Source: Bacteroides ilei
Lineage (GTDB): Bacteria; Bacteroidota; Bacteroidia; Bacteroidales; Bacteroidaceae
Length of the DNA stretch: 64,000 nt
Direction: 5' to 3'
Assembly: GCF_900128495.1 (NCBI RefSeq)
Contig: NZ_LT635801.1
Coordinates: 3,064,691 to 3,128,690 of the forward strand
The position numbers and the translations under genes were made by a program. Below, one piece after another: positions 1-64,000 of this stretch. Below the pieces are notes generated by a model. The model had not been told where the DNA came from. It searched no databases and worked only from the letters and a program-made list of their open reading frames with translations. Numbering within the stretch: the first letter of the stretch is position 1; each line of letters begins with the position of its first letter.

Positions 1-1302
1 GATTTTTGTCAGCTTAGCCCAAAACGGATCGGTTGATTCAATCTTGAAAACGGTTCCATCCAGATCGGATACGTTCATTTTCGGGACCTCGACTTGTCTG
101 CCGGTCTCTGTACGGCATATTGATTTGCGTTGTGTCAAAGTCAATGGCTCGTAGAAGTCGGCAAAGCCTGGTATTGAATCGAAATAGGCCAGATCGAAAT
201 ATTCATTACTGATTGCCGGAACGCAGGCTTTTATCAATACGTCTTGCAGATTGCGCGGCGAATAGAAACGTACATGCAACCGTCCGTCGTCGGTAATGGT
301 GACCTGCAACGGCTGGGCCGTATTGAATTTCCGTACGGCAGGATTGGTATAGACATCTTTCGTTTCATCATCCTGTAGAATCAGATCGTGTTGCCCATAT
401 GCATAAGCCGACCGTGTAATGAACATCATGGCCGACTTGTCATCCGGGTGAGTTACTTTTGTCTCTATCCGGTGGATATGGTTGGCTTCCAGTTCATGCT
501 GGCTGAATGTATAGGTCTGTTCGGTTTCTCCTCCCCGGTAATTCCGTGTCAGCATGTCGATTTTACCTTCAAGTACCGTACCTTCCGCCAAAGGCATGAA
601 GTTGTAGGACGTTATATCGTTCAGGACAATATCCTGCATCATACCGTTACTTTCGCCCGACATGGATCCACTTCCCGATATGGTTGTATAAAAGCGTGCC
701 TGTTGGAATGTCACTTTATTTTCTATCGCTGCCGTGCGTATATAAGGATTATTATATGCAAAACTGAAGTCAACCCGGCCGAATATGCGTCGCTGTTTTA
801 TATCCTGACGGATGGTTGCGATTTCCTGTTGTCCGTTTTCTCCTTGCGATACAGTTACGGCAAACGGAGTCTGGGAATAGAAATATTCGGCGTCCAGCGG
901 TTTCTGCAGATCATCCGGAAATTCCAGCCAGGTGTCATTGATATTCTCCAGCTTATGGATGGTAGCCTTGTCCCGGTTTTCGTCTCCTTTGATACCTAAT
1001 ACCAGTAAACGGTAATTGCCTTCATGCAGACCTTCTATATGGATTTCGGCTGCCGACGGATCATAACTGCTTTTCGTGTCTTGTATTCGGTTGCCGTTTT
1101 CGTCCACAATGTAATATTCCAGCCGATCGAAACGTGACTCTTCCAATGTAGATTGGCGCGAAATCATGTCATCGTATTCCTGGTTGTATAATTTGAAGAC
1201 AATTTCGGGGGTGTTTACATCAGTTGTATGTTCCCATTCATCCTGACTGCAGGATATCAGAAACAAACTGCATAAAAGTGTAATAAAAAGATGTTTTCTC
1301 AT
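1..1302 (-). CDS. Lipoprotein of unknown function, 3' end outside window
   Basis: The minus strand is open from an ATG at 1300-1302 to the window edge (434 codons) without a stop. The N-terminus is a lipoprotein signal: basic MRKH, a hydrophobic run, then LISC followed by SQDE, so the mature protein would be anchored by the Cys at about residue 18. The rest is beta-rich and lacks membrane segments, as expected for an exported Bacteroidetes surface or periplasmic protein. I do not recognise the family. Rightward ORFs inside it are shadows. The gene diverges from leuS across a 466-bp gap. Confidence 0.75.
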   Translation of the reverse strand, partial: MRKHLFITLLCSLFLISCSQDEWEHTTDVNTPEIVFKLYNQEYDDMISRQSTLEESRFDRLEYYIVDENGNRIQDTKSSYDPSAAEIHIEGLHEGNYRLLVLGIKGDENRDKATIHKLENINDTWLEFPDDLQKPLDAEYFYSQTPFAVTVSQGENGQQEIATIRQDIKQRRIFGRVDFSFAYNNPYIRTAAIENKVTFQQARFYTTISGSGSMSGESNGMMQDIVLNDITSYNFMPLAEGTVLEGKIDMLTRNYRGGETEQTYTFSQHELEANHIHRIETKVTHPDDKSAMMFITRSAYAYGQHDLILQDDETKDVYTNPAVRKFNTAQPLQVTITDDGRLHVRFYSPRNLQDVLIKACVPAISNEYFDLAYFDSIPGFADFYEPLTLTQRKSICRTETGRQVEVPKMNVSDLDGTVFKIESTDPFWAKLTKI

Positions 1303-1768
1303 TCGTCGCTTGTCTATGTCAAAATTTAAATTCATTCTTAAATTATTGATATCTGGCATATATGGTTTCAGCAAAGAGCACGTTTTCCAGATGAATAACA
1401 TTTGAAACCCTGAATTTGTTTTGTCAGGATATCTTTTTTTTTGCCTGCAGATTAAAAAACGGTCTTTTTTATTCTTTGTTTTTGTGATTTGATCCAATCA
1501 GGTGACGATATCGGAAAAATTGATTCCTGCCGTGTGATTTATGAGGCAGGAGCTGTTTAGTCTTTATCTTCATGCTTTTGTGTTATTATGCTTTATGATG
1601 CAAATTAAATACATTTTCTGTAAATTTTGGGGAACTGTTTTGGTAAATTGCCTAAATCGCTTATTTACAGCTTTTCTGTTATATCCCGCACACATTTTCA
1701 TTTTAAATTTTTATCTTTGCACGTTCTTTGAAAAATAATAATTATCAAAATATAAATTATTCTCACTT
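1303..1768 (+). promoter_or_regulatory. Intergenic region with leuS promoter
   Basis: This AT-rich gap separates divergent genes. Near its right end TATCTTTG at 1712-1719 matches the Bacteroidetes -7 consensus TAnnTTTG, giving a leuS leader of about 45 nt. No clear -33 TTTG stands at the ideal spacing. A 65-codon ORF at 1541-1738 covers this promoter and is probably not a gene. I see no RNA gene or strong hairpin here. Confidence 0.5.
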
Positions 1769-4603
1769 ATGGAATATAATTTCAGAGAGATTGAAAAGAA
1801 ATGGCAGCAGAAGTGGGTCGAGAACAAGACTTACAAGGTTGTTGAGGACGAATCCAAAAAGAAGTACTATGTGTTGAACATGTTCCCTTATCCGTCGGGA
1901 GCCGGACTGCATGTAGGACATCCGCTGGGATACATTGCCAGCGATATCTATGCACGTTACAAACGCTTGCAAGGCTTTAATGTTCTGAACCCTATGGGTT
2001 ACGATGCATACGGCCTGCCGGCCGAACAATATGCTATCCAGACCGGACAGCATCCGGCTATCACTACGGTCAACAATATTAACCGTTACCGTGAACAGTT
2101 GGATAAGATCGGCTTCAGCTTCGACTGGGACCGGGAAGTACGTACTTGCGACCCGGGTTATTATCATTGGACCCAGTGGGCTTTTCAGAAAATGTTCAAT
2201 AGCTTCTATTGCAACAGCTGTGGCAAAGCACAGCCTATCAGCAAGCTGGTAGAACATTTTGAGCAGAAAGGTACTGAAGGGCTGGATGTGGCCTGTAGCG
2301 AGGAATTGAGCTTTACAGCCGAGGAATGGAAAGCCAAGAGTGAGAAAGAACAGCAGGAGATTCTGATGAACTACCGTATCGCTTATTTGGGCGAAACGAT
2401 GGTGAACTGGTGTCCGAAGTTGGGAACCGTACTGGCAAACGATGAAGTGGTGGACGGCGTTTCCGAACGGGGAGGTTATCCGGTTGTCCAGAAGAAGATG
2501 CGCCAGTGGTGTCTGCGTGTATCGGCTTATGCACAGCGTTTGCTCGATGGGTTGGAAACAATTGACTGGACCGATTCTCTGAAGGAGACACAACGTAACT
2601 GGATCGGCCGTTCTGAAGGTACGGAAGTCCGCTTCAAGGTAAAGGACAGTGATATGGAATTTACTATTTTCACTACCCGTGCAGATACCATGTTCGGTGT
2701 GACTTTCATGGTGCTGGCTCCTGAAAGTGAATTGGTTCCACAGCTTACTACTGCCGGGCAGAAGGCGGAAGTGGATGCTTATCTGGACCGTACCAAAAAA
2801 CGTACGGAGCGTGAACGTATTGCCGACCGTCGCGTGACCGGTGTGTTTACCGGTTCATATGCCGTGAATCCGTTTACTGGCGATGCCGTTCCGGTTTGGG
2901 TGAGCGATTACGTATTGGCCGGTTATGGTACAGGTGCAATCATGGCTGTTCCGGCCCATGACAGCCGTGACTATGCCTTTGCCAAGCACTTCAACCTACC
3001 TATTATCCCATTGGTGGAAGGTTGCGATGTAAGTGAGGAAAGTTTTGATGCCAAAGAAGGTATCGTATGCAATTCTCCGAAAGCGGGCGTTACTCCGTAC
3101 TGCGATTTGAATCTGAACGGGCTGACTATCAAGGAAGCTATTGCTGCAACCAAGAAATATGTAAAAGAACATAATCTGGGACGTGTGAAGGTGAACTTCC
3201 GTCTGCGTGACGCTATCTTCTCACGCCAGCGTTACTGGGGTGAACCTTTCCCCGTATATTACAAGGATGGAATGCCTTATATGATTGATGAAAGCAAACT
3301 GCCTCTGCAACTGCCTGAAGTGGACAAGTTCCTGCCTACCGAAAGTGGTGAACCTCCATTGGGACACGCTACCAAATGGGCGTGGGATGTAACGAAAGGT
3401 GAAGTCGTGGAAAACAGCTTGATTGATAATGTCAATGTATTCCCGCTGGAATTGAATACCATGCCTGGGTTTGCCGGTTCAAGTGCCTATTACCTGCGTT
3501 ACATGGATCCGCATAACGATAAGGCTCTTGTTTCGGAGAAGGCCGACAGATATTGGCAGAATGTCGATTTGTATGTAGGAGGAACGGAACATGCTACCGG
3601 GCATTTGATTTATTCCCGTTTCTGGGACAAATTCCTGTTTGATCTGGGTGTAAGCATTAAGGACGAACCGTTCCAGAAGCTGGTGAACCAGGGAATGATT
3701 CAGGGACGGAGTAATTTCGTTTACCGTATCAAGGATACCAATACTTTCGTTTCATTGGGCTTGAAAGACCAGTATGACGTGACTCCGTTGCATGTAGACG
3801 TGAACATTGTTTCGAACGATATATTGGATGTGGAAGCATTCAAGAACTGGCGTCCGGAATATAACAATGCCGAATTTATTCTGGAAGACGGCAAGTATGT
3901 ATGCGGTTGGGCAGTCGAAAAGATGAGCAAGTCCATGTATAACGTGGTAAATCCGGATATGATCGTTGAGAAATACGGTGCCGATACCTTGCGTATGTAT
4001 GAAATGTTCCTGGGTCCTGTAGAACAGTCCAAGCCTTGGGATACAAACGGTATTGACGGTGTACACCGTTTCTTGAGGAAGATGTGGAACCTGTATTATG
4101 ACCGTCAGGGTAATTTCAATCCGGTGGAAGGTGAGGCTACCAAGGAGGAACTGAAATCCATTCACAAGCTTATCAAGAAGGTTACGGGAGATATCGAGAC
4201 ATTCTCTTATAATACTTCTATCAGTGCGTTTATGATTTGTGTGAACGAGCTGACTTCCTTGAAATGCCGCAACAAGTCTGTATTGAGTGATCTGGTGGTA
4301 CTGATCGCACCGTTCGCTCCACATCTGGCAGAAGAGTTGTGGGAGGCTTTGGGACATGCTACTACCGTGTGTGACGCCCAATGGCCGGTATATAATGAAG
4401 AATACTTGAAAGAGGACAGTGTAAAATATACGGTTTCCTTTAATGGAAAAGCCCGTTTCACGATGGAATTTCCTGCCGATGCAGACAATGATACAATCCA
4501 GGCTGCCGTGATGGCTGACGAGCAGTCGCAGAAGTGGATTGAGGGAAAGACTCCGAAGAAAGTGATCATCGTGCCGAAAAAGATTATTAACATTGTCATC
4601 TGA
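1769..4603 (+). CDS. leuS: Leucyl-tRNA synthetase
   Basis: Class I aminoacyl-tRNA synthetase that charges tRNA-Leu in the cytoplasm. The HIGH-type signature appears as HVGH at residues 48-51 in a [16 protein letters not shown] context, and KMSKS is intact at 718-722. The editing (CP1) domain occupies the middle, with TTRADT and a [12 protein letters not shown] segment. The length of 944 residues is slightly longer than the usual 860-880, which fits Bacteroidetes LeuRS. The start at 1769 follows a -7 box at 1712. The stop is followed immediately by the YitT-family gene. Confidence 0.97.
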
Positions 4604-4610
4604 TCCGGCG

Positions 4611-5507
4611 ATGGAAGCATTGTTGAAGAAGAAGTTAGGCCGGGAGTCGCGAGACTACCTGGCCATCACTTTCGGTCTGGTCTGTTATGCCATCGGATGG
4701 GCTGCCTTTATGTTGCCGTATCAGATAACTACGGGGGGAGTTACCGGTATTTCGGCGATTATCTATTATGTGACCGGACTTGAAATTCAGGTTTCGTATT
4801 TTATTATCAATGCCATTTTCATGGGTTTTGCCTTGAAGATTCTGGGACCGAAATTCAGTGTGAAGACCATTTTTGCCATTTTCATGCTGACTTTCCTGCT
4901 CTGGCTGTTCCAGATGCTTCTGAAGGATGAAAACGGAAACCTGCCTCAACTGTTGGGGCCAGGACAGGATTTTATGGCGTGTGTCATCGGAGCCGGTCTT
5001 CTGGGTTTCGGTATCGGAATCGTATTCTGCCATAACGGGAGTACAGGCGGTACAGATATCATTGCCTGGATTATCAACAAATACAAGGATGTGACGTTGG
5101 GGCGTATGATGATGTATTGCGATATTATCATCATTTCCTCCTGTTACTTCATTTTCCATGACTGGCGTCGTGTACTTTTCGGTTTTGTTGTGTTGTTTAT
5201 TATGAGTATTGTGATTGATTATGTCATAAACAGTACCCGTCAGTCGGTGCAGTTCCTGATTTTTTCAAAAAAATATGAGGAAATAGCCGAAGGTATTTCA
5301 AAGGATATCAACCGTGGCGTGACTTTGCTCGACGGACAAGGATGGTATAGCAAACAGGATATCAAGGTAGTAGTGGTGCTGGCCAAGAAAAGCCAGTCGC
5401 TGGATATCTTCCGTCTGGTCAAGGATATCGATCCGAACGCATTCGTTTCTCAAAGCAATGTAGTGGGCGTATATGGTGAAGGTTTTGACAAATTGAAGGT
5501 AAAATAA
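4611..5507 (+). CDS. YitT family (DUF161/DUF2179) membrane protein
   Basis: Integral membrane protein of 298 residues. About five hydrophobic segments span residues 15-195, followed by a soluble C-terminal domain of about 80 residues (the DUF2179 part, ending near FVSQSNVVGVYGEGFDKL). The cargo of YitT proteins is not established. I chose the ATG at 4611, 8 bp after the leuS stop; an upstream TTG at 4593 would overlap leuS. The close spacing suggests co-transcription with leuS. It is the last host gene before the prophage. Confidence 0.85.
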   Translation: MEALLKKKLGRESRDYLAITFGLVCYAIGWAAFMLPYQITTGGVTGISAIIYYVTGLEIQVSYFIINAIFMGFALKILGPKFSVKTIFAIFMLTFLLWLFQMLLKDENGNLPQLLGPGQDFMACVIGAGLLGFGIGIVFCHNGSTGGTDIIAWIINKYKDVTLGRMMMYCDIIIISSCYFIFHDWRRVLFGFVVLFIMSIVIDYVINSTRQSVQFLIFSKKYEEIAEGISKDINRGVTLLDGQGWYSKQDIKVVVVLAKKSQSLDIFRLVKDIDPNAFVSQSNVVGVYGEGFDKLKVK

Positions 5508-5560
5508 TACATCGCTTTGCTTTTTTATTAAAAATGCACATTAAATTAAAATTAATGTTG

Positions 5561-5568
5561 TATATTTG
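5561..5568 (+). promoter_or_regulatory. Host -7 box beside the left prophage end
   Basis: TATATTTG fits the Bacteroidetes -7 consensus and reads rightward into the prophage. No good -33 motif is present 19-20 bp upstream. With the prophage removed, this box would sit roughly 50-60 bp upstream of the lipoprotein/rSAM pair now at 41935, so it may be that operon's original promoter. Confidence 0.35.
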
Positions 5569-5599
5569 TCATAAACTATAAACTTGATGTAGGGGGCAT

Positions 5600-5701
5600 A
5601 AAACGAAGCGATTAAACTACGAATAAGGATAAACTGATGTATAATACAGTAAATTAGATAGTTATACAGATAATATGGTTTTGGGCAAATAAAACGAAGC
5701 G
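5600..5701 (+). repeat. Left-end transposase binding sites (L1, L2)
   Basis: AAAACGAAGCG occurs at 5600-5610 and again at 5691-5701, both in the same orientation and 91 bp apart. The same 11-mer appears twice, inverted, at the right end (41858-41868 and 41891-41901). Wide spacing on the left and close spacing on the right parallels the L1/L2 and R1/R2 arrangement bound by MuA in phage Mu. Binding itself is inferred. Confidence 0.75.
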
Positions 5702-5913
5702 TACTTTTCCCTTTACTTTAGGTTTACTTTTCAGGCGTTGAATATGGGCAATTATTTGCTCAGTTTTACATTTTAGATTGCACGTCTTATACTTTCACCA
5801 GAAATGATACAAAGCCCGTCAGATCGCCTTAAAATAGGTTGAGTCCGGCGGGCTTATTTGTGGGCGTATATTGTATTGATAAAATATGGTTTTTGGAATG
5901 TTTAACGTGTAAA
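5702..5913. other. Left-end non-coding region with small hairpin
   Basis: No ORF is credible here. AAGCCCG at 5812-5818 pairs with CGGGCTT at 5849-5855, followed by ATTTG, which could be a weak rightward terminator shielding the phage from leuS/yitT read-through. Nothing else stands out. Confidence 0.35.
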
Positions 5914-5969
5914 ATACTTCCAAATAGCTGTTATTTGGTACTTTTGCATAAAAGATACTTCCAAAGTAT
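5914..5969 (+). promoter_or_regulatory. Promoter with repeated ATACTTCCAAA operator
   Basis: TACTTTTG at 5939-5946 is a perfect -7 box. It is bracketed by two copies of ATACTTCCAAA (5914-5924 and 5955-5965). The second copy lies in a palindrome with 6-bp arms, ATACTT/AAGTAT, at 5955-5969, ending directly before the ATG at 5970. A regulator bound there would cover the transcription start and the ribosome site. Confidence 0.5.
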
Positions 5970-6188
5970 ATGGATAAACAGGATATAAAAATAGTGCATG
6001 TACATCTAATTTTTGAGAGGAAAGACTTCTATTTCGGAAGCCTTTCCGCGGTGTTTGATACTCTGGAGGAAGACCGCGTAGGAATCAAAAAAAGTACGCT
6101 TTTACATGCAGGTTTAACGGATGGGAGTATCAAGATCACAAAAAGGGCACGAATTGTGGTGTCGCATCTTATTAGAGGCAGTCGTTAA
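5970..6188 (+). CDS. Small phage protein at the left end
   Basis: A 72-residue basic protein without membrane segments or a recognised domain. It lies outside the repressor, where Mu has no gene, and is a closed unit: its own -7 box (5939), a palindrome overlapping the start, and a strong terminator 23 bp after the stop. It could be expressed during lysogeny. A DNA-binding role is possible given the basic composition, but nothing proves it. Confidence 0.6.
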   Translation: MDKQDIKIVHVHLIFERKDFYFGSLSAVFDTLEEDRVGIKKSTLLHAGLTDGSIKITKRARIVVSHLIRGSR

Positions 6189-6210
6189 AACACTGTTATA
6201 TTGCTTTTTA

Positions 6211-6260
6211 AGGGCCGTTGTAACGTCTTTTTCCCGTGGCGTTACTTCGGCCCTATTTTT
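6211..6260 (+). terminator. Rho-independent terminator after the left-end gene
   Basis: AGGGCCG (6211-6217) pairs with CGGCCCT (6248-6254), and inside it GTAACG (6220-6225) pairs with CGTTAC (6240-6245). ATTTTTA follows. It ends transcription of the 5970 gene. Confidence 0.8.
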
Positions 6261-6274
6261 ATGTCCTAATTACA

Positions 6275-6333
6275 AAAAGACTTACGTTTAAGGCTTACTT
6301 TATATTGTGTTAAAAGACTTACAAAAGACTTAC
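6275..6333 (+). repeat. Three AAAAGACTTAC direct repeats
   Basis: AAAAGACTTAC lies at 6275-6285, 6312-6322 and 6323-6333, the last two directly adjoining. They sit between two terminators with no gene, so they may be protein-binding sites such as an enhancer or repressor sites near the transposon end. Function is not shown. The rest of 6261-6544 is AT-rich and holds only these repeats and the hairpin at 6406. Confidence 0.5.
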
Positions 6334-6405
6334 AAAAACAATGCTTTTTAATGGTGTACGGATATACAAAAAGTAATAAAAACGGGGTTTTTGACAAAAA
6401 AAGCC

Positions 6406-6435
6406 GTTTAAGTGGGTAGAAAAAACCACTTAAAC
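6406..6435 (-). terminator. Terminator of the leftward repressor transcript
   Basis: Perfect 10-bp arms GTTTAAGTGG (6406-6415) and CCACTTAAAC (6426-6435). On the minus strand the hairpin is followed by GGC and a T-tract, as in an intrinsic terminator. It lies about 110 bp past the repressor stop. Confidence 0.7.
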
Positions 6436-6544
6436 TAGCTTTGTAATCATATTAGATTTGTTTATAAATATCTGATATACAATTGTTTATATTTAAAATA
6501 TGTGATTTTACATGTAAAAATTGCGTGCGCGCGTACTATGTAGG

Positions 6545-7273
6545 TTATTCGAGGCTTACGGATCCAACCACAATCGCAATACCGGTTATCTCATCTACCG
6601 GAATATCAAAAGGTGGGTAATCTTTGTTGTCTGATATAGCACGAAGGTGCTTCATATCGTCACCAGGCATTAATCTCTTTACCAGAATACCTTGTTCCCT
6701 GGTGGCGATAACGTGGCACTTATTCCACTGGATAAATTGTGTATTTCTGAGGATAGAACAGGCTATTACGTCGCCCGAATTAAAGTGAGGATACATTGAA
6801 AGTCCAGAAATTTCAATCATAAAGTCGACCTTGCAATACTTGAATTTGGGTATTACGTAGTATTCCTTCACGTCGCTTTCCTCTATTGAGAAATTGGCGT
6901 TACCAAACCCGGCAGCAGCTGTTTGAGTTACCAGAGGTATAGGACTTAACCCGGATCGTGCTGCCTCCGCAAATGGAATTGCTTCACGGCTTTTTATGTT
7001 TTGATCTATAAAAAAATCAGAAGTTTTTTGTGTGTTATTGCTTTCGTTTTTTAGCATTTCACCCATACCCGTAATAAGCCATTCAATATTTACGTCTTTA
7101 TAATAGGCAAGAAATCTTGCCAAATTCTCTTCGCTTATACCATTTTTTTGGCCTAATACACCCCTTGTTACACCAGTGTTTTTATAAAATTCATACTGTG
7201 TAATCCCTTTTCTTTCCAAGTAAAGCAAGATTTTTTGCTTAATTGGAGATTTTTCTTGCTTATTTTCTTGCAT
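6545..7273 (-). CDS. Prophage repressor, HTH plus S24/LexA-like domain
   Basis: A 242-residue cI/LexA-type repressor that would keep the early promoter off. The N-terminal 70 residues form an HTH region (ITQYEFYKNTGVTRGVLGQK). The C-terminal half is an S24 peptidase fold: GLSMYPHFNSGDVI supplies the catalytic Ser and ILVKRL the Lys, so RecA-stimulated self-cleavage is plausible. I use the ATG at 7273; an upstream ATG at 7312 would run through the operator-like dyad. It diverges from the early genes, and a terminator lies at 6406-6435. Mu's own repressor lacks a peptidase domain, so this one is lambda-like. Confidence 0.88.
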   Translation of the reverse strand: MQENKQEKSPIKQKILLYLERKGITQYEFYKNTGVTRGVLGQKNGISEENLARFLAYYKDVNIEWLITGMGEMLKNESNNTQKTSDFFIDQNIKSREAIPFAEAARSGLSPIPLVTQTAAAGFGNANFSIEESDVKEYYVIPKFKYCKVDFMIEISGLSMYPHFNSGDVIACSILRNTQFIQWNKCHVIATREQGILVKRLMPGDDMKHLRAISDNKDYPPFDIPVDEITGIAIVVGSVSLE

Positions 7274-7319
7274 AGACGAGAAATCTTGTATATATTTGCA
7301 GTGTGTTAACAATGATAAC
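7268..7319 (+). promoter_or_regulatory. Early rightward promoter and operator-like dyad
   Basis: TTG at 7268-7270 and TATATTTG at 7291-7298 are spaced 20 bp, a good Bacteroidetes promoter. Just downstream GTTAACAATGATAAC (7305-7319) is a near-palindrome (12 of 15 positions symmetrical), well placed to be an operator over the start of early transcription. The repressor gene starts inside this region on the other strand. Confidence 0.6.
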
Positions 7320-7372
7320 GGGCGGTAAATATAATGAAAACGCCTGAGAAGTCATAATTAAAACGGTGAAAT

Positions 7373-7582
7373 ATGAAAGCAATAAAAGTATTTATCGACG
7401 AAAAAGAACAGCACAAGATGCTGAACCTGATTGAAAAGTTTAACGGGCATGATGATATAGTGGCGACCGGCACCGGACAAACTGACTTCGTGATTGCCAC
7501 ATGTGGCGAATGTGGAATGGCTTATGTAACGGCGGTTCTTGCCGGGAAACTGGAGGGATATACAGTTGAAACTATAAAATAA
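7373..7582 (+). CDS. First early protein, unknown function
   Basis: A 69-residue protein beginning MKAIKVFIDEKEQ and containing a CGEC pair. It is the first rightward ORF after the early promoter, which is where Mu carries ner, but I see no HTH and do not assign that role. It is followed 13 bp later by the next gene, with a GGGAGG ribosome site. Confidence 0.65.
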   Translation: MKAIKVFIDEKEQHKMLNLIEKFNGHDDIVATGTGQTDFVIATCGECGMAYVTAVLAGKLEGYTVETIK

Positions 7583-7595
7583 GGGAGGTTAAGGT

Positions 7596-7976
7596 ATGAA
7601 ATGGAAGCTTACTTTGGAAAACGGAGATAAACTGTTTTTCTACTCTTTAGAAGAGCTTGGGAGGTATGTGACGGCCGAAGATTTGTCTGTGGATAAAATT
7701 GAAAAGGTACCGGAAGGATATGCTTTCAAAGAAAGCGACAGAGCTGTTACTGAATATACGAATGTGAATGTCAGCATTTTCTCTATAGATAGCAAAATGA
7801 ACGGTAAAGGATGGAAATCTGAATATATGGTAAGGAGTATAAGGTATCCAGACGGAAAAACATGCTACCGGGATATAGTGGATCCGATAGCTATGCTTAA
7901 TGATAAAGAAGATGTGATTGGACGACTAAGTAAGTTCGTCAGTAAGCTGTGGTTTAAAAACCACCCGAGCACATAA
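7596..7976 (+). CDS. Early hypothetical protein
   Basis: A 126-residue soluble protein that I do not recognise. The ribosome site GGGAGGTTAAGGT precedes the ATG. Its last 23 bp overlap the end of the convergent gene at 7954-8220, so the two transcripts could interfere. Confidence 0.65.
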   Translation: MKWKLTLENGDKLFFYSLEELGRYVTAEDLSVDKIEKVPEGYAFKESDRAVTEYTNVNVSIFSIDSKMNGKGWKSEYMVRSIRYPDGKTCYRDIVDPIAMLNDKEDVIGRLSKFVSKLWFKNHPST

Positions 7977-8220
7977 AGTCATACAATTCTTCATTCGGGA
8001 AGAAGCGAAATCCATAGAAGTTTTCAGATTCAAGAACCAGTAGTCCTTTAGACTGTAACAGATTAAAGGTTTCACGAATTTCATCTACGGTCAAACCTGT
8101 ACGTTCCTTTAAGTCTGACTTTGGTGCGAAACACAGGTGGCCTATATGATCTTCCTTCGGATGATTGATATAGATGTACGACAATACACCATTCTTTTGC
8201 GAATTAGATAAATTGCTCAT
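7954..8220 (-). CDS. Small winged-helix-like protein
   Basis: An 88-residue protein on the minus strand, read from the ATG at 8220 (MSNLSNSQK). Residues 35-80 look like a winged helix (LKERTGLTVDEIRETFNLLQ, then SKGLLVLE). A minus-strand -7-like TACATTTG lies about 30 bp upstream. It is the only leftward gene inside the early block and overlaps the 3' end of the preceding gene. It may be a regulator, but this rests on pattern alone. Confidence 0.55.
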   Translation of the reverse strand: MSNLSNSQKNGVLSYIYINHPKEDHIGHLCFAPKSDLKERTGLTVDEIRETFNLLQSKGLLVLESENFYGFRFFPNEELYDFMCSGGF

Positions 8221-8334
8221 GATATTTATTTTTTGGTTTAACACGCTACAAATGTAGCAAACTTCCGTGGTTCGTGAGAATAGCGGAAGATATTTTAAAA
8301 CAGAATAATAACGGAATTAAAAAAGCAATAGAAT

Positions 8335-8721
8335 ATGAAACGACAAATTGTAATAGACAGTGAGGCTAGAAAGAAATTACAGGAAGTATTCGGCGTATCC
8401 CGCGTTACGGTGTGGAAAGCATTGAACTATGAGAGTGAGAACGATCTGGCAAGGAAAATACGCTTTACCGCGGTAAAGGAAATGGGTGGCGTAGAAATAA
8501 ACGGTCCGCTTCCCGGATTTGAAACAATCCATAATACAGCAAATAGAATAACTACGCAAACATTTGGTCCTCGAGTAAAGATTATTCTATACTGGGACAC
8601 AAATAGGACTGCTGTGTTGGTGGATGGCGAGGTTCGCCGGATTGAGGACGGCCTTTCACTTTCTGAGTTTATGAGTGTTCAGGGAGAAGTGTATAAACTG
8701 GCACTATCCCTTAATAGTTAA
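8335..8721 (+). CDS. HTH DNA-binding protein upstream of MuA
   Basis: A 128-residue protein with an N-terminal HTH (residues 9-35, VFGVSRVTVWKALNYE) of the type that reads DNA through a Ser-Arg-Val-Thr recognition helix. The C-terminal half is unknown. It stands directly before the transposase, with a shared transcript (the stop is 10 bp from the muA start). It could be a Ner-like regulator of early genes. Confidence 0.7.
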   Translation: MKRQIVIDSEARKKLQEVFGVSRVTVWKALNYESENDLARKIRFTAVKEMGGVEINGPLPGFETIHNTANRITTQTFGPRVKIILYWDTNRTAVLVDGEVRRIEDGLSLSEFMSVQGEVYKLALSLNS

Positions 8722-8731
8722 GGAGGTCAAT

Positions 8732-10789
8732 ATGGAGTACTACGGGAAAATATTATGTATTTCAAAAGAGGACCTGATACGGGACGACAGGACAGCGGTT
8801 GGCGGTTATCAGATAGATAGCGTAATGGGGCCTATAATGAGTAAAAGCTGTTTTGACCAACTGGTTTTTCGCAAAAAAATCAGGGTTGTTCGCAAGGGTA
8901 TAGGCCGCGGCGTTACTGCTCTTGTAGCAGTTGAAAGCCTTCCGGAGAAATATAAAAAGATGGTTGAACAAAAATACGGCGATATGAAATCTGAAATATT
9001 ACGAAACTGGTTTGCTGCTCACTGGAGTATCGACGAAAACGCTCGGGTTTTCTTTGCCGGGTATAGGTTGGCCTCCGGGAAAGAACTAGAGCTTGAACAG
9101 CAACAGGAATATGTGTTGAACGCTTCTGCTATTCGTGCCGTACTCCGGTTGATGGACGACGTGAAGATGAAACGGGCGGTTATGCAAGGAAATAGGGTTT
9201 GCTGGGAGGAAATGGCCGGCGCAATAAATTTCTACCAGGCTGAGTTTGGTCACACGTTGCCAACATCTGTGAACCGCTTTAAAAAGAAGGTGAACGAGTT
9301 TAAGGAAAAGAGTTACGCCAGCCTGATAAGCAAAAAGTTCGGCAACCAAAATACACGCCTGGTCAATATCAAGGTTGAAAAATTGCTGGTCAGTATCGCT
9401 GCACGTCCTAACAGACCTTGGAACACCAGCGTTCATGAAATGTACAACCAGTTTGTACGGGGAGAGTTGGAAATGTACGATCCAGAAACGGGCGAGATTT
9501 ACAACCCGAAAGATTATACAGACAAAAAAGGCAACCCAATAGAGTTAAGCCCTTCGACAGTTCAGTATTATTTGACACTGCCTAAAAATCAGGCTTTGAT
9601 TGATAAACAGCACATGAGTTGGGCGACCTTCATGCATGAACAACGGCCACACGTGCACCGGGAGAATCCCGGATTTGCGTTCAGCCTGATTTCTTTCGAC
9701 GACCGCGACCTTCCGCGCAAACTAAAAGATACAAAACAACGGCCGAAAGCCTATTACGCATACGATGTCGCCAGCCAGTGTGTGGTTGGGTACGCATATA
9801 GCCGTAAAAAGGACATTGATTTGGTGGTGGATATGTTTCGCAGTATGTTCCGCCTGATAGACCAAAACGGCTGGGGAACTCCGGCACAGGTGGAAGTCGA
9901 GAATCATTTGATGAGCCAATGGAAAGACGGTTTTTTGAAAGCCGGTGAAGTATTTCCCTTTGTTCACTTCTGCGCCCCGCAAAATTCACAAGAAAAGCAC
10001 GCAGAACAATTTAACGGAGCCAAGAAACGGAGCCTAGAACACGAACACCAATTGGGAATCGGACGTTTTTACGCTAAGAATAAGAAATACCGAACGGAGG
10101 CGAAAAAGGTGTTCGATGAACTGAACGATACCTACGAGGATAAGCAATATTATACCTGGGACGAACTGATTGCCGAGGATCAGGAGATTATCCGACTTTT
10201 CAACGAATCGCTTCACCCGAACCAAAAGAAATATCCGGGTATGAGCCGCTGGCAGGTGCTTTGCGAGACCATGAATCCAAACTTGGAGCCTTACGATAAG
10301 TCATTCGTTGCCAAATATATCGGTGAGCACGTTGAAACTAGTATCCGTCGGAACAGTTATTGCCGGGTGAATTATACCGACTACTGGCTGAGTTCGCCGG
10401 AAGTGATTGAAAGGCTGGCTCCTAATAATTACAAGGTGGATGCCTACTACATACCGGAAGAAGACGGAAGCATCAAAGATTTGTTTATCTACCAAAACGG
10501 CAAACTGATAGATAAACTGGTGGATATGGGCAGATTCAACACCGCAGCCGCCGAACAGACCGAAGAAGACCGACGGATTATGACCGAACAGTTGAAATTC
10601 GGAAAGGCGTTCGACCGGATGATGGAGCGGGACGCAGCGAAACCGGTTGGCATCCTAAAGAAAGAGACCGTCCGGAAGATTAAGGAAGTTCAGCCCAAAG
10701 AAGTTCAGATACCACAAAACAACGATGATTCGGACTTTCTTAACTATGATCCTAAGAACTACGTAAAACGGGCAATAGCCAGCATTTAA
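8732..10789 (+). CDS. MuA-type transposase
   Basis: DDE recombinase that cuts and joins the prophage ends. The start at 8732 follows AAGGAGG at 8720-8726; the protein has 685 residues, near the 663 of MuA. N-terminal DNA-binding regions cover about 1-300. The catalytic core has D345 in YAYDVASQ and a Glu in NSQEKHAEQFN (E421 or E425). At the middle acidic position the sequence reads VEVENH, so E390-Asn would align with Asp-Asn of MuA. The C-terminal tail (IKEVQPKEVQIPQNN and DFLNYDPKNY) resembles the MuB-contacting end of MuA. The muB gene follows 33 bp later. Confidence 0.93.
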   Translation: MEYYGKILCISKEDLIRDDRTAVGGYQIDSVMGPIMSKSCFDQLVFRKKIRVVRKGIGRGVTALVAVESLPEKYKKMVEQKYGDMKSEILRNWFAAHWSIDENARVFFAGYRLASGKELELEQQQEYVLNASAIRAVLRLMDDVKMKRAVMQGNRVCWEEMAGAINFYQAEFGHTLPTSVNRFKKKVNEFKEKSYASLISKKFGNQNTRLVNIKVEKLLVSIAARPNRPWNTSVHEMYNQFVRGELEMYDPETGEIYNPKDYTDKKGNPIELSPSTVQYYLTLPKNQALIDKQHMSWATFMHEQRPHVHRENPGFAFSLISFDDRDLPRKLKDTKQRPKAYYAYDVASQCVVGYAYSRKKDIDLVVDMFRSMFRLIDQNGWGTPAQVEVENHLMSQWKDGFLKAGEVFPFVHFCAPQNSQEKHAEQFNGAKKRSLEHEHQLGIGRFYAKNKKYRTEAKKVFDELNDTYEDKQYYTWDELIAEDQEIIRLFNESLHPNQKKYPGMSRWQVLCETMNPNLEPYDKSFVAKYIGEHVETSIRRNSYCRVNYTDYWLSSPEVIERLAPNNYKVDAYYIPEEDGSIKDLFIYQNGKLIDKLVDMGRFNTAAAEQTEEDRRIMTEQLKFGKAFDRMMERDAAKPVGILKKETVRKIKEVQPKEVQIPQNNDDSDFLNYDPKNYVKRAIASI

Positions 10790-10822
10790 ACGAATTTATA
10801 ACAACATTAAAATAGCAATATA

Positions 10823-11710
10823 ATGGAACTGACTAACGAAATAAAGCAGAATATAATCTCTGCCATAAAAGAAAACAGGGAAAACTACCCTAGTGACAAC
10901 AAACACGCTGCGGCGTTGGGTATATCATCGAGTGTGTATAACAATTTAAAAAAAGGAAAGATTGACCGAATGGTGAGCGACGCTTCATGGATTTGTATAG
11001 CGCGGAGGTTGAACGTTTCACTGCGTAATGAAATAGAATGGAAGATTGCCGAAACGCCGACTTTTTTGTTCATAACCGAGCAGCTGCGAGTGTGTCAGGA
11101 AAGCGGTGTTTCCGCCCTGCTTTGCGACCTTGCAAATATTGGGAAAACATTTACTGCAAGGGCTTACGTAAAGACACATAAGAACGCAATTTATGTAGAC
11201 TGTTCACAGGTAAAAACGAAATCACGCTTGATTCGTTTTATTGCAAAGGAATTCGGCGTAAACAACAATGGCAGATATTGTGACGTTTATGATGATCTTG
11301 CCTTTTACCTGAAAACACTTGAGCGACCTTTGATAATACTTGATGAAGCCGGTGATCTTGATTATACCGCGTTTCTTGAACTAAAAGCTTTATGGAATGC
11401 AACGGAGCGCGGTTGTGCCTGGTATATGATGGGAGCCGACGGGCTACGGGCTAAAATAATCCGTTCAATTGAAAATGAGAAAGTGGGCTACACCGAAATG
11501 TTTAGCCGTTATGGTGATAAATTTAGTAAGGTAACCCCGGATGACGGTAAAGAGCGCGAGGTGTTCCTGAAGGCACAAGCAGCAATGGTTGTAAAGGTAA
11601 ATGCCCCAGGGCGCAACGATGTAGCCCAAATTGTAAATCGTACAGGCGGTAGTCTCAGACGTGTTTATACAGAAATTGAGAAAATCAGAAGGGAGGGTGA
11701 ATATGAGTAA
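10823..11710 (+). CDS. MuB-type target-selection ATPase
   Basis: AAA+ ATPase of 295 residues that in Mu binds target DNA and activates MuA. Residues 1-70 form an HTH region (AALGISSSVYNNLKKGK). The P-loop is DLANIGKT (102-109), with Asp where the first Gly of Walker A is usual. Walker B is IILDEAG (171-177). A Sensor-like Asn/Arg region follows. The stop overlaps the start of the next gene, indicating coupled translation. Confidence 0.9.
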   Translation: MELTNEIKQNIISAIKENRENYPSDNKHAAALGISSSVYNNLKKGKIDRMVSDASWICIARRLNVSLRNEIEWKIAETPTFLFITEQLRVCQESGVSALLCDLANIGKTFTARAYVKTHKNAIYVDCSQVKTKSRLIRFIAKEFGVNNNGRYCDVYDDLAFYLKTLERPLIILDEAGDLDYTAFLELKALWNATERGCAWYMMGADGLRAKIIRSIENEKVGYTEMFSRYGDKFSKVTPDDGKEREVFLKAQAAMVVKVNAPGRNDVAQIVNRTGGSLRRVYTEIEKIRREGEYE

Positions 11711-11915
11711 GGTAATTTACCAGCTTGGTATGGAACCGCAATATGCGGCCCACGTAATACTTCTATGGGAGGAAGGAAAATATCCTTGCGATATTCGAGT
11801 AAGACGTGCTAAAACGGAGGGACTGATAGTAATAGAGATAGAGGATATGTATTTAGCGGATAAAATAGTCAGTGTTACCAGGTGTCAGGTAGCAGTAAAG
11901 GAGGTAAAAGTATGA
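11703..11915 (+). CDS. Small early phage protein
   Basis: A 70-residue acidic protein (MSKVIYQLGMEPQY) beginning inside the muB stop region with a GGGAGGG ribosome site. Its own stop overlaps the start of the next gene by ATGA. No domain recognised. Tight coupling on both sides supports it as a real gene. Confidence 0.65.
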   Translation: MSKVIYQLGMEPQYAAHVILLWEEGKYPCDIRVRRAKTEGLIVIEIEDMYLADKIVSVTRCQVAVKEVKV

Positions 11916-12529
11916 AAAGAGCCTACTCACCAACAGAAATACAATCAATGAATATCCCTAGTTTCCCGTTTGATGGAGAATGGGAAGCCGCTTTTGGGCG
12001 ACCTGACCGTACCGGCACATGGATCATCTGGGGAGAAAGTGGAAATGGTAAAAGCACCTTTGTTATGAAGCTGGCTAAATATCTCTGTAGATGGTGCACC
12101 GTCGCTTACGACAGCCTTGAAGAAAGTACTGGGTTATCTTTTCAGAACACACTGAACCGCGAGCGCATGGAAGAGGTTAACCGTAAATTCAAAATTCTAG
12201 ATCGTGAGCCAATGGACGAGCTTAGCATAAGGCTTTCAAAACGTCGTAGCCCGGATGTGGTGATAATAGACAGCTTTCAGTATTCAGGTTTGACTTATGC
12301 AACTTATAAAGCCTTAAAAGAAAAGCACAGAAATAAGCTACTGATTTTTGTCAGTCATTGTGAAGGTGAAAAACCAGAAGGTCGTGCGGCAAAAAAAGTG
12401 GCTTATGACGCTGATGTGAAAATCTTTGTTCGCGGTTTTAGAGCTACTTGTAAAGGTCGATTTATCACTAAGCCAGGCAATCATTATACAATATGGGAAG
12501 AAGGCGCGGCACAATACTTTAACGAATAA
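11912..12529 (+). CDS. RecA/DnaB-like P-loop ATPase
   Basis: A 205-residue ATPase. Walker A is GESGNGKS at 41-48 and Walker B is DVVIID at 115-120. The layout, with a short N-terminus and single core, resembles RecA-fold phage proteins. It follows MuB, so a role in replication or transposition is likely, but the partner is unknown. The start at 11912 has AAGGAGG at 11897-11903 and overlaps the previous stop. Confidence 0.75.
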   Translation: MKRAYSPTEIQSMNIPSFPFDGEWEAAFGRPDRTGTWIIWGESGNGKSTFVMKLAKYLCRWCTVAYDSLEESTGLSFQNTLNRERMEEVNRKFKILDREPMDELSIRLSKRRSPDVVIIDSFQYSGLTYATYKALKEKHRNKLLIFVSHCEGEKPEGRAAKKVAYDADVKIFVRGFRATCKGRFITKPGNHYTIWEEGAAQYFNE

Positions 12530-12545
12530 TTTAAAATCTATAGAT

Positions 12546-12713
12546 ATGGACGAGACAATAGAGGCAATCTTAAATTACGCAATCAAAAAATCCGAGGGAT
12601 TTTCACACAGTGACCAATCTTTTATTTTCACAGAATTGTCGGAACGGCTTTCAGCCTTATCGCATGACGCATTAATGGTCGAATACGGACTAAAGGAGGA
12701 GGATTTTGAATGA
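12546..12713 (+). CDS. Small early protein
   Basis: A 55-residue acidic helical protein (MDETIEAILNYAIKK). The ATG at 12546 lies 16 bp after the previous stop; a longer in-frame reading back to 12426 would overlap the ATPase and is less likely. Its stop overlaps the next start by ATGA. Function unknown. Confidence 0.6.
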   Translation: MDETIEAILNYAIKKSEGFSHSDQSFIFTELSERLSALSHDALMVEYGLKEEDFE

Positions 12714-13141
12714 AAGCACGTAACTACGCACGATTTTATGTCCTTCTTAACCGTTTGCCTACGGTAGATAAAGATGAGCTGAAAGCATCGCTTGTAAGTC
12801 AGTACACCGGTGGGCGGACGGAATCGCTCCGGGAAATGACTGAAAAGGAGTACGACGCAATGTGTGATGAACTGCAGCGTCAGGACTCAAACCTGAAAGC
12901 CCGTGAGCTTTACCGGGAAGAACTGAGACGCAAACGATCCGCAGTTTTAAAACAATTGCAGAAAATCGGTGTCGATACAACCGACTGGAACCGGGTAGAT
13001 GCCTACTGCATGAACACACGAATTGCGGGTAAGGAATTTCGGAAACTGACCGTGGACGAACTGGAAACTGTAAATATCAAGCTCCGGATTATCCGAAGAA
13101 AAGAGGAAGAAAACAACAATAGTAATCAACTTTTAAATTGA
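12710..13141 (+). CDS. GemA-like protein (Mu gp16 / DUF1018 family)
   Basis: A 143-residue protein with an N-terminal pattern like the GemA/DUF1018 family: ARFYVLLNRL, then a conserved-type YTGGRTESLREMTEKEYDAM, and a C-terminal helical RKRSAVLKQLQKIG. In Mu, GemA affects host gene expression and DNA supercoiling. The family call rests on pattern and on position between MuB and the late control region. It overlaps its upstream neighbour by 4 bp. Confidence 0.6.
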   Translation: MKARNYARFYVLLNRLPTVDKDELKASLVSQYTGGRTESLREMTEKEYDAMCDELQRQDSNLKARELYREELRRKRSAVLKQLQKIGVDTTDWNRVDAYCMNTRIAGKEFRKLTVDELETVNIKLRIIRRKEEENNNSNQLLN

Positions 13142-13148
13142 CAGAATC

Positions 13149-13811
13149 ATGGAAGAAGTGAAACAGACAGTAGAAATGACAGCTGAGGAAAAACAGCAGT
13201 TTGAAGAATTTAAGGCTGCACAGGCGGCTAAAAACGCAAAGGAACAGGCTAAGCGTGATCGTGAGGCTTATCGTGACCTGGTGGATGAAACAATTGAACG
13301 CGCCATTCCGTCGCTGGAGTGCCTAAGTCAAGGTATCAAGGAAACAAAACAGTCCATACTGGATGATTTTCGCAATGTAATAGAAATGAAGGCCGACGTG
13401 CTTAAGTTGAAGAAGGACGGGCAACGATCCGATACCTTTACCAATTCGGCAGGTGATAAACGTATAACGGTCGGCGTGTATGTAACAGACGGCTACAGGG
13501 ACACAGTGGAAGACGGTATTGCAATCGTGAAAGAATACATTGAAGGGCTGGCAAGCGATGCTAAGACACAATCCTTGGTTAAAATGGTGCTCAGGCTGTT
13601 GGCGCGTGACGCTAAAGGCACTCTGAAAGCAAGCCGAGTTGTACAGCTTCGCAAAATAGCGGAAGAATCCGGAAACGAACGATTTATGGAAGGCGTACAG
13701 ATAATTGAGGAGAGCTACCAGCCGGCAATCAGCAAACAGTTTATTCGGGCTGAGGTTAAGAACGAGAACGGAGCGTGGGTTTGTATTCCTTTAGGCATGA
13801 CGGAAGCATGA
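13149..13811 (+). CDS. DUF3164 family protein
   Basis: A 220-residue soluble protein with an N-terminal coiled coil rich in Glu, Lys and Ala (residues 5-45). I recognise it as DUF3164, common in Mu-like and related transposable phages. The function is not established; its position corresponds roughly to that of the Mu Gam end-protection gene, but there is no Gam signature. Its stop overlaps the start of the following zinc-knuckle gene. Confidence 0.7.
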   Translation: MEEVKQTVEMTAEEKQQFEEFKAAQAAKNAKEQAKRDREAYRDLVDETIERAIPSLECLSQGIKETKQSILDDFRNVIEMKADVLKLKKDGQRSDTFTNSAGDKRITVGVYVTDGYRDTVEDGIAIVKEYIEGLASDAKTQSLVKMVLRLLARDAKGTLKASRVVQLRKIAEESGNERFMEGVQIIEESYQPAISKQFIRAEVKNENGAWVCIPLGMTEA

Positions 13812-14035
13812 GTAAGAAACAACCTATATTATTTGTCCAGCCGCCCATGTTTCCGAAGGAACAGCCTGTCGAGCGAATGGAACTGGGTGGCTTCAAATGT
13901 ACCTATTGTCACGGCAATGGGTGGTTTTGGGGATTAGACGAGTACGGGGAGCATATAAAGCAGGAATGCCCTGTCTGCAAAGGGAAAAAGCAACTGAAAG
14001 CAGTCGTAACAATTGAATGGAAAGAAGAACAATGA
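13808..14035 (+). CDS. Zinc-knuckle protein, DnaJ-type Cys motif
   Basis: A 75-residue protein with CTYCHGNG (Cys pair) and CPVCKGKK (Cys pair), the CxxCxGxG arrangement of DnaJ-type zinc fingers. The start at 13808 overlaps the previous stop, and its own stop overlaps the next gene by ATGA. It likely binds Zn; the target is unknown. Confidence 0.65.
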   Translation: MSKKQPILFVQPPMFPKEQPVERMELGGFKCTYCHGNGWFWGLDEYGEHIKQECPVCKGKKQLKAVVTIEWKEEQ

Positions 14036-14298
14036 AAACTCAAAAACGTATGAACAGTATCTTAGACAGATTTAAAAGAAAACAAGCAAAACAACTGGCT
14101 GTATCGCAGCCGGCCAGTGTGGAACCAAGTCCTAAACGCGAAAGGACAATCCCGCCGCATATCGTAGCCTGCAAGGTGTGTGAAGGCAAAGGCATGAAAG
14201 ACGGCGTTGCCTGTCCTCAGTGCAAGGGTTCCGGGCGCGTAATCGTATCATGCGAAGTAACAACTTATATTTCGGCTTATGTGCCGGAAAATGTTTAG
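14032..14298 (+). CDS. Second zinc-knuckle protein
   Basis: An 88-residue protein: a basic N-terminus (RFKRKQAKQ) followed by CKVCEGKG and CPQCKGSG, again DnaJ-type. Together with the preceding gene it makes a coupled pair of zinc-knuckle proteins, perhaps acting as a complex. An in-frame ATG 15 bp upstream (14017) is possible, but the overlapping start is preferred. Confidence 0.6.
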   Translation: MKTQKRMNSILDRFKRKQAKQLAVSQPASVEPSPKRERTIPPHIVACKVCEGKGMKDGVACPQCKGSGRVIVSCEVTTYISAYVPENV

Positions 14299-14338
14299 TA
14301 GAACGAAAACTTTAAATTTAACAATAAACAGTAGTAAA

Positions 14339-15313
14339 ATGAAAAGAGTAAAAGGAACAGCTGGCGTATCGTTATTTGAGTGCATCAATGCCGACCTGAA
14401 TAAGTGGAACGTCCGTTGGGATGTCCAGGAGAATCCGGAAACAGATGAAGGCCAGACAAACGGTATTAACTATATGGAAGAAACATTCCTGTTTAAGCCG
14501 GATCTGAGCGACGTACAGCAGATAATATCATTTTGGTGTGGAAGTACGGAGGCAACCGCAAAGTTTGTTTTGGATGGCAAAACAATAGAAATGTCTGAGC
14601 AGGGACTGTTGTTCCTGCGTAGCCAGGCGCAGGCATCAGAAGGTGATAATGTTTCAATAGTTACGTCAGAGGGCGTTATTGAGGTGACATCGCAGGAGGC
14701 TCAGTTTATTGTAAATGATATGACGCGATACCTGTCAGCGTATAACAATAACACTTTAACGCTTTTGAATGAAATTGATGCGGCAGACAGTATTGACGTG
14801 CTAACCGTGATGGACTACTCTACCGGGTATCCAACCCCGACAAGTATGACATTGCAACAGGTCAAGGACGCCGTTTCAAAACAAGGGTCAACCCCGGAAC
14901 AGCAGGCGGTATTATTTGCCCGTATGACAATAAATTCTGTCGACTTGTCTAACAACGATGCACTGGCGGTTAAGGATCTTCACCCGTCCTGGGAGTCGTT
15001 TATAGGCAAAGAGCTGAAGGCGAAAAGCCGTGTTACTTATGGCGAAAGTTTGTTCCGTGTTCGCCAGGATATTAATCCGGTACTGGAAAACCAGCCGCCA
15101 AGTATTGAAACTGCAGCTTTGTATGAAGAAATAAATGAAGAAAACGCTGGTACGATTGATGACCCAATACCATATAATAACAATATGGAGTTGTTTACCG
15201 GAAAGTATTATTCGCAGAATGGAGTGATTTATAAATGCACCCGCGACACCGGACAGGCGGTTTATCAAGATTTGGCTGATTTGGTTGGGATTTATGTGGA
15301 GAAAATAGAATAG
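14339..15313 (+). CDS. Phage protein with fibre-like C-terminal module
   Basis: A 324-residue protein read from the ATG at 14339. The N-terminal 200 residues are unrecognised. The C-terminal third carries two short repeats shaped like carbohydrate-binding or tail-fibre modules: YGESLFRVRQDI... and YYSQNGVIYKCTRDTGQ..., each pairing an aromatic-rich turn with a Tyr/Phe-Arg/Lys strand. It is odd to meet this in the early region, 20 kb from the tail genes. It is followed by a very strong terminator. Confidence 0.55.
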   Translation: MKRVKGTAGVSLFECINADLNKWNVRWDVQENPETDEGQTNGINYMEETFLFKPDLSDVQQIISFWCGSTEATAKFVLDGKTIEMSEQGLLFLRSQAQASEGDNVSIVTSEGVIEVTSQEAQFIVNDMTRYLSAYNNNTLTLLNEIDAADSIDVLTVMDYSTGYPTPTSMTLQQVKDAVSKQGSTPEQQAVLFARMTINSVDLSNNDALAVKDLHPSWESFIGKELKAKSRVTYGESLFRVRQDINPVLENQPPSIETAALYEEINEENAGTIDDPIPYNNNMELFTGKYYSQNGVIYKCTRDTGQAVYQDLADLVGIYVEKIE

Positions 15314-15342
15314 ATTGAAAAAAGACGTTTTTAAAGGGGTTG

Positions 15343-15406
15343 AAACCTATATAATGAGAAAGCGGGGCTGTAAGCTACCGCTTTCTCATTATATAGGTTT
15401 ATTTTT
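15343..15406 (+). terminator. Very strong terminator closing the early operon
   Basis: Perfect 23-bp arms at 15343-15365 and 15378-15400 with a 12-nt loop, followed by ATTTTTC. The stem is also AT-flanked upstream, so it may work in both directions. Confidence 0.85.
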
Positions 15407-15434
15407 CAGAATGTTATGAAACAATTCTGACTTT

Positions 15435-15465
15435 TTGGGATTACCGATAATTGAACATATTTTTG
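15435..15465 (+). promoter_or_regulatory. Promoter of the moron-like gene
   Basis: TTG at 15435-15437 within TTTTTG and the -7 box TATTTTTG at 15458-15465 are separated by 20 bp. It starts transcription immediately after the strong terminator and 28 bp before the ATG. Confidence 0.55.
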
Positions 15466-15492
15466 TGAGACAAATTTTAAACAATAAATTCT

Positions 15493-15822
15493 ATGATGAA
15501 ATATTTTAAAGCTGTGGATGTAATTTTCCCGAAAAAGTATGTTGCAAACGTGAACGTCCTTTTTGATGGTGGACTTCACTCTTTTTCTATAGCCGAATTA
15601 GATTGGGAAGGTGGAAAATGTTTTGGTATGAGATGGAATGTTGCGCGTAATGAATGGGATAGAGAAGATAAGCAAAAAGGTCGTTCAATTTGCTTGGGCG
15701 TACCCACATCTCATGGAAAGCCTGTTTGGTTTATATTACCTGCTGTATCAGTAAATTATATAAATCAGATAATTGAAGATGAAAAGAAACGGTTAAAAGA
15801 AGAAGGGCTGCAGGATGAATGA
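15493..15822 (+). CDS. Moron-like hypothetical protein
   Basis: A 109-residue soluble protein, unrecognised, beginning MMKYFKAVDV; the C-terminus is a charged helix. It is an independent transcription unit, with its own promoter (15435-15465), a strong terminator before it and another directly after (15828-15861). This is the classic form of a moron gene expressed in the lysogen. A role in host benefit or exclusion of other phages is possible but unproven. Confidence 0.65.
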   Translation: MMKYFKAVDVIFPKKYVANVNVLFDGGLHSFSIAELDWEGGKCFGMRWNVARNEWDREDKQKGRSICLGVPTSHGKPVWFILPAVSVNYINQIIEDEKKRLKEEGLQDE

Positions 15823-15827
15823 TTATC

Positions 15828-15866
15828 AAAAGGCGAGAAGTGTAAAACTATCCCGCCTTTTATTTT
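15828..15866 (+). terminator. Terminator after the moron-like gene
   Basis: AAAAGGCG (15828-15835) pairs with CGCCTTTT (15854-15861), followed by ATTTTG. It overlaps the -33 element of the next promoter. Confidence 0.75.
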
Positions 15867-15894
15867 GCTCGTTGGTGTCAATTCGATAAATTTG
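15865..15894 (+). promoter_or_regulatory. Promoter of the 15921 gene
   Basis: TTG at 15865-15867 and TAAATTTG at 15887-15894 are 19 bp apart, close to the Bacteroidetes ideal. The ATG at 15921 lies 26 bp downstream. Confidence 0.6.
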
Positions 15895-15920
15895 TAATCA
15901 AATCTAAATATCTGGGGTAA

Positions 15921-16142
15921 ATGAGTTTAAAGGGATGTTCATACGCACGCCGTGTTGTTGAGGTAAATGCAATTTACGACGAATACGCCAAAACCGGATT
16001 GTCTAACCGGGAGATTTGGCGCAGATACATTTACCCTATTTATGGTATCACTGAAAAGACCTTCTACAACTATATCAATGCCGCGGCAAACCCCAAGGTG
16101 GCGCAAAAAGTAAACGAATTACAGCTTAGACTTTTCGACTGA
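15921..16142 (+). CDS. Small HTH-like phage protein
   Basis: A 73-residue basic protein with a resolvase- or Mor-like helix pattern (YAKTGLSNREIWRRYI followed by GITEKTFYNYI), so probably DNA-binding. It has its own promoter and converges with the leftward head genes, overlapping the end of the next one by 17 bp. It is a candidate regulator, possibly of late genes; the short length and single HTH are all that support this. Confidence 0.6.
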   Translation: MSLKGCSYARRVVEVNAIYDEYAKTGLSNREIWRRYIYPIYGITEKTFYNYINAAANPKVAQKVNELQLRLFD

Positions 16143-16674
16143 TAAACTCAGGCGGAACCGGATGCTTAATTAGCTTCTTCACCGCCGAATCGTCATACAA
16201 AAGGGTTTGAAACACTTCCGTATCGTCCAGTATTTCCTCGTGATCGTGACAAGGTATAGATGCCGACCGCTTGAATGAACCCCAATATTCGCCAGTAAAC
16301 CCGTGCAGGCAGCGGTTTATCTTGTCGAGCAAATCCAGGTGGAACTCCTCGCCATCGTAACCTTCCGGCTGTGCTATTGTCAGGATGTGCAGTCCGACAG
16401 TCAGGTCCGCGTCCTGTAGTCCTCCTTGCTGGTGCCGCCATGCCAGGCGTCCGAACTCAATAAATACAGCGGGCATCGGGAAGTGCGCTTCCTCTTCAAT
16501 AAACTCCACTTGCCGGTTCCACAATCCAAAATGTTTTATCGCAAAATCGGGCGTTTCTCCGGCTTCTATCATTTGTTTGATACGTTCTTCCGATTCCAGC
16601 TCGATGTCGCCACTGTCGGCCATTAAAAGGCGCGACAGGCGTTTCTTTAGTTCCTGGTATAAAATCTTTCTCAT
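16126..16674 (-). CDS. Tail terminator-like protein (Mu gp37 position)
   Basis: A 182-residue protein, the last gene of the leftward head operon. The middle segment (PMPAVFIEFG ... DADLTVGLHILTI) fits the small tail-terminator / gp37 (DUF1834) type that caps the tail tube. The gene overlaps gpG by 4 bp. The call comes from order and loose pattern, so it is moderate. Confidence 0.5.
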   Translation of the reverse strand: MRKILYQELKKRLSRLLMADSGDIELESEERIKQMIEAGETPDFAIKHFGLWNRQVEFIEEEAHFPMPAVFIEFGRLAWRHQQGGLQDADLTVGLHILTIAQPEGYDGEEFHLDLLDKINRCLHGFTGEYWGSFKRSASIPCHDHEEILDDTEVFQTLLYDDSAVKKLIKHPVPPEFISRKV

Positions 16675-17228
16675 TTGTCTATAATTGGATGGTTCTTTAA
16701 ATATTCCTCAAAGTTCTGTTCGGTTATTTTCCGGATGATCCGGTCGGTATTGCGCCCGGACCCGATAAAGCGGCGTTCCGGCATCTTGATGGCAGAGCCG
16801 ACTTTCTTCAAGGCCATCGCCAGGTAAAACTGTTCCTTTTCAGACAGTTCCCGGTTGCGCTTGTTACCGCGGCGTTCGCCATTCTTCTTGTACTGGTATT
16901 TACCGCGTGTCTCTTTTAGTTTTCCGAAGAAATACCCCTTCATCTTCCTTGTAACCTTAATTTCCCCGCCTTCATTATGAATCTGCGCGTAGGGCCGGTT
17001 GGACGAATAAACCAGCTCACCACGGCGTTTCCGGCTTCGGATGCTTCGACGTAACCCTCCAGTGCGTTGCATGAGTGAACCCACACCGTCATCAAATTTC
17101 CTTTCGGGCCATTCCTTTTCATCGAAAAAGGCTTTCCGCTCGAAATTCCGGTCAAATTCCTCGTCAAACTCGACTTTGATGTCTTCAATTGACCGGTCAA
17201 TGACTTCTTTCTTAAAATCTCCGTCCAT
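16671..17228 (-). CDS. Phage virion morphogenesis protein (Mu gpG-like)
   Basis: A 185-residue protein of the phage virion morphogenesis (gpG / P2 gpS tail completion) family. Typical signs are the LMQRTGGLRRSI segment, YAQIHNEGG, and a C-terminal PERRFIG. It joins head and tail. In the operon it lies between gpF and the gp37-like gene. Confidence 0.82.
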   Translation of the reverse strand: MDGDFKKEVIDRSIEDIKVEFDEEFDRNFERKAFFDEKEWPERKFDDGVGSLMQRTGGLRRSIRSRKRRGELVYSSNRPYAQIHNEGGEIKVTRKMKGYFFGKLKETRGKYQYKKNGERRGNKRNRELSEKEQFYLAMALKKVGSAIKMPERRFIGSGRNTDRIIRKITEQNFEEYLKNHPIIDK

Positions 17229-17322
17229 AGGATTGGGTTTTAAATTATTAGTTGTATATTTGCAGTGAAAAGCGAGTGAATTGTGTGGGCTAAGCTGGTC
17301 AAGAACCTAAGGGGCCGCCGAT

Positions 17323-18609
17323 TTATTCGCTTTTTATTTTGTCTGTTACCGAATACAGAAAACGGTCGTACTTTTTCTTGCCGTCCCTATTTTCAAATTC
17401 AGCTTCTGCCACATTTAGATATACCGTTTTACCGTTAATTTTCCCTTTCAAATAAAAGAACCGTTTCACCTTATCTTTTCGTGCGTGACTTAATCTGTCA
17501 GATGTACTGACATAAACAGACTGTTTCAATACGTCGTCTAGATGTGCTAAATCGTCCGGTTTTAATACAGACGACCGCCCGAAGGTGTCACTGTATAAGT
17601 GCTTATTCCCTTCTTTGGTGAATCCGATACTTTTCTTTACCCCGTCAATCTCTAAAACAACCTTTTTCTTTAGTAACGGTTGCATTTCCTGAAGGTAGTG
17701 TTTGCGCTCAATGGCAGCCTGGGATTTGGCAATATCTCCGGCACATTCTTGAATTATCGGACAAGCAGCGCAAAGTTCGTTACTGGGTATCCTCGCCAGT
17801 TTAAGCCCGTTCTTTTTGCAGGTGGCGCACTTCTTGATCGTGTACGAGTTATAAGCCGGATAAGCCGCCCGCTGTTTGCCCGGATTGAAGCGGAACATTT
17901 CGGCGTATTTACCCTCGGTTGCCTTATCCCCGGCTTTCATAGCTTCTTTGCTGTCAGTTGCCTGGTATTTGGCGGCGCGTACCTTTTGGACGGTACAACG
18001 ACAGTTAAAACCATTCGGAGGATAATATTTGTCCCAGAACGGGTCAGAAGCCGGCAGCGTAATACCGTTCATTTCCTGATGTGCGGGGCGTACCTTCTTA
18101 TCCCCCGCTGTACGGTATTGGAGTAAATAACGACCCTCGCCGTCGTCCTGCTGTTCTTCCCACTTGGCAGCCATTTCCGCACTTTGCACGGCGAAATTGT
18201 ATTCAGTTTTCAAATAGTGTTTGTTGTAAGCCTCATTAATCTTTTGAACGTCATTTGAAAACTGTTCAAACGGCTTTAAATCGCCGTTTTCGTCCAGCAG
18301 CAGGTTTGCGGCTTCTTTCATTTCGTGAAAAGTCTTGAATCCGGAGAATACTCCGGCACTTTCCCGAAGGCTGGAGACCATCTCTTCCGACGGCGATTCC
18401 TGTATAATACCACGCTCAATGCCTTTTGAAAGGTAAGCCGCGGTTTCCTCGATCAATCGGCGGACCGGCTTTTCTTTCAACATGCCTGCTCCGAATATCC
18501 GCTTCCCGTGCAACCACTTGATCGCCTTTTCGAAGGCGGATTCAACACCCGACACGTCAGGGTAATCGTCAACGTCGGATAATTGCAGGTTTTCCTCCAG
18601 ATATAGCAA
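17323..18609 (-). CDS. Mu gpF-like head protein with C-terminal toxin-like domain
   Basis: A 428-residue head morphogenesis protein of the Mu gpF / SPP1 gp7 family. The signature FNCRCTV lies near residue 200. After a Cys-rich linker (CATCKKNG, CAACP) the last 110 residues look like a PBECR-type (phage Barnase-EndoU-colicin-RelE) nuclease module: HARKDKVKRFFYLKG and a terminal RFLYSVTDKIKS. The start is uncertain: 18609 is a TTG, and no ATG or GTG lies in frame for many codons upstream, where reading continues as SPDDYAGLHKR. It follows the portal gene by 38 bp. Confidence 0.78.
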   Translation of the reverse strand: MLYLEENLQLSDVDDYPDVSGVESAFEKAIKWLHGKRIFGAGMLKEKPVRRLIEETAAYLSKGIERGIIQESPSEEMVSSLRESAGVFSGFKTFHEMKEAANLLLDENGDLKPFEQFSNDVQKINEAYNKHYLKTEYNFAVQSAEMAAKWEEQQDDGEGRYLLQYRTAGDKKVRPAHQEMNGITLPASDPFWDKYYPPNGFNCRCTVQKVRAAKYQATDSKEAMKAGDKATEGKYAEMFRFNPGKQRAAYPAYNSYTIKKCATCKKNGLKLARIPSNELCAACPIIQECAGDIAKSQAAIERKHYLQEMQPLLKKKVVLEIDGVKKSIGFTKEGNKHLYSDTFGRSSVLKPDDLAHLDDVLKQSVYVSTSDRLSHARKDKVKRFFYLKGKINGKTVYLNVAEAEFENRDGKKKYDRFLYSVTDKIKSE

Positions 18610-18647
18610 ACCTATTCTTTTGTGCAGCCCGGCATAATCATCCGGGC

Positions 18648-19889
18648 TCAGTCGAAAAAAGGTTGTGCCAGTTGTGCGGAAGTGTCCGGAACAGTCTTTT
18701 TACCGATAATGGGAACGCCGTATTTGTCGATGAAATATTTCGGGTCAACCTCGTAGCGGTCAGCAATCATTTTTTCGTATTCCAACTGCTGTTCCGGTGT
18801 GTAGTCCACGCTGTCGTCCCATTCAAAGTGCAGCCCTTTTACCGGAAAACCGTGCTTTACCATGCGTGGCAGGAGCTGGTCGTTTACAATGTCTTTTACG
18901 AGGTCGGCATCCTTTTCGACCACATTCTCGAACACTTCCAAATGGACTTCCGACTGTGAGAGGCTGCTACCGTTGTCGATGGTCATTGTCTGGTTCAGGA
19001 TACCTTTTGACAGTTCCGAGTTGGCCCGATCAATACGTTTGTCATAGACGTTGAAGGCATCGCCCCGTGTAGTCTCCTTGATGTCAATATCGGTTCCGTC
19101 CGGGAACAGGCCCCATGCGGCCGCACCCATAGAGGCCAGCATGTTCTCTATCTGACTCCTGTCTTTCGGGTCTCGTGCCGTTGTTTTGGCGATACGGATT
19201 GGCATACCGAATATTTCCCCGAACTGGTCCCAATAGGCAAGCATATTCTTTTTCGGTATGGTTTGCGTTGCCGCTTTCAGGTATAAGCCCAAATCCTTCG
19301 GCTTACCGGCTTCCACCACCCAGTCGGCCATAGGTCCTTCCCGGTAAGGCATACCCAACCTCCATTCGTCGCTCTGTTCCCTGATGATTACGCCGTATTC
19401 CGGTATTACGTGCTTACGGTTCACCAGTTCCACGTTGGTATAACGCATTTCCCCGTCAATGCTCATTACGTCCCCCAACTGGATAAGTGAATGTCCCCAA
19501 TACCGGGAATCCAGTATATAACCGACCAGATCCTTGAACCAAACCGCCTCGAAAAGCCGGGTTGCGTTATCGTTCTGTTTTCCTTTGGCATCTACCAGTT
19601 TGAATCCTTTCTTCTGGACGAACCCCTTTCGCTGCTCAACACAGCCGACCAGGTGCAAGTCCACTTCCACATCGCGGTAGATGTCATACAGCCGTCCGCG
19701 TCGTGGGTTTTCGATGTCGATAGCCTGTTGCCACGCCTGACGCCATGAGCGCATATCCTTTTGCGTCAAGGCTTCGGCCTGGAGCTTCAGTTCTACCGTC
19801 AGCGACTGAAGCCGACGACGGTCTTTTGCCGATGCCAGGTTGAACCCTCCAATCTTCATGCCTGGATTATATTTGTTTCTTTTTGCCAT
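18648..19889 (-). CDS. Portal protein (DUF935, Mu gp29-like)
   Basis: A 413-residue portal protein forming the dodecameric DNA channel of the head. It matches the Mu gp29 / DUF935 family in the middle region (KKNMLAYWDQFGEIFGMPIR) and the LSKGILNQTMT motif. It lies just before gpF, as in Mu, and 4 bp after the gp36-like gene. Confidence 0.88.
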   Translation of the reverse strand: MAKRNKYNPGMKIGGFNLASAKDRRRLQSLTVELKLQAEALTQKDMRSWRQAWQQAIDIENPRRGRLYDIYRDVEVDLHLVGCVEQRKGFVQKKGFKLVDAKGKQNDNATRLFEAVWFKDLVGYILDSRYWGHSLIQLGDVMSIDGEMRYTNVELVNRKHVIPEYGVIIREQSDEWRLGMPYREGPMADWVVEAGKPKDLGLYLKAATQTIPKKNMLAYWDQFGEIFGMPIRIAKTTARDPKDRSQIENMLASMGAAAWGLFPDGTDIDIKETTRGDAFNVYDKRIDRANSELSKGILNQTMTIDNGSSLSQSEVHLEVFENVVEKDADLVKDIVNDQLLPRMVKHGFPVKGLHFEWDDSVDYTPEQQLEYEKMIADRYEVDPKYFIDKYGVPIIGKKTVPDTSAQLAQPFFD

Positions 19890-19892
19890 AAT

Positions 19893-20312
19893 CTACCATA
19901 TATAAGTATTTTGTCTTCCGGAACCCCATTTGACAGGGTTGTTCACGTCTTCCTCGCCATCTTCTCCGGTTACGGTGGGAAGGTCAGGAATTATCTTACC
20001 CGCCTGCACACCTTCCAGCCATTTGATGGCAAGTTCGTAACGTTCTTTCCTTATTTCGTGCCCCATCTTGTTTGGCAGCCACGCAGAAAGATGGTACAAG
20101 GATACGTCGCAGGTACGGAGCACGATAATATTATTCCGCTCGCTCCCGGAGGCGGCGAAAATCTTCTTCACATCGTACCGGCTTCTTAGATAGCCGGACA
20201 CTTCCTCAATGGCCATCCGTTCGGCGGTTTCCCGTTTTTCCTCCGAACATTGCTGTAATACGTTTAGCGCCGTATTACTGGCCACGATATAATCTTCTTC
20301 GGTCAAAAACAT
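19893..20312 (-). CDS. Mu gp36-like protein (DUF1320)
   Basis: A 139-residue protein with the DUF1320 pattern: an N-terminal MFLTEEDY, then AIEEVSGYLRSRYDV and a conserved-type RTCDVSLYHLSAW. In Mu, gp36 belongs to the neck region. Here it precedes the portal gene rather than following the capsid gene, so the head genes are rearranged relative to Mu. Confidence 0.72.
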   Translation of the reverse strand: MFLTEEDYIVASNTALNVLQQCSEEKRETAERMAIEEVSGYLRSRYDVKKIFAASGSERNNIIVLRTCDVSLYHLSAWLPNKMGHEIRKERYELAIKWLEGVQAGKIIPDLPTVTGEDGEEDVNNPVKWGSGRQNTYIW

Positions 20313-20316
20313 AGGC

Positions 20317-20547
20317 TTACCCGGTTATAAGGATTGCTTTCTTCTCCAGATCCTGAATGGTTGTACCCTTACGGAATTTCCTTTGGGTAATCATCTTTTT
20401 CAGTTCCTGTTTGGAATATACCTTAGGAATACCTGCCACCATAAGGACAAGATACCGGCGTTTGCTAACTCTGGAAAGTTCTTCTGCCAAGCGAATGGCA
20501 CGTTTTATTCTGTAACCCAGAATGAGATCTTTAATAAACTGTTTCAT
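20317..20547 (-). CDS. Small protein between terminase and gp36
   Basis: A 76-residue, very basic protein (MKQFIKDLILGYRIKR). The start at 20547 abuts the terL stop at 20549. It was missed by simple reading because a longer frame runs upstream through terL. Function unknown. Confidence 0.6.
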   Translation of the reverse strand: MKQFIKDLILGYRIKRAIRLAEELSRVSKRRYLVLMVAGIPKVYSKQELKKMITQRKFRKGTTIQDLEKKAILITG

Positions 20548-20548
20548 C

Positions 20549-22093
20549 TTACCATATATTTTTAGGAGACCGGCGTGTGCCGATGCTCGGTTTAAACTTC
20601 TGTATTCTTGAATGCTTCTGTAATACATTGATTGCACCTTCATCTGCGTCGGGACCATCATCGTGTGTGCTGCTGCCCTTTTCGATTGAAAGTGTCTGTT
20701 CGATACCCGCCAGCATGTCCGGATCATTCTGTAAATCCTCGTTGTAAAAGACAAAACCGCGTTCCCAAAGCGGCGATACCGCTTCGATACGCTGGAACTT
20801 GTCCGGCTTTTTGCGCTTGTCGGCCTGTATGGGTAACTGGTATCCGCGAAGGTTTCCTTCTTCCTCGAAATCGTCAAGCAAGGTGTCTTGCAGGAAATTC
20901 GCCTCTATCATGTATTTGCAGATAACCCCTTCCGGCAGGCTTTCGTGTAAGTCATAGAACCAGCGTACCATTTCCGCAACGGAACATTGCCGGACAAAAG
21001 CGCGGATATGGTGCAGTTCTGTTCCGGCTTTGCCCCAAACCTTGATGGCTTTGTAGTCGTTCTTTGTAGAGCCTTTGAATGAGGGGTCGCAATAGGCGAC
21101 AATTTCATCGTACTTGTCGAGCGGCAATATCTTTTTCCACCGAATCCAGTCTTTACGAAATACGGAACCTTCCTTAATCGGGTTGTTCATGTATTCCTTC
21201 TCAAAGGCCCGGTAGCCCATGAACTCGCGCTTTTCCTGAATACGTTCAGGAGTCCAGTATTCCGGCCATGCCGATTTGCCGTTCTTGTCCAGGACGTTAA
21301 CCTGGCTTACTTCTACGCCTTTTGATGCGGCTATGTTTGCCAATACGCTGCATTTGCTGATAAGGTTACCCACCATGATAAAACGCCCGCCTTCGGCCCC
21401 GAACGCTCCGAAAAGGGCCTCTTTCACCCATTCGGTCAGTTTACGGACACGGCTGTCGTTCTCACATAGTTCGTCGTCGTCGAGGTCGTCGATAACGATA
21501 TAGTCCGGTCGTCGGTTCCGGTAACGGAGACCACGCGGCGACTGGCCACGACCTCGAGCAAAGAAGGCTACGCCGTCGGAGGTTACAAACTCGCCATCCT
21601 GCCAGTTCCCGGCATTGTATTTGGTTCCGAAGTCGTGTGTATATCGTTTGTTGTATTGTAGTTCTGCCTGAATGTCGCCAAGCAAGGTGCAGGCGGCATC
21701 CTCTGACTTGCCCACCAATACCATAACGTTTATTTCACGTCGCTTCTGTGCCATGAGCCACATCGGGATCATGACGTCCATGTGGGTAGATTTAGCCTGT
21801 CCACGTGCCCATTTGAAAACAGCCTTCAATGTCCGGCGTTTCAGTATCTTTTTCGCCGCCTCAATATGGTGCTTTGCGGAAGGGATAACTTTGCCAGTTT
21901 CGCTGTCGGTACAATAATGCGGAAAGTAATATTCTACGAAATAGGCGTAGTCTTTCCGGGCGCGGCTGATGCGTTCCATCTGCTCGGCCTTTGTTTCGGC
22001 CGTGTTGACGGTGGAAAAGTTCTGGATGGTCTCGCAAAGCTGCTTCCACCTTTTCAATGCTTCTTTCTGACTTATCTGTGTCGCCATATACAT
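20549..22093 (-). CDS. Terminase large subunit (Mu gp28-like)
   Basis: The 514-residue DNA-packaging motor. The ATPase centre has a Walker-A-like ARGQAKST at 96-103 and a Walker B-like YIVIDDLDDDEL. The C-terminal nuclease region includes AYCDPSFKG (first acidic residue) and HDDGPDADEG (last). Start alternatives are 22093 and 22087. It follows terS by 7 bp. Confidence 0.92.
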   Translation of the reverse strand: MYMATQISQKEALKRWKQLCETIQNFSTVNTAETKAEQMERISRARKDYAYFVEYYFPHYCTDSETGKVIPSAKHHIEAAKKILKRRTLKAVFKWARGQAKSTHMDVMIPMWLMAQKRREINVMVLVGKSEDAACTLLGDIQAELQYNKRYTHDFGTKYNAGNWQDGEFVTSDGVAFFARGRGQSPRGLRYRNRRPDYIVIDDLDDDELCENDSRVRKLTEWVKEALFGAFGAEGGRFIMVGNLISKCSVLANIAASKGVEVSQVNVLDKNGKSAWPEYWTPERIQEKREFMGYRAFEKEYMNNPIKEGSVFRKDWIRWKKILPLDKYDEIVAYCDPSFKGSTKNDYKAIKVWGKAGTELHHIRAFVRQCSVAEMVRWFYDLHESLPEGVICKYMIEANFLQDTLLDDFEEEGNLRGYQLPIQADKRKKPDKFQRIEAVSPLWERGFVFYNEDLQNDPDMLAGIEQTLSIEKGSSTHDDGPDADEGAINVLQKHSRIQKFKPSIGTRRSPKNIW

Positions 22094-22100
22094 TTATATA

Positions 22101-22556
22101 TTATAGCCCCGGATTTTCGGCCGAAACCTGTTCCGCGATAAATATATCCTGGTAGCGGTTGGTCATTTTCAGGAAATCCACCGTCAGTTCTTTATCTATC
22201 TGGGTACGTGCTACCAACCAGTTGTTATAGGAAGTAAGCACCTCGATAATAGTCGTGGCGTTGGTGCGCTTGTCTATCTTCTCGATGCTGGCTGCCAGCT
22301 TTGCCATTTCGTCGGCTGTCATATCCCCACTCTCCAGCCTTTCGTCAGCCTTCCTCATAATTTTCGCCACAAGCTCCTTACGGGTGATAGACTTGGCTGT
22401 GCGTAGCGCGTCCCAGCCACCATCATTAACCCACTTGTTTATTGTTACGCGGGAAACTCCGACTTTTTCGGCAACCAGTTTTTGTGTATCTCCATTCAAG
22501 TAATAGAGCCTTGCCAGTTCCTTCGTTTTTTCAAGTTCTTTCTTTGATGTTGCCAT
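22101..22556 (-). CDS. Terminase small subunit (DUF1804-like)
   Basis: A 151-residue DNA-binding terminase subunit. The N-terminal HTH (LYYLNGDTQKLVAEKVGVSR, then VTINKWV) recognises packaging DNA; the C-terminal half is coiled coil for oligomerisation. First gene of the leftward late operon, about 20 bp from the proposed promoter at 22579-22609. Confidence 0.85.
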   Translation of the reverse strand: MATSKKELEKTKELARLYYLNGDTQKLVAEKVGVSRVTINKWVNDGGWDALRTAKSITRKELVAKIMRKADERLESGDMTADEMAKLAASIEKIDKRTNATTIIEVLTSYNNWLVARTQIDKELTVDFLKMTNRYQDIFIAEQVSAENPGL

Positions 22557-22578
22557 AAAATTGATATTAGCTTTTCAG

Positions 22579-22609
22579 CAAAATTGTAAAGGAAATCGTG
22601 CTTCGGCAA
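22579..22609 (-). promoter_or_regulatory. Leftward late promoter (head operon)
   Basis: On the minus strand TTG (22607-22609) and CAATTTTG (22579-22586; one mismatch from TAnnTTTG) are 20 bp apart. It would drive terS through the gp37-like gene. The mismatch in -7 fits a promoter needing an activator. Confidence 0.45.
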
Positions 22610-22623
22610 TTAAGAATGTAGTC

Positions 22624-22664
22624 GTTACATAGAAGTGTGTAACCATTACATAGAAGTGTGTAAC
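22624..22664. repeat. Two palindromic 21-bp repeats between late promoters
   Basis: GTTACATAGAAGTGTGTAAC (22624-22643) and the same with A for the first G (22645-22664). Each has 6-bp dyad arms, GTTACA/TGTAAC, around 8 bp; centres are 21 bp, two helical turns, apart. They lie directly upstream of both divergent promoters, ideal for a shared activator. Confidence 0.75.
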
Positions 22665-22678
22665 CATTGCGCTCTTAT

Positions 22679-22709
22679 TTTGACAGGTGTATTTACAATA
22701 ATATGTTTG
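22679..22709 (+). promoter_or_regulatory. Rightward late promoter
   Basis: TTTG (22679-22682) and TATGTTTG (22702-22709) with 19 bp between TTG and -7, a near-ideal Bacteroidetes promoter. The palindromic repeats end 15 bp upstream of it. The protease gene begins at 22731. Confidence 0.65.
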
Positions 22710-22730
22710 CGACAATCAACGAACAAACGA

Positions 22731-23678
22731 ATGGCAAAAAGAATAGTAATAAGCGATGAGTCGGTAAACTGCTACGGAACGTGGATCAGCACGGCGGGAA
22801 TGGATATTTCCCAATATGAGAGGAATCCGGTACTGCTCTGGATGCACTGGCGTGGTGTGATAATCGGCTGCATCAAAGATGTGAAGAAAGAGGAAGGGCG
22901 GGTGACGGGAGAGCCCTGGTTTGACGAAGTGCGCGAGGAGTCCAAACAGGCGAAGGCGCAGTGGGAAAAGGGCACACTGCGTATGGCTTCTGCTAATGTG
23001 GATGTACTGGAATACAGCGACGCTCCGGAGCTTATCAAGCCCGGACAGTATCGTGCGACCGTCACCCGCAGCAAGCTGACTGAGGTCAGTATGGTGGACA
23101 TCGGTGGTAATGACAATGCTCTGCCGCTTATATTGAACGCTGACGGAAAAGAATTGAAACTGGTAGCCGGAGAGGACTCGGAAAACCTTCCGCTGCTTAT
23201 TAATAACACTCAAAAATCAGACGAAAAGATGGATTTTAAAGCAATCGCCCTGAAACTTGGGCTGCCGGAAACGGCAACGGAAAAAGAAATCCTTTCCACA
23301 ATCGAAGTGCTGTTGGGTTATAAAACTGCCAACGAACAGTTGAGAAAGGAAAAGGAAGAAATTAGGCTGGCCGGTATTACCACCGCGGTAGAAAATGCCA
23401 TTAACGAACGTCGTATCACGGCCGAGAAAAAGAACCATTTTGTCGAGCTCGGCAAAAAGGTCGGCCTTGAAACTTTGAAGATAACCTTCGAAGCCATGAC
23501 ACCGGCGCAGAAACCAACTGACGTGATCCGACTTTCCGGTGGAAATTCCGCTTCTGCCGAGTGGAAGAAATTATCAGACGTTCCGGCCGACAAAATTATT
23601 GAACTGAGAACAAACGACAAAGCCACTTATATGAAGCTGTATAAGGCTGAATATGGTGTGGACTGTCCTAATTATTAA
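22731..23678 (+). CDS. Prohead protease / scaffold protein (Mu gpI-like)
   Basis: A 315-residue protein that matures the capsid. The N-terminal half is protease-like (NPVLLWMHWRGVIIGCIKDV, then a SKLTEVSMVDIGGN segment with Ser); the C-terminal half is a coiled-coil scaffold (NEQLRKEKEEIRLAGITTAV). An in-frame upstream extension to 22635 would run through the promoter, so I use the ATG at 22731. It precedes the major capsid gene, as in Mu. Confidence 0.8.
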   Translation: MAKRIVISDESVNCYGTWISTAGMDISQYERNPVLLWMHWRGVIIGCIKDVKKEEGRVTGEPWFDEVREESKQAKAQWEKGTLRMASANVDVLEYSDAPELIKPGQYRATVTRSKLTEVSMVDIGGNDNALPLILNADGKELKLVAGEDSENLPLLINNTQKSDEKMDFKAIALKLGLPETATEKEILSTIEVLLGYKTANEQLRKEKEEIRLAGITTAVENAINERRITAEKKNHFVELGKKVGLETLKITFEAMTPAQKPTDVIRLSGGNSASAEWKKLSDVPADKIIELRTNDKATYMKLYKAEYGVDCPNY

Positions 23679-23702
23679 TCAATCAAACAAATCAAAAAAC
23701 AA

Positions 23703-24764
23703 ATGGAATCAAAAGGAATCAAAGCTATTACAGCCCTGCTGTTTAATGCGGTGATGGGCGTTATGGTTGCCGCCGTGATGGGCGTTCCGGCTATGGCCGG
23801 AGCCGCTACCGCTGTCAGCGTATCATTAGTGGCCGGTCCTTTCTTGCCTTCCGGAGCACTTTGCGAAGGGGTGCTGACCGAGGTATGGACTGGCGAATTA
23901 ATCAAAACACTTCGTGCCGGTGATGTGGCAACCTTTCTTGACGGACTGCCGGACTATTCGCAGTATGCTGAGAATGACGTAATCCACATGATTGATGTCG
24001 GCGGTGATCCGGAAGTGCTGGTCAATAACACGACCTACCCTTTGGCAGTACAGGATATTACTGATACCGACGCGGTGTTCTCCCTGGATAAGTTCCAAAC
24101 CAAGCCGACACCGGTAACGGACGATGAACTGTACGCTTCTTCCTACGACAAGATGTCGAGCTTGAAGGAACGCCACGCAGACGCGATCAAGGAAAAGAAG
24201 TATGCCAAGGCCATCCATGCGTTGGCACCTGACTCCAATGCGGAAAAGACTCCGGTACTTAAAACCACGGGGGAAGTTGTCGGCGGCGGCACAACGGGCA
24301 GACGTCGCCTCCAGATGTCGGATATTATCGCCCTGAAAGATAAATTTGACAAAATGAAAGTTCCTGTACAGGGCCGTCGCCTGGTATTATGCTCGGATCA
24401 CGTGAATGACCTGCTGCTGACCGACCAGAAGTTCAAGGACCAGTATTATAACTATACGACCGGAAAGATTGCCAACCTGTACGGCTTTGAGGTGTACGAG
24501 TATTCAGACAATCCGGTGTACAAGGTGGCCGGAACAAAGGTCGCTTTCGGTACGGCTGCATCGGCCAATGAGTACCAGGCATCCGTGGCGTTCTACACCA
24601 AGCGTGTATTCAAGGCGTCCGGAAGTACAAAGATGTACTATTCCGAGGCCAAGACAGACCCGCTGAACCAGCGTAGCCTTGTGAATTTCCGTCACTATTT
24701 CATCGTGCTCCCGAAGAAGAAAGAGGCGATGGGCGCTATCATGTCGGAATATAAAGCATCCTGA
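23703..24764 (+). CDS. Major capsid protein (HK97-like fold)
   Basis: A 353-residue major head subunit. The first 45 residues are unusually hydrophobic (LLFNAVMGVMVAAVMGVPAM). The remainder has the E-loop/P-domain character, with the GGGTTGRRRLQ turn and the CSDHVNDLLL helix. It sits between protease and lysis genes. The stop overlaps the start of the muramidase gene. Confidence 0.82.
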   Translation: MESKGIKAITALLFNAVMGVMVAAVMGVPAMAGAATAVSVSLVAGPFLPSGALCEGVLTEVWTGELIKTLRAGDVATFLDGLPDYSQYAENDVIHMIDVGGDPEVLVNNTTYPLAVQDITDTDAVFSLDKFQTKPTPVTDDELYASSYDKMSSLKERHADAIKEKKYAKAIHALAPDSNAEKTPVLKTTGEVVGGGTTGRRRLQMSDIIALKDKFDKMKVPVQGRRLVLCSDHVNDLLLTDQKFKDQYYNYTTGKIANLYGFEVYEYSDNPVYKVAGTKVAFGTAASANEYQASVAFYTKRVFKASGSTKMYYSEAKTDPLNQRSLVNFRHYFIVLPKKKEAMGAIMSEYKAS

Positions 24765-25180
24765 TGATGGCACCGCGAGGAATCAGAAACTGTAATCCCG
24801 GTAACATCCGAAATTCGGATGCTACCGATTGGAAAGGGGAAGTCCCGGCCGGAGCAAAGAAGGATAATTCCTTCGAAGAGTTCAAGGATATGGCGCATGG
24901 CTACCGTGCCCTGATCAAACTGTTGCAGAACTACCGCCGGAAATATGGCTTGCAGAGCATTGCCGATTTTATTAGCCGGTGGGCTCCACGAACCGAAAAC
25001 AATACCTCGGGTTATATCACCCGCGTATGTCGGGAAATGCAGGTTCCGACAACTTATGTTCCGGACGTGGAGGATAAGGGTACAATGTGTGCGCTGGCCG
25101 CTGCTATAAGTGTGGTTGAAAACGGTATCCCGGCTGTCATGGCCGACGTGGAAGCCGGCTGGGAATTGTTGAACGAATAA
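24764..25180 (+). CDS. Putative endolysin, muramidase-like
   Basis: A 138-residue protein beginning RGIRNCNPGNIR, the signature of a phage virion-associated muramidase/structural P5-like family in Bacteroidetes. It contains AHGYRALIKLL and a TSGYITRVC segment. It probably cleaves peptidoglycan at lysis. It overlaps the capsid stop by 1 bp; the two candidate starts are 24764 and 24767. Confidence 0.68.
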   Translation: MMAPRGIRNCNPGNIRNSDATDWKGEVPAGAKKDNSFEEFKDMAHGYRALIKLLQNYRRKYGLQSIADFISRWAPRTENNTSGYITRVCREMQVPTTYVPDVEDKGTMCALAAAISVVENGIPAVMADVEAGWELLNE

Positions 25181-25202
25181 TAAGAACACTTGTAAAATCA
25201 GA

Positions 25203-25586
25203 ATGGAACCTTTAGAGATTATTTCCTTAGTAGCTGCAATCATTACCGCACCGTTAAGCTCGTGGCTTACGGCTAAACTTCTGCGCAAGAAGTACGACGC
25301 TGAAGTCGATGGCCTTCGGGCGCAGGTAGAAGCCTCCAAGGCGGATACGCGCGGCGACGAACTGGCAAATGTCAAAGAAGCGATGTCCATTCTGATGGAA
25401 CAGGTCGTTGAACCTCTAAAGAAGGAAATCAATGCGATACGTAAAGAACTGGCACGGCTTCGCCGGGCTGTCGAAAAGGCGAACCGCTGCCCTTTTGCCG
25501 ATCATGCTGATGCTTGCCCTGTGCTGTATGAATTGCGCAGGGCCGAAGATGTCGAAGGGCACGCACGTGAGCCAACCGGTGCCTGA
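25203..25586 (+). CDS. Membrane-anchored coiled-coil lysis protein
   Basis: A 127-residue protein with an N-terminal transmembrane segment (residues 5-26, IISLVAAIITAPLSSWL) followed by a long coiled coil to residue 95 and a Cys-containing tail. The type could be a holin or an inner-membrane spanin. Its last 155 bp are shared, in another frame, with the next gene, as with Rz/Rz1. Confidence 0.6.
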   Translation: MEPLEIISLVAAIITAPLSSWLTAKLLRKKYDAEVDGLRAQVEASKADTRGDELANVKEAMSILMEQVVEPLKKEINAIRKELARLRRAVEKANRCPFADHADACPVLYELRRAEDVEGHAREPTGA

Positions 25587-25962
25587 ACCGGTGATGAGGG
25601 AGCGCCTTGTGCCTGTCTATCTTTCGCCTGACTCCGCACTGCTGACCGCCCTGTTTGAATGCGACAGCACAGGCCGCGTCCTTATGCAGGAGGTGGAGGA
25701 ACTGAAAGGAAAGACAATGGAAACCGACCTGTCCTTCAAGGACGGGAAACTGGACTACAAGGCGAAAGCCGTCCCCGATACGGTTTATGTGCCCGGCAAG
25801 GATTCAATCATCTATGTGCCGCAGGAGGTAAAGGTCGAGGTGGAAGTGAACCGTCTTACCTGGTGGCAGGAAACGTGGATGCGGATCGGGAAAATATCAA
25901 TTTCAATCCTGGCGCTGCTGCTTGGTTTGAAAGGTGTTCGAAAACTATTAAAACGCGATTAA
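25432..25962 (+). CDS. Lipoprotein with C-terminal TM segment, spanin-like
   Basis: A 176-residue protein whose start lies inside the preceding ORF. The N-terminus is a signal with a Lys/Arg-rich region, a hydrophobic core (ALLPIMLMLALCC) and Cys at 31, 32 and 35; the exact lipid-bearing Cys is unclear. The C-terminus carries a membrane span (about 150-168, ISISILALLLGLKG). A lipidated N-terminus plus C-terminal TM is the layout of a unimolecular spanin that links inner and outer membranes at lysis. Confidence 0.6.
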   Translation: MRYVKNWHGFAGLSKRRTAALLPIMLMLALCCMNCAGPKMSKGTHVSQPVPEPVMRERLVPVYLSPDSALLTALFECDSTGRVLMQEVEELKGKTMETDLSFKDGKLDYKAKAVPDTVYVPGKDSIIYVPQEVKVEVEVNRLTWWQETWMRIGKISISILALLLGLKGVRKLLKRD

Positions 25963-25963
25963 T

Positions 25964-27157
25964 ATGAGTTTACCAAATGTGAATATAACGTTAGGCAACG
26001 GCAATATCGGTACTGTTACCTTGTCTGACGATGGTATTTCGGGGCTGATCCTGTCCGGCAAGGCTGTTAATGATACGTTGGCCCTTGATAAGGTTTATGT
26101 CCTTGCCGGTACTGCTGACCTGAAAAAGTACGGCATCACAAAAGAGAACAACCCACTCCTGTACAAGGATATCATGGCATTCTATACGGCTGCCGGAGAT
26201 GGCGCAGAACTTCACTTGTTGGTGGTGGATGAAGCCAAGAAACTGACGGATATCTGTTCGATGGGGGACGGTTCTCCCTTGAAGAAACTGATTGATTCAG
26301 CCGCAGGACGTATCCGGCTTGTCGGGATCAACGTAAATCCCGGGACTGACTACAATGCTACAGTAGAAAAATGTATCGACCAGGATGTCGTGGAAGCGGT
26401 AAAGGCAGCACAGAATGTTGCAAGCAATTACCTGGATAAGATTGCCCCGTTTGTGGTTCTGCTTCCTGCCCTTGCCTGGAACGGTTCAACGGACAGTCTG
26501 TACCAGCCGCGAGAAGGCAGCGAGAACTGCGTATCGGTGGTGCTTGCCTCTGACGGCAAAGTGGGAGAAGGCAAATATTATTCGGCTGCGATTGGTCAGG
26601 TATTAGGCCGTCTGGCGACTTGCCCGGTCAATATCTCACTTGCCCGTGTTCGTGATGGGAGCATTGCTGCGGAAGGCTGGCTGACGGACGGCAAAAAGCC
26701 GGAAGAGGATTACAGCCTCTGGAATGCCCTGCACGATGCCGGCTATATCTTCTACCGCACGTTTATCGGAAAGAACGGGTATTACCTGAATTATGACGCG
26801 ACTGCGGTAGCGACAACGGATGATTACAACCGCCTTTCCTTGACCCGTGTCATCCAGAAGGCATTGGTGATATGTTATAAGACATATATCGATGAAATCA
26901 TGGACAGTATCGCAGTTGACCCGGAAACCGGGCAGTTGCCGACGCCGATCTGCAAATATTACGAACAGTTGCTTATCCGTAATGTCAATGTGAATATGGA
27001 AGGTGAAATTTCCGGTTTCAACGCCTATGTGGATCCGAAACAGGATTTGATATCAACCAATGTCCTGAAAATACAGGCAAAGATTGTTCCTACGGCCCTG
27101 CTGAAGGAAATCAATGTGGACTTATCGTTTAATAATCCTTATAACAAAAGTGAATAA
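25964..27157 (+). CDS. Contractile tail sheath protein (DUF2586)
   Basis: A 397-residue sheath subunit; several family features appear: an N-terminal region with LDKVYVLAGT, mid-region FVVLLPALAWNG, and a C-terminal strand (NVNMEGEISGFNAYVDPKQD). It shows that the phage has a contractile, myovirus-like tail. The stop overlaps the tube gene by 1 bp. Confidence 0.85.
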   Translation: MSLPNVNITLGNGNIGTVTLSDDGISGLILSGKAVNDTLALDKVYVLAGTADLKKYGITKENNPLLYKDIMAFYTAAGDGAELHLLVVDEAKKLTDICSMGDGSPLKKLIDSAAGRIRLVGINVNPGTDYNATVEKCIDQDVVEAVKAAQNVASNYLDKIAPFVVLLPALAWNGSTDSLYQPREGSENCVSVVLASDGKVGEGKYYSAAIGQVLGRLATCPVNISLARVRDGSIAAEGWLTDGKKPEEDYSLWNALHDAGYIFYRTFIGKNGYYLNYDATAVATTDDYNRLSLTRVIQKALVICYKTYIDEIMDSIAVDPETGQLPTPICKYYEQLLIRNVNVNMEGEISGFNAYVDPKQDLISTNVLKIQAKIVPTALLKEINVDLSFNNPYNKSE

Positions 27158-27582
27158 TGGCAACATTCAATTCTAAAGAATATGATTGGACAACCGTGAC
27201 AGTCGTCCTTTTGGGCAAGCCGGTTGAAGGTATCCGTGGCATCGAATACAAGTCCAAACGTGCAAAGGAACTCCTGTTTGCCTCCGGAAAGAAGGCGCGC
27301 GGCATACAGATGGGCAAGAAGGAATATGAGGGCACGATTACCGTGCTCCAGTCCGAACTGATTGCCATGCAGACGGCCGCAAAGGCCAAGGGGTATGATG
27401 ATGTTACCGATTTGGAGTTTGACATCATTGTTTCCTATATCTCGGAGACCGGTGTGGTTCAGACGGACAAAGTCGTTAACGCATCCATCACGGAAGCGCC
27501 GAACAGCATCAAAGAGGGTGACCTTTATTCGGAACACGCGCTGCCTTTTATCGCCTGCGACGTGGAATACAATGTGGTATAA
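27157..27582 (+). CDS. Tail tube protein
   Basis: A 141-residue beta-rich protein in the tube position after the sheath. The sequence KEYEGTITVLQSEL and the VQTDKVVNASITE strand fit a tail-tube fold. It would form the inner tube around which the sheath contracts. Confidence 0.75.
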   Translation: MATFNSKEYDWTTVTVVLLGKPVEGIRGIEYKSKRAKELLFASGKKARGIQMGKKEYEGTITVLQSELIAMQTAAKAKGYDDVTDLEFDIIVSYISETGVVQTDKVVNASITEAPNSIKEGDLYSEHALPFIACDVEYNVV

Positions 27583-27590
27583 CTATAATA

Positions 27591-27914
27591 ATGTATGGAA
27601 CTATGAACGAAAAAGACAATAACAAGACAATCACCCCCGAACAGATTGAATCCTGGAAAAAGAAATGGGGCGACGTATTTTGTGTCACCGTCAGCGACAA
27701 GGTGGCTTATTTGAAACGCCCGAGCCGACAGGCTCTCAGCGCGGCTGCCGTTGTCGGGAAGAATGACCCGATGAAATACAACGAAATCCTACTCGGCAAC
27801 TGCTGGCTGGCGGGGGATGAAGAAATCAAGACGGATGATGCCCTGTTCCTGGGCGTATCCACGAAGCTGGGCGAACTGGTTGAAGTAAAGGAGGCGGAGC
27901 TAAAAAAGTTATAA
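27591..27914 (+). CDS. Tail assembly chaperone, short form
   Basis: A 107-residue protein between tube and tape measure, the standard place for the tail assembly chaperone. It ends EAELKKL just after the slippery A AAA AAG at 27902-27908. Most ribosomes would make this form; some would slip back one base and continue into the extension at 27908-28096. Start alternatives are 27591 and 27603 (MNEKDN). Confidence 0.75.
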   Translation: MYGTMNEKDNNKTITPEQIESWKKKWGDVFCVTVSDKVAYLKRPSRQALSAAAVVGKNDPMKYNEILLGNCWLAGDEEIKTDDALFLGVSTKLGELVEVKEAELKKL

Positions 27915-27956
27915 AAGGAACTGCCGTGGCGGAGAAACCCGGCTGGCTGTTCCTTT
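27902..27956 (+). other. Programmed -1 frameshift signal
   Basis: The heptamer A AAA AAG (27902-27908) is in the exact phase for a tandem -1 slip. Five nucleotides later AAAGGAAC (27914-27921) pairs with GTTCCTTT (27949-27956), with an inner GCCG/CGGC stem, a typical stimulatory hairpin. The zero-frame stop TAA follows at 27912-27914. Confidence 0.8.
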
Positions 27957-28096
27957 CGGATGCCTTGATCCGCCACTGGCTACACCTCGATCCTTCGACG
28001 CTCAGCGATGAGGAATGGGCCCTTCAGATCAGGATGGCCGAATGGGTAAAAATTGACTTCATTAACAGCATAGGCAAATTATGGCAAACAAAATAG
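27908..28096 (+). CDS. -1 frame extension of the tail chaperone
   Basis: An open frame of 62 codons in the -1 phase, reading VIKGTAVAEKPGWLFLSD... and ending QTK at 28094-28096, 16 bp into the tape measure gene. It lacks a credible start of its own, so translation by frameshifting from the chaperone is the natural reading. It fills the otherwise empty gap before the tape measure gene. Confidence 0.75.
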   Translation, partial: VIKGTAVAEKPGWLFLSDALIRHWLHLDPSTLSDEEWALQIRMAEWVKIDFINSIGKLWQTK

Positions 28097-30720
28097 AATA
28101 CATCTTTTCCCTGCGTGACCAGATCAGTGCAAGACTGGGAAGCATTACGGCGACCTCGGACAGAACCGTGGCCGCCCTTTCAGGCGTACAGGATAAGGTG
28201 CGGTCTGCGGACAGCGTTTGCCGTGACACGGGAAGGACACTCGGTTCGCTGAAAATGAAGATTGATGCCCTGCAAGCCGAAAGGGAATGGATTCCGGCTG
28301 ACAATATTCCGGCTATCCGGGAATATAACCGCGAGATTGCCCGGCTCACGGATGAAATCGAGGAACTGGAGACAGCAGCCGGTGGCGGCAAATTCAAGAA
28401 ATGGGCGTCGGAGGCATTCGATGCCATTCCCGGTGCAGGACTTTTGAAAAACCCGCTTGTCACCGGTATCACTGCTGTTGGTGCAGCGGGCATGGCCGGC
28501 ATGAGCTTCGATGAGAACATGGCCCAGGTGAACATCACCGCCCAGTTGGACGAAGCGGGGCTGGATGACCTGAAAAAGCGTTTGAAACAGATAGCGGCAG
28601 AAAACAAAACGGACGTACAGGTCACCCCGGTAGGCTTCGAGGCTATCAACTCGCAGGTGAACGATGTTGACCTATCCCTTTCCATATTGGACGCCGCCCT
28701 CAAAGGCAGCAAGGCGGGATTTACCGACCTCGATACTGTATCGGCGGCGTTAGCCCAGACGCTTTCCATCGTGGGTAAAGAGAATACGACGGCACAGGAA
28801 GTATTGGATACCTTCTTTGCGGCAAAACGTGTTGGTGCCGGAGAGTTTGCCGACTTTGCGCGTTATATGCCGAACCTTATAGCCGGAGCCGATAACCTCG
28901 GCATTGCCTATAAGGAGGTAGCCGGGACCTTTGCCTACATGACTGGTAAGGGACAAAGCGCCGAACGTGCCGCCACGCTGATGGAAAATGCCTTCTCCGT
29001 ATTGGGACGTGTCGATGTCCGTGACAAACTGGCAAAGGCCGGAGTGGATGTATTCGATGATACCGGCAAGATCCGTAGCGTTGTGGATATATTCACCGAC
29101 TTGGAAGGCGTTTTGGGCAGGATGAATGACGAACAGAAATCATCTTTCCTTGAAAAGGCCGGTCTGGTGGATAAAGAGGCGAAAAGCGCTTTCGCCGTCC
29201 TTACCTCTGATATTGGCAAGCTGAAGGAATCCATGAACGATGTCGCCAATTCCGCGGGTGAAACCGATACGGCTTTAGGGTATTCGGCAAACAGTATGCA
29301 AAAGGCGACCGAAGTGTGGAACCAGTTCAAGAATATCGGTACCGAGGTTGGAGAACTGACCCTTCCTGTCATTAGCGCAGGGCTGACCGTGGCCGGAGCG
29401 GTTCTTGCCGGGGTGTCTTCGGTACTGGAGGTCGTTATCGGTTTTTTCAGCGGGTGGTATTCGCTAATCCAGGAAGGGAATCCGATTGTTGTCGGGTTTA
29501 CCACCACATTGGGCATACTGACCGCAGCGATGGCGTTGAACTATGCCTGGACCCAAAAGGCGGTTGTCATTGGTGGCATCAAAAAAGTGATGGATATTGC
29601 GCAGACAGCCGTCACCGGTGGTTTGACTGCCGCACAATGGGCACTCAACGCGGCGTTTGCGGCTTCCCCTATCGGATGGGTAGCTGTTGCCATCGGTGCG
29701 GTGATAACAGCCGTTACCTATTGCTGGCAGAAGTTTGAAGGGTTTCGTGTGGTTATTCTCGGTACTTGGGAAGTTATAAAGGAATTTGGACGGACGCTGC
29801 TTGACAGTATCGTAAAACCGTTCAAACAGGTATTATCCGGTATTGGCGGTGTCTGTTCGGCAATCGTCAGTATGTTAAAAGGCAACTTCAAGGAGGCTGC
29901 TGGACTTGCTAAAGAGGGATTTAAAGATATAGGGGAAGGCGTTTTGGGCGCCAATCCCGTATCAGCGGTATATAACACCCTGCAAAAGGGCAACTATTCC
30001 GCGGCCTGGGAAAAAGGCAAGCAAGCGGGCAAGGGCAGTTGGGCGGCTTCACAGGAAACAAACGATGCGGATGCCGCCAGCCAGCTAACCCCCGAAATGC
30101 CAGACGTTGTTAAAATTATGCCGGAAAAGATTAAAAAAACAGATTTTGACTCCTTGATGGCAAAGTTGGATACAACCGGAAAAAAGAAAAAAAGTAAAAC
30201 ACTCCGCTTGGATGACAATATTAAAAATCTGAATGCATCTGCGGAATATACCGCTATTACCCGCAAACTTGAACCGGCGAATGTCACAGCTGTCCCAGTA
30301 TCAGGGTCTATGGGAAAACCCATACCTATGACCATTTCTTCTGCCTCTACGAAAGTGGATGACAGTACCCAGACGTATGACGCAGGGGAAACAAACTACT
30401 TGGCTGACATCATGCAGAACGTCCGGAAGATTGCCGCGGCGGTTGCCGTTCCGGTCATGCTGGCTTCCGCTCCGAACGTGCAGGCGATGGACATACCGAC
30501 ACCTGGACGTTCCGACGCCTACAATGTGGAGAATATCCGAGAAACCAATAACCAGTTTACGACCGATAACAGCCGGACGTATAACGATAGCGGGCGTAGC
30601 GTCCAAGTAGCCAAAGTGTGTGATGAAATTGTGATACACGTGGCTAATACCGACCAGAAAGGAATTGACACGATACGCCGGGAGATCATGAACGTATTAG
30701 AGGAATTGGGAGAGGGATAA
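28081..30720 (+). CDS. Tail tape measure protein
   Basis: The 879-residue length ruler of the tail. N-terminal coiled coil (residues 1-110), Ala/Gly-rich phage tail region, hydrophobic spans around 435-475 and 515-570, and a disordered polar C-terminus. The central segment (FDENMAQVNITAQLDEAG; AGVDVFDDTGKIRSVVDIFT) is the typical TP901-type tape measure pattern. Confidence 0.9.
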   Translation: MANKIEYIFSLRDQISARLGSITATSDRTVAALSGVQDKVRSADSVCRDTGRTLGSLKMKIDALQAEREWIPADNIPAIREYNREIARLTDEIEELETAAGGGKFKKWASEAFDAIPGAGLLKNPLVTGITAVGAAGMAGMSFDENMAQVNITAQLDEAGLDDLKKRLKQIAAENKTDVQVTPVGFEAINSQVNDVDLSLSILDAALKGSKAGFTDLDTVSAALAQTLSIVGKENTTAQEVLDTFFAAKRVGAGEFADFARYMPNLIAGADNLGIAYKEVAGTFAYMTGKGQSAERAATLMENAFSVLGRVDVRDKLAKAGVDVFDDTGKIRSVVDIFTDLEGVLGRMNDEQKSSFLEKAGLVDKEAKSAFAVLTSDIGKLKESMNDVANSAGETDTALGYSANSMQKATEVWNQFKNIGTEVGELTLPVISAGLTVAGAVLAGVSSVLEVVIGFFSGWYSLIQEGNPIVVGFTTTLGILTAAMALNYAWTQKAVVIGGIKKVMDIAQTAVTGGLTAAQWALNAAFAASPIGWVAVAIGAVITAVTYCWQKFEGFRVVILGTWEVIKEFGRTLLDSIVKPFKQVLSGIGGVCSAIVSMLKGNFKEAAGLAKEGFKDIGEGVLGANPVSAVYNTLQKGNYSAAWEKGKQAGKGSWAASQETNDADAASQLTPEMPDVVKIMPEKIKKTDFDSLMAKLDTTGKKKKSKTLRLDDNIKNLNASAEYTAITRKLEPANVTAVPVSGSMGKPIPMTISSASTKVDDSTQTYDAGETNYLADIMQNVRKIAAAVAVPVMLASAPNVQAMDIPTPGRSDAYNVENIRETNNQFTTDNSRTYNDSGRSVQVAKVCDEIVIHVANTDQKGIDTIRREIMNVLEELGEG

Positions 30721-30723
30721 GTT

Positions 30724-31368
30724 ATGGCATCAAAATATACAGTCAAAGAGGTGGCGCAGACGTTCAAACGGGTAAGCCAGTTCAGTTTGGGCGACATGCT
30801 GCTTAACGTAATCGGGTATAAAGGTTTTCCGTACCCCGGCGGGTTCATTCCTGACGCCCCAGCAAAATATAAAGGAGACGGGTATGAATACCCCGGCGAA
30901 ACGGCTTCGGAGAAAACGAACTCCGACTTCGGTTCTACGCTCCGGAAGAAGGACGCGCAAGGCCGGTGGTATTTCATGCCGGTGGTTCTGGAACATAAGG
31001 GGGCGGAATACGAGATACCGAATGCCGTCATCTCTATCCGGGGCAAGAAGACGATTGTTGAAACGGCGATGGTCGGCCGTAAAGGTACGGTGAAGGAACT
31101 TATCTCAGTGGACGATTACGACATACGCATTGCCGGTGTCTGCATGGATGTGGATTTTCCGGACAGCCAGTTGGGCGACCTTGCGGAGCTGTATAACATC
31201 AACGAGTCGGTCACGCTCAAATGCGCCCTTACGGACATCTTCCTGGATGAAGAGGACAAGGTTGTAATCAAAAGCATCGATTTTGCCGAGATGAAAGGAT
31301 GTGAGACGGCGCAGGTGTTTACAATGGAGCTGGTTACGGATAGGAGTTTTGAATTAATTCTGGAGTGA
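30724..31368 (+). CDS. Baseplate-proximal tail protein (DUF6046-like)
   Basis: A 214-residue soluble protein following the tape measure gene and preceding the hub. I believe the family is listed as DUF6046, found in Bacteroidetes phage tails. Its place in the order suggests the Mu gp43-type link between tube and hub. It ends with MELVTDRSFELILE, 1 bp before the next gene. Confidence 0.6.
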   Translation: MASKYTVKEVAQTFKRVSQFSLGDMLLNVIGYKGFPYPGGFIPDAPAKYKGDGYEYPGETASEKTNSDFGSTLRKKDAQGRWYFMPVVLEHKGAEYEIPNAVISIRGKKTIVETAMVGRKGTVKELISVDDYDIRIAGVCMDVDFPDSQLGDLAELYNINESVTLKCALTDIFLDEEDKVVIKSIDFAEMKGCETAQVFTMELVTDRSFELILE

Positions 31369-31369
31369 T

Positions 31370-32332
31370 ATGTTTGTTTTATGCTGTGATATAAAAATAG
31401 GGGCCGTTTCTTTCAAGTCGGTTCACGACGTGAAGATCAAACGAAGCCTGTACGATTTGGCCGCCACCGCTACCGTCAAAGTTCCGGTAACAGCCGTGCT
31501 GAAACATGCCGGGGAACCGCCTACGCATATCGAGACGGCCCAGGCTATCAAGGTAGGCGACAAGGTGGAAATCAAGTTGGGCTATGACGGTACCCTGAAC
31601 ACCGAGTTTGTCGGTTACGTAAAGCGCCTGAACTATAAAGTTCCCCTGGAAATCGAATGTGAGGATGAATATTATAAGCTGCGTTTCTTGAACTGTGTTT
31701 TCAGCAAGAAGGAAACAACGTTAAAAGAGTGTTTGAACAGTGTTTTAACGGGTGTTCAAATGGGTGAAGTCGTTGACCTGACGCTGAAGAACTTCGTCAT
31801 CAACAACAAGCCAGGAAGCTGGGTGCTCGGTCTTCTGAAAAAGGAATACGGGCTGGTCGCCTACTTTGATATTGACGGCAAACTGAATGTCGGCAAGGCA
31901 AACGACGTGAAAGGCGAAACAGTGAAATACGTCCTCCGTGAGAACGTGATCAGCGACGATGAACTGAAATACCAGCTGGCAGAAGACATAAAATTGAAAG
32001 TTAAGGCTGTCTGCTATTATAAGGACGGTACGAAGATAGAAGGCGAGCTGGGCGAGGGCGGCGGAGAAACACGTACCTTTTACTATTACGATGTGAAAGA
32101 CGCAGCGGAACTGAAAACGCTTGCCCGGGAAGAGCTGAAACGGTATTCGTTTGACGGCTACCGGGGCAAGATAAAAACCTTCCTGCTTCCTTTTGCCCTA
32201 CCGGGAGGCGTTGCGAGCATCGAGGACAAAGTGTATAACGAACGGAGCGGCGACTACTTTATCGAAAGCGTGGAAACGGCTTTCGGGACAGGTGGCGGCC
32301 GTCGCACCGTAGAAATAGGTATCAAGGCATGA
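31370..32332 (+). CDS. Baseplate hub protein (Mu gp44 / gpD-like)
   Basis: A 320-residue protein of the late control D / gp27 type: an N-terminal beta domain (VKVPVTAVLKHAGE... KVGDKVEIKLGYDGTLNTEF), a middle domain and a C-terminal barrel ending RRTVEIGIKA. It forms the hub at the tail tip. It overlaps the spike gene by 4 bp. Confidence 0.8.
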   Translation: MFVLCCDIKIGAVSFKSVHDVKIKRSLYDLAATATVKVPVTAVLKHAGEPPTHIETAQAIKVGDKVEIKLGYDGTLNTEFVGYVKRLNYKVPLEIECEDEYYKLRFLNCVFSKKETTLKECLNSVLTGVQMGEVVDLTLKNFVINNKPGSWVLGLLKKEYGLVAYFDIDGKLNVGKANDVKGETVKYVLRENVISDDELKYQLAEDIKLKVKAVCYYKDGTKIEGELGEGGGETRTFYYYDVKDAAELKTLAREELKRYSFDGYRGKIKTFLLPFALPGGVASIEDKVYNERSGDYFIESVETAFGTGGGRRTVEIGIKA

Positions 32333-32976
32333 GCAAGGAAATGGAAGAATTACGCCGGAAGTTCCATGAGCGGTTCGGCGAAAGTGGCGACCAGGTATTC
32401 CTGGGAACCGTTACCGAAGTAAACGAGGATGAGTTTACCTGTACCGTCAAACGCGACGACCAGGTGGATTATTTCGATGTCCGCCTCCGTGGCCTGGTCA
32501 AGGCGGAACTGCAAGGCTTTGCCTTTATCCCACGCCTGCAAAGTACAGTACTGGTCTGCCGTATCGGGAAAAGTAACGAACTATTCGTGTGCCAATTCAC
32601 TGAGATAGACAAGATGATATTTACCGACAATGATCTGGAGGTAAAGGTTGATACCGAAAACATCGATATCAAGAAAGGGAAAAAGATAACCATTCATGTG
32701 GATGCGGGAAAGTTGGAAGTGACAAATGACAAGGTGAAAGCTCTGCACGAAGCCGACAAACTAACCGTCACAGCTGACAGTACCATCGTCAAGGCATCAA
32801 CAGCCGGCGTTACGATCACCCGCGGCAGCAGCGGCCTGAAAAGGACTTTGGAACAGATACTGGACGGGATTTGTGCCTTGACAGTTCCGACGGCTGTCGG
32901 TCCGTCCGGAGTTCCCATCAATATAACAACATTTCAACAAATCAAGGCGGATTTGCCTAATTATATGGAGGGATAG
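32329..32976 (+). CDS. Baseplate spike protein (gpV / gp45-like)
   Basis: A 215-residue membrane-piercing spike. The N-terminal OB fold (VFLGTVTEVNEDEFTCTVKR) is followed by a beta-helix of repeating strands (VKVDTENIDIKKGKKITIHV, then VKASTAGVTITRGSSGLKRT). It forms the needle of the contractile tail. Confidence 0.85.
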   Translation: MSKEMEELRRKFHERFGESGDQVFLGTVTEVNEDEFTCTVKRDDQVDYFDVRLRGLVKAELQGFAFIPRLQSTVLVCRIGKSNELFVCQFTEIDKMIFTDNDLEVKVDTENIDIKKGKKITIHVDAGKLEVTNDKVKALHEADKLTVTADSTIVKASTAGVTITRGSSGLKRTLEQILDGICALTVPTAVGPSGVPINITTFQQIKADLPNYMEG

Positions 32977-32979
32977 CGT

Positions 32980-33201
32980 ATGGCATTAATAAAATCGACA
33001 ATCAAATCAGAGATAAAGGAAGCCTTTACCCAAGTGATGAACCAGCAGGACGATGACCGGGAAGGGGCTATCGACAAGGTAGCGGACAAATTGGCTGATG
33101 CCGTCATGAATGCCATCAAGAGTGCCACAATCACCTATACAACCGGCCTGGCTACATCGATGGGCCCCGTAACAGGCACATTTGGAAACAAAATATCATA
33201 G
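32980..33201 (+). CDS. Small baseplate-region protein
   Basis: A 73-residue protein (MALIKSTIKSEIKEAFTQ) with an acidic helical N-terminal half and a beta C-terminus. It is between spike and gp46-like genes. I do not recognise the family; it may be a small baseplate component. Confidence 0.6.
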   Translation: MALIKSTIKSEIKEAFTQVMNQQDDDREGAIDKVADKLADAVMNAIKSATITYTTGLATSMGPVTGTFGNKIS

Positions 33202-33204
33202 CGT

Positions 33205-33501
33205 ATGAAAGACTATAAGCAACAGCCAGACGGTGACCTTGATTTGACAACCGGTGATTTGCTGGTAACGGAAAGCACCTACCAGCACCAGCGGGATTTG
33301 CTGTACAGTGACAAAGGTCATATCCGGCAAAAACCGGAAGCCGGTGTCGGGGCGGTAAATTACATGATGGATAACGATCCGGAAGGCCTGCTCCGTGCCA
33401 CACGCAAGGAATTTACGGCCGACGGTATGAAAGTACGGAAGGTTGCTTTTGCGGCCTATTCAAACGATTTAAATGTGGAGGCGACGTATGAAGGTGATTG
33501 A
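33205..33501 (+). CDS. Baseplate protein (Mu gp46 / gpW-like)
   Basis: A 98-residue wedge protein. The N-terminal half DGDLDLTTGDLLVTE and the QRDLLYSDKG segment match the gp46/T4 gp25-like family that forms baseplate wedges. It overlaps the following LysM-like gene by 14 bp. Confidence 0.78.
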   Translation: MKDYKQQPDGDLDLTTGDLLVTESTYQHQRDLLYSDKGHIRQKPEAGVGAVNYMMDNDPEGLLRATRKEFTADGMKVRKVAFAAYSNDLNVEATYEGD

Positions 33502-33790
33502 GGTACAGGATGAACAGCAACTGCTGGACATTGCCCTGCAACATTATGGGACGGCAGAGGCAATGGGTGAAATCATGGCGAACAACCCGGAGATGAAAAA
33601 TGAACCTTCGGCCGTGGTTGAAGCCGGACGCTCTCTCGGCGCTTTCTACCCGGACATTAAGTTGAAGGTAGGACAGCGGATAAGCATTGACGATGACAGC
33701 CGCCTTGTAAAAAAGACGGTAGTCAAGAAAATAGACAGGGATATCACCACTTACATGGAAACGCAATGGCAAGAACAATACAACAGATAG
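33488..33790 (+). CDS. LysM-like tail/baseplate protein
   Basis: A 100-residue protein read from the ATG at 33488. The central segment (YGTAEAMGEIMANNPEM ... LKVGQRISIDD) has the form of a LysM fold found in hub-associated tail proteins such as P2 gpX. It overlaps both neighbours. Confidence 0.6.
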   Translation: MKVIEVQDEQQLLDIALQHYGTAEAMGEIMANNPEMKNEPSAVVEAGRSLGAFYPDIKLKVGQRISIDDDSRLVKKTVVKKIDRDITTYMETQWQEQYNR

Positions 33791-34566
33791 AGGAAAGCAT
33801 TACGGGAAGGCTGCAAGCGACATTCAGCCTGTCCACATCGGCCGCATCCGAGTGGCGGCTTTGGGTACACTGTGTGGCATACTGTATCTACAGTTTTGAA
33901 CTGGTATTGGACGCATTCAAACGGGAAATGGATGCGGACGCGGAAAAGGAGGTGGCGGGTACGCTGACCTGGTATAACGATAAATGCTACGAGTTCCAGA
34001 TGGACCATGAACTGGTGTTCGACACGGTAACCGGCCTGTTGGAGTATGAGAAGGTGGATGAATCCGCGCGTGTGGTAAAGATAGCCTCCGTGAACGTGGC
34101 AGAGGATAACACAATCATGTTTCGCGTGGCCACCGAGGACGAAGAGGGGAAGATTGTGCCGCTTACGAGCAATCAACTGTTGAACTTCAAGAACTATATC
34201 GATGCGGTCAAGTTTGCCGGCACAAAGTCGGAAATCATATCGACGGATGCCGATGAAGTGAAGTATGACATCAAAGTCTATTATAATCCGGCCAACCCGG
34301 TAGATACGGTACGCGAAGCCGTATTGGCTTCACTGGAGGAGTTTAAGACATCCCAGCGTTTTGGCGGTGTCATTTACTCCCATAAGATGCTGGAGGCGGT
34401 TACGACGGTTGCAGGCGTTGTCACGGCCAAGATGCTTTCCCTCTCCCGCAAGGGTACGGAGGATGAGGATTTCATCCCGATTGACACGATGGCCTACCTG
34501 TATGCCGGTTATTTCAACTATGCCGGGGACAGCCGGCTGGAGATGGTTTCAATAAATGATATATAG
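33766..34566 (+). CDS. Baseplate protein (Mu gp47 / gpJ-like)
   Basis: A 266-residue wedge protein of the baseplate J family. The C-terminal region (VREAVLASLEEFKTSQRFGG VIYSHKMLEAV) with the VAGVVTAKML strand is characteristic. It precedes the gp48-like gene. Confidence 0.8.
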   Translation: MARTIQQIEESITGRLQATFSLSTSAASEWRLWVHCVAYCIYSFELVLDAFKREMDADAEKEVAGTLTWYNDKCYEFQMDHELVFDTVTGLLEYEKVDESARVVKIASVNVAEDNTIMFRVATEDEEGKIVPLTSNQLLNFKNYIDAVKFAGTKSEIISTDADEVKYDIKVYYNPANPVDTVREAVLASLEEFKTSQRFGGVIYSHKMLEAVTTVAGVVTAKMLSLSRKGTEDEDFIPIDTMAYLYAGYFNYAGDSRLEMVSINDI

Positions 34567-34568
34567 CC

Positions 34569-35024
34569 ATGAACATTATCCTGAACTTCAAAGAACTCAT
34601 CCGGCAGTATGTCGCCCCGCACCGCAGGCAACCGAACCGTCTTGCGTGGCTATGGTCGCTTGTGGACTTGGACGGTGTATGGCAGTCCTTCTCCGACTGG
34701 CGCGATTACTACCGGTATAAGGTGCATGTAACGAGCCAGCACCGCTCATTAGAGGGGCACCTGAACAAGACATTCGGCGGCGGTATCCTGATCAAGAGTT
34801 ACGAGGACCAGTTCCTCGCCATCGGACTAAACTCGGAGCCGGCTCACTGGGTGCTTTTTGAACCGATGCAGGAAATAGCCCTGGAGGGTGAGGGTGGACA
34901 AAGCTTCAAAGATGTGGACTTTATCGTTTATGTGCCGGAAGGTATAGACCTGAGCCTTGTACGGGCGGAAATCGAGCGTTATAAAATTGCAGACAGAACC
35001 TATAAAATAGTAACAAAGAAATGA
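34569..35024 (+). CDS. Tail protein I-like (Mu gp48 position)
   Basis: A 151-residue protein starting MNIILNFKELIRQYVAPHRR. Position between gpJ-like and the fibre genes is that of gp48 / gpI, which joins fibre to baseplate. The segment QHRSLEGHLNKTFGGGIL fits this family loosely. It overlaps the fibre gene by 4 bp. Confidence 0.6.
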   Translation: MNIILNFKELIRQYVAPHRRQPNRLAWLWSLVDLDGVWQSFSDWRDYYRYKVHVTSQHRSLEGHLNKTFGGGILIKSYEDQFLAIGLNSEPAHWVLFEPMQEIALEGEGGQSFKDVDFIVYVPEGIDLSLVRAEIERYKIADRTYKIVTKK

Positions 35025-35800
35025 AACGGCATGTACAATACCCCGGCGTAAGGAAATGGTCGGGAAATGATTTGTTGGAGTTGCAGAGCGAAGGCCTTCG
35101 CATAGCTGACGACTTCTTCTCACAGTACGGCAACTGTGTAATCTGCGGCTGCGCGGTATCGGAAACCGGCATCGATGCCGGGCTGGTCAACATTGACGGC
35201 ATGGTGCTGCCATTGGCGGCTACGAGTGTGGAAGTATTCCCCGTCTATTTAGTCAAGGACGAGGAACACGTCCAACGTGAATACGCAGACGACAAAGTCC
35301 GTGACATTGCCGTCCGGTATTTTGCGAAGGTGGTCCAGGCGAAACCGTCCGATACAGGCTTTATTGAGATTACAGCCGACGGATCATCCACATTCTTTGA
35401 TAAAATCGAGGCTGTTTGGCTGACGGATATACTAAACCGGCTGGAGTCCCTGAAGAAGGCTGACAAATCCCTGTCCGATGCCATCGAACTGTTGAAGGAG
35501 GCTGACAGGAAAGCCGCAGAACGCATCGTCACGCTCGAAAAGAAGATGCCATCCTACCTTGACCATATCCCGACGGTAAATGATGACAGCTACTTTGTAG
35601 GAGTCGAGGTTTGGACAGTGGACGAATACGGGAATAAGACGTTCTGGAAGTGCCACGACAACACGGAAGGCAAAGCCGTATGGAAACGCAGCGGTGAAGG
35701 TTCCGGAGGTGGTGGCAGTTACGGAGGAGCGGTTTACCTTACCGGACAGACTGATTTTTCTAAAGCAACAATTATAATTAAGGAGGGCTATTTAAAATGA
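35021..35800 (+). CDS. Tail-fibre-proximal protein
   Basis: A 259-residue protein. The N-terminal 130 residues are likely the baseplate attachment (MVLPLAATSVEVFPVYLVKD), then a heptad coiled coil at about 140-180 (LNRLESLKKADKSLSDAIEL) and a Gly-rich C-terminus (GEGSGGGGSYGG). It overlaps the variable fibre gene by 4 bp, so the two probably form one fibre. Confidence 0.65.
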   Translation: MKRHVQYPGVRKWSGNDLLELQSEGLRIADDFFSQYGNCVICGCAVSETGIDAGLVNIDGMVLPLAATSVEVFPVYLVKDEEHVQREYADDKVRDIAVRYFAKVVQAKPSDTGFIEITADGSSTFFDKIEAVWLTDILNRLESLKKADKSLSDAIELLKEADRKAAERIVTLEKKMPSYLDHIPTVNDDSYFVGVEVWTVDEYGNKTFWKCHDNTEGKAVWKRSGEGSGGGGSYGGAVYLTGQTDFSKATIIIKEGYLK

Positions 35801-37896
35801 GTGAATCAACAACCGGTGCATACGTGTACCAGCAAATCGTGAAGAGTACGGCTCAGTGGGCAGCCGATAAAACCGTCATCGTTGAAAACGTCTGGCTTTT
35901 CGAACGCAGGAGCGACGGCAAGATTATAACCAAACTGTCCGACGGCAAGCACTGTTATGCCGACCTGGACGAATACGGCCTGAGCGCATGGGATGCGGCG
36001 CAGCTTGGCGGCTACAAGGGAACTAAGGAGGAGTTTTATTTGTCGCTTGGCACCCTTGATGAAAAAGTGGAGCAGGTGACAAACCTTGTATCATCGCTCG
36101 ACGGTAAATTCGCAGAAACTCCGGATCTGCCGTCAACACCCGGGGAAGATACACTGACCTACCAGTCAGGGGAAGCAACCCGTAAATTCGCAATCGGCCA
36201 GCAGTGCCGCGTGTATGAGACAAAAGAGAAAGACTATGTCTTTTATCAGCTATACAATATCACGGAAGGGAATAAAGCCGACTGGCGTGTTGCCGGTTCC
36301 GGTGGAACATCCGCTTTTCAGGAGAAAGCCATCATAACCCTCACAAGTAACCAGGGTTTGAACGACGCCGACCTGAACGGCAAGAAGGTGACTGTTTCCT
36401 ACTCCGGCCAGCACTCCGAACTGGTCTGGAACGGTGAAGCGCTGGAGATTGCCATCCCCATGCAGGTGGAATATACCGTTTCACCGGAAGCCGCCTCCGG
36501 TTATGCCTCTCCGGAAGAACAACAGTACGTGGCTGTCGGGGGTAACGAAAGACAGATAAACCTGGTTTACTCTGCGGAGAAGGTGACGGTCAATGTAAGC
36601 ACGGACGACAGTGCGGACTGTTCCGGTCGTACTGTGACCATAAAGAAAACGTCAGGCGGCGAAGTGATTGGAAGCGGCAAGGGATCCAGTGTAGTTATAA
36701 AAGTGCCGTCGGGAACCGGATATACGGTATCCGTCGATGCTTTTGCAGGATACACCAAACCGGCAGACCAATCATTTACCGCAAACCCCGCGAGCCGTAA
36801 CGTGTCTTTCGTGTATGCAAAAATCAAGGATGCCGGTATTGTATTTGACAAATCCAAAAGCGACCCGCAGAATATCACCGGTGAAATCAACAGCGGGGTT
36901 CTGAAAACCATCCTGTCGAAGTTCCGCCGTTGCCTCTGCAAGAAAACGAAAGACGGTGAGGTTACAATTTCGTATCTTCGTGATGACAACAGCAATTTCT
37001 ACGCCGATGGCTCAGCAGCCAAGTTGGACGGCACAGAGGGCGATGTGATGGTGGATTTTCCGGAGTTCTATTACAAATGGGAGCAGGTGGACAGCAACAA
37101 ATTCCGTTACCGCTTTGCCGAATACAACGTGGACGGAACATTCAAGCATGTGCCACGCTCTTTAGTCGGTGCGTATAAAGGTTATATGACTTCGAATAAG
37201 CTGTATAGCCGAAGCGGGGTTCGTCCTACAGTTAGTAAATCCACTAATGATTTTGATGGGTACGCAACGGCTCGTGGTAAAGGTTATCAGCGTATCGACT
37301 TCCAGCAGCACTGTGTGATTGCCTTTATGCTTTATGCGCGTTATGGAAACAGAAATTTACAGGCTGTTCTTGGTGTGGGCGGTGCTGTTAGTGGCTCGTC
37401 AGCAACGATGACGGGAACCAGCAATGCGACAGGAATTGCGGATACAAAGAATGAAACAAGCAAGTATGTTTGCGGCTTGGGGCTTGAAGGTGTATTCGGG
37501 GGTATTTACGAATGGGTGAAAGGCGTTGAAATTAACAATCGCGTTTGGAAAATCACTGACCCGGACGGGGCAACCCGCAATGTGAACGCCGGAACAGAAG
37601 ACGGTTGGATAACGAATGTAGCTGCGGAAAACGGGCCTTTCTTCGACATGGTGCCTACGAAAGTGGGTGGCAGCGAAACGACACATTATTCGGATTACTA
37701 TTGGCAGAGTTCGGGCGGCCCCCTTGTTTTGGCGCGCTCCTATAGCGACTCGAATACGTATGGCGGCGTGGCGTATGCGTATGCGTATGACGATGCCTCG
37801 TACACGAATTCGTACTACGGTTCGCGTCTCGCTTTCAGGGGCGTTATCCGCGAAGCGGCGAGCGTAAGTGCGTTCAAAGCACTGTCAGTGCTTTGA
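35797..37896 (+). CDS. DGR variable protein, tail fibre with C-type-lectin-like tip
   Basis: A 699-residue adhesin and the target of the retroelement. Residues 1-130 are the fibre attachment and collar (YGLSAWDAAQLGGYKGTKEE is a phage-tail repeat). Two Ig/CNA-B-like repeats occupy about 185-345 (VTVSYSGQHSELVW..., VTIKKTSGG...). The C-terminal 300 residues have the formylglycine-enzyme type C-lectin fold that ends SRLAFRGVI. The variable residues are S650, Y655, Y662, Y664, D665, Y669 and Y673, on the ligand face expected for such domains. Each arises from an Asn codon in the template. Tyr-rich sites fit a receptor-binding role. Confidence 0.9.
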   Translation: MSESTTGAYVYQQIVKSTAQWAADKTVIVENVWLFERRSDGKIITKLSDGKHCYADLDEYGLSAWDAAQLGGYKGTKEEFYLSLGTLDEKVEQVTNLVSSLDGKFAETPDLPSTPGEDTLTYQSGEATRKFAIGQQCRVYETKEKDYVFYQLYNITEGNKADWRVAGSGGTSAFQEKAIITLTSNQGLNDADLNGKKVTVSYSGQHSELVWNGEALEIAIPMQVEYTVSPEAASGYASPEEQQYVAVGGNERQINLVYSAEKVTVNVSTDDSADCSGRTVTIKKTSGGEVIGSGKGSSVVIKVPSGTGYTVSVDAFAGYTKPADQSFTANPASRNVSFVYAKIKDAGIVFDKSKSDPQNITGEINSGVLKTILSKFRRCLCKKTKDGEVTISYLRDDNSNFYADGSAAKLDGTEGDVMVDFPEFYYKWEQVDSNKFRYRFAEYNVDGTFKHVPRSLVGAYKGYMTSNKLYSRSGVRPTVSKSTNDFDGYATARGKGYQRIDFQQHCVIAFMLYARYGNRNLQAVLGVGGAVSGSSATMTGTSNATGIADTKNETSKYVCGLGLEGVFGGIYEWVKGVEINNRVWKITDPDGATRNVNAGTEDGWITNVAAENGPFFDMVPTKVGGSETTHYSDYYWQSSGGPLVLARSYSDSNTYGGVAYAYAYDDASYTNSYYGSRLAFRGVIREAASVSAFKALSVL
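37721..37839 (+). repeat. DGR variable repeat (VR)
   Basis: The 119-bp match to the template repeat at 38049-38167, offset 328 bp. In the core there are seven differences (37745, 37759, 37780, 37786, 37789, 37801, 37813), each at a template A and changing to T or G. The 3' end reads GCT against ATA at 37831-37833, including a T-to-C change, so it marks the likely boundary (IMH) rather than mutagenesis. Confidence 0.95.
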
Positions 37897-37919
37897 TACT
37901 AATACCGGCGTAAGCCGGT
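37876..37919 (+). promoter_or_regulatory. Two hairpins directly downstream of VR
   Basis: First, AAAGCACT (37876-37883) and AGTGCTTT (37887-37894) with loop GTC, overlapping the gene's end. Second, ACCGGC (37904-37909), loop GTAA, GCCGGT (37914-37919), a 6-bp stem with a GNNA tetraloop. Hairpins with short stems and tetraloops just after VR promote retrohoming in the Bordetella phage DGR, so one or both may be target-recognition elements. The second may also terminate transcription. Confidence 0.65.
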
Positions 37920-37990
37920 CGATTTATAATATTTTTAAGTCGTTATCCATTAAAACCTTTTGGATATTAAGGATTCACGGAAAATCGAAG

Positions 37991-38011
37991 TACATTTGCG
38001 ATGTAAATGTA
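37991..38011 (+). promoter_or_regulatory. Candidate TR/RT promoter with overlapping dyad
   Basis: TACATTTG (37991-37998) is a perfect -7 box about 50 bp before the template repeat. It is also one arm of a palindrome, TACATTT (37991-37997) and AAATGTA (38005-38011), so a regulator could block it. No good -33 is seen. Confidence 0.5.
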
Positions 38012-38048
38012 AAAATGCGATGTTAAGATACAGGTAGAATTCCTCCGG

Positions 38049-38167
38049 CCCTTGTTTTGGCGCGCTCCTATAACGACTCGAATACGAATGGCGGCGTGGC
38101 GTATGCGAATGCGAATAACGATGCCTCGAACACGAATTCGAACTACGGTTCGCGTCTCATATTCAGG
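38049..38167 (+). ncRNA. DGR template repeat (TR) and spacer
   Basis: Non-coding template copied to cDNA. It matches VR for 119 bp except at adenines and the 3' boundary. In the VR reading frame it would give AAC/AAT (Asn) at nine positions, seven of which are changed in VR. The following 154 bp (38168-38321) up to the RT start holds a likely spacer for priming, with AACCCA near 38218 able to pair with TGGGTT near 38265. The ORF across TR (38057-38284) is not a gene. Confidence 0.92.
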
Positions 38168-38321
38168 AAAGAAAATATTATATTATGGCTCTTGGCCGGG
38201 ATGTGTTCCCCAGTCCAACCCATAGAGGAATGCACCTTGCCTCTTGGCAAAAAACAAATTGGGTTATGTTGTGTGGTAGGTTGATTCTCGAAGCACATAG
38301 ATTTCTGAAAGCGACAATAAA

Positions 38322-39611
38322 ATGAAGCGGTACGGACATTTGATAGAAAAGATTATAGAGGAAAGCAACCTTTTGGAGGCTTTCTCTATGGTCATGCGGG
38401 GCAAGAAGCGCAGCCGCACTGTCCGCTATTTCAAAAAGAACCGGGATAAGATCCTGGCAGACCTTGCCGATGAAATAAAGTCCGGCAAGTATGCACCGGA
38501 ATGTTTCCGGGAATTTGAAGTGGTGGAAAACGGGAAGGTGCGCGAAATCCAGTCCCTGCCGTTCAAAGACCGCATCGCCCTTCACGCGATAATGGCAGTT
38601 CTATACAGGGATGTTTTAGGCGGTATGATGATTCGCGACACGTATGCCAGCTTGCCGAAACGTGGTATCCACGACGGTTTGAACAGGCTTCGAAAAGCAT
38701 TAAAGGATCGTTCGAATACTGAATACTGCCTGAAACTTGACCTGAAGAAGTTCTACCATTCAGTCGACCAGGAAGTCCTTATCGGACGGCTACGTCGCAA
38801 GATAAAGGATGAAACGCTAATGCAGACCCTTATCCGTATAATCAGAAGTTATGGTCCCGGCCTGGCCATTGGCTACCATTCCAGCCAGTTGCTCGGTAAC
38901 TTTTACCTCTGTCTGTTGGATCACTACATGAAAGCGGAATTGGGCGTCAAGTATTACTTCCGGTATTGTGATGATATTGTCGTTCTCGGCCCTGATAAAG
39001 CGTATCTGCATGACATTTTTGCAAAGTTGCGCAAAGTGGTGGAGGAAGAACTTCACCTTACCATCAAACAGAACTGGCAGATATTCCCGGTAGAAGCACG
39101 CGGCATTGATTTCTTGGGGTACGTTACCTGGCATGATTATGTCCTGGTACGGAAACATATCAAGCAGAAAGTTGCCCGGCGGCTACAGAAGGTGAAAAGC
39201 AAGAAACGGAAATACGTTGTGCTTGCGTCGTTTTGGGGATGGGTGAAACGCTGCAACGGGAAACACTTATTTTTTAAACTAACAAATATGAAGTCATTTA
39301 AAGATTTAGGCGTCACTTACAAACCGGCTGACGGAAAGAAACGCTTCGAAGGCAACCTTACGCCTTTGGGCAATTTGCAAAACTGTAAAGTTACTATTGT
39401 GGATTTTGAGACCGACATCAAAACAAAACAGGGTGAAGGCCGCTACGTGGTCCAATACGAGATGGATGGCCAGAAAGGCAAGTTTATTACAGCTTCGGAA
39501 GAGATGAAGAATATTCTCGACCAAATCAAAGAAATGAATGAGCTGCCATTTGAAACGGTAATCAAACGGGAAACATTCGGAGGCAATAAGACGAAGTATG
39601 TATTCTCTTAA
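38322..39611 (+). CDS. DGR reverse transcriptase with fused C-terminal domain
   Basis: A 429-residue group-II-related RT that copies TR with A-to-N errors. Motif A is LKLDLKKFYHSVD (D140). The DGR hallmark replacing QGxxxSP is IGYHSSQ at 183-189. The active site is YCDD (215-218). The thumb ends near 315. From Met323 a separate domain of 107 residues begins (MKSFKDLGVTYKPADGKK), beta-rich and ending FGGNKTKYVFS; I recall stand-alone versions after the RT in some Bacteroides DGRs. No avd gene was seen. Confidence 0.95.
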   Translation: MKRYGHLIEKIIEESNLLEAFSMVMRGKKRSRTVRYFKKNRDKILADLADEIKSGKYAPECFREFEVVENGKVREIQSLPFKDRIALHAIMAVLYRDVLGGMMIRDTYASLPKRGIHDGLNRLRKALKDRSNTEYCLKLDLKKFYHSVDQEVLIGRLRRKIKDETLMQTLIRIIRSYGPGLAIGYHSSQLLGNFYLCLLDHYMKAELGVKYYFRYCDDIVVLGPDKAYLHDIFAKLRKVVEEELHLTIKQNWQIFPVEARGIDFLGYVTWHDYVLVRKHIKQKVARRLQKVKSKKRKYVVLASFWGWVKRCNGKHLFFKLTNMKSFKDLGVTYKPADGKKRFEGNLTPLGNLQNCKVTIVDFETDIKTKQGEGRYVVQYEMDGQKGKFITASEEMKNILDQIKEMNELPFETVIKRETFGGNKTKYVFS

Positions 39612-39626
39612 GAAGTAACAAGCCTT

Positions 39627-39779
39627 TGAGGGCAAGGTGTGAAAAAGGCCCTCAGCCATTGAGTAAGTATCGACGCCAATCATATACTTATACGCAAATG
39701 CGCAAACCCGCAGAGCTGAGGGCCAAAGCCCTTTTCCACTGCGGGTTTGCGCATTTTGCGCGTATAAAATATGATTGGC
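39627..39779. repeat. Large inverted repeat with competing stems
   Basis: Arms 39675-39713 and 39739-39779 are almost perfectly complementary (about 39 bp with two small indels) around a 25-nt loop. In addition GGCCCTCAGC (39647-39656) can pair either with TGAGGGC (39627-39633) or with GCTGAGGGCC in the loop (39715-39724). The loop also holds GGGC/GCCC with TTTT. It could be a bidirectional terminator or a switching structured RNA. No gene lies here. Confidence 0.7.
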
Positions 39780-39809
39780 ACTGCAAATATACTTTAATTT
39801 TTGGAGATT

Positions 39810-40052
39810 ATGACAATATACGAGATACTTTCTTTCAATAAAGAGCTGTTGCGCCGGCTTTCTGAGTCGGGCATACGGGTTGAAGATTACCGATATGTGG
39901 ACCTTTTCCATGATTTCACGAAAATGGTAGAGGATGGAAACAAGACGACATACGCTGTTGCCGTTCTCTCTGAAAAGTATGCAATAAGTGAACGAAAGGT
40001 GTATGATGTACTCCGTCACCTCAGAACTGACTGCAAGGGGCGTTCAGTGTGA
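39810..40052 (+). CDS. Small HTH protein, Mor/C-like candidate
   Basis: An 80-residue protein read from the ATG at 39810 after TTGGAG. The C-terminal half (YAVAVLSEKYAISERKVYDV) has the shape of the Mor/C helix-turn-helix of Mu late activators. It may activate the divergent late promoters at 22.6 kb. Evidence is limited to the HTH pattern. Confidence 0.5.
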   Translation: MTIYEILSFNKELLRRLSESGIRVEDYRYVDLFHDFTKMVEDGNKTTYAVAVLSEKYAISERKVYDVLRHLRTDCKGRSV

Positions 40053-40098
40053 TATAAGGGTATTGTTGCTCCTGTAGATAGATTTTGAAGGTATCTTT

Positions 40099-40761
40099 AT
40101 GGTGAATCAAATCTTTAAACCCATGAACAAATATCATCAAATTCTTTGCAAGATCCTGAATGCAGGAAAGGAACAACGAAACAAAAAGGGAGTTATTCGG
40201 TATCTGTTGAATGAATGTCTTACTCTGACACCTGCCGACCTGCTCGACATCTTCGAGACGCACGGCATCGCCCGAAAGAAGCTGCGACAGGAACTTCAAC
40301 TCTTCATGCAGGGAGAACGTAACGTGGAGCGTTACCGTGAAGCCGGCATCACCTGGTGGGATTATTGCGGTCAGACTCTTGTGAACAGTTATCCGACCTA
40401 CTTTGAGAAACTGCCTCCTCTCATCGAAAAGATAAACCGGGAAAAGCGGACCAGCAAGAATTATGTCCTCTTCCTTGGTTCTACAGGAGCGGAAACCAAC
40501 CAAGCCCCATGTCTGAGCCTTGTACAGTTCCAGATAGAAGACGGCGAACTGGTATTGTCGGCTTATCAGCGTAGCAGCGATGCCAATTTAGGCCTCCCGG
40601 CCGATATTTACCATCTCTATCTGATGGCCCGGCAAATAGACCTGCCTCTGAAATCGATTACCCTTAACCTTGGCAATGTCCATATCTATGAGAACAACCT
40701 GGAGCGTACCGGTGCCTTGCTTGCCGGTGATGAAGGGGTTCGGTTCGACCTGAATGTATAA
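40099..40761 (+). CDS. Thymidylate-synthase-fold pyrimidine-modifying enzyme
   Basis: A 220-residue member of the thymidylate synthase / dCMP hydroxymethylase superfamily. The active Cys is C138 in NQAPCLSL, with QFQIEDGEL after it. R158-S-S-D161 and LGLP (164-167) match the TS nucleotide site, and H195-Y197 the HxY. E65 and W86/W87 match E58 and W80 of E. coli TS. At the TS Asn177 position this protein has D169; that change gives dCMP preference in mutated TS and in T4 dCMP hydroxymethylase. R21, R126 and R127 are replaced (K29, K120, N121). An alternative start is 40123 (MNKYHQIL), which fits TS better. Confidence 0.82.
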   Translation: MVNQIFKPMNKYHQILCKILNAGKEQRNKKGVIRYLLNECLTLTPADLLDIFETHGIARKKLRQELQLFMQGERNVERYREAGITWWDYCGQTLVNSYPTYFEKLPPLIEKINREKRTSKNYVLFLGSTGAETNQAPCLSLVQFQIEDGELVLSAYQRSSDANLGLPADIYHLYLMARQIDLPLKSITLNLGNVHIYENNLERTGALLAGDEGVRFDLNV

Positions 40762-40859
40762 GAAACGTTGCAAACCCTGTGCAGCATGGTTTGATTGTTT
40801 TCTTTAGACGACTGGGATAAAATGGGGAATTTTGCAATCCGTTTTAAAACCAGGAACAA

Positions 40860-41717
40860 ATGAGAAAGCAGTATTTATCAGCCCCACTTCCGTTTGTGGG
40901 GCAAAAACGCATGTTTGCCAAAGAATTTATCAAGGTATTGAAACATTACCCGGATGATGCCGTATTCGTCGATTTGTTTGGCGGATCCGGTTTATTAGCC
41001 CATATCACGAAGTGTCAGAAGCCGGGCTCTACCGTTGTCTATAATGATTTCGACAACTACAGACGCAGATTGGAGAATATACCGCAGACCAATGCTTTGT
41101 TGGATAGGATTCGAGAGATAACCCAAATTGTACCCCGGAAGAAGGCATTGCCTAAAGAGTTGAAAGAATCTATCCTGCGTCTTATCGAGCGTGAAGAGGT
41201 AGATAACGGTTATGTGGATTACATCACGCTTTCTACCTCCCTGCTCTTTTCCATGAAGTATGCCACCAATTTGGACAGGCTGCGAAAGGAAACGTTTTAT
41301 AATACCGTGCGCAAATGCAGCTACGACCTTTGCTTTGACTATCTGGACGGACTGGAGGTTGTTTCCTGTGATTATAGGGGGCTGTTCAACAAATATAAGG
41401 ATATCCCGAATGTTGTATTCCTGATAGACCCGCCATATCTTTCCACTGAGGTTGGCACCTATACAATGGACTGGGGGCTTACTGATTATTTGGATGTGTT
41501 GCAGACGCTCGTAGGTACGAACTATATTTATTTCACCTCCAACAAGTCATCCATCATAGATCTATGTGAATGGATGGGCAGGAATAACACCATAGGCAAC
41601 CCCTTTGCAGGCAGCGAGAAGATAGAATTTAACGCGCACATGAATTACAACTCCTCCTACACAGACATCATGCTGTTCAAGAAAGCAGATGAAACAGTAC
41701 GCAAAATGGCATCTTAA
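40860..41717 (+). CDS. Dam-like DNA adenine methylase (D12 class)
   Basis: A 285-residue N6-adenine methyltransferase. FVGQKRMF (12-19) is the FxGxK motif of the D12 class, FGGSG (40-44) the AdoMet loop and DPPY (190-193) the catalytic motif. No restriction partner is adjacent. It probably methylates phage DNA against host restriction, or controls expression. A hairpin follows. Confidence 0.9.
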   Translation: MRKQYLSAPLPFVGQKRMFAKEFIKVLKHYPDDAVFVDLFGGSGLLAHITKCQKPGSTVVYNDFDNYRRRLENIPQTNALLDRIREITQIVPRKKALPKELKESILRLIEREEVDNGYVDYITLSTSLLFSMKYATNLDRLRKETFYNTVRKCSYDLCFDYLDGLEVVSCDYRGLFNKYKDIPNVVFLIDPPYLSTEVGTYTMDWGLTDYLDVLQTLVGTNYIYFTSNKSSIIDLCEWMGRNNTIGNPFAGSEKIEFNAHMNYNSSYTDIMLFKKADETVRKMAS

Positions 41718-41793
41718 CCACTATGTAAAGATACGAATTTTTGCTGAATTGGCAATGGGTTTAAGGTGTTATTTTAGACTGGGGATCAAACAA

Positions 41794-41837
41794 AAGCGTC
41801 ATTCAAATGCCATTTAAAGGTTGTTTGAGTGACGCTT
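41794..41837 (+). terminator. Terminator-like hairpin at the right end
   Basis: AAGCGTCATTCAAA (41794-41807) pairs with TTTGAGTGACGCTT (41824-41837) with one G-T pair, followed by GTGTTTTG. It would end the modification-gene transcript before attR. The second arm partly resembles the end-repeat (CGCTTGTGTTTT), a possible degenerate third site. Confidence 0.6.
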
Positions 41838-41857
41838 GTGTTTTGATGAAAATTGAA

Positions 41858-41901
41858 CGCTTCGTTTTGAAACCCCAGCGAAAAATAGAACGCTTCGTTT
41901 T
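41858..41901 (-). repeat. Right-end transposase binding sites (R1, R2)
   Basis: CGCTTCGTTTT at 41858-41868 and 41891-41901, 33 bp apart, each followed by GAAAC. They are the reverse complement of the left-end AAAACGAAGCG sites. Close spacing recalls R1/R2 of Mu. Confidence 0.75.
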
Positions 41902-41934
41902 GAAACAGTAGACCTTTCGATTTGCGGATTATAG

Positions 41935-42396
41935 ATGGATATGAAAAGAAATTTGAGCTGGCTGAAATTTTTCAATGGCCTTTTATCATCTGTATTAGTT
42001 TTGCTGGGGTATACTTCTTGTAATTCATCGGATGGCTCGGATGAGACTCCGCTTGAATATGGCAGTCCTTATGCCAAATATGAAATTAAGGGGAAAGTGG
42101 TCGATAAGGAAAGCCAGGCTGGAGTAGAGGGTGCACGTGTCATTGTGAAGCCTCTTTTGGACTCCGAGCCGGTTTCATATTATAACGATACAGTCTATAC
42201 AGACAAAGATGGCGGATATTCCTATCAGAAAGAGATGGGGGCATATAGTGATTTCCGTGTAGTATGTGAAGACCCTTCAGACACCTATAAAGCCGATTCC
42301 ACACAGGTCAAGATGAGTCCTGAGGGAGGTGAAGGCTGGTATCTGGGAAGTGACAGCGAGACAGTTGATTTCGGACTGGAGAAGAAGGGCGAATGA
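41935..42396 (+). CDS. rSAM-associated lipoprotein
   Basis: A 153-residue host protein of the lipoprotein type partnered with radical SAM enzymes in Bacteroidetes (TIGR04134-like). The lipobox is LGYTSC at about residues 24-29. The mature part is a beta-sandwich (KYEIKGKVVDKESQAGVEGA, carboxypeptidase-regulatory style). It overlaps the rSAM gene by ATGA, so they are translated together. The original promoter may now be on the far side of the prophage. Confidence 0.8.
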   Translation: MDMKRNLSWLKFFNGLLSSVLVLLGYTSCNSSDGSDETPLEYGSPYAKYEIKGKVVDKESQAGVEGARVIVKPLLDSEPVSYYNDTVYTDKDGGYSYQKEMGAYSDFRVVCEDPSDTYKADSTQVKMSPEGGEGWYLGSDSETVDFGLEKKGE

Positions 42397-43493
42397 AGAC
42401 ACCTGTAGAACGACTTCCCTTGCGTAAACGGCTTGCATTGGAGGTAGCCCGGCAGATACGCAAGAACCGGAAAACTTTGCATCCGCTCAGGCAGCTTTTC
42501 TGGGAATGTACGCAGCGTTGCAATGTCCGTTGCAAGCATTGCGGTAGCGACTGTAAGAGTACTACGGACATTCCTGATATGCCGGCCGAAGATTTTCTGC
42601 GTGTGATAGACAGTATCACGCCTCATGTCAATCCGCATGAGGTGAGTATAGTCATTACCGGAGGGGAACCGTTGGTCCGTGATGATCTGGAAAAGGTAGG
42701 ACTGGCTCTGTATCACCGCGGTTATCCGTGGGGTATGGTAACTAACGGACTTTATCTGACGGCTTCCCGTCTGCAACGTCTGCAGGAAGCCGGACTCCAT
42801 TCCATAACTGTCAGTCTGGACGGTTTTGCCGATGATCATAACTGGTTGCGAGGGCATCCTGAAAGCCATGCACGGGCGATGAATGCTATCCGTATGCTGG
42901 CCCATGAACCGGATTTGAAATGGGATGTGGTAACGTGTGTGAACCGCAGGAATTATCCTTATCTGGAGGAATTGAAGGATGCATTGTATGAAGCGGGTGT
43001 CCGTCATTGGAGGTTGTTCACCATTTTCCCGGTCGGACGTGCAGCCCGTTATCCTGATTTCCAGTTGGACGACAAGGATTTCCTGGGCCTCATGGAATTT
43101 ATCAAACATACCCGTCGGGAGGGGAAAGTGATGGCTAGTTATGGCTGTGAGGGTTTTCTTGGCAGCTATGAGGCCGAAGTACGTGACGGTTTCTATGCAT
43201 GTAATGCGGGGATCAGTGTCGGTTCGGTATTGGTAGACGGTTCCATATCCGCTTGTCCGAGTATCCGGGCCAATTATTCCCAGGGAAATATCTATCATGA
43301 TGATTTCATGGATGTATGGGAACATCGTTTCCAGGCCTTCCGTGACCGTGCCTGGATGAAGAAGGGAACCTGTGCTTCATGCAGTTTCTTCCGTTATTGT
43401 GAAGGGAACGGGATGCATTTGCGTGACAACAATGGAGATTTGTTGTTCTGTCACCTGGAACGTCTGAAAGGGGCATCGGGCTGCAAACCGTGA
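42393..43493 (+). CDS. Radical SAM/SPASM enzyme paired with the lipoprotein
   Basis: A 366-residue radical SAM enzyme (TIGR04133-like). C43, C47 and C50 (CNVRCKHC) bind the 4Fe-4S cluster that cleaves AdoMet. The C-terminal SPASM-type Cys set includes CNAGISVGSVLV, ISACPSI, CASCSFFRYC and a final CHLERL. Such enzymes usually modify peptides; the neighbouring lipoprotein is the probable substrate or partner, chemistry unknown. Confidence 0.85.
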   Translation: MKTPVERLPLRKRLALEVARQIRKNRKTLHPLRQLFWECTQRCNVRCKHCGSDCKSTTDIPDMPAEDFLRVIDSITPHVNPHEVSIVITGGEPLVRDDLEKVGLALYHRGYPWGMVTNGLYLTASRLQRLQEAGLHSITVSLDGFADDHNWLRGHPESHARAMNAIRMLAHEPDLKWDVVTCVNRRNYPYLEELKDALYEAGVRHWRLFTIFPVGRAARYPDFQLDDKDFLGLMEFIKHTRREGKVMASYGCEGFLGSYEAEVRDGFYACNAGISVGSVLVDGSISACPSIRANYSQGNIYHDDFMDVWEHRFQAFRDRAWMKKGTCASCSFFRYCEGNGMHLRDNNGDLLFCHLERLKGASGCKP

Positions 43494-43508
43494 TTTTCAG
43501 GCCTGTAG

Positions 43509-43539
43509 TTTGGCCGGTAAGATTATTTCCGTATTTTTG
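43509..43539 (+). promoter_or_regulatory. rdgB promoter
   Basis: TTTG (43509-43512) and TATTTTTG (43532-43539) are 19 bp apart, a consensus Bacteroidetes promoter; the rdgB ATG is 28 bp downstream. Confidence 0.6.
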
Positions 43540-43567
43540 TGGGGTTGAATACGAGTGACATTAATTT

Positions 43568-44146
43568 ATGAGAAAATTAGTTTTTGCAACCAATAATGCC
43601 CATAAGTTGGAGGAAATCCGGGCAATTCTAGGGAATAAGGTGGAAGTCTTGAGTCTGAATGATATCAGTTGTCATGCCGATATACCGGAAACGGCCGATA
43701 CACTGGAAGGTAATGCAGCATTGAAGGCCCAATATATCTATGAGCATTATGGGTTGGATTGTTTTGCCGATGATACGGGGCTGGAAGTAGAGGCATTGGG
43801 TGGAGCTCCCGGAGTGTATTCCGCGCGTTATGCAGGAGGTGAGGGACACGATTCGGAAGCCAATATGAAGAAACTGTTGAAGGAGCTTGAAGGGGGAAAT
43901 GACCGTAGAGCGCAATTCCGTACCGTTATTTGCCTGATCGAAGACGGAAAGGAACATTTCTTTGAGGGCATCGTAAAAGGCGGAATAATCGAAGAAAAAC
44001 GCGGTGCTTCCGGCTTTGGTTACGATCCGGTATTTGTCCCTGAAGGTTACGAAGAGACCTTTGCCGAAATGGGGGGTGAAGAGAAGAACCGTATCAGTCA
44101 TCGTGCTCGTGCCGTTCGGCAGCTTTGTTCATATCTGGACAAGTGA
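43568..44146 (+). CDS. rdgB: Non-canonical purine NTP pyrophosphatase
   Basis: A 192-residue RdgB/HAM1 enzyme that hydrolyses dITP/XTP to monophosphates, keeping damaged purines out of DNA. The N-terminal [16 protein letters not shown], the acidic [18 protein letters not shown] and the [11 protein letters not shown] motifs are all intact. Its promoter lies at 43509-43539. Confidence 0.95.
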
Positions 44147-44308
44147 TACAAGTAAGTGTTTTTATCGTTTACGGTAGGGTGGACATACGTCTGCCGTATC
44201 ATGTACGGTCGTTTGCCATACCATAGACGCCTGTTCACCATACCGTAGGCAATGTATCCAACTTGAATTATTCGCATTTCCTGTCATTGTAGATTCCGTC
44301 AGTAATAA
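44147..44308. other. Intergenic region with short repeats
   Basis: A gap between convergent genes with several inverted copies of TACGGT/ACCGTA (for example CCGTATCATGTACGG near 44196-44210). No gene. Possibly a terminator region with no strong T-tract. Confidence 0.3.
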
Positions 44309-44968
44309 TCACCGGACTGAGATTTCTTTCAGGAACAGTTCTACTTTCTCAAAGAACAGGGCGATATGTGCTCCATCTACAAAGGCGTGACTGACTGTCA
44401 ATGCTATCGGCATTACCCGTTTCCCTTCCCTTTCAATTGCTTTTCCTGCGTTCATCAGCGGATAGTCCATGGAATGTCCTACCTGGTATTGGGTATAGGT
44501 TACGGACGTGAAATATAGCTTGGGAATGGCACTTAACAAAATAACATCGAAATCTCCTTTTTCTGCAATACGTTTGTCGGTTTCATAAGGGTCTCCATCG
44601 GCTGGAATGGAGGTGATGATCCGGCGGGCCTCGTTATGGAAAGTACTGAAGTCTTTGTGATAAGGGATGCGCACCGTATAGAAGGTCTTTCCGGGAACAG
44701 CTATCGGAGTGATGACATCTACCTGGTCATGGTAAACTACATTTCCTTCCTTATCATTCCGGAAGCGGAACTCCTTGATTTCATTGGCTGCCCGCAGGAT
44801 AGCATACAGATAATACAGGAAAAAGGAGCGTTCGGTTGATTTGGCCGAACTGTAGGCTTCCGTACACTCCACTTCACTGGTAATGGCAATCCATGGGTTG
44901 GCAAAGTTCTGGAAGAACCGGTAGTTGTCCTTGCGTTCCCATGTTTCTATGTCGATAATGTGTTTCAT
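44309..44968 (-). CDS. CatA-like acyltransferase
   Basis: A 219-residue member of the chloramphenicol acetyltransferase (CAT) fold. The active-site signature HxxxDG appears as HAFVDG near the C-terminus, and [12 protein letters not shown] and [12 protein letters not shown] fit the fold. Housekeeping members are common in Bacteroidetes, so drug resistance cannot be assumed. It overlaps the reductase gene by 4 bp. Confidence 0.8.
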
Positions 44969-45879
44969 ACTTTTCTGAACTTTTGGGCCACTTTATAGTA
45001 GGTGTTGAGTTTTACACCCAATTTCTCTCCCAAATCAATCATGTCAAAAAGCATCCCCTGTATTTCCGACTGATGTCCGCGTGCCAGGTCTTTCTGCATG
45101 GAAGCGGTAGAGTGGGGGTCCAGCTTGTCAATTACCTTCAGGTTGTAGGCAACCGGATCTTCGAGGTATTTTACGCCCAGTTTCCGGCCGATTGCAGCAC
45201 TTTCCTGTGACAGGCCGATGAAGGTATCACGTACCTCTCCTTCGTGCTGTACTTCGCCCATAGGGACGTCGTGGTAGGCACCGGTGCAGGCCATGGCCGA
45301 AATGAACGCCCATTTGATAAAGGTATCGCGGTTTATATCGTCGGATACGTCGACTTTGATGCCACATTCACGCAGTTCTTCGGCTATGGATTCGATGCGT
45401 TCCCGGGCTATTCCCTGTTCGGGACGGGCTCCACATACCAGACGGAAGATGGTGCCCATCTGAGTAATTTCCCCTTCCCCTGAGACGAATCCTACAATGT
45501 AGATGCAGCCGTCTATGACAGTTACAGAAGGAACCATACGGCCGATACGCGGTCCGGTTCCGTAGACATTCAGGATGGGGATGACCAGCGTGTCGGGGGT
45601 TGAGGCCTTTTCCAATACATCTTTGATGGAATCGATGGAATATCCTTTTACGCAGACAAAAATGACATCGGCCTTACCTTCGAATTCTTCGGAAGTAAAG
45701 GCCTTGACGGGCAGATAGTGGTCGCCTTTCAAGTCGGATTTCAGATGAAGTCCGTTGCGGCGTATGGCTTCGAGGTGTTTTCCACGGGCAATGCAGGTGA
45801 CATCCTTACCTGCCAATGCCAAGAAACCGGCGATGCTACCTCCCACACCGCCGGTTCCTATAATCAGGTATTTTCTCAT
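44965..45879 (-). CDS. panE: Ketopantoate reductase family
   Basis: A 304-residue NADP-dependent 2-dehydropantoate 2-reductase of the pantothenate/CoA pathway. The Rossmann loop is [16 protein letters not shown], Lys186-type [14 protein letters not shown] follows, and the [12 protein letters not shown] segment closes the fold. I use the ATG at 45879, after the ychF stop; an upstream ATG overlaps ychF. Confidence 0.82.
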
Positions 45880-45889
45880 TGTACAATGG

Positions 45890-46993
45890 TTATACATTGA
45901 AACGGAAATGCATGATATCTCCGTCTTCTACTATGTAGTCTTTTCCTTCTACGTTCAGTTTACCGGCTTCGCGTACGGCGGCTTCCGAACCGTATTTGAT
46001 AAAGTCATCGTATTTGATGACTTCCGCACGGATGAAACCTTTTTCAAAGTCGGTATGGATGACACCTGCACACTGGGGAGCTTTCCATCCTTTGTGGAAA
46101 GTCCATGCGCGGACTTCCATCTTTCCGGCGGTGAAGAACGTCTCCAGGTTCAGCAGTCTGTAGGCCGAACGGATCAGACGGCTTACACCCGATTCCTCCA
46201 GACCGATTTCCTGCAGGAACATCTGGCGGTCTTCGTAAGTCTCCAGCTCGGCGATGTCGGCTTCGGTCTTGGCGGCGACAATCAGGATTTCAGCTCCTTC
46301 TTCCTTTACGGCTTCACGCACCTGTTCTACATACTTGTTGCCGGTTACGGCACTTGCCTCGTCTACGTTACATACATACATGACCGGTTTTGATGTCAGC
46401 AGGAAGAGATCATGAGCGATTTTCTGTTCGTCCTTGCTCTCGAACTGTACAGTACGGGCCGATTTCCCTTGTTCCAGCGCTTCCTTGTATCTTACCAGAA
46501 CTTCGTAAGTCTGTTTTGCTACCTTGTCGCCACCAGTCTGAGCCTGTTTCTGTACACGTTGGATACGGCTTTCAATTGTTTCTAGGTCTTTCAGCTGCAA
46601 CTCCGTATCGATAATTTCCTTGTCGCGTACAGGATCGACGCTTCCGTCTACATGTGTGACATTTTCATCGTCAAAACAGCGGAGTACATGCAGGATTGCA
46701 TCGGTTTCCCGGATGTTGGCAAGGAACTTGTTTCCCAGTCCTTCACCTTTGCTGGCACCCTTTACCAGTCCGGCGATATCTACGATCTCTACGGTGGTAG
46801 GGACGATCCTTCCCGGATCAACCAGTTCAGCCAGCTTGTTCAGGCGGTCGTCCGGTACAGTGATTACACCCACATTGGGTTCGATTGTACAGAATGGGAA
46901 GTTGGCTGCCTGAGCCTTTGCGTTCGATAAGCAATTGAAAAGAGTCGATTTGCCCACATTCGGCAGACCGACAATACCACATTGTAATGCCAT
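45890..46993 (-). CDS. ychF: Redox-regulated ATPase/GTPase YchF
   Basis: A 367-residue OLA1/YchF P-loop protein that associates with ribosomes. G1 is GLPNVGKST (8-16), G3 DIAGLVKG, and a C-terminal TGS-like domain ends ... DGDIMHFRFNV. The length is typical (363). Confidence 0.95.
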   Translation of the reverse strand: MALQCGIVGLPNVGKSTLFNCLSNAKAQAANFPFCTIEPNVGVITVPDDRLNKLAELVDPGRIVPTTVEIVDIAGLVKGASKGEGLGNKFLANIRETDAILHVLRCFDDENVTHVDGSVDPVRDKEIIDTELQLKDLETIESRIQRVQKQAQTGGDKVAKQTYEVLVRYKEALEQGKSARTVQFESKDEQKIAHDLFLLTSKPVMYVCNVDEASAVTGNKYVEQVREAVKEEGAEILIVAAKTEADIAELETYEDRQMFLQEIGLEESGVSRLIRSAYRLLNLETFFTAGKMEVRAWTFHKGWKAPQCAGVIHTDFEKGFIRAEVIKYDDFIKYGSEAAVREAGKLNVEGKDYIVEDGDIMHFRFNV

Positions 46994-47147
46994 AACTATA
47001 TTTAGTTTCTAATTTATTCTGTTGATAATCATGTAAGAGTGCTGCAAAGGTACTGATTTTTTTGGTATCTCACTTATTTTAGGAAGTGGAAATACAGATG
47101 ACAGAGACATATAAGGATTGTTGTAGTATTATTCATAGAGGTAAAAT

Positions 47148-47191
47148 AAAAAGGAACAAGTGGATTCGTCGCGAACTACTTGTTCCTTTTT
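47148..47191. terminator. Bidirectional terminator
   Basis: Perfect 14-bp arms (47148-47161, 47178-47191) with A- and T-tracts on the outsides. It lies 40 bp past the stop of the minus-strand DUF3836 gene. Confidence 0.8.
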
Positions 47192-47230
47192 TATAAGAGA
47201 GTTTATGAAAATGTTATTTTGCTTGTTGTT

Positions 47231-47617
47231 TTATTTCTGCATGGTAATGGTTCTGTTAGGTAACAGAATGAAATCATTTTTCTTATTGTTCCATTCATAA
47301 TATTCTACGGTAACGTCTGAATCATTATAATGGTATTTAATGCACATGTGGTTTTGCCAGTCATTTTCACTGCTGTCCCATTTCTGCATTACATTTTCTG
47401 TAAGTTGGTTATTATCATCATATTTATAGTTGTATTTCTCATAATTAGTGAGTAATCCTCCATCCATTTTATATACTGTTTCCGAAACTTTTACTCCATC
47501 AATTTCTTCTGCGTTATAGATCAGGTTGTTTTCAGGACGATTTGCGAAAACTGTTACATTAGCGATAAATACAAGTGCAATAACTAATAAGGCTTTCAAG
47601 GAATTAATTGTTTTCAT
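47231..47617 (-). CDS. Secreted DUF3836 protein
   Basis: A 128-residue exported protein with a signal peptide (LLVIALVFIANVTVFA at 10-25, cut after ANA-like ANR). The repeated YKYDDNNQL and MQKWDSSENDW segments identify the DUF3836 group of Bacteroidetes. Role unknown. A terminator follows. Confidence 0.78.
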   Translation of the reverse strand: MKTINSLKALLVIALVFIANVTVFANRPENNLIYNAEEIDGVKVSETVYKMDGGLLTNYEKYNYKYDDNNQLTENVMQKWDSSENDWQNHMCIKYHYNDSDVTVEYYEWNNKKNDFILLPNRTITMQK

Positions 47618-47768
47618 ATTTTTAAATTTTAGGTTTGACTTTCATTTTGTCTTATTTGACACTACAAAAATAGTTATTATTTTGATATGGTCAATGAATT
47701 TCTGCAATAAAAATGCAGAATATTAGCAAAATGTCACAATTTAAAAATATTTTAACAATTGGTAATTA

Positions 47769-50540
47769 TCAGTGTGCTTCCAGCCAATTTTTCCCCCATC
47801 CGCAGTCGGCAAGTAAAGGTGCTTTCATTTTGTAAGCAGATTCCATTTCTGATATTACAATTTGTTGTACTTTTTCTTTTTCCTCTGGCAAAACGCTGAA
47901 ATTCAGTTCGTCGTGTACTTGGAGTATCATTTTCGATTTGATATTTTCTTCTTTAAAGCGCCGGTAAATGTTGATCATGGCTACTTTGATGATATCGGCC
48001 GCACTTCCCTGTATCGGAGCGTTGATTGCGTTCCGTTCGGCATATCCCCGTACTACGGCATTCCGTGAATTGATATCGGGCAGATAGCGTTTCCGCTTGA
48101 ATATGGTTTCAATATATCCCTTTTCGCGTGCTATCTGGATACTGTGGTCCATATATTCCTTGACTTTCGGGTAGTTTTCGAAATAGCCGTCAATAAGTTC
48201 TTTCGCTTCTTTGCGGTCTACGTTCAACCGTTCTGCCAGTCCGAATACAGAAATGCCGTAGATAATGCCGAAATTAGCCGTTTTTGCCTTGCTCCGTTGT
48301 TCCCGGGTTACATCTTCCAGCTTTTCCTTATATATTTTAGCTGCTGTAGCGGCATGGATGTCCTGTCCTTTTTGGAAAGCTTCTATCATATGGGGGTCTC
48401 CGCTCAGATGTGCCATGATACGCAGCTCGATTTGTGAATAGTCGGCCGAAAAGAATTCGCATCCGTCGTCTGGAATGAAAGCTTTCCGGATTTCTTTTCC
48501 GTCCTCATTGCGTACCGGAATATTCTGGAGGTTAGGATTGCTTGAACTGAGCCTTCCGGTGGCGGTTACAGTCTGGTTGAATGAAGTGTGTATCTTACCT
48601 GTATGCGGGTTGATCAGTTGGGGAAGGGTATCTATATAGGTGCCTAGCAGCTTTTTCAATCCGCGGTGCTCCAGAATCTTTCCTACGATTTCGTGTTTGC
48701 CTTTCAGACTCTCAAGTACTTCCTCGGATGTTACGTACTGGCCTGTTTTTGTCTTTTTGGCTTTTTCAACGATTTTCAGGCGGTCGAACAGAACTTCACC
48801 TACCTGTTTGGGAGAAGCGATGTTGAACTCCATACCGGCCAATTGGTGTACTTCTTCTTCTATCTGGTGCATACGTGCCGTAAAATGCCGGGAAGTCTCT
48901 TTCAGGGCTTCGGTGTCGATGCGTACTCCATTACGTTCCATATAAGCCAATACCGGGACCAATGGCATTTCAATGGTATAGAACAGTTGCTCTACTCCGT
49001 TTTCTACCAGTTCCTTTTCCAGGATATTTTTCAATTTCAATGTTACGTCGGCATCTTCACATGCATATTTGTAGACTTGGGTAGGGGAGAGGTCACGCAT
49101 GTTCTTCTGGCCTTTTCCTTTCGGGCCGATCAGTTCTTCAATCTTGATGGTGTCGTATTTCAGGTAGATTTCCGCCAGGTAGTCCATCCCGTGCCTGAGT
49201 TCGGGTTGGAGTACGTAATGGGCAATCATGGTATCGAACATGGGGCCGCTTACCGTAATTCCATAGTTCCCCAAAACAAGCATGTCGTATTTGATATTTT
49301 GTCCCACTTTCAGCGTTTCTTCATTTTCGAGTAAGGATTTGAATTTATTAACTATTTTTAAAGCTTGGTCCCGATCGGCAGGGACAGGTACATAAACTGC
49401 CTGGTTTTCGGCATAGCTGAAGCTCATTCCTACCAGTTGTGCACTGATTGGATCGGTTCCAGTTGTCTCCGTATCTAGACTAAAAATCTTCTTTGTAAGT
49501 ATATTTTGTAAAAAAACATCTATTTTCTCTTCTGTATCAAGTAGTTGGTAATCATATTTGAGGTCATCAAGCCTCATGAGATTTGAATTTTTGGTTTCTT
49601 CTGCATTCCCGGCCGCAAATAAGTCAAAGAGATTGCCTTGTGTCGGGGTTGGAGAAGCAACTGTTTTCTTTTCATTCTTCAGTACCCGGTCCAACAGTGT
49701 CCGGAATTCCAGTTCTTCAAATATTTTGCGTAGTTCCTCTTCATCGGGCTCTTCCCGTTTGAGTTCTTCCATATTGAGGTTGATGGGAACATCTGTCTTG
49801 ATGGTTGCCAGGAATTTTGAAAAACTGATCTGTTCTTTGTTGGTCTCTACTTTTGTCTTGATGGAACCTTTCAGCTTGTCTGTATTCGATAACAGGTTTT
49901 CGATGCTTCCAAATTCGGCTATCAGTTTTTGTGCTGTCTTTTCGCCCACTCCCGGACAGCCTGGAATATTGTCGGCTGTGTCGCCCATCAGTCCGAGCAT
50001 GTCAATGACCTGGGCGGGGGATTCAATATTGAATTTTTCTTTCACTTCTTTGACTCCCATCACTTCGAATTCCTTGTCGCCGTATTTAGGCCGATACATG
50101 AATACATGGTCCGATACCAGCTGGCCGTAGTCTTTGTCTGGAGTCATCATATAGGTAGTAATGCCACGTTTTCCGGCTTCGGTTGCCAATGTGCCGATTA
50201 CGTCGTCGGCTTCATACCCCATGACTTCCAGTATCGGAATGCGGTAAGCACGGATGATATCTTTGATAATAGGAACGGAGAGACGGATAGCTTCCGGTGT
50301 TTCTTCACGTTGTGCCTTGTATTGTTCGTATGCTTCATGACGGAATGTCGGTCCGGCAGGATCGAATGCAATCCCTATGTGGGTAGGATTCTCCTTTTTC
50401 AATACGTCTTCCAGTGTATTGACAAATCCCATGATGGCTGAAGTGTTGAAGCCTTTTGAATTGATCCGTGGATTTTTGATGAAGGCATAATAAGCGCGAT
50501 AGATTAATGCATATGCATCGAGTAGAAAGAGTTTCTCCAT
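47769..50540 (-). CDS. polA: DNA polymerase I
   Basis: A 923-residue repair and Okazaki-fragment polymerase with three domains: a 5'-3' exonuclease (1-290), a proofreading domain (FSLDTETTGTDP keeps the acidic residues) and a polymerase domain with DYSQIELRIMAHL and VHDELNF. I use the ATG at 50540 (MEKLFLLDAY); a longer reading from 50639 would cross the intergenic region and overlap the polyprenyl synthase gene. Confidence 0.97.
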   Translation of the reverse strand: MEKLFLLDAYALIYRAYYAFIKNPRINSKGFNTSAIMGFVNTLEDVLKKENPTHIGIAFDPAGPTFRHEAYEQYKAQREETPEAIRLSVPIIKDIIRAYRIPILEVMGYEADDVIGTLATEAGKRGITTYMMTPDKDYGQLVSDHVFMYRPKYGDKEFEVMGVKEVKEKFNIESPAQVIDMLGLMGDTADNIPGCPGVGEKTAQKLIAEFGSIENLLSNTDKLKGSIKTKVETNKEQISFSKFLATIKTDVPINLNMEELKREEPDEEELRKIFEELEFRTLLDRVLKNEKKTVASPTPTQGNLFDLFAAGNAEETKNSNLMRLDDLKYDYQLLDTEEKIDVFLQNILTKKIFSLDTETTGTDPISAQLVGMSFSYAENQAVYVPVPADRDQALKIVNKFKSLLENEETLKVGQNIKYDMLVLGNYGITVSGPMFDTMIAHYVLQPELRHGMDYLAEIYLKYDTIKIEELIGPKGKGQKNMRDLSPTQVYKYACEDADVTLKLKNILEKELVENGVEQLFYTIEMPLVPVLAYMERNGVRIDTEALKETSRHFTARMHQIEEEVHQLAGMEFNIASPKQVGEVLFDRLKIVEKAKKTKTGQYVTSEEVLESLKGKHEIVGKILEHRGLKKLLGTYIDTLPQLINPHTGKIHTSFNQTVTATGRLSSSNPNLQNIPVRNEDGKEIRKAFIPDDGCEFFSADYSQIELRIMAHLSGDPHMIEAFQKGQDIHAATAAKIYKEKLEDVTREQRSKAKTANFGIIYGISVFGLAERLNVDRKEAKELIDGYFENYPKVKEYMDHSIQIAREKGYIETIFKRKRYLPDINSRNAVVRGYAERNAINAPIQGSAADIIKVAMINIYRRFKEENIKSKMILQVHDELNFSVLPEEKEKVQQIVISEMESAYKMKAPLLADCGWGKNWLEAH

Positions 50541-50631
50541 TCGTGTAAAAATATTAAGTTTTGTACGTAAAAGTACAAAAAAATACCATATTAGCTGTTT
50601 TATTATTAATTTTGTCCTCAAATTAATCTCC

Positions 50632-51606
50632 ATGGACAAGATAGCTTTAATTAAGGAACCGATAAAGAGGGAATTGAGTGATTTTAAAGAACTTTTCGAT
50701 CATTCTCTTCAGAGTGATATACCCTTATTGAGAGATGTTTTAGAATACGTGAGGCAACGCAACGGTAAAATGATGCGTCCTATTCTTGTCCTGCTGATGG
50801 CCAAACTCTATGGAGGTGTAAATGATGCTACGCTCCATGCTGCCATTTCTTTGGAACTGCTCCATACGGCCAGTCTGATTCATGATGACGTGGTAGATGA
50901 GAGCGACAAACGTCGTGGCCAGTCGTCAGTCAACGCTTTATATAACAACAAGGTTTCGGTTCTGGTCGGTGATTTTATGCTGGCTACCAGTCTGGCTCAT
51001 GCCGCTATCACCAATGAAATAGAATTGGTCGGAATCGTTTCACATTTGGGGCAGAAACTTTCGGAGGGAGAGATTATCCAGTTGGTAAATACGTCGAACA
51101 AAGATTTCTCGGAAAACGTGTATTTTGATGTAATCCGTAAAAAGACTGCTGCATTGTTTGCTGCGAGTGCCGAGAGTGGGGCACTTTCGGCCGGTGCGTC
51201 AGAAGATAATGTCCGGAAGGCAGCCTTGTTCGGGGAGATGATCGGCATTGCTTTTCAGATAAAGGACGATATTTTTGATTATTTTGAGAATCCGGAGCTC
51301 GGTAAGCCGACAGGAAATGATATGGTGGAAGGTAAGCTTACGCTGCCCGCCTTGTATGTCCTGAACCATACGGCAGGTGAGAAGGAGAGGGATCTGGCTT
51401 TGCGGATCCGTTCCATGAAAGCAACTAAGGAAGAGATTGCTGGATTTGTGGAATATGTCAAGGATGAAGGTGGAATAGAATATGCGGAGAAAGTCATGTG
51501 GGATTATCGCAATAAAGCGCTTGATCTGCTTCCGGAAACAACCGGAACTTCCCTGAAAGAAGCATTTGCTGCCTACATTGATTATGTGATAGAACGTAAT
51601 AAATAA
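50632..51606 (+). CDS. Long-chain polyprenyl diphosphate synthase
   Basis: A 324-residue trans-prenyltransferase. The first Asp-rich motif is HDDVVDESDKRRG and the second KDDIFDYF. It adds isopentenyl units to make the side chain of menaquinone (octaprenyl/heptaprenyl type). It diverges from polA. Confidence 0.9.
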   Translation: MDKIALIKEPIKRELSDFKELFDHSLQSDIPLLRDVLEYVRQRNGKMMRPILVLLMAKLYGGVNDATLHAAISLELLHTASLIHDDVVDESDKRRGQSSVNALYNNKVSVLVGDFMLATSLAHAAITNEIELVGIVSHLGQKLSEGEIIQLVNTSNKDFSENVYFDVIRKKTAALFAASAESGALSAGASEDNVRKAALFGEMIGIAFQIKDDIFDYFENPELGKPTGNDMVEGKLTLPALYVLNHTAGEKERDLALRIRSMKATKEEIAGFVEYVKDEGGIEYAEKVMWDYRNKALDLLPETTGTSLKEAFAAYIDYVIERNK

Positions 51607-51630
51607 GAACTTTGGTTTGACTTGAATAAG

Positions 51631-51667
51631 AAAGTCCCGCTGTATCCGGATGGATCAGTGGGACTTT
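51631..51667. terminator. Bidirectional terminator
   Basis: AAAGTCCCGCTG (51631-51642) pairs with CAGTGGGACTTT (51656-51667), with one G-T pair and a T-tract. It separates the convergent polyprenyl synthase and deoC genes. Confidence 0.75.
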
Positions 51668-51707
51668 TACTTAGTTGCTTTTTTATTATTCGAGAGAAAA
51701 GTATGTC

Positions 51708-52664
51708 TTAGAAGAATTTGGTTTCCTGACCCAGAATGTCAGATAGTAACAGGTTGGCCAAACGACTGGTTCCTAGACGGAACAGTTTATTATTCAACCA
51801 TTCCTTGCCTAATATTTCCTTTACGATTGTATAATAGATTAATGCGTCCTGTACGGTATTGAGACCTCCAGCCGGTTTGAAACCCACTTTACGGCCTGTT
51901 TCAAGGAAATACTCCTTGATGGCCTGGCACATCACATAGGCTGCTTCCGGAGTGGCGGCTGGTTTTTCTTTTCCTGTAGAAGTTTTGATGAAGTTGGCGC
52001 CAGAATACATGGCGAGGATAGAAGCTTTCTTGATGTTGCTGGCGCTTTCCAATGCACCGGTTTCCAGAATTACTTTCAGATGCTTGTCGCCGCATACGTC
52101 TTTCAGTTCCTGAATTTCGTCGCACATGCCTTCATAGTCGTTTGTCAGGAATTTACCGACAGAGATGACGATATCTATTTCATCAGCTCCCGCATGAAGT
52201 GCCATGGCAGTTTCGGCCACTTTAATTTCGGTGAAAGTTTGTGATGAAGGGAAGCCGCCGGATACACAGGCTATGTTTACGCCATCCGCTTCCAGTGTAT
52301 CATTTACAATTTCGGCCATGTTCGGATATACGCAGATGGCCGCCACATTTTCCAGATCAGGATATTTATCGACGAAATCATTGACGTGCTGGGTAAATTT
52401 CATGACGCTCAGCTCGCTGTCTGTACATTTCAGTGTAGTCAGGTCAATGCAGTGGAGCAGGAATTTTTTGACTTCCTGGGTATCGTTTTCCTTTACGTAC
52501 TTTTCGATGATGTGGGCTGTTTTGGCAGCTACTTCATCATCTTTCAGATCTGTGTTGTACTTGCTGAGTGCAACATGGTATTTGTCTGGCTGATGTAAAT
52601 TTTCAGGATCGAGATTCTGGTCCTCGATACCGAATCCACTTTCAAGATCTTGATTATACTTCAT
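51708..52664 (-). CDS. deoC: Deoxyribose-phosphate aldolase
   Basis: A 318-residue class I aldolase that splits 2-deoxyribose-5-phosphate. The Schiff-base Lys is in ANFIKTSTGKE and the second Lys in GFKPAGG. The N-terminal extension of about 40 residues is longer than in E. coli DeoC (259) but usual in Bacteroidetes. Confidence 0.93.
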   Translation of the reverse strand: MKYNQDLESGFGIEDQNLDPENLHQPDKYHVALSKYNTDLKDDEVAAKTAHIIEKYVKENDTQEVKKFLLHCIDLTTLKCTDSELSVMKFTQHVNDFVDKYPDLENVAAICVYPNMAEIVNDTLEADGVNIACVSGGFPSSQTFTEIKVAETAMALHAGADEIDIVISVGKFLTNDYEGMCDEIQELKDVCGDKHLKVILETGALESASNIKKASILAMYSGANFIKTSTGKEKPAATPEAAYVMCQAIKEYFLETGRKVGFKPAGGLNTVQDALIYYTIVKEILGKEWLNNKLFRLGTSRLANLLLSDILGQETKFF

Positions 52665-52673
52665 ATTCTTCGT

Positions 52674-52994
52674 TTATAATTTGGGGTTGTTTTTATGTCT
52701 GTCTTTGTCACGTCTTGTCTTTTTCTCCAGATTCTTGTGAAAAGCTTCGGTCAGGTCGACACCTGTCTGGTTGGCCAGGCAGATCAGCACCCATAAGACA
52801 TCGGCCATCTCATCTCCTAAATCTGTATTTTCACCGGCCTTGAACGACTGGTCTCCATATTTGCGGGCCATGATTTTAGCCAGTTCGCCTACTTCTTCGG
52901 TCAAGACTGCCATATTGGTCAGTTCACTGAAATAGCGTACTCCATATTCCTTTATCCATTGGTCCACTGTTTTCTGTGCTTCTTCCAGTGTCAT
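52674..52994 (-). CDS. MazG-like nucleotide pyrophosphohydrolase
   Basis: A 106-residue all-helical NTP-PPase. The metal site EEVGELAKIMAR and DLGDEMADVLW match the MazG type (ExxE12-28ExxD). It cleans the nucleotide pool. It ends 1 bp before dtd. Confidence 0.85.
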   Translation of the reverse strand: MTLEEAQKTVDQWIKEYGVRYFSELTNMAVLTEEVGELAKIMARKYGDQSFKAGENTDLGDEMADVLWVLICLANQTGVDLTEAFHKNLEKKTRRDKDRHKNNPKL

Positions 52995-52995
52995 G

Positions 52996-53448
52996 TCATT
53001 CTTTGTTTTTGGTATCGATACAAATGGTGACCGGGCCGTTGTTCAGCAGCTCCACTTTCATGTCGGCTCCGAATTCACCTGTTCCTACTTCTTTACCTAG
53101 CCCTATACTTAATTCGTTGCAGAAATATTCATAGAGCGGTATTGCCGTTTCATGGCAGGCTGCCCGTATATACGACGGGCGGTTGCCTTTCTTGGTAGAG
53201 GCCATTAGCGTGAACTGGCTGATTACAAGGATTTCGCCTCCTACATTGAGGATAGACTTGTTCATTACTCCATTTTCATCATCGAAGACCCGTAATCCGA
53301 TTATCTTTTTGCAAAGCCAGTCGGCGTCTTCTTTTGTATCGGCTTCTTCTATTCCCACTAAAACCATGAATCCTTCTTTGATGGCCGATTTGCATACTCC
53401 GTTAATGGTAACCGAAGCATGGCTTACACGCTGAATAACTACTCTCAT
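52996..53448 (-). CDS. dtd: D-aminoacyl-tRNA deacylase
   Basis: A 150-residue enzyme that removes D-amino acids from tRNA. The active motif SQFTLMAST is present, with the C-terminal NNGPVTICID (Gly-cisPro pair). The length is typical. Confidence 0.95.
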   Translation of the reverse strand: MRVVIQRVSHASVTINGVCKSAIKEGFMVLVGIEEADTKEDADWLCKKIIGLRVFDDENGVMNKSILNVGGEILVISQFTLMASTKKGNRPSYIRAACHETAIPLYEYFCNELSIGLGKEVGTGEFGADMKVELLNNGPVTICIDTKNKE

Positions 53449-53515
53449 TTTAGCACTACTTTGTACAAAGGTAGAAAATAAATTTATATTATCCGTTTGT
53501 TTTACAATAAATTAA

Positions 53516-55336
53516 TTATTCATTATCTCCTAAGGCTTCTTTTACGCTTTTTGCAGCGCTTTCTCCGATTACTTTGGCCAGCTCTTCAAAACTGGCTTTC
53601 TTTATCCGGGCAACACTTTTGAATTCTTTGAGAAGGGCTGTTTTCCGTTTTTCTCCGATACCTTTTATGTTGTCGAGTGCGGAAGCTATCTGGCTTTTAC
53701 TCCGCTTGTCGCGGTGGAATGTGATGGCAAAGCGATGGACTTCATCCTGAATGTTTTCAAGCAGATGGAATAGGGGAGTTCCCTGTTTGATTCCGATTGT
53801 TACCGGAGGAAATCCAAAAAGGACTTCGGATGTGCGGTGACGGTTGTCTTTGGCAAGTCCGGCTATGGGAATATCCAGTTTCAACTCATCTTCTATAACC
53901 TGTCTTACAACTTCCATCTGCCCTTTTCCTCCATCGGTCAGGATCAGATCCGGTAATTCTCCTTGTTCTTCCAATATCCGTGTATAACGACGACGTACAA
54001 CCTCCTGCATGGAAGCGTAATCGTCGGGCCCTACTACAGTCTTGATGATGTATTTCCGGTAATCCTTCTTGCTTGGACGTGCTTTCTTGAATACTACGCA
54101 CGCGGCTACGGCATCGCTCCCTTGTATATTTGAATTATCGAAACATTCGATGTGGACAGGCATTTTCTTCATATGTAGCTGCTCCTGTATTTCTTTCATG
54201 AGTCGCACGCTTCTTTGTTCCGGGTTGAGCTTCTCGGCTTGCTTCAACCGGTCTACCTTGTATTGCTTTACATTCAGGATGGACAGTTCCAACAGATGTT
54301 TCTTGTCTCCTCGTTGAGGGATTGTAAAGGTAACTCCATTCAGTTCCATATCAAGCTCGAAGGGTACTATTATTTCTTTCGAGAGACTTTTGTACCGTTC
54401 GCGCATTTCGATAATTCCCAGCTGCAGTAATTCTTCTTTTGTTTCATTCAACCGTTTTTTATATTCAAAAGTGAAGGCCTGGTTGATACATCCGTTAGTG
54501 ATATGAAGATAATTGATGTAGGCCGAATTATCGTCTGTTTCAATGGAGAATACATCAATATTGTGGAGGATAGAGCTTACAACTTCACTTTTTGAACGGT
54601 AACCTTCAATCAGATCGTACTTCTCTTTTATTTTCTGCGCTTCTTCAAACTTCAGCTCTTCTGCCAGATGCATCATCTCATCCCGGAGCATATCACTGAT
54701 GGTTTGTGTATTCCCTTTTAATATTTCTTTTATCTCTGCAATATTCTTCATGTATTCATCGTGACTTTGCAGTCCGATGCATGGTCCTTTGCAGTTTTTA
54801 ATATGGTATTCAAGGCAGACGTTGAATTTTCCGTTATGTATGTTTTCTGGAGTCAGGGCCAGGTGGCAGGTACGTAGAGGATAGAGCCGTTTAATCAGGT
54901 CGAGCACTGCCTGCATACTCGGAATATGGCTATAAGGGCCGAAATAGGTAGATCCGTTCCGTATGATTTTCCTGGTTTTGAAAATCCGGGGGAAATACTC
55001 GTTGCTTACACAGATGGAAGGATAGCTTTTATCGTCTTTCAGCAGAACATTGTACCTGGGTTTGTATTTCTTAATAAGATTATTTTCCAAGAGAAGGGCG
55101 TCTTCTTCGGTGTTGACAACTATGTATCGTATGTCGGCAATCTTGCTTACCAGAATGCGTGTTTTGGCCGATTCATGTTCTTTAGAGAAATAGGAATATA
55201 CCCGTCGTTTCAGGTTCTTGGCTTTTCCTACATAGATGATGGTCCCTTCCTTGTTCAGGTATTGGTAGATACCAGGCCCTGTGGGCAGGTTTAAAACGAT
55301 ACCTCTTAGATATTCATTGGTGTTGAGCTCTTCCAT
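53516..55336 (-). CDS. uvrC: Excinuclease ABC subunit C
   Basis: A 606-residue dual nuclease of nucleotide excision repair. N-terminal GIY-YIG (GIYQY and YVGKAKNLKRR, residues 22-45), UVR motif (DEMMHLAEELKFEEAQKIKE), RNase H-like C-terminal nuclease (ECFDNSNIQGSDAVAACVVF) and a HhH pair at the end. Confidence 0.96.
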   Translation of the reverse strand: MEELNTNEYLRGIVLNLPTGPGIYQYLNKEGTIIYVGKAKNLKRRVYSYFSKEHESAKTRILVSKIADIRYIVVNTEEDALLLENNLIKKYKPRYNVLLKDDKSYPSICVSNEYFPRIFKTRKIIRNGSTYFGPYSHIPSMQAVLDLIKRLYPLRTCHLALTPENIHNGKFNVCLEYHIKNCKGPCIGLQSHDEYMKNIAEIKEILKGNTQTISDMLRDEMMHLAEELKFEEAQKIKEKYDLIEGYRSKSEVVSSILHNIDVFSIETDDNSAYINYLHITNGCINQAFTFEYKKRLNETKEELLQLGIIEMRERYKSLSKEIIVPFELDMELNGVTFTIPQRGDKKHLLELSILNVKQYKVDRLKQAEKLNPEQRSVRLMKEIQEQLHMKKMPVHIECFDNSNIQGSDAVAACVVFKKARPSKKDYRKYIIKTVVGPDDYASMQEVVRRRYTRILEEQGELPDLILTDGGKGQMEVVRQVIEDELKLDIPIAGLAKDNRHRTSEVLFGFPPVTIGIKQGTPLFHLLENIQDEVHRFAITFHRDKRSKSQIASALDNIKGIGEKRKTALLKEFKSVARIKKASFEELAKVIGESAAKSVKEALGDNE

Positions 55337-55365
55337 GATATGTAAGTTCTATGGTTCGAATATAA

Positions 55366-55404
55366 AAGCGGATTGTGCAGACGTTTGCCTGTGCCAATCC
55401 GCTT
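55366..55404 (-). terminator. Terminator after apt
   Basis: AAGCGGATTG (55366-55375) pairs with CAATCCGCTT (55395-55404). On the minus strand it is followed by TTATAT, just past the apt stop. Confidence 0.65.
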
Positions 55405-55427
55405 CCGGTAACTTGTACGGAATACCG

Positions 55428-55952
55428 TTACAGTTGTAATAATGTCTCTACTTCTACGTCGTTGGTAAACGCTTTTCTTCCATTCAGGTCTTTTAGCTCG
55501 ATGACAAAGTTTACATAGGCCTTTTTAGCACCGCTCTTTTTTACAAGCCGGTAGGTTGCTGCCATAGTACCTCCTGTAGCCAGCAGGTCATCATGTAAGA
55601 GTACTACGTCGTTTTCATTGATGGCATCCTTATGGATCTGGATCGTATCTGTCCCGTATTCTTTCGCATAGGTCTCTTCAATTACTTCGGCCGGTAATTT
55701 CCCAGGCTTGCGGGCCATGATAAAGCCAGCGCCTAATCGTGCAGCCAAAGCTCCTCCTAGAATGAAACCTCTCGATTCTATTCCTACCACCTTGGTTATG
55801 CCTTTGTCTTTGTACATTTCATAGAGCTCGTCTATCATTCCTTGCAGGCATTCTGTGTTTTTGAAGAGAGTGGTCACGTCATAAAACAGAATTCCCGGGA
55901 TCGGGAAATCTGGAATCTCCCGTAAGTTCTTCTTTAATGTTTCTTTATTCAT
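55428..55952 (-). CDS. apt: Adenine phosphoribosyltransferase
   Basis: A 174-residue purine salvage enzyme making AMP from adenine and PRPP. The PRPP loop is HDDLLATGGTMAA, and the adenine-binding N-terminus reads IPDFPIPGILFYD. The length is normal. Confidence 0.95.
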   Translation of the reverse strand: MNKETLKKNLREIPDFPIPGILFYDVTTLFKNTECLQGMIDELYEMYKDKGITKVVGIESRGFILGGALAARLGAGFIMARKPGKLPAEVIEETYAKEYGTDTIQIHKDAINENDVVLLHDDLLATGGTMAATYRLVKKSGAKKAYVNFVIELKDLNGRKAFTNDVEVETLLQL

Positions 55953-55985
55953 ATCCAGTTATTTATATATATTCTTTAAACTACT

Positions 55986-56001
55986 TGTTTCACGTGAAAC
56001 A
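55986..56001. other. Chromosomal parS site
   Basis: TGTTTCACGTGAAACA is a perfect 16-bp palindrome equal to the broadly conserved parS consensus (TGTTNCACGTGAAACA) to which ParB binds. It is intergenic, 8 bp past mnmG and upstream of apt. parS sites normally cluster near oriC. Confidence 0.85.
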
Positions 56002-56009
56002 TACTTGGT

Positions 56010-57881
56010 TTAACGCCCTAGGAGAACTAGCAGCACATTAACGTCGCTGGGCGAAACTCCTGGGATACGGCTTGCCTGTGCCAGCGTTTCCGGATCTATC
56101 TTGATCAGTTTCTGCCGGGCTTCGGTTGATAAGGAATTGAGGCTGGCGTAATCAAATTTTCCTTTGATCCGTATACTTTCCAGACGATGGATCTTGTCGG
56201 CTATCATACGTTCCCGGTCAATATATCCTTGGTATTTGATCAGGACCTCGGCCGCTTCGATGATTTCATCTTTCCGGTCTTCAATTTCATTGAGGATGGA
56301 TTGGAATGCGGGGATATGTTCTGCTATGTTCCCGATGCTGATTTGCGGACGGCTTAACAGATCTATCAGCTTGCAGCCATGTGAGAGCCGTGCTGTTCCT
56401 AACTCTTCCAAGGTATCGTTTATCTTATCGGCCTTGATGGAGTAGGATTTGGTGAATTCAATGATCCGCCCGATCATTTCACGTTTCTTACAGAGTAGAT
56501 CATATCGGTCTTGTTTGGCCAATCCTAGTTTATAGGCACGTTCGGTAAGACGCATGTCGGCATCATCTTGCCGGAGCAGGATTCTGTATTCAGCACGGGA
56601 AGTGAACATACGGTATGGCTCATCGACGCCTTTTGTTACCAGGTCATCGATCAATACGCCTATGTATGCTTCGTCGCGGCCTAGAATAAATGGCTCTCCT
56701 CCATGGCAGTTGATGTGTGCGTTGATTCCGGCAATGATACCTTGTCCGCCTGCTTCTTCATAGCCGGTTGTCCCGTTTACTTGTCCTGCAAAGAACAAGT
56801 TCTCTATTATTTTCGATTCCAGGGTATGTTTTAATTGAGTAGGGTCGAAATAGTCGTATTCAATGGCATATCCAGGACGATATACCACCAGATTCCGGAA
56901 ACAAGGGATTCTTTTCAGTGCCTCTAATTGGATTTCCATAGGCAATGAAGATGAGAAACCGTTAAGGTAAAGTTCACGGGTCGTTTCTCCTTCTGGTTCC
57001 AAAAACAACTGGTGCTGGGGCTTGTCGGGGAATGTTACAATTTTAGTCTCTATGCTGGGGCAATATCTTGGCCCGATACTTTTTATCTGTCCGTTGAACA
57101 ACGGTGAATCGGCCAGTCCGCTACGCAGTACTTCATGTACTTCTTCATTAGTATAGCAAGTCCAGCATTGCAATTGCTTCAGTTTCCGGGGCTCACTGGT
57201 AAATGAGAAACGATGGAAATCGTTTTCTCCGTCCTGTGTGTCCATCAGACTGAAATCTACGCTGCGTGCGTCAATACGGACCGGAGTTCCTGTCTTCATC
57301 CGGCCAGCTGTGATTCCATGGCGTGTGATGGATTCTGTAAGATGATAGGATGCAGGTTCAGCACAGCGGCCGCCTGGTAACATTTTATGTCCGATGTGCA
57401 TGAGTCCGTTCAGGAATGTACCAGCGGTCAAGATTACGCATTTTGCATGAAAGGTGACTCCCCAGCATGTGAGTACACCGGTTACTTTTCCGTTTTCAAC
57501 CAATAATTCTTCGACTGTATCTTGCCAGATATGTAAGTTGGGGATATTTTCCAGAACCTCACGCCAGGCCCAGATGAATTTACCTCGGTCGCATTGGGCG
57601 CGCGGGCTCCACATGGCCGGGCCTTTCGACCGGTTCAGCATACGGAATTGGATGGCGGTCTTATCGGTCACCATTCCCATATATCCTCCGAGGGCATCAA
57701 TCTCTCTTACAATCTGTCCCTTGGCTATTCCACCTACAGCAGGGTTACAGCTCATCTGTCCGATCTTGTTCATATCCATTGTAATCAGGCAGGTTTTGGA
57801 ACCGAGATTGGCTGCTGCCGCTGCCGCTTCACAGCCGGCATGTCCGGCACCGATAACAATAACGTCGTACTTGAATTCCAT
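56010..57881 (-). CDS. mnmG: tRNA uridine-5-carboxymethylaminomethyl modification enzyme
   Basis: A 623-residue FAD protein (GidA) that with MnmE modifies the wobble U34 of several tRNAs. The N-terminal FAD loop is VIGAGHAGCEAAAAAA, and conserved MSCNPAVGG, TGTFLNG and GYEEAGGQG motifs are present. In many bacteria gidA lies near the origin, consistent with parS. Confidence 0.96.
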   Translation of the reverse strand: MEFKYDVIVIGAGHAGCEAAAAAANLGSKTCLITMDMNKIGQMSCNPAVGGIAKGQIVREIDALGGYMGMVTDKTAIQFRMLNRSKGPAMWSPRAQCDRGKFIWAWREVLENIPNLHIWQDTVEELLVENGKVTGVLTCWGVTFHAKCVILTAGTFLNGLMHIGHKMLPGGRCAEPASYHLTESITRHGITAGRMKTGTPVRIDARSVDFSLMDTQDGENDFHRFSFTSEPRKLKQLQCWTCYTNEEVHEVLRSGLADSPLFNGQIKSIGPRYCPSIETKIVTFPDKPQHQLFLEPEGETTRELYLNGFSSSLPMEIQLEALKRIPCFRNLVVYRPGYAIEYDYFDPTQLKHTLESKIIENLFFAGQVNGTTGYEEAGGQGIIAGINAHINCHGGEPFILGRDEAYIGVLIDDLVTKGVDEPYRMFTSRAEYRILLRQDDADMRLTERAYKLGLAKQDRYDLLCKKREMIGRIIEFTKSYSIKADKINDTLEELGTARLSHGCKLIDLLSRPQISIGNIAEHIPAFQSILNEIEDRKDEIIEAAEVLIKYQGYIDRERMIADKIHRLESIRIKGKFDYASLNSLSTEARQKLIKIDPETLAQASRIPGVSPSDVNVLLVLLGR

Positions 57882-57986
57882 GAATCTTCAAATTATATTT
57901 CTGTTGCAAAAATACGAAAAATAAGTGGGTTAGCTTGTTTCGGCTAAAAAAAAGAGTTGGGGAGACGATTATGGAACTGGATATTG

Positions 57987-58029
57987 TTCCTGCAAAATCA
58001 GGGAAAGAATCTGCCTGATTTTGCAGGAA
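57987..58029. terminator. Hairpin after ybeY
   Basis: 16-bp arms (57987-58002, 58014-58029) around an 11-nt loop. It lacks a clear T-tract on either side but lies 28 bp past the ybeY stop, so it is probably a transcript end. Confidence 0.55.
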
Positions 58030-58056
58030 TTGTAGTGAGGGATAAAGATGAAAGGA

Positions 58057-58488
58057 TTACTTTTGTTGTTGGATATCTTTTAGCATTGCCAATGCTTTGT
58101 CTTCGGCTGCTTCCATGATTTCGCGCTCTCCCGGCCCTTTGTCATTGATGCCACATAAATGAAGGATTCCGTGGATGATGACACGGTGAAGCTCTGTGTC
58201 GTATGGAGCGTTGAACTGTTCGGCATTGGTACGGACAGTATCCAGACTGATGAACAGATCACCTGAGATACGGTTGCCTTCACAATAGTCGAAAGTAATG
58301 ATGTCTGTATAATAGTCATGTTGGAGATACTGCCGGTTTACTTCTATAATCTTGTCGTCTGAACAGAAAATATAAGCAATTTCGCCGACTTTCTTCCCGT
58401 AAGTAGCTGCGACTGCTTTAATCCAGTCTGTCGTTTCACGTTTCTTGATAGCGGGCATTTCAACCCCTTCGGTCTGATAGGTAATCAT
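58057..58488 (-). CDS. ybeY: Endoribonuclease YbeY
   Basis: A 143-residue rRNA maturation factor. The metal motif is HGILHLCGINDKG: H106 and H110 are kept, while the third His of HxxxHxxxxxH is Asp (D116). A length of about 140 is usual for the lineage. Confidence 0.9.
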   Translation of the reverse strand: MITYQTEGVEMPAIKKRETTDWIKAVAATYGKKVGEIAYIFCSDDKIIEVNRQYLQHDYYTDIITFDYCEGNRISGDLFISLDTVRTNAEQFNAPYDTELHRVIIHGILHLCGINDKGPGEREIMEAAEDKALAMLKDIQQQK

Positions 58489-58497
58489 ATATCTGTA

Positions 58498-59730
58498 TCA
58501 ATTAAAGAATAAGTAACAAATCAAGATTGCGGCTATAATCCCGGCCAGATCAGCCAGCAGTCCGCAAGGGACGGCATGGCGGGTCTTGACTACTCCGACA
58601 CTGCCGAAGTAGACTGCCAGAATATAGAATGTGGTATCGGTAGAGCCTTGGAAGATACAAGCCAGACGGCCTACGAACGAATCGGCTCCATAAGTATTCA
58701 TGGCATCGACCATCAGTCCCCGTGCCCCGCTTCCGCTTAGCGGTTTCATGAGGGCGGTAGGTAGTGCTCCTACAAAATCGGTATCGGCACCGCACCATTC
58801 TACGCATTGGGATATTCCTTGTATCAGGTAGTCCATGCATCCCGATGCCCGGAATACTCCGATGGCCACCAATATGGCTACCAGATAGGGGATGATGCGT
58901 ACTGCGGTAGTAAAACCTTCTTTGGCACCTTCCACAAATGAATCGTATACATTGATTTTTTTGCGTATCCCTGCCAGAATGAAAGAAACAATGACCAGAA
59001 ACAGGAATACATTGGCAGTAGTTGTGGAGTAGACATTTATCTCTTCACGTCCCATTATACTGAACAAATAGATGATACTTCCGATTAGGATACTGACTCC
59101 ACCAAGAAAAAGCAGGATAGTACGGTTCAAAAGATTGATCCGTTGATAAAGGCTTACTGCGATGATGCCTGCCAGTGTAGAGAAGAAGGTGGCCAGAAGA
59201 ATAGGGACGAAAACATCTGTGGGTTGTGCGGCTCCCATCTGTGCACGGTAAACCATGATACTGATGGGTATGATTGTAAGTCCCGATGTGTTCAATACCA
59301 GAAACATAATCATCGGATTGCTGGCTGTATCTTTTTGGGGGTTGAGTTCCTGCAGACCTTCCATCGCTTTCAATCCGAGAGGGGTGGCGGCGTTGTCAAG
59401 TCCGAGCATGTTTGCTGCCAGGTTCATGAAGATACTTCCTGTGACCGGATGTCCTTTGGGAATTTCTGGAAAAAGTTTGCAAAATAAGGGACTTAATACT
59501 TTTGAGAAAAGATTGATTACACCACCTTGCTCTCCGATACGCATAATACCCATCCAAAGTGAAAGTACACCGGTCAGTCCCAAAGATATTTCGAAGGCTG
59601 TTTTGGATGATGAAAAGGTTGAATTGATAATTGCCGGGAAAACTTCGGTGTCTCCGTAGAAGAGCAGCCGTATTGCCGCAACGACAAACGCTGTCAGGAA
59701 AAATGCAATCCAGATATAATTTAAAACCAT
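58498..59730 (-). CDS. SpmA-SpmB fusion, nucleoside-recognition membrane protein
   Basis: A 410-residue membrane protein with about ten spans. The N-half resembles spore maturation protein A (SLWMGIMRIGEQGGVINLFS, ATPLGLKAMEGLQELNP), the C-half SpmB (ALMKPLSGSGARGLMVDAMN, STDTTFYILAVYFGSVGV). Two Bacillus genes are thus fused; the role outside spore formers is unknown. Confidence 0.88.
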   Translation of the reverse strand: MVLNYIWIAFFLTAFVVAAIRLLFYGDTEVFPAIINSTFSSSKTAFEISLGLTGVLSLWMGIMRIGEQGGVINLFSKVLSPLFCKLFPEIPKGHPVTGSIFMNLAANMLGLDNAATPLGLKAMEGLQELNPQKDTASNPMIMFLVLNTSGLTIIPISIMVYRAQMGAAQPTDVFVPILLATFFSTLAGIIAVSLYQRINLLNRTILLFLGGVSILIGSIIYLFSIMGREEINVYSTTTANVFLFLVIVSFILAGIRKKINVYDSFVEGAKEGFTTAVRIIPYLVAILVAIGVFRASGCMDYLIQGISQCVEWCGADTDFVGALPTALMKPLSGSGARGLMVDAMNTYGADSFVGRLACIFQGSTDTTFYILAVYFGSVGVVKTRHAVPCGLLADLAGIIAAILICYLFFN

Positions 59731-59852
59731 TCCTTGTCTTTTATTTTTTGAAGTTATTGCAAACAGGAGACGCTATATCCTTTTGTTTGCTTCTTAATCG
59801 CAAAAATAGGAATTTTATTTTTTCTTGTTTAATAATGTTCTCATAAAACATC

Positions 59853-59860
59853 TATCTTTG
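59853..59860 (+). promoter_or_regulatory. -7 box close to the DUF3810 start
   Basis: TATCTTTG ends only 5 bp before the ATG at 59866, so any leader would be just a few nucleotides long. The transcript may be leaderless. Confidence 0.4.
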
Positions 59861-59865
59861 TCCGG

Positions 59866-60912
59866 ATGAAAAGATTTTCTGCAAAATATTGGCGATGGGG
59901 AGTTTGGGCTGCACTTTTTATCTATATTGCTGTATGCCGTTATATTCCGTCTTGTGGTGAATGGTATGCGTGTCATATCTATCCAGTTGTCTCAACTGTT
60001 TTATCTGCATTGGTCTCTTTTATCCCTTTTTCTTTGGAAGAAGTGCTTGTGGTAAGTGTGGTTTTATTTCTGTCCATTTATCCTTGCTATGCACGGAGGC
60101 GGAAGGTGGCATGGCGGATTGTTATAAGGCGTGAACTTGAAATACTGGTGGGGATGTATTGTTGGTTTTATGTAGGTTGGGGGATGAATTATTATCGCCA
60201 TGATTTCTTCACCCGTTCCGGAATACAGCCATTGGCTTATGACTCTGTCTGTTTTCATCGGTTCGTTACTGGGTATATAGAGAGGTTGAATGATTCTAGG
60301 TCGCCAGACGTGCGTTTTGATTGCGATGGTCTTGAAAAGAATGTGAAACAATTATACGGACAGATATCCGATGGTTTCGGATTGTCGGATCCCCAATCCT
60401 GGCAACACCCTAAGAGGGTCTTGTTCAACCCTCTTTATTCAGGTGTCGGAGTTTTGGGCTATATGGGGCCGTTCTTTGCCGAATCTCAATTGAACACAGA
60501 ACTTTCTCCGGTTCAATATCCGTTTACGTATGCGCATGAGTATGCACATCTTTTAGGGGTAAGTAGTGAGGCCGAGGCCAATTTCTGGGCATATCAAGTG
60601 TGTACCCGTTCTTCTTCAGCGTCTGTACGCTATTCAGGATATTTCGGATTGTTGCCTTATGTGTTGATAAATGCGCGGTCTGTCCTTAATGAACAGACTT
60701 ATCGGAAACTTTTTGAATCGATCAGTCCGGAAGTGAGGAAGGATCTGGTGCAGACACAAGAATATTGGCAAGTACGTTATAGTCCGTTGGTAGGTAAAAT
60801 ACAGGATGTAGTTTATTCTTGGTATCTAAAAGGAAATAAAATTTCTTCCGGGCAGAAGAATTATTCTGAAGTGATAGGCATGATAATCTCCTTGCCTGAG
60901 CATTGGTGGTGA
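59866..60912 (+). CDS. DUF3810 membrane protein, zinc-metallopeptidase-like
   Basis: A 348-residue membrane protein. Three N-terminal hydrophobic segments lie in 10-110. The zinc signature HEYAH is followed by GVSSEAEANFWAY, giving the third acidic ligand. It belongs to DUF3810. Substrate unknown. Confidence 0.8.
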   Translation: MKRFSAKYWRWGVWAALFIYIAVCRYIPSCGEWYACHIYPVVSTVLSALVSFIPFSLEEVLVVSVVLFLSIYPCYARRRKVAWRIVIRRELEILVGMYCWFYVGWGMNYYRHDFFTRSGIQPLAYDSVCFHRFVTGYIERLNDSRSPDVRFDCDGLEKNVKQLYGQISDGFGLSDPQSWQHPKRVLFNPLYSGVGVLGYMGPFFAESQLNTELSPVQYPFTYAHEYAHLLGVSSEAEANFWAYQVCTRSSSASVRYSGYFGLLPYVLINARSVLNEQTYRKLFESISPEVRKDLVQTQEYWQVRYSPLVGKIQDVVYSWYLKGNKISSGQKNYSEVIGMIISLPEHWW

Positions 60913-61325
60913 TGCCGGCTTCTGAGAATTTGAAAATTCCGTAAAAGTATATGGTTCAGATGAAATTTTTGATTCTAAGGAATTGCAGGAGTGACTTTAT
61001 GCTGCGCTATATTTCAAGTTGTTTTCTTTTATTTGTGCCTTTGGCGTATTTTATGTTTTTTTGATTTATAAATTGTCTATTTATCTGTCTTTTTGTTTTA
61101 AAAAATGTGTCGGGCAAATATATGGCATTAGAATGAAATGCTTATAAATGTAAACAGATGCTTTAAAATGTTAATTACAGTTCCCGCTCTTTCTTTATTT
61201 ATGGATATAGCAATGACATAAACCTTTTTCGTCGGGCTGATTTGTCAAATTTCGGGAAAACACAACGTCTCTTCAGATAAAAAATCGTATATTTACCGCT
61301 TGAAATTTCATTTAATAACGAACAG
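60913..61325 (+). promoter_or_regulatory. Intergenic region before the GNAT-like gene
   Basis: An AT-rich 413-bp gap with no credible ORF. A -7-like TATATTTA near 61289 lies about 35 bp before the next ATG and is the best promoter candidate. No strong hairpin. Confidence 0.35.
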
Positions 61326-62456
61326 ATGGCCATTACAGTCAAAAAAGTAAGCTCTAAGAAAGAGTTGAAGACATTTATTCGCTTTAATTACGAATTATAT
61401 AGAAACAATCCATATTCTGTACCCGATTTGTATGATGACATGCTGAATACATTCAGTACAGAAAAAAATGCGGCATTTGAATTTTGTGAAGCCGATTATT
61501 TTCTTGCCTATAAAGATGGAAAGGTTGTAGGCCGTGTAGCTGCTATCATCAACAACCGGGCTAATGAAACGTGGGCAAAGAAAGAGGTTCGTTTCGGATG
61601 GATTGATTTTATTGATGACCTGGAGGTCTCAAAGGCATTGTTGGATAAAGTTGAGGAATGGGGCAAAGAACGTGGAATGGAATCCATTGTCGGTCCGTTA
61701 GGTTTTACAGATATGGATGCCGAAGGTATGTTGGTCGAAGGCTTTGACCAGTTGGGAACAATGGCTACAATCTATAACTATCCATATTATCCGGTACACA
61801 TGGAGAAGCTAGGTTTTGTAAAAGATGCAGATTGGGTAGAATATAAACTGATGGTACCCGACAAGCTTCCCGAAAAATTTGTACGCATTTCAGAAATTAT
61901 CCTACAGAAATATAAACTGAAGATAAAGAAGCTGAAGCGGAAGGAAATCAAGGAGGGTAATTATGGTCAGAAGATTTTTGATCTGATAAATGAGGCTTAC
62001 GCTCCTTTGTTCGGCTATTCTCAAATGACTCAGAGGCAGATTGAACAATATATAAAGATGTATTTGCCCTTGATAGACCTGCGTATGGTTTCTTTGGTTG
62101 AAGATGAAGAAGGGAACCTGATCGCGGCAGGAATTTCAATGCCTTCACTATCGGTGGCTTTGCAAAAGGCTAAAGGGCGGTTGCTTCCTTTCGGATGGTT
62201 TTATCTGTTGAAAGCATTGTTTATCAAGAAACCGAAAATACTGGATTTGTTATTGGTAGGAGTCAAACCGGAATATCAGAGCAAAGGTGTGAATGCTCTG
62301 TTGTTTTATGACTTGGTACCTATTTACCAGCAAATGGGGTTTGAATATGGTGAAAGTAATCCCGAATTGGAATTGAACAAGAAGGTCCAGGCACAATGGA
62401 GTGCATTCGAATCGGTCCAGCATAAACGCCGCCGGGCCTTTAAGAAAATATTTTAA
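61326..62456 (+). CDS. GNAT-like conserved protein
   Basis: A 376-residue soluble protein widespread in Bacteroidetes. The fold resembles two GNAT N-acetyltransferase units: VVGRVAAIINNRANE and a C-terminal LLLVGVKPEYQSKGVNALLF with the acetyl-CoA loop. The substrate is unknown. It is followed by the topoisomerase gene 21 bp later. Confidence 0.7.
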   Translation: MAITVKKVSSKKELKTFIRFNYELYRNNPYSVPDLYDDMLNTFSTEKNAAFEFCEADYFLAYKDGKVVGRVAAIINNRANETWAKKEVRFGWIDFIDDLEVSKALLDKVEEWGKERGMESIVGPLGFTDMDAEGMLVEGFDQLGTMATIYNYPYYPVHMEKLGFVKDADWVEYKLMVPDKLPEKFVRISEIILQKYKLKIKKLKRKEIKEGNYGQKIFDLINEAYAPLFGYSQMTQRQIEQYIKMYLPLIDLRMVSLVEDEEGNLIAAGISMPSLSVALQKAKGRLLPFGWFYLLKALFIKKPKILDLLLVGVKPEYQSKGVNALLFYDLVPIYQQMGFEYGESNPELELNKKVQAQWSAFESVQHKRRRAFKKIF

Positions 62457-62477
62457 TCTGTACACAGGAGGAGCAGT

Positions 62478-64000
62478 ATGGAAGAAAATATAAATGAACA
62501 GCAGACAAATCCTGTATCCTATACCGAAGAAAATATCCGGCATTTAAGTGATATGGAGCATGTGCGGACTCGTCCGGGTATGTATATTGGCCGTTTGGGA
62601 GACGGTTCTCAGGCAGAAGACGGTATCTATGTACTTTTGAAAGAAGTGGTGGATAACTGTATTGATGAGTTTAAGATGGGAGCCGGGAAGCGGATTGATA
62701 TTCATGTGGAAGATAACTTGCGTGTTTCTGTGCGTGACTATGGACGAGGCATTCCGTTGGGAAGCCTGGTCAGTGCTGTTTCCATGCTGAATACCGGTGG
62801 TAAATATGATACGAAGGCATTTAAGAAAAGTGTCGGGTTAAACGGTGTGGGTGCCAAAGCCGTAAATGCCTTAAGTTCCCGGTTTGTGGCACGGAGTATC
62901 CGTGACGGCCAGATGCGTGAAGCCGTTTTTGAAAGGGGGGAGTTGAAGAGTGATGTTACCCAGACAACCGAAGAAGAAAACGGTACATATATTTTCTTTG
63001 AACCGGACGATACATTGTTTGTGAATTATCATTTCCGTCCGGAGTTCATTGAGACAATGCTGCGTAATTATACGTATTTGAATACGGGTCTGGCAATTTA
63101 TTATAACAATCACCGTATTATCAGCCGTAATGGTCTGGAGGATCTTTTGAATGACAATATGACTTCTCCGGGGTTGTATCCTATCATTCATCTGTCGGGT
63201 GAGGATATTGAGATTGCTTTTACACATAGTCCCCAATATGGAGAGGAGTATTATTCATTTGTCAATGGACAGCATACTACTCAGGGAGGTACCCATCAGA
63301 GTGCCTTTAAGGAACATATAGCCCGTACCATCAAGGAGTTTTACGGGAAAAATCTGGAATATCAGGATATCCGTAATGGTCTGGTTGCCGCAATTGCCAT
63401 CAATGTGATTGAACCTACGTTCGAGAGTCAGACCAAGATAAAGCTGGGATCTCTTACCATGGCACCAGAGAAGGATTCGGACGGTAACCCGTATCCATTG
63501 TCGGGAGTCAGTGTAAATAAGTTTGTAGGGGATTTCATCAAGGAGAATGTCGATAATTATCTGCATAAACATCCTGATGTAGCTGAAATCATGTTGCAGA
63601 AGATTCAGGAATCGGAGAAAGAACGGAAGGCGATAGCAGGTGTTTCCAAGATAGCGCGTGAACGGGCCAAGAAAGCCAATCTCCATAACCGGAAGTTGCG
63701 TGATTGTCATATTCACCTCAATGATGTCAAGGTAGCCAAAAAAGGTGATAAGGATGAATCAGACCCGCGTCTGGAGAGTTCGATCTTTATAACGGAGGGT
63801 GATTCGGCAAGTGGTTCCATCACTCAAAGCCGTGATGTGAACATACAAGCTGTGTTCAGTTTACGTGGTAAGCCTTTGAATACTTTCGGGCTGACCAAGA
63901 AAGTGGTCTATGAGAATGAGGAGTTCAATCTGTTACAGGCTGCTTTGAATATTGAAGACGGATTGGATGGTTTACGATATAATAAGGTGATTGTTGCTAC
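62478..64000 (+). CDS. parE: Type II topoisomerase B subunit (ParE-like), 3' end outside window
   Basis: The first 507 codons of a GHKL topoisomerase, open at the right edge. ATP-site motifs [16 protein letters not shown] and [13 protein letters not shown] and [15 protein letters not shown] are intact. GGAGG at 62467 sets the start. The opening ([20 protein letters not shown]) fits topoisomerase IV ParE rather than GyrB, but this is a family judgment. Confidence 0.88.

Follow-up and report, generated by a model that had tools for sequence, protein, structure and literature searches.

The window analysed here, a stretch of 64,000 nucleotides from Bacteroides ilei, contains a phage fibre gene, a pair of near-identical repeats and a reverse transcriptase (RT). 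It raises the question of whether the fibre has been rewritten by a diversity-generating retroelement (DGR), whether it can still be rewritten, and which parts do the work. Taken as a whole, the best explanation is, very probably, a DGR with which a Mu-like prophage related to hankyphage diversifies the tip of its tail fibre, an OB-like domain at the end of the RT possibly taking part. Four elements make up the cassette (positions are those of the window).

35797 to 37896, + strand: fibre target gene, an ORF of 699 aa encoding a tail-fibre/adhesin-like protein
37721 to 37839, + strand: VR, a 110-bp core (37721-37830) plus a 9-bp end (37831-37839)
38049 to 38167, + strand: TR, 119 bp, identical in a second prophage
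38322 to 39611, + strand: RT ORF, a DGR reverse transcriptase of 429 aa with the motifs IGYHSSQ and YCDD

When the ORFs were re-examined, the fibre and RT frames and both RT motifs were exactly as a first-pass annotation had given them. The best VR-TR register pairs 37721-37830 with 38049-38158, confirming the proposed offset of 328 bp, and contains 7 mismatches in 110 bp. All 7 fall at TR adenines (A to T five times, A to G twice), that is, at 7 of the 25 template adenines and at none of the 85 other positions (Fisher p = 1.5e-5). Alignment placed the resulting replacements of TR-encoded Asn at the seven fibre residues named beforehand, with Ser at 650, Tyr at 655, 662, 664, 669 and 673, and Asp at 665. 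The annotation had also drawn a VR of 119 bp, which holds for the 110-bp core with its adenine-only differences but less well for the remaining 9 bp. These open with a 3-nt block (37831-37833; ATA in TR, GCT in VR), in which one template base of the three is not an adenine, and continue with TTCAGG, common to both repeats; together these form a candidate IMH-like 3' end. A search of the host genome with the TR stretch returned four matches at E up to 0.01, namely the TR and VR of each of two prophages.

The prophage in the window is, judging by its genes, Mu-like and related to hankyphage. Further features of it are as follows.

8675 to 10789, + strand: Mu-like transposase (phrog_310, 6.6e-53)
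10823 to 11710, + strand: transposition protein of the same prophage (phrog_296, 1.6e-41)
41855 to 41933, + strand: prophage right end, with GAACGCTTCGTTTTGAAAC in two direct copies; the match to the second prophage ends at 41933

The transposition protein we take, from its position, to be MuB-like. The prophage also encodes a terminase, portal, major head protein, tail sheath, tape measure and baseplate, and the fibre gene comes after the tail and baseplate genes. Following the RT are an 83-aa protein (phrog_17790; weakly Mor-like at E 0.011, below the Pfam cut-off), a thymidylate synthase and a D12 methyltransferase. Mu-like transposition genes are thus shared with hankyphage, whereas high nucleotide identity to hankyphage p00 (BK010646) is not. 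Because a megablast search of 35797-39611 against 50,697 phage records gave no match, and because the RT is only ~47% identical to that of p00, the prophage is better regarded as a relative of hankyphage than as the same phage. A distant DNA search returned short matches only, located in the spacer between TR and RT. Closer DGRs occur in a Bacteroides MAG (L002, RT 87% identical) and in the viral contigs L037-L039 (target genes 64-71% identical).

The strongest evidence for rewriting comes from the same chromosome. The host genome (3.97 Mb, 14 contigs) carries a second copy of the RT in a second prophage, which lies on the minus strand of the same 3.8-Mb contig. The two prophages have a right part of ~19.2 kb in common at 98.7% identity, whereas long blocks to the left are 71-79% identical, which makes both of them mosaics. 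Within the 19.2 kb most differences lie at the left edge, before 24186. Between 24186 and 41933, where the prophage ends (~17.7 kb), there are 18 differences, 10 of them in the 119-bp VR and 8 elsewhere. The VR differences occupy 10 of the 28 TR adenines and none of the 91 other positions (p 1.2e-7), and their excess over the other ~17.6 kb (10 vs 8 differences) has p 5e-18, both values having been computed to 41956, which is 23 bases beyond the prophage end. The two TRs are identical over 119 bp. Relative to this common TR, the core of the window VR carries 7 changes and that of its twin 8; the changes at 37780 and 37786 are the same in both copies, and the adenine at 37789 has become a different base in each. 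Since the 10 VR differences are all at adenines, with 8 elsewhere and identical TRs, the VRs were rewritten after the copies separated. The pattern is the one predicted by mutagenic retrohoming, and not by point mutation or recombination. The annotation had held that the fibre has been rewritten and had proposed looking for VR variation confined to adenines with a constant TR; that variation was found across the twin copies, and it argues for rewriting more strongly than the single copy does.

An origin of the VR differences in recombination with other phages would fit the mosaic structure of the prophages, with 98.7% identity in the right 19.2 kb against 71-79% in the left blocks. Imported segments, however, should carry non-adenine and flanking differences, whereas 10 of 10 fall at adenines and the closest differences outside the VR, 36778 and 38202, are 966 bp upstream and 385 bp downstream of them. 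Barring a third lineage with the same VR and linked flanking variants, present evidence refutes this origin, and we consider it very improbable indeed.

The RT of the window matches both Pfam RVT_1 (1.1e-11) and phrog_1423 (3.1e-113). It consists of a core (about residues 1-322) and a C-terminal domain, and its AlphaFold2 model has a mean pLDDT of 90.4 and a pTM of 0.72. When a profile of 52 RT relatives was compared with solved structures, the BPP-1 DGR RT (8ub7) came first (5.4e-57, profile positions 2-321). The same structure was the top Foldseek match of the model (E 5.9e-24) and aligned with it in VIA-align at Z 34.8 over 319 residues (rmsd 2.0, 33% identity). This match ends at RT residue 324, and the last ~105 residues are without a counterpart in the BPP-1 chain.

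The DNA around the repeats contains a structured RNA and two candidate hairpins.

38182 to 38305, + strand: structured spacer RNA, Rfam RT-3 (RF03068), 54.3 bits, E 5e-11, gathering score 40.5
37874 to 37896, + strand: 10-bp inverted repeat with a 3-nt loop, candidate post-VR DNA hairpin, ending with the fibre stop codon
37904 to 37919, + strand: 6-bp inverted repeat ACCGGC-GTAA-GCCGGT, candidate post-VR hairpin, also in L037 and L038

A second Rfam model, RT-17, overlaps the RT-3 site marginally (41.0 against 40.4). Six of ten related loci (L002, L024, L031, L037, L039 and L051) also have RT-3 at gathering score, and L001, L027, L035 and L038 do not. In BPP-1, the TR-RT spacer brings in the RT-Avd complex and provides the adenine used for priming (PMC12875486); by its position, RT-3 is the putative counterpart of this spacer. 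The 10-bp inverted repeat recurs in L002, L037 and L038 and, identical to that of the window, in the flank of L005, and was not found in L039 and L056; the 6-bp repeat is present in the latter two with a changed loop. Among 55 distinct flanks of relatives, 23 have a post-VR stem of 6 or more pairs, at least 4 of them G-C, where mononucleotide shuffles would give 3.0, although the placement is unlike that in BPP-1.

Taken together, the locus has an RT of the DGR kind by profile and by fold, a VR within the target gene, a near-identical TR close to the RT, mismatches at template adenines, and a TR that is constant while the VR varies. The DGR identity given in the first pass stands on these RT and core-difference data as well as on the RT-3 spacer RNA and the prophage context. 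In sequence terms the cassette is a used DGR on a phage fibre, of a kind already known; DGRs of gut phages being established, the cassette itself is no surprise.

A similar picture emerges from the relatives. An RT-profile search of IMG/VR found 80 loci, 45 of which gave a VR/TR pair and 35 of which gave none; in another set, no pair was found in 9 of 39 loci (L008, L009, L010, L013, L016, L026, L029, L032 and L033). After two duplicates were dropped, 470 of 495 VR/TR differences were at TR adenines, with changes to T (244), to G (173) and to C (53). These tallies describe the relatives rather than test the mechanism, because both pair finders demanded at least 60% adenine-sided mismatches and because the loci are not independent (L053-L055 are the contigs of L037-L039, and L001 and L003 represent the same phage, present in two collections).

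Whether the window copy can still rewrite its fibre is a separate matter. The 8 background differences between the twins were polarised with L002, L037, L038 and L039 as outgroups, and polarity was assigned for 5 of them. At two of these sites it is clearly the window copy that has the derived state, and both lie in the DGR machinery.

38202, + strand: derived spacer change C to T; C is retained in the second prophage and in all 4 outgroups
39250, + strand: derived substitution of RT His310 to Arg; the second prophage has His

Three others (31821, 33872 and 36778) look derived in the twin, with a third base in 1 of the 4 outgroups at 33872 and with only two outgroups aligning at 36778. In L002, L037 and other relatives, site 38202 lies where the spacer folds into a hairpin loop, and the minimum-energy fold of the window's own spacer is less regular around it. 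Of 52 aligned RTs, 49 have His at column 310, and the exceptions are the window Arg, one Trp and one Tyr. The window copy may be weakened by Arg310 and the spacer change. That the fibre "probably still can be" rewritten, as the first-pass annotation put it, is therefore less certain for this copy alone, given two derived changes that its twin does not have. Arg at column 310 also occurs in L001/L003, where 13 of 15 VR/TR differences are at adenines and the pair looks used, so Arg310 need not be fatal.

In the extreme case, the window copy would be a dead DGR, with a VR that records old retrohoming and an RT or RNA of its own that no longer works. It would agree with this that both clearly derived substitutions hit the machinery (H310R in the RT and a base of the spacer) and that the prophage is resident in the chromosome. 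Yet the ORF with its YCDD and SSQ motifs is intact, the TR is unchanged, another DGR RT (that of L001/L003) has the same Arg, and the VRs diverged after the 17.7-kb segment came to be shared, so that, on that scale, the DGR of one copy or the other has been active recently. We judge a dead window copy to be unlikely, if well within reason. Under the preferred reading of a DGR that rewrites its fibre, the identical TRs would in principle allow either copy to rewrite both VRs. The RT of the twin could thus act in trans on both, and the twin is perhaps now the better donor, since the RT and the spacer of the window each carry one derived change.

The annotation had further called the cassette complete. 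VR, TR and RT are indeed present, but the fourth part of the archetype, Avd, was not found. The bAvd model PF22296 had no match at E 0.001 in the whole host genome. This model is able to detect bAvd, as it matches at least 121 of the 399 genomes from the host's family (15 above the curated cut-off). PF05635, run without a positive control, likewise had no match in the cassette or the genome. The 152 bp between the fibre stop and TR have a longest plus-strand frame, wholly inside, of 42 codons, and there is no plus-strand ORF of at least 80 aa from the end of the RT to 39801. Avd would thus appear to be absent from the cassette and, by the bAvd model, from the genome, a very divergent form being possible. 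Benler et al. (PMC6199706) likened a small ORF near the hankyphage RT to Avd by its size and isoelectric point. The candidates for that ORF in p00 are a 64-aa ORF between VR and TR, with no Pfam or PHROG family match, and a 161-aa ORF after the RT, which in the relative BKO1-TP1 is a DUF4376 protein. No evident counterpart of either was seen in the window, yet the VR there has clearly been rewritten.

What the window does have is the additional domain at the end of its RT.

39285 to 39608, + strand: RT C-terminal domain, predicted OB topology beta-beta-beta-alpha-beta-beta; phrog_19665

These ~107 residues match phrog_19665 at 2.8e-20. The family consists of small proteins whose function is not annotated; in the window the domain is fused to the RT. 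Modelled alone, the domain (pLDDT 86.1, pTM 0.75) has the OB order beta1-2-3-alpha-beta4-5. Foldseek with this model gave no match at E 0.001 or better. A second look with VIA-align returned PRD1 P12 (Z 5.7, 85 residues, rmsd 3.2), Rim1 (5.5), bacterial SSB (5.1) and PriB (4.4), with the SSB-type neighbours (Z 4.1-5.7) mixed with other OB and small-barrel proteins (eIF5A, RuvB-like domains). The best Z of 5.7 is under the level at which a fold match exceeds a common arrangement, and the likeness may be one of arrangement only. The model of the RT tail weakly resembles OB-like ssDNA binders. The domain is slightly acidic, and its pI of 5.4 is unlike the expectation for an RNA binder. By alignment, it is conserved more than the RT as a whole, with identities to L002, L038 and L039 of 94, 90 and 87%, against 87, 79 and 75% for the entire RT.

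Nearly all matches to the domain lie at or near an RT. In the 399 family genomes, phrog_19665 has 42 matches in 30 genomes, of which 36 overlap an RT match, 5 lie no more than 600 bp away (two of them in the RT frame) and 1 is without an RT nearby. In G174 (L223) a phrog_19665 match (5.8e-6) is 576 bp from the RT match, its ORF not passing the motif filter; in G327 a match (2.4e-4) has no RT match nearby, and nothing was seen in L224. Unlike the fused domain of the window, relatives occur as separate ORFs at other loci. In L035, one lies between VR and TR, upstream of a shorter RT (hhalign 98%, phrog_19665 6e-35), in L196 one is directly upstream of a 347-codon RT frame, and in L001 a more distant one is downstream of the RT (hhalign 97%, phrog_19665 1.8e-7). 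The 138-aa proteins downstream of the RT in L027, L028 and L030, similar to the OB domain by eye, were considered as a further separate form and rejected at an hhalign probability of 2%; that of L028 has no PHROG match, which also counts against its identity as an OB domain. As one group has the domain fused to its RTs and another has it as a separate gene next to shorter RTs, the simplest reading is that it acts with the RT. We infer that it may replace Avd or hold the cDNA.

It is a serious contender, falling a little short of probable, that the domain is not an Avd substitute, the accessory being some other host or phage protein or none at all, and the domain serving, for instance, to recruit host recombination proteins. 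Its acidity fits such a role, and its non-co-occurrence with bAvd is suggestive at most. Among the matches listed, 39 of 113 RT loci have the domain, 6 have bAvd, none has both and 68 have neither, in a count that used the 40 bAvd matches in genomes with an RT match. Some 2 loci with both were expected among these, and the hypergeometric chance of observing none, worked out by hand, is about 0.07. Mutual exclusion of bAvd and the OB domain was consequently rejected as not significant, many of the 68 loci with neither probably not being DGRs. On the other side, 41 of the 42 phrog_19665 matches overlap an RT match or are within 600 bp of it, and the separate-gene forms adjoin the shorter RT upstream in L035 and L196, that of L035 lying between VR and TR, much as the avd sequence of BPP-1 flanks TR on its 5' side (PMC12875486).

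In our search of the literature we recognised no paper that connects DGR RTs with an OB or SSB-like domain. Further DGR accessory proteins were reportedly named by Wu et al. 2018 (NAR), which is presumably reference 12 of a later DGR paper. That later paper (PMC10053308), in the passage concerned, states that its reference 12 suggested one DGR-associated protein without a Pfam family, which could be the RT C-terminal domain described here. The term 'OB-fold', where it appears in the relevant part of PMC7159879, is applied to other domains.

The product of the rewriting is best considered from the fibre itself, which matches phrog_14959 (unknown function, 2.5e-53) and phrog_5302 ('tail protein', 1.3e-46). 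The tip, residues 348-697, has ~31% identity to the fibre of Bacteroides phage p00 by tblastn, and the hankyphage fibre has a C-type lectin domain (Benler et al., PMC6199706). The first-pass description of a C-lectin tip draws support from this identity, but the label is unconfirmed by Pfam, which found no domain in the protein or the tip (0 families for the tip at E up to 1). Against the PDB, the tip had one weak match, E 0.078. By analogy with BPP-1 and hankyphage, rewriting of VR would likely change the host receptor or the receptor range. The diversified protein might instead not be a receptor binder but, for example, a structural or otherwise surface-exposed part, as the want of a Pfam domain in protein and tip would allow. 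Its gene, however, comes after the tail and baseplate genes, one of its PHROG matches is to a tail family, and the hankyphage fibre is a relative of its tip; we regard this alternative as improbable.

The proposed mechanism for a receptor-binding fibre follows the BPP-1 model in its first steps. The RT would bind the TR-spacer transcript, the spacer would prime error-prone cDNA synthesis across TR with misincorporation opposite adenines, and the cDNA would replace VR starting at the VR 3' end. New in this proposal is that the OB-like domain of the RT would do part of the job done elsewhere by Avd or by a host ssDNA-binding protein, keeping hold of the TR RNA or of the single-stranded cDNA as it is made. 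Either prophage could in principle rewrite both VRs, perhaps with the twin as the better donor at present, and the likely benefit would be a change of receptor range. A broader proposition, somewhat doubtful in its joint form and put forward tentatively, is that a large group of Bacteroidales phage DGRs that includes hankyphage is Avd-less and has an SSB-like OB domain instead, fused or adjacent, that holds template RNA or cDNA, and that twin prophages diversify each other's fibres in trans through one shared template, so that diversification of a copy would continue even while its RT decays.

How the mutated cDNA enters VR is, according to PMC12875486, not yet fully understood. A DGR RT that is OB-tailed and Avd-less, in the sense that none was found, offers a lead on this step and is a possible part for targeted-mutagenesis tools. 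The twin prophages, for their part, are a natural experiment in one chromosome, with the same template, nearly the same flanks and different VRs. The make-up without detectable Avd and with an OB-like RT tail, together with this natural prophage pair, is what makes the locus worth following up.

Compared with known systems, the cassette resembles the BPP-1 DGR in the fold and sequence of its RT core, in a VR at the 3' end of the fibre gene, in a TR downstream, and in a spacer RNA between TR and RT, as that spacer is described in PMC12875486. It differs in the RT, which is 429 aa here, whereas the BPP-1 chain is 328 aa with no counterpart of the C-terminal domain. It differs as well in Avd, which the BPP-1 DGR requires (PMC12875486) and for which none was found in the window. 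The inverted repeats of BPP-1 directly follow VR (PMC3240598), whereas those of the window begin at +44 and +74 past the VR core. The likeness to RF03068 extends to its position in the TR-RT spacer and to the structure model matched, although the score of 54.3 bits is weaker than the 146.6 bits of p00. Closest in organisation is hankyphage p00, which is likewise Mu-like, has an RT-3 spacer RNA, shows VR/TR differences at adenines in 9 of 9 cases, and carries the same C-terminal domain on an RT of 434 aa. The gene order of fibre, TR, RT, regulator, thymidylate synthase and methyltransferase is the same in p00 and BKO1-TP1. The p00 fibre, at 2,245 codons (record 31489-38226), is far longer than the 699 aa found here, and the similarity is limited to the tip. 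The hankyphage DGR is active in culture (PMC12135933), and two hankyphage lysogens that differ only in VR were reported by Benler et al. (PMC6199706), whereas the VR-differing pair described here sits inside one chromosome.

The window prophage and its twin, a second Mu-like prophage on the same host chromosome that also carries a DGR, share 98.7% identity over the structural and DGR half (window 22702-41933) and 71-79% identity, over long blocks, in the left half (window 5992-22595). This unequal identity of the two halves reflects a mosaic exchange between the two prophages.

Among the VRs of a group of related loci with mostly OB-tailed RTs, that is, RTs with a C-terminal domain of predicted OB topology (phrog_19665), A to C is rare, accounting for 53 of 470 changes at TR adenines, as counted in VR/TR pairs accepted at 60% or more A-sided mismatches and after two duplicates were dropped. 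In contrast, the same change is common (27 of 86, summed) in five loci with RTs shorter than 350 aa, namely L027, L028, L030, L035 and L036. The contrast between the two RT groups could be explained by the RT error spectrum or by codon selection. In the related locus L037 (8529-9815), the RT frame stops inside the C-terminal domain, at 351 aa, and an ORF of its own, 70 aa long and lying next, encodes what is left of that domain; despite the interrupted frame, all 16 of the 16 VR differences fall at TR adenines. The TR of L022 (genome G261; 1185-1297 in RT orientation) carries three A-to-G changes relative to the TRs of its relatives L020 and L021, all three of which are also found in its own VR, such that either VR-like sequence moved into the TR or the two repeats were mixed by assembly.

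Directly 3' of the RT, proteins of phrog_11557, a family of unknown function, are encoded in L001 (5998-6432) and L028 (2492-2878), two otherwise different DGR loci, and this gene is possibly another DGR-linked gene. Just 3' of the window RT lies a long imperfect inverted repeat (39675-39785), spotted by eye, roughly at the place occupied by a DUF4376 gene in relatives of hankyphage (Bacteroides phage p00).
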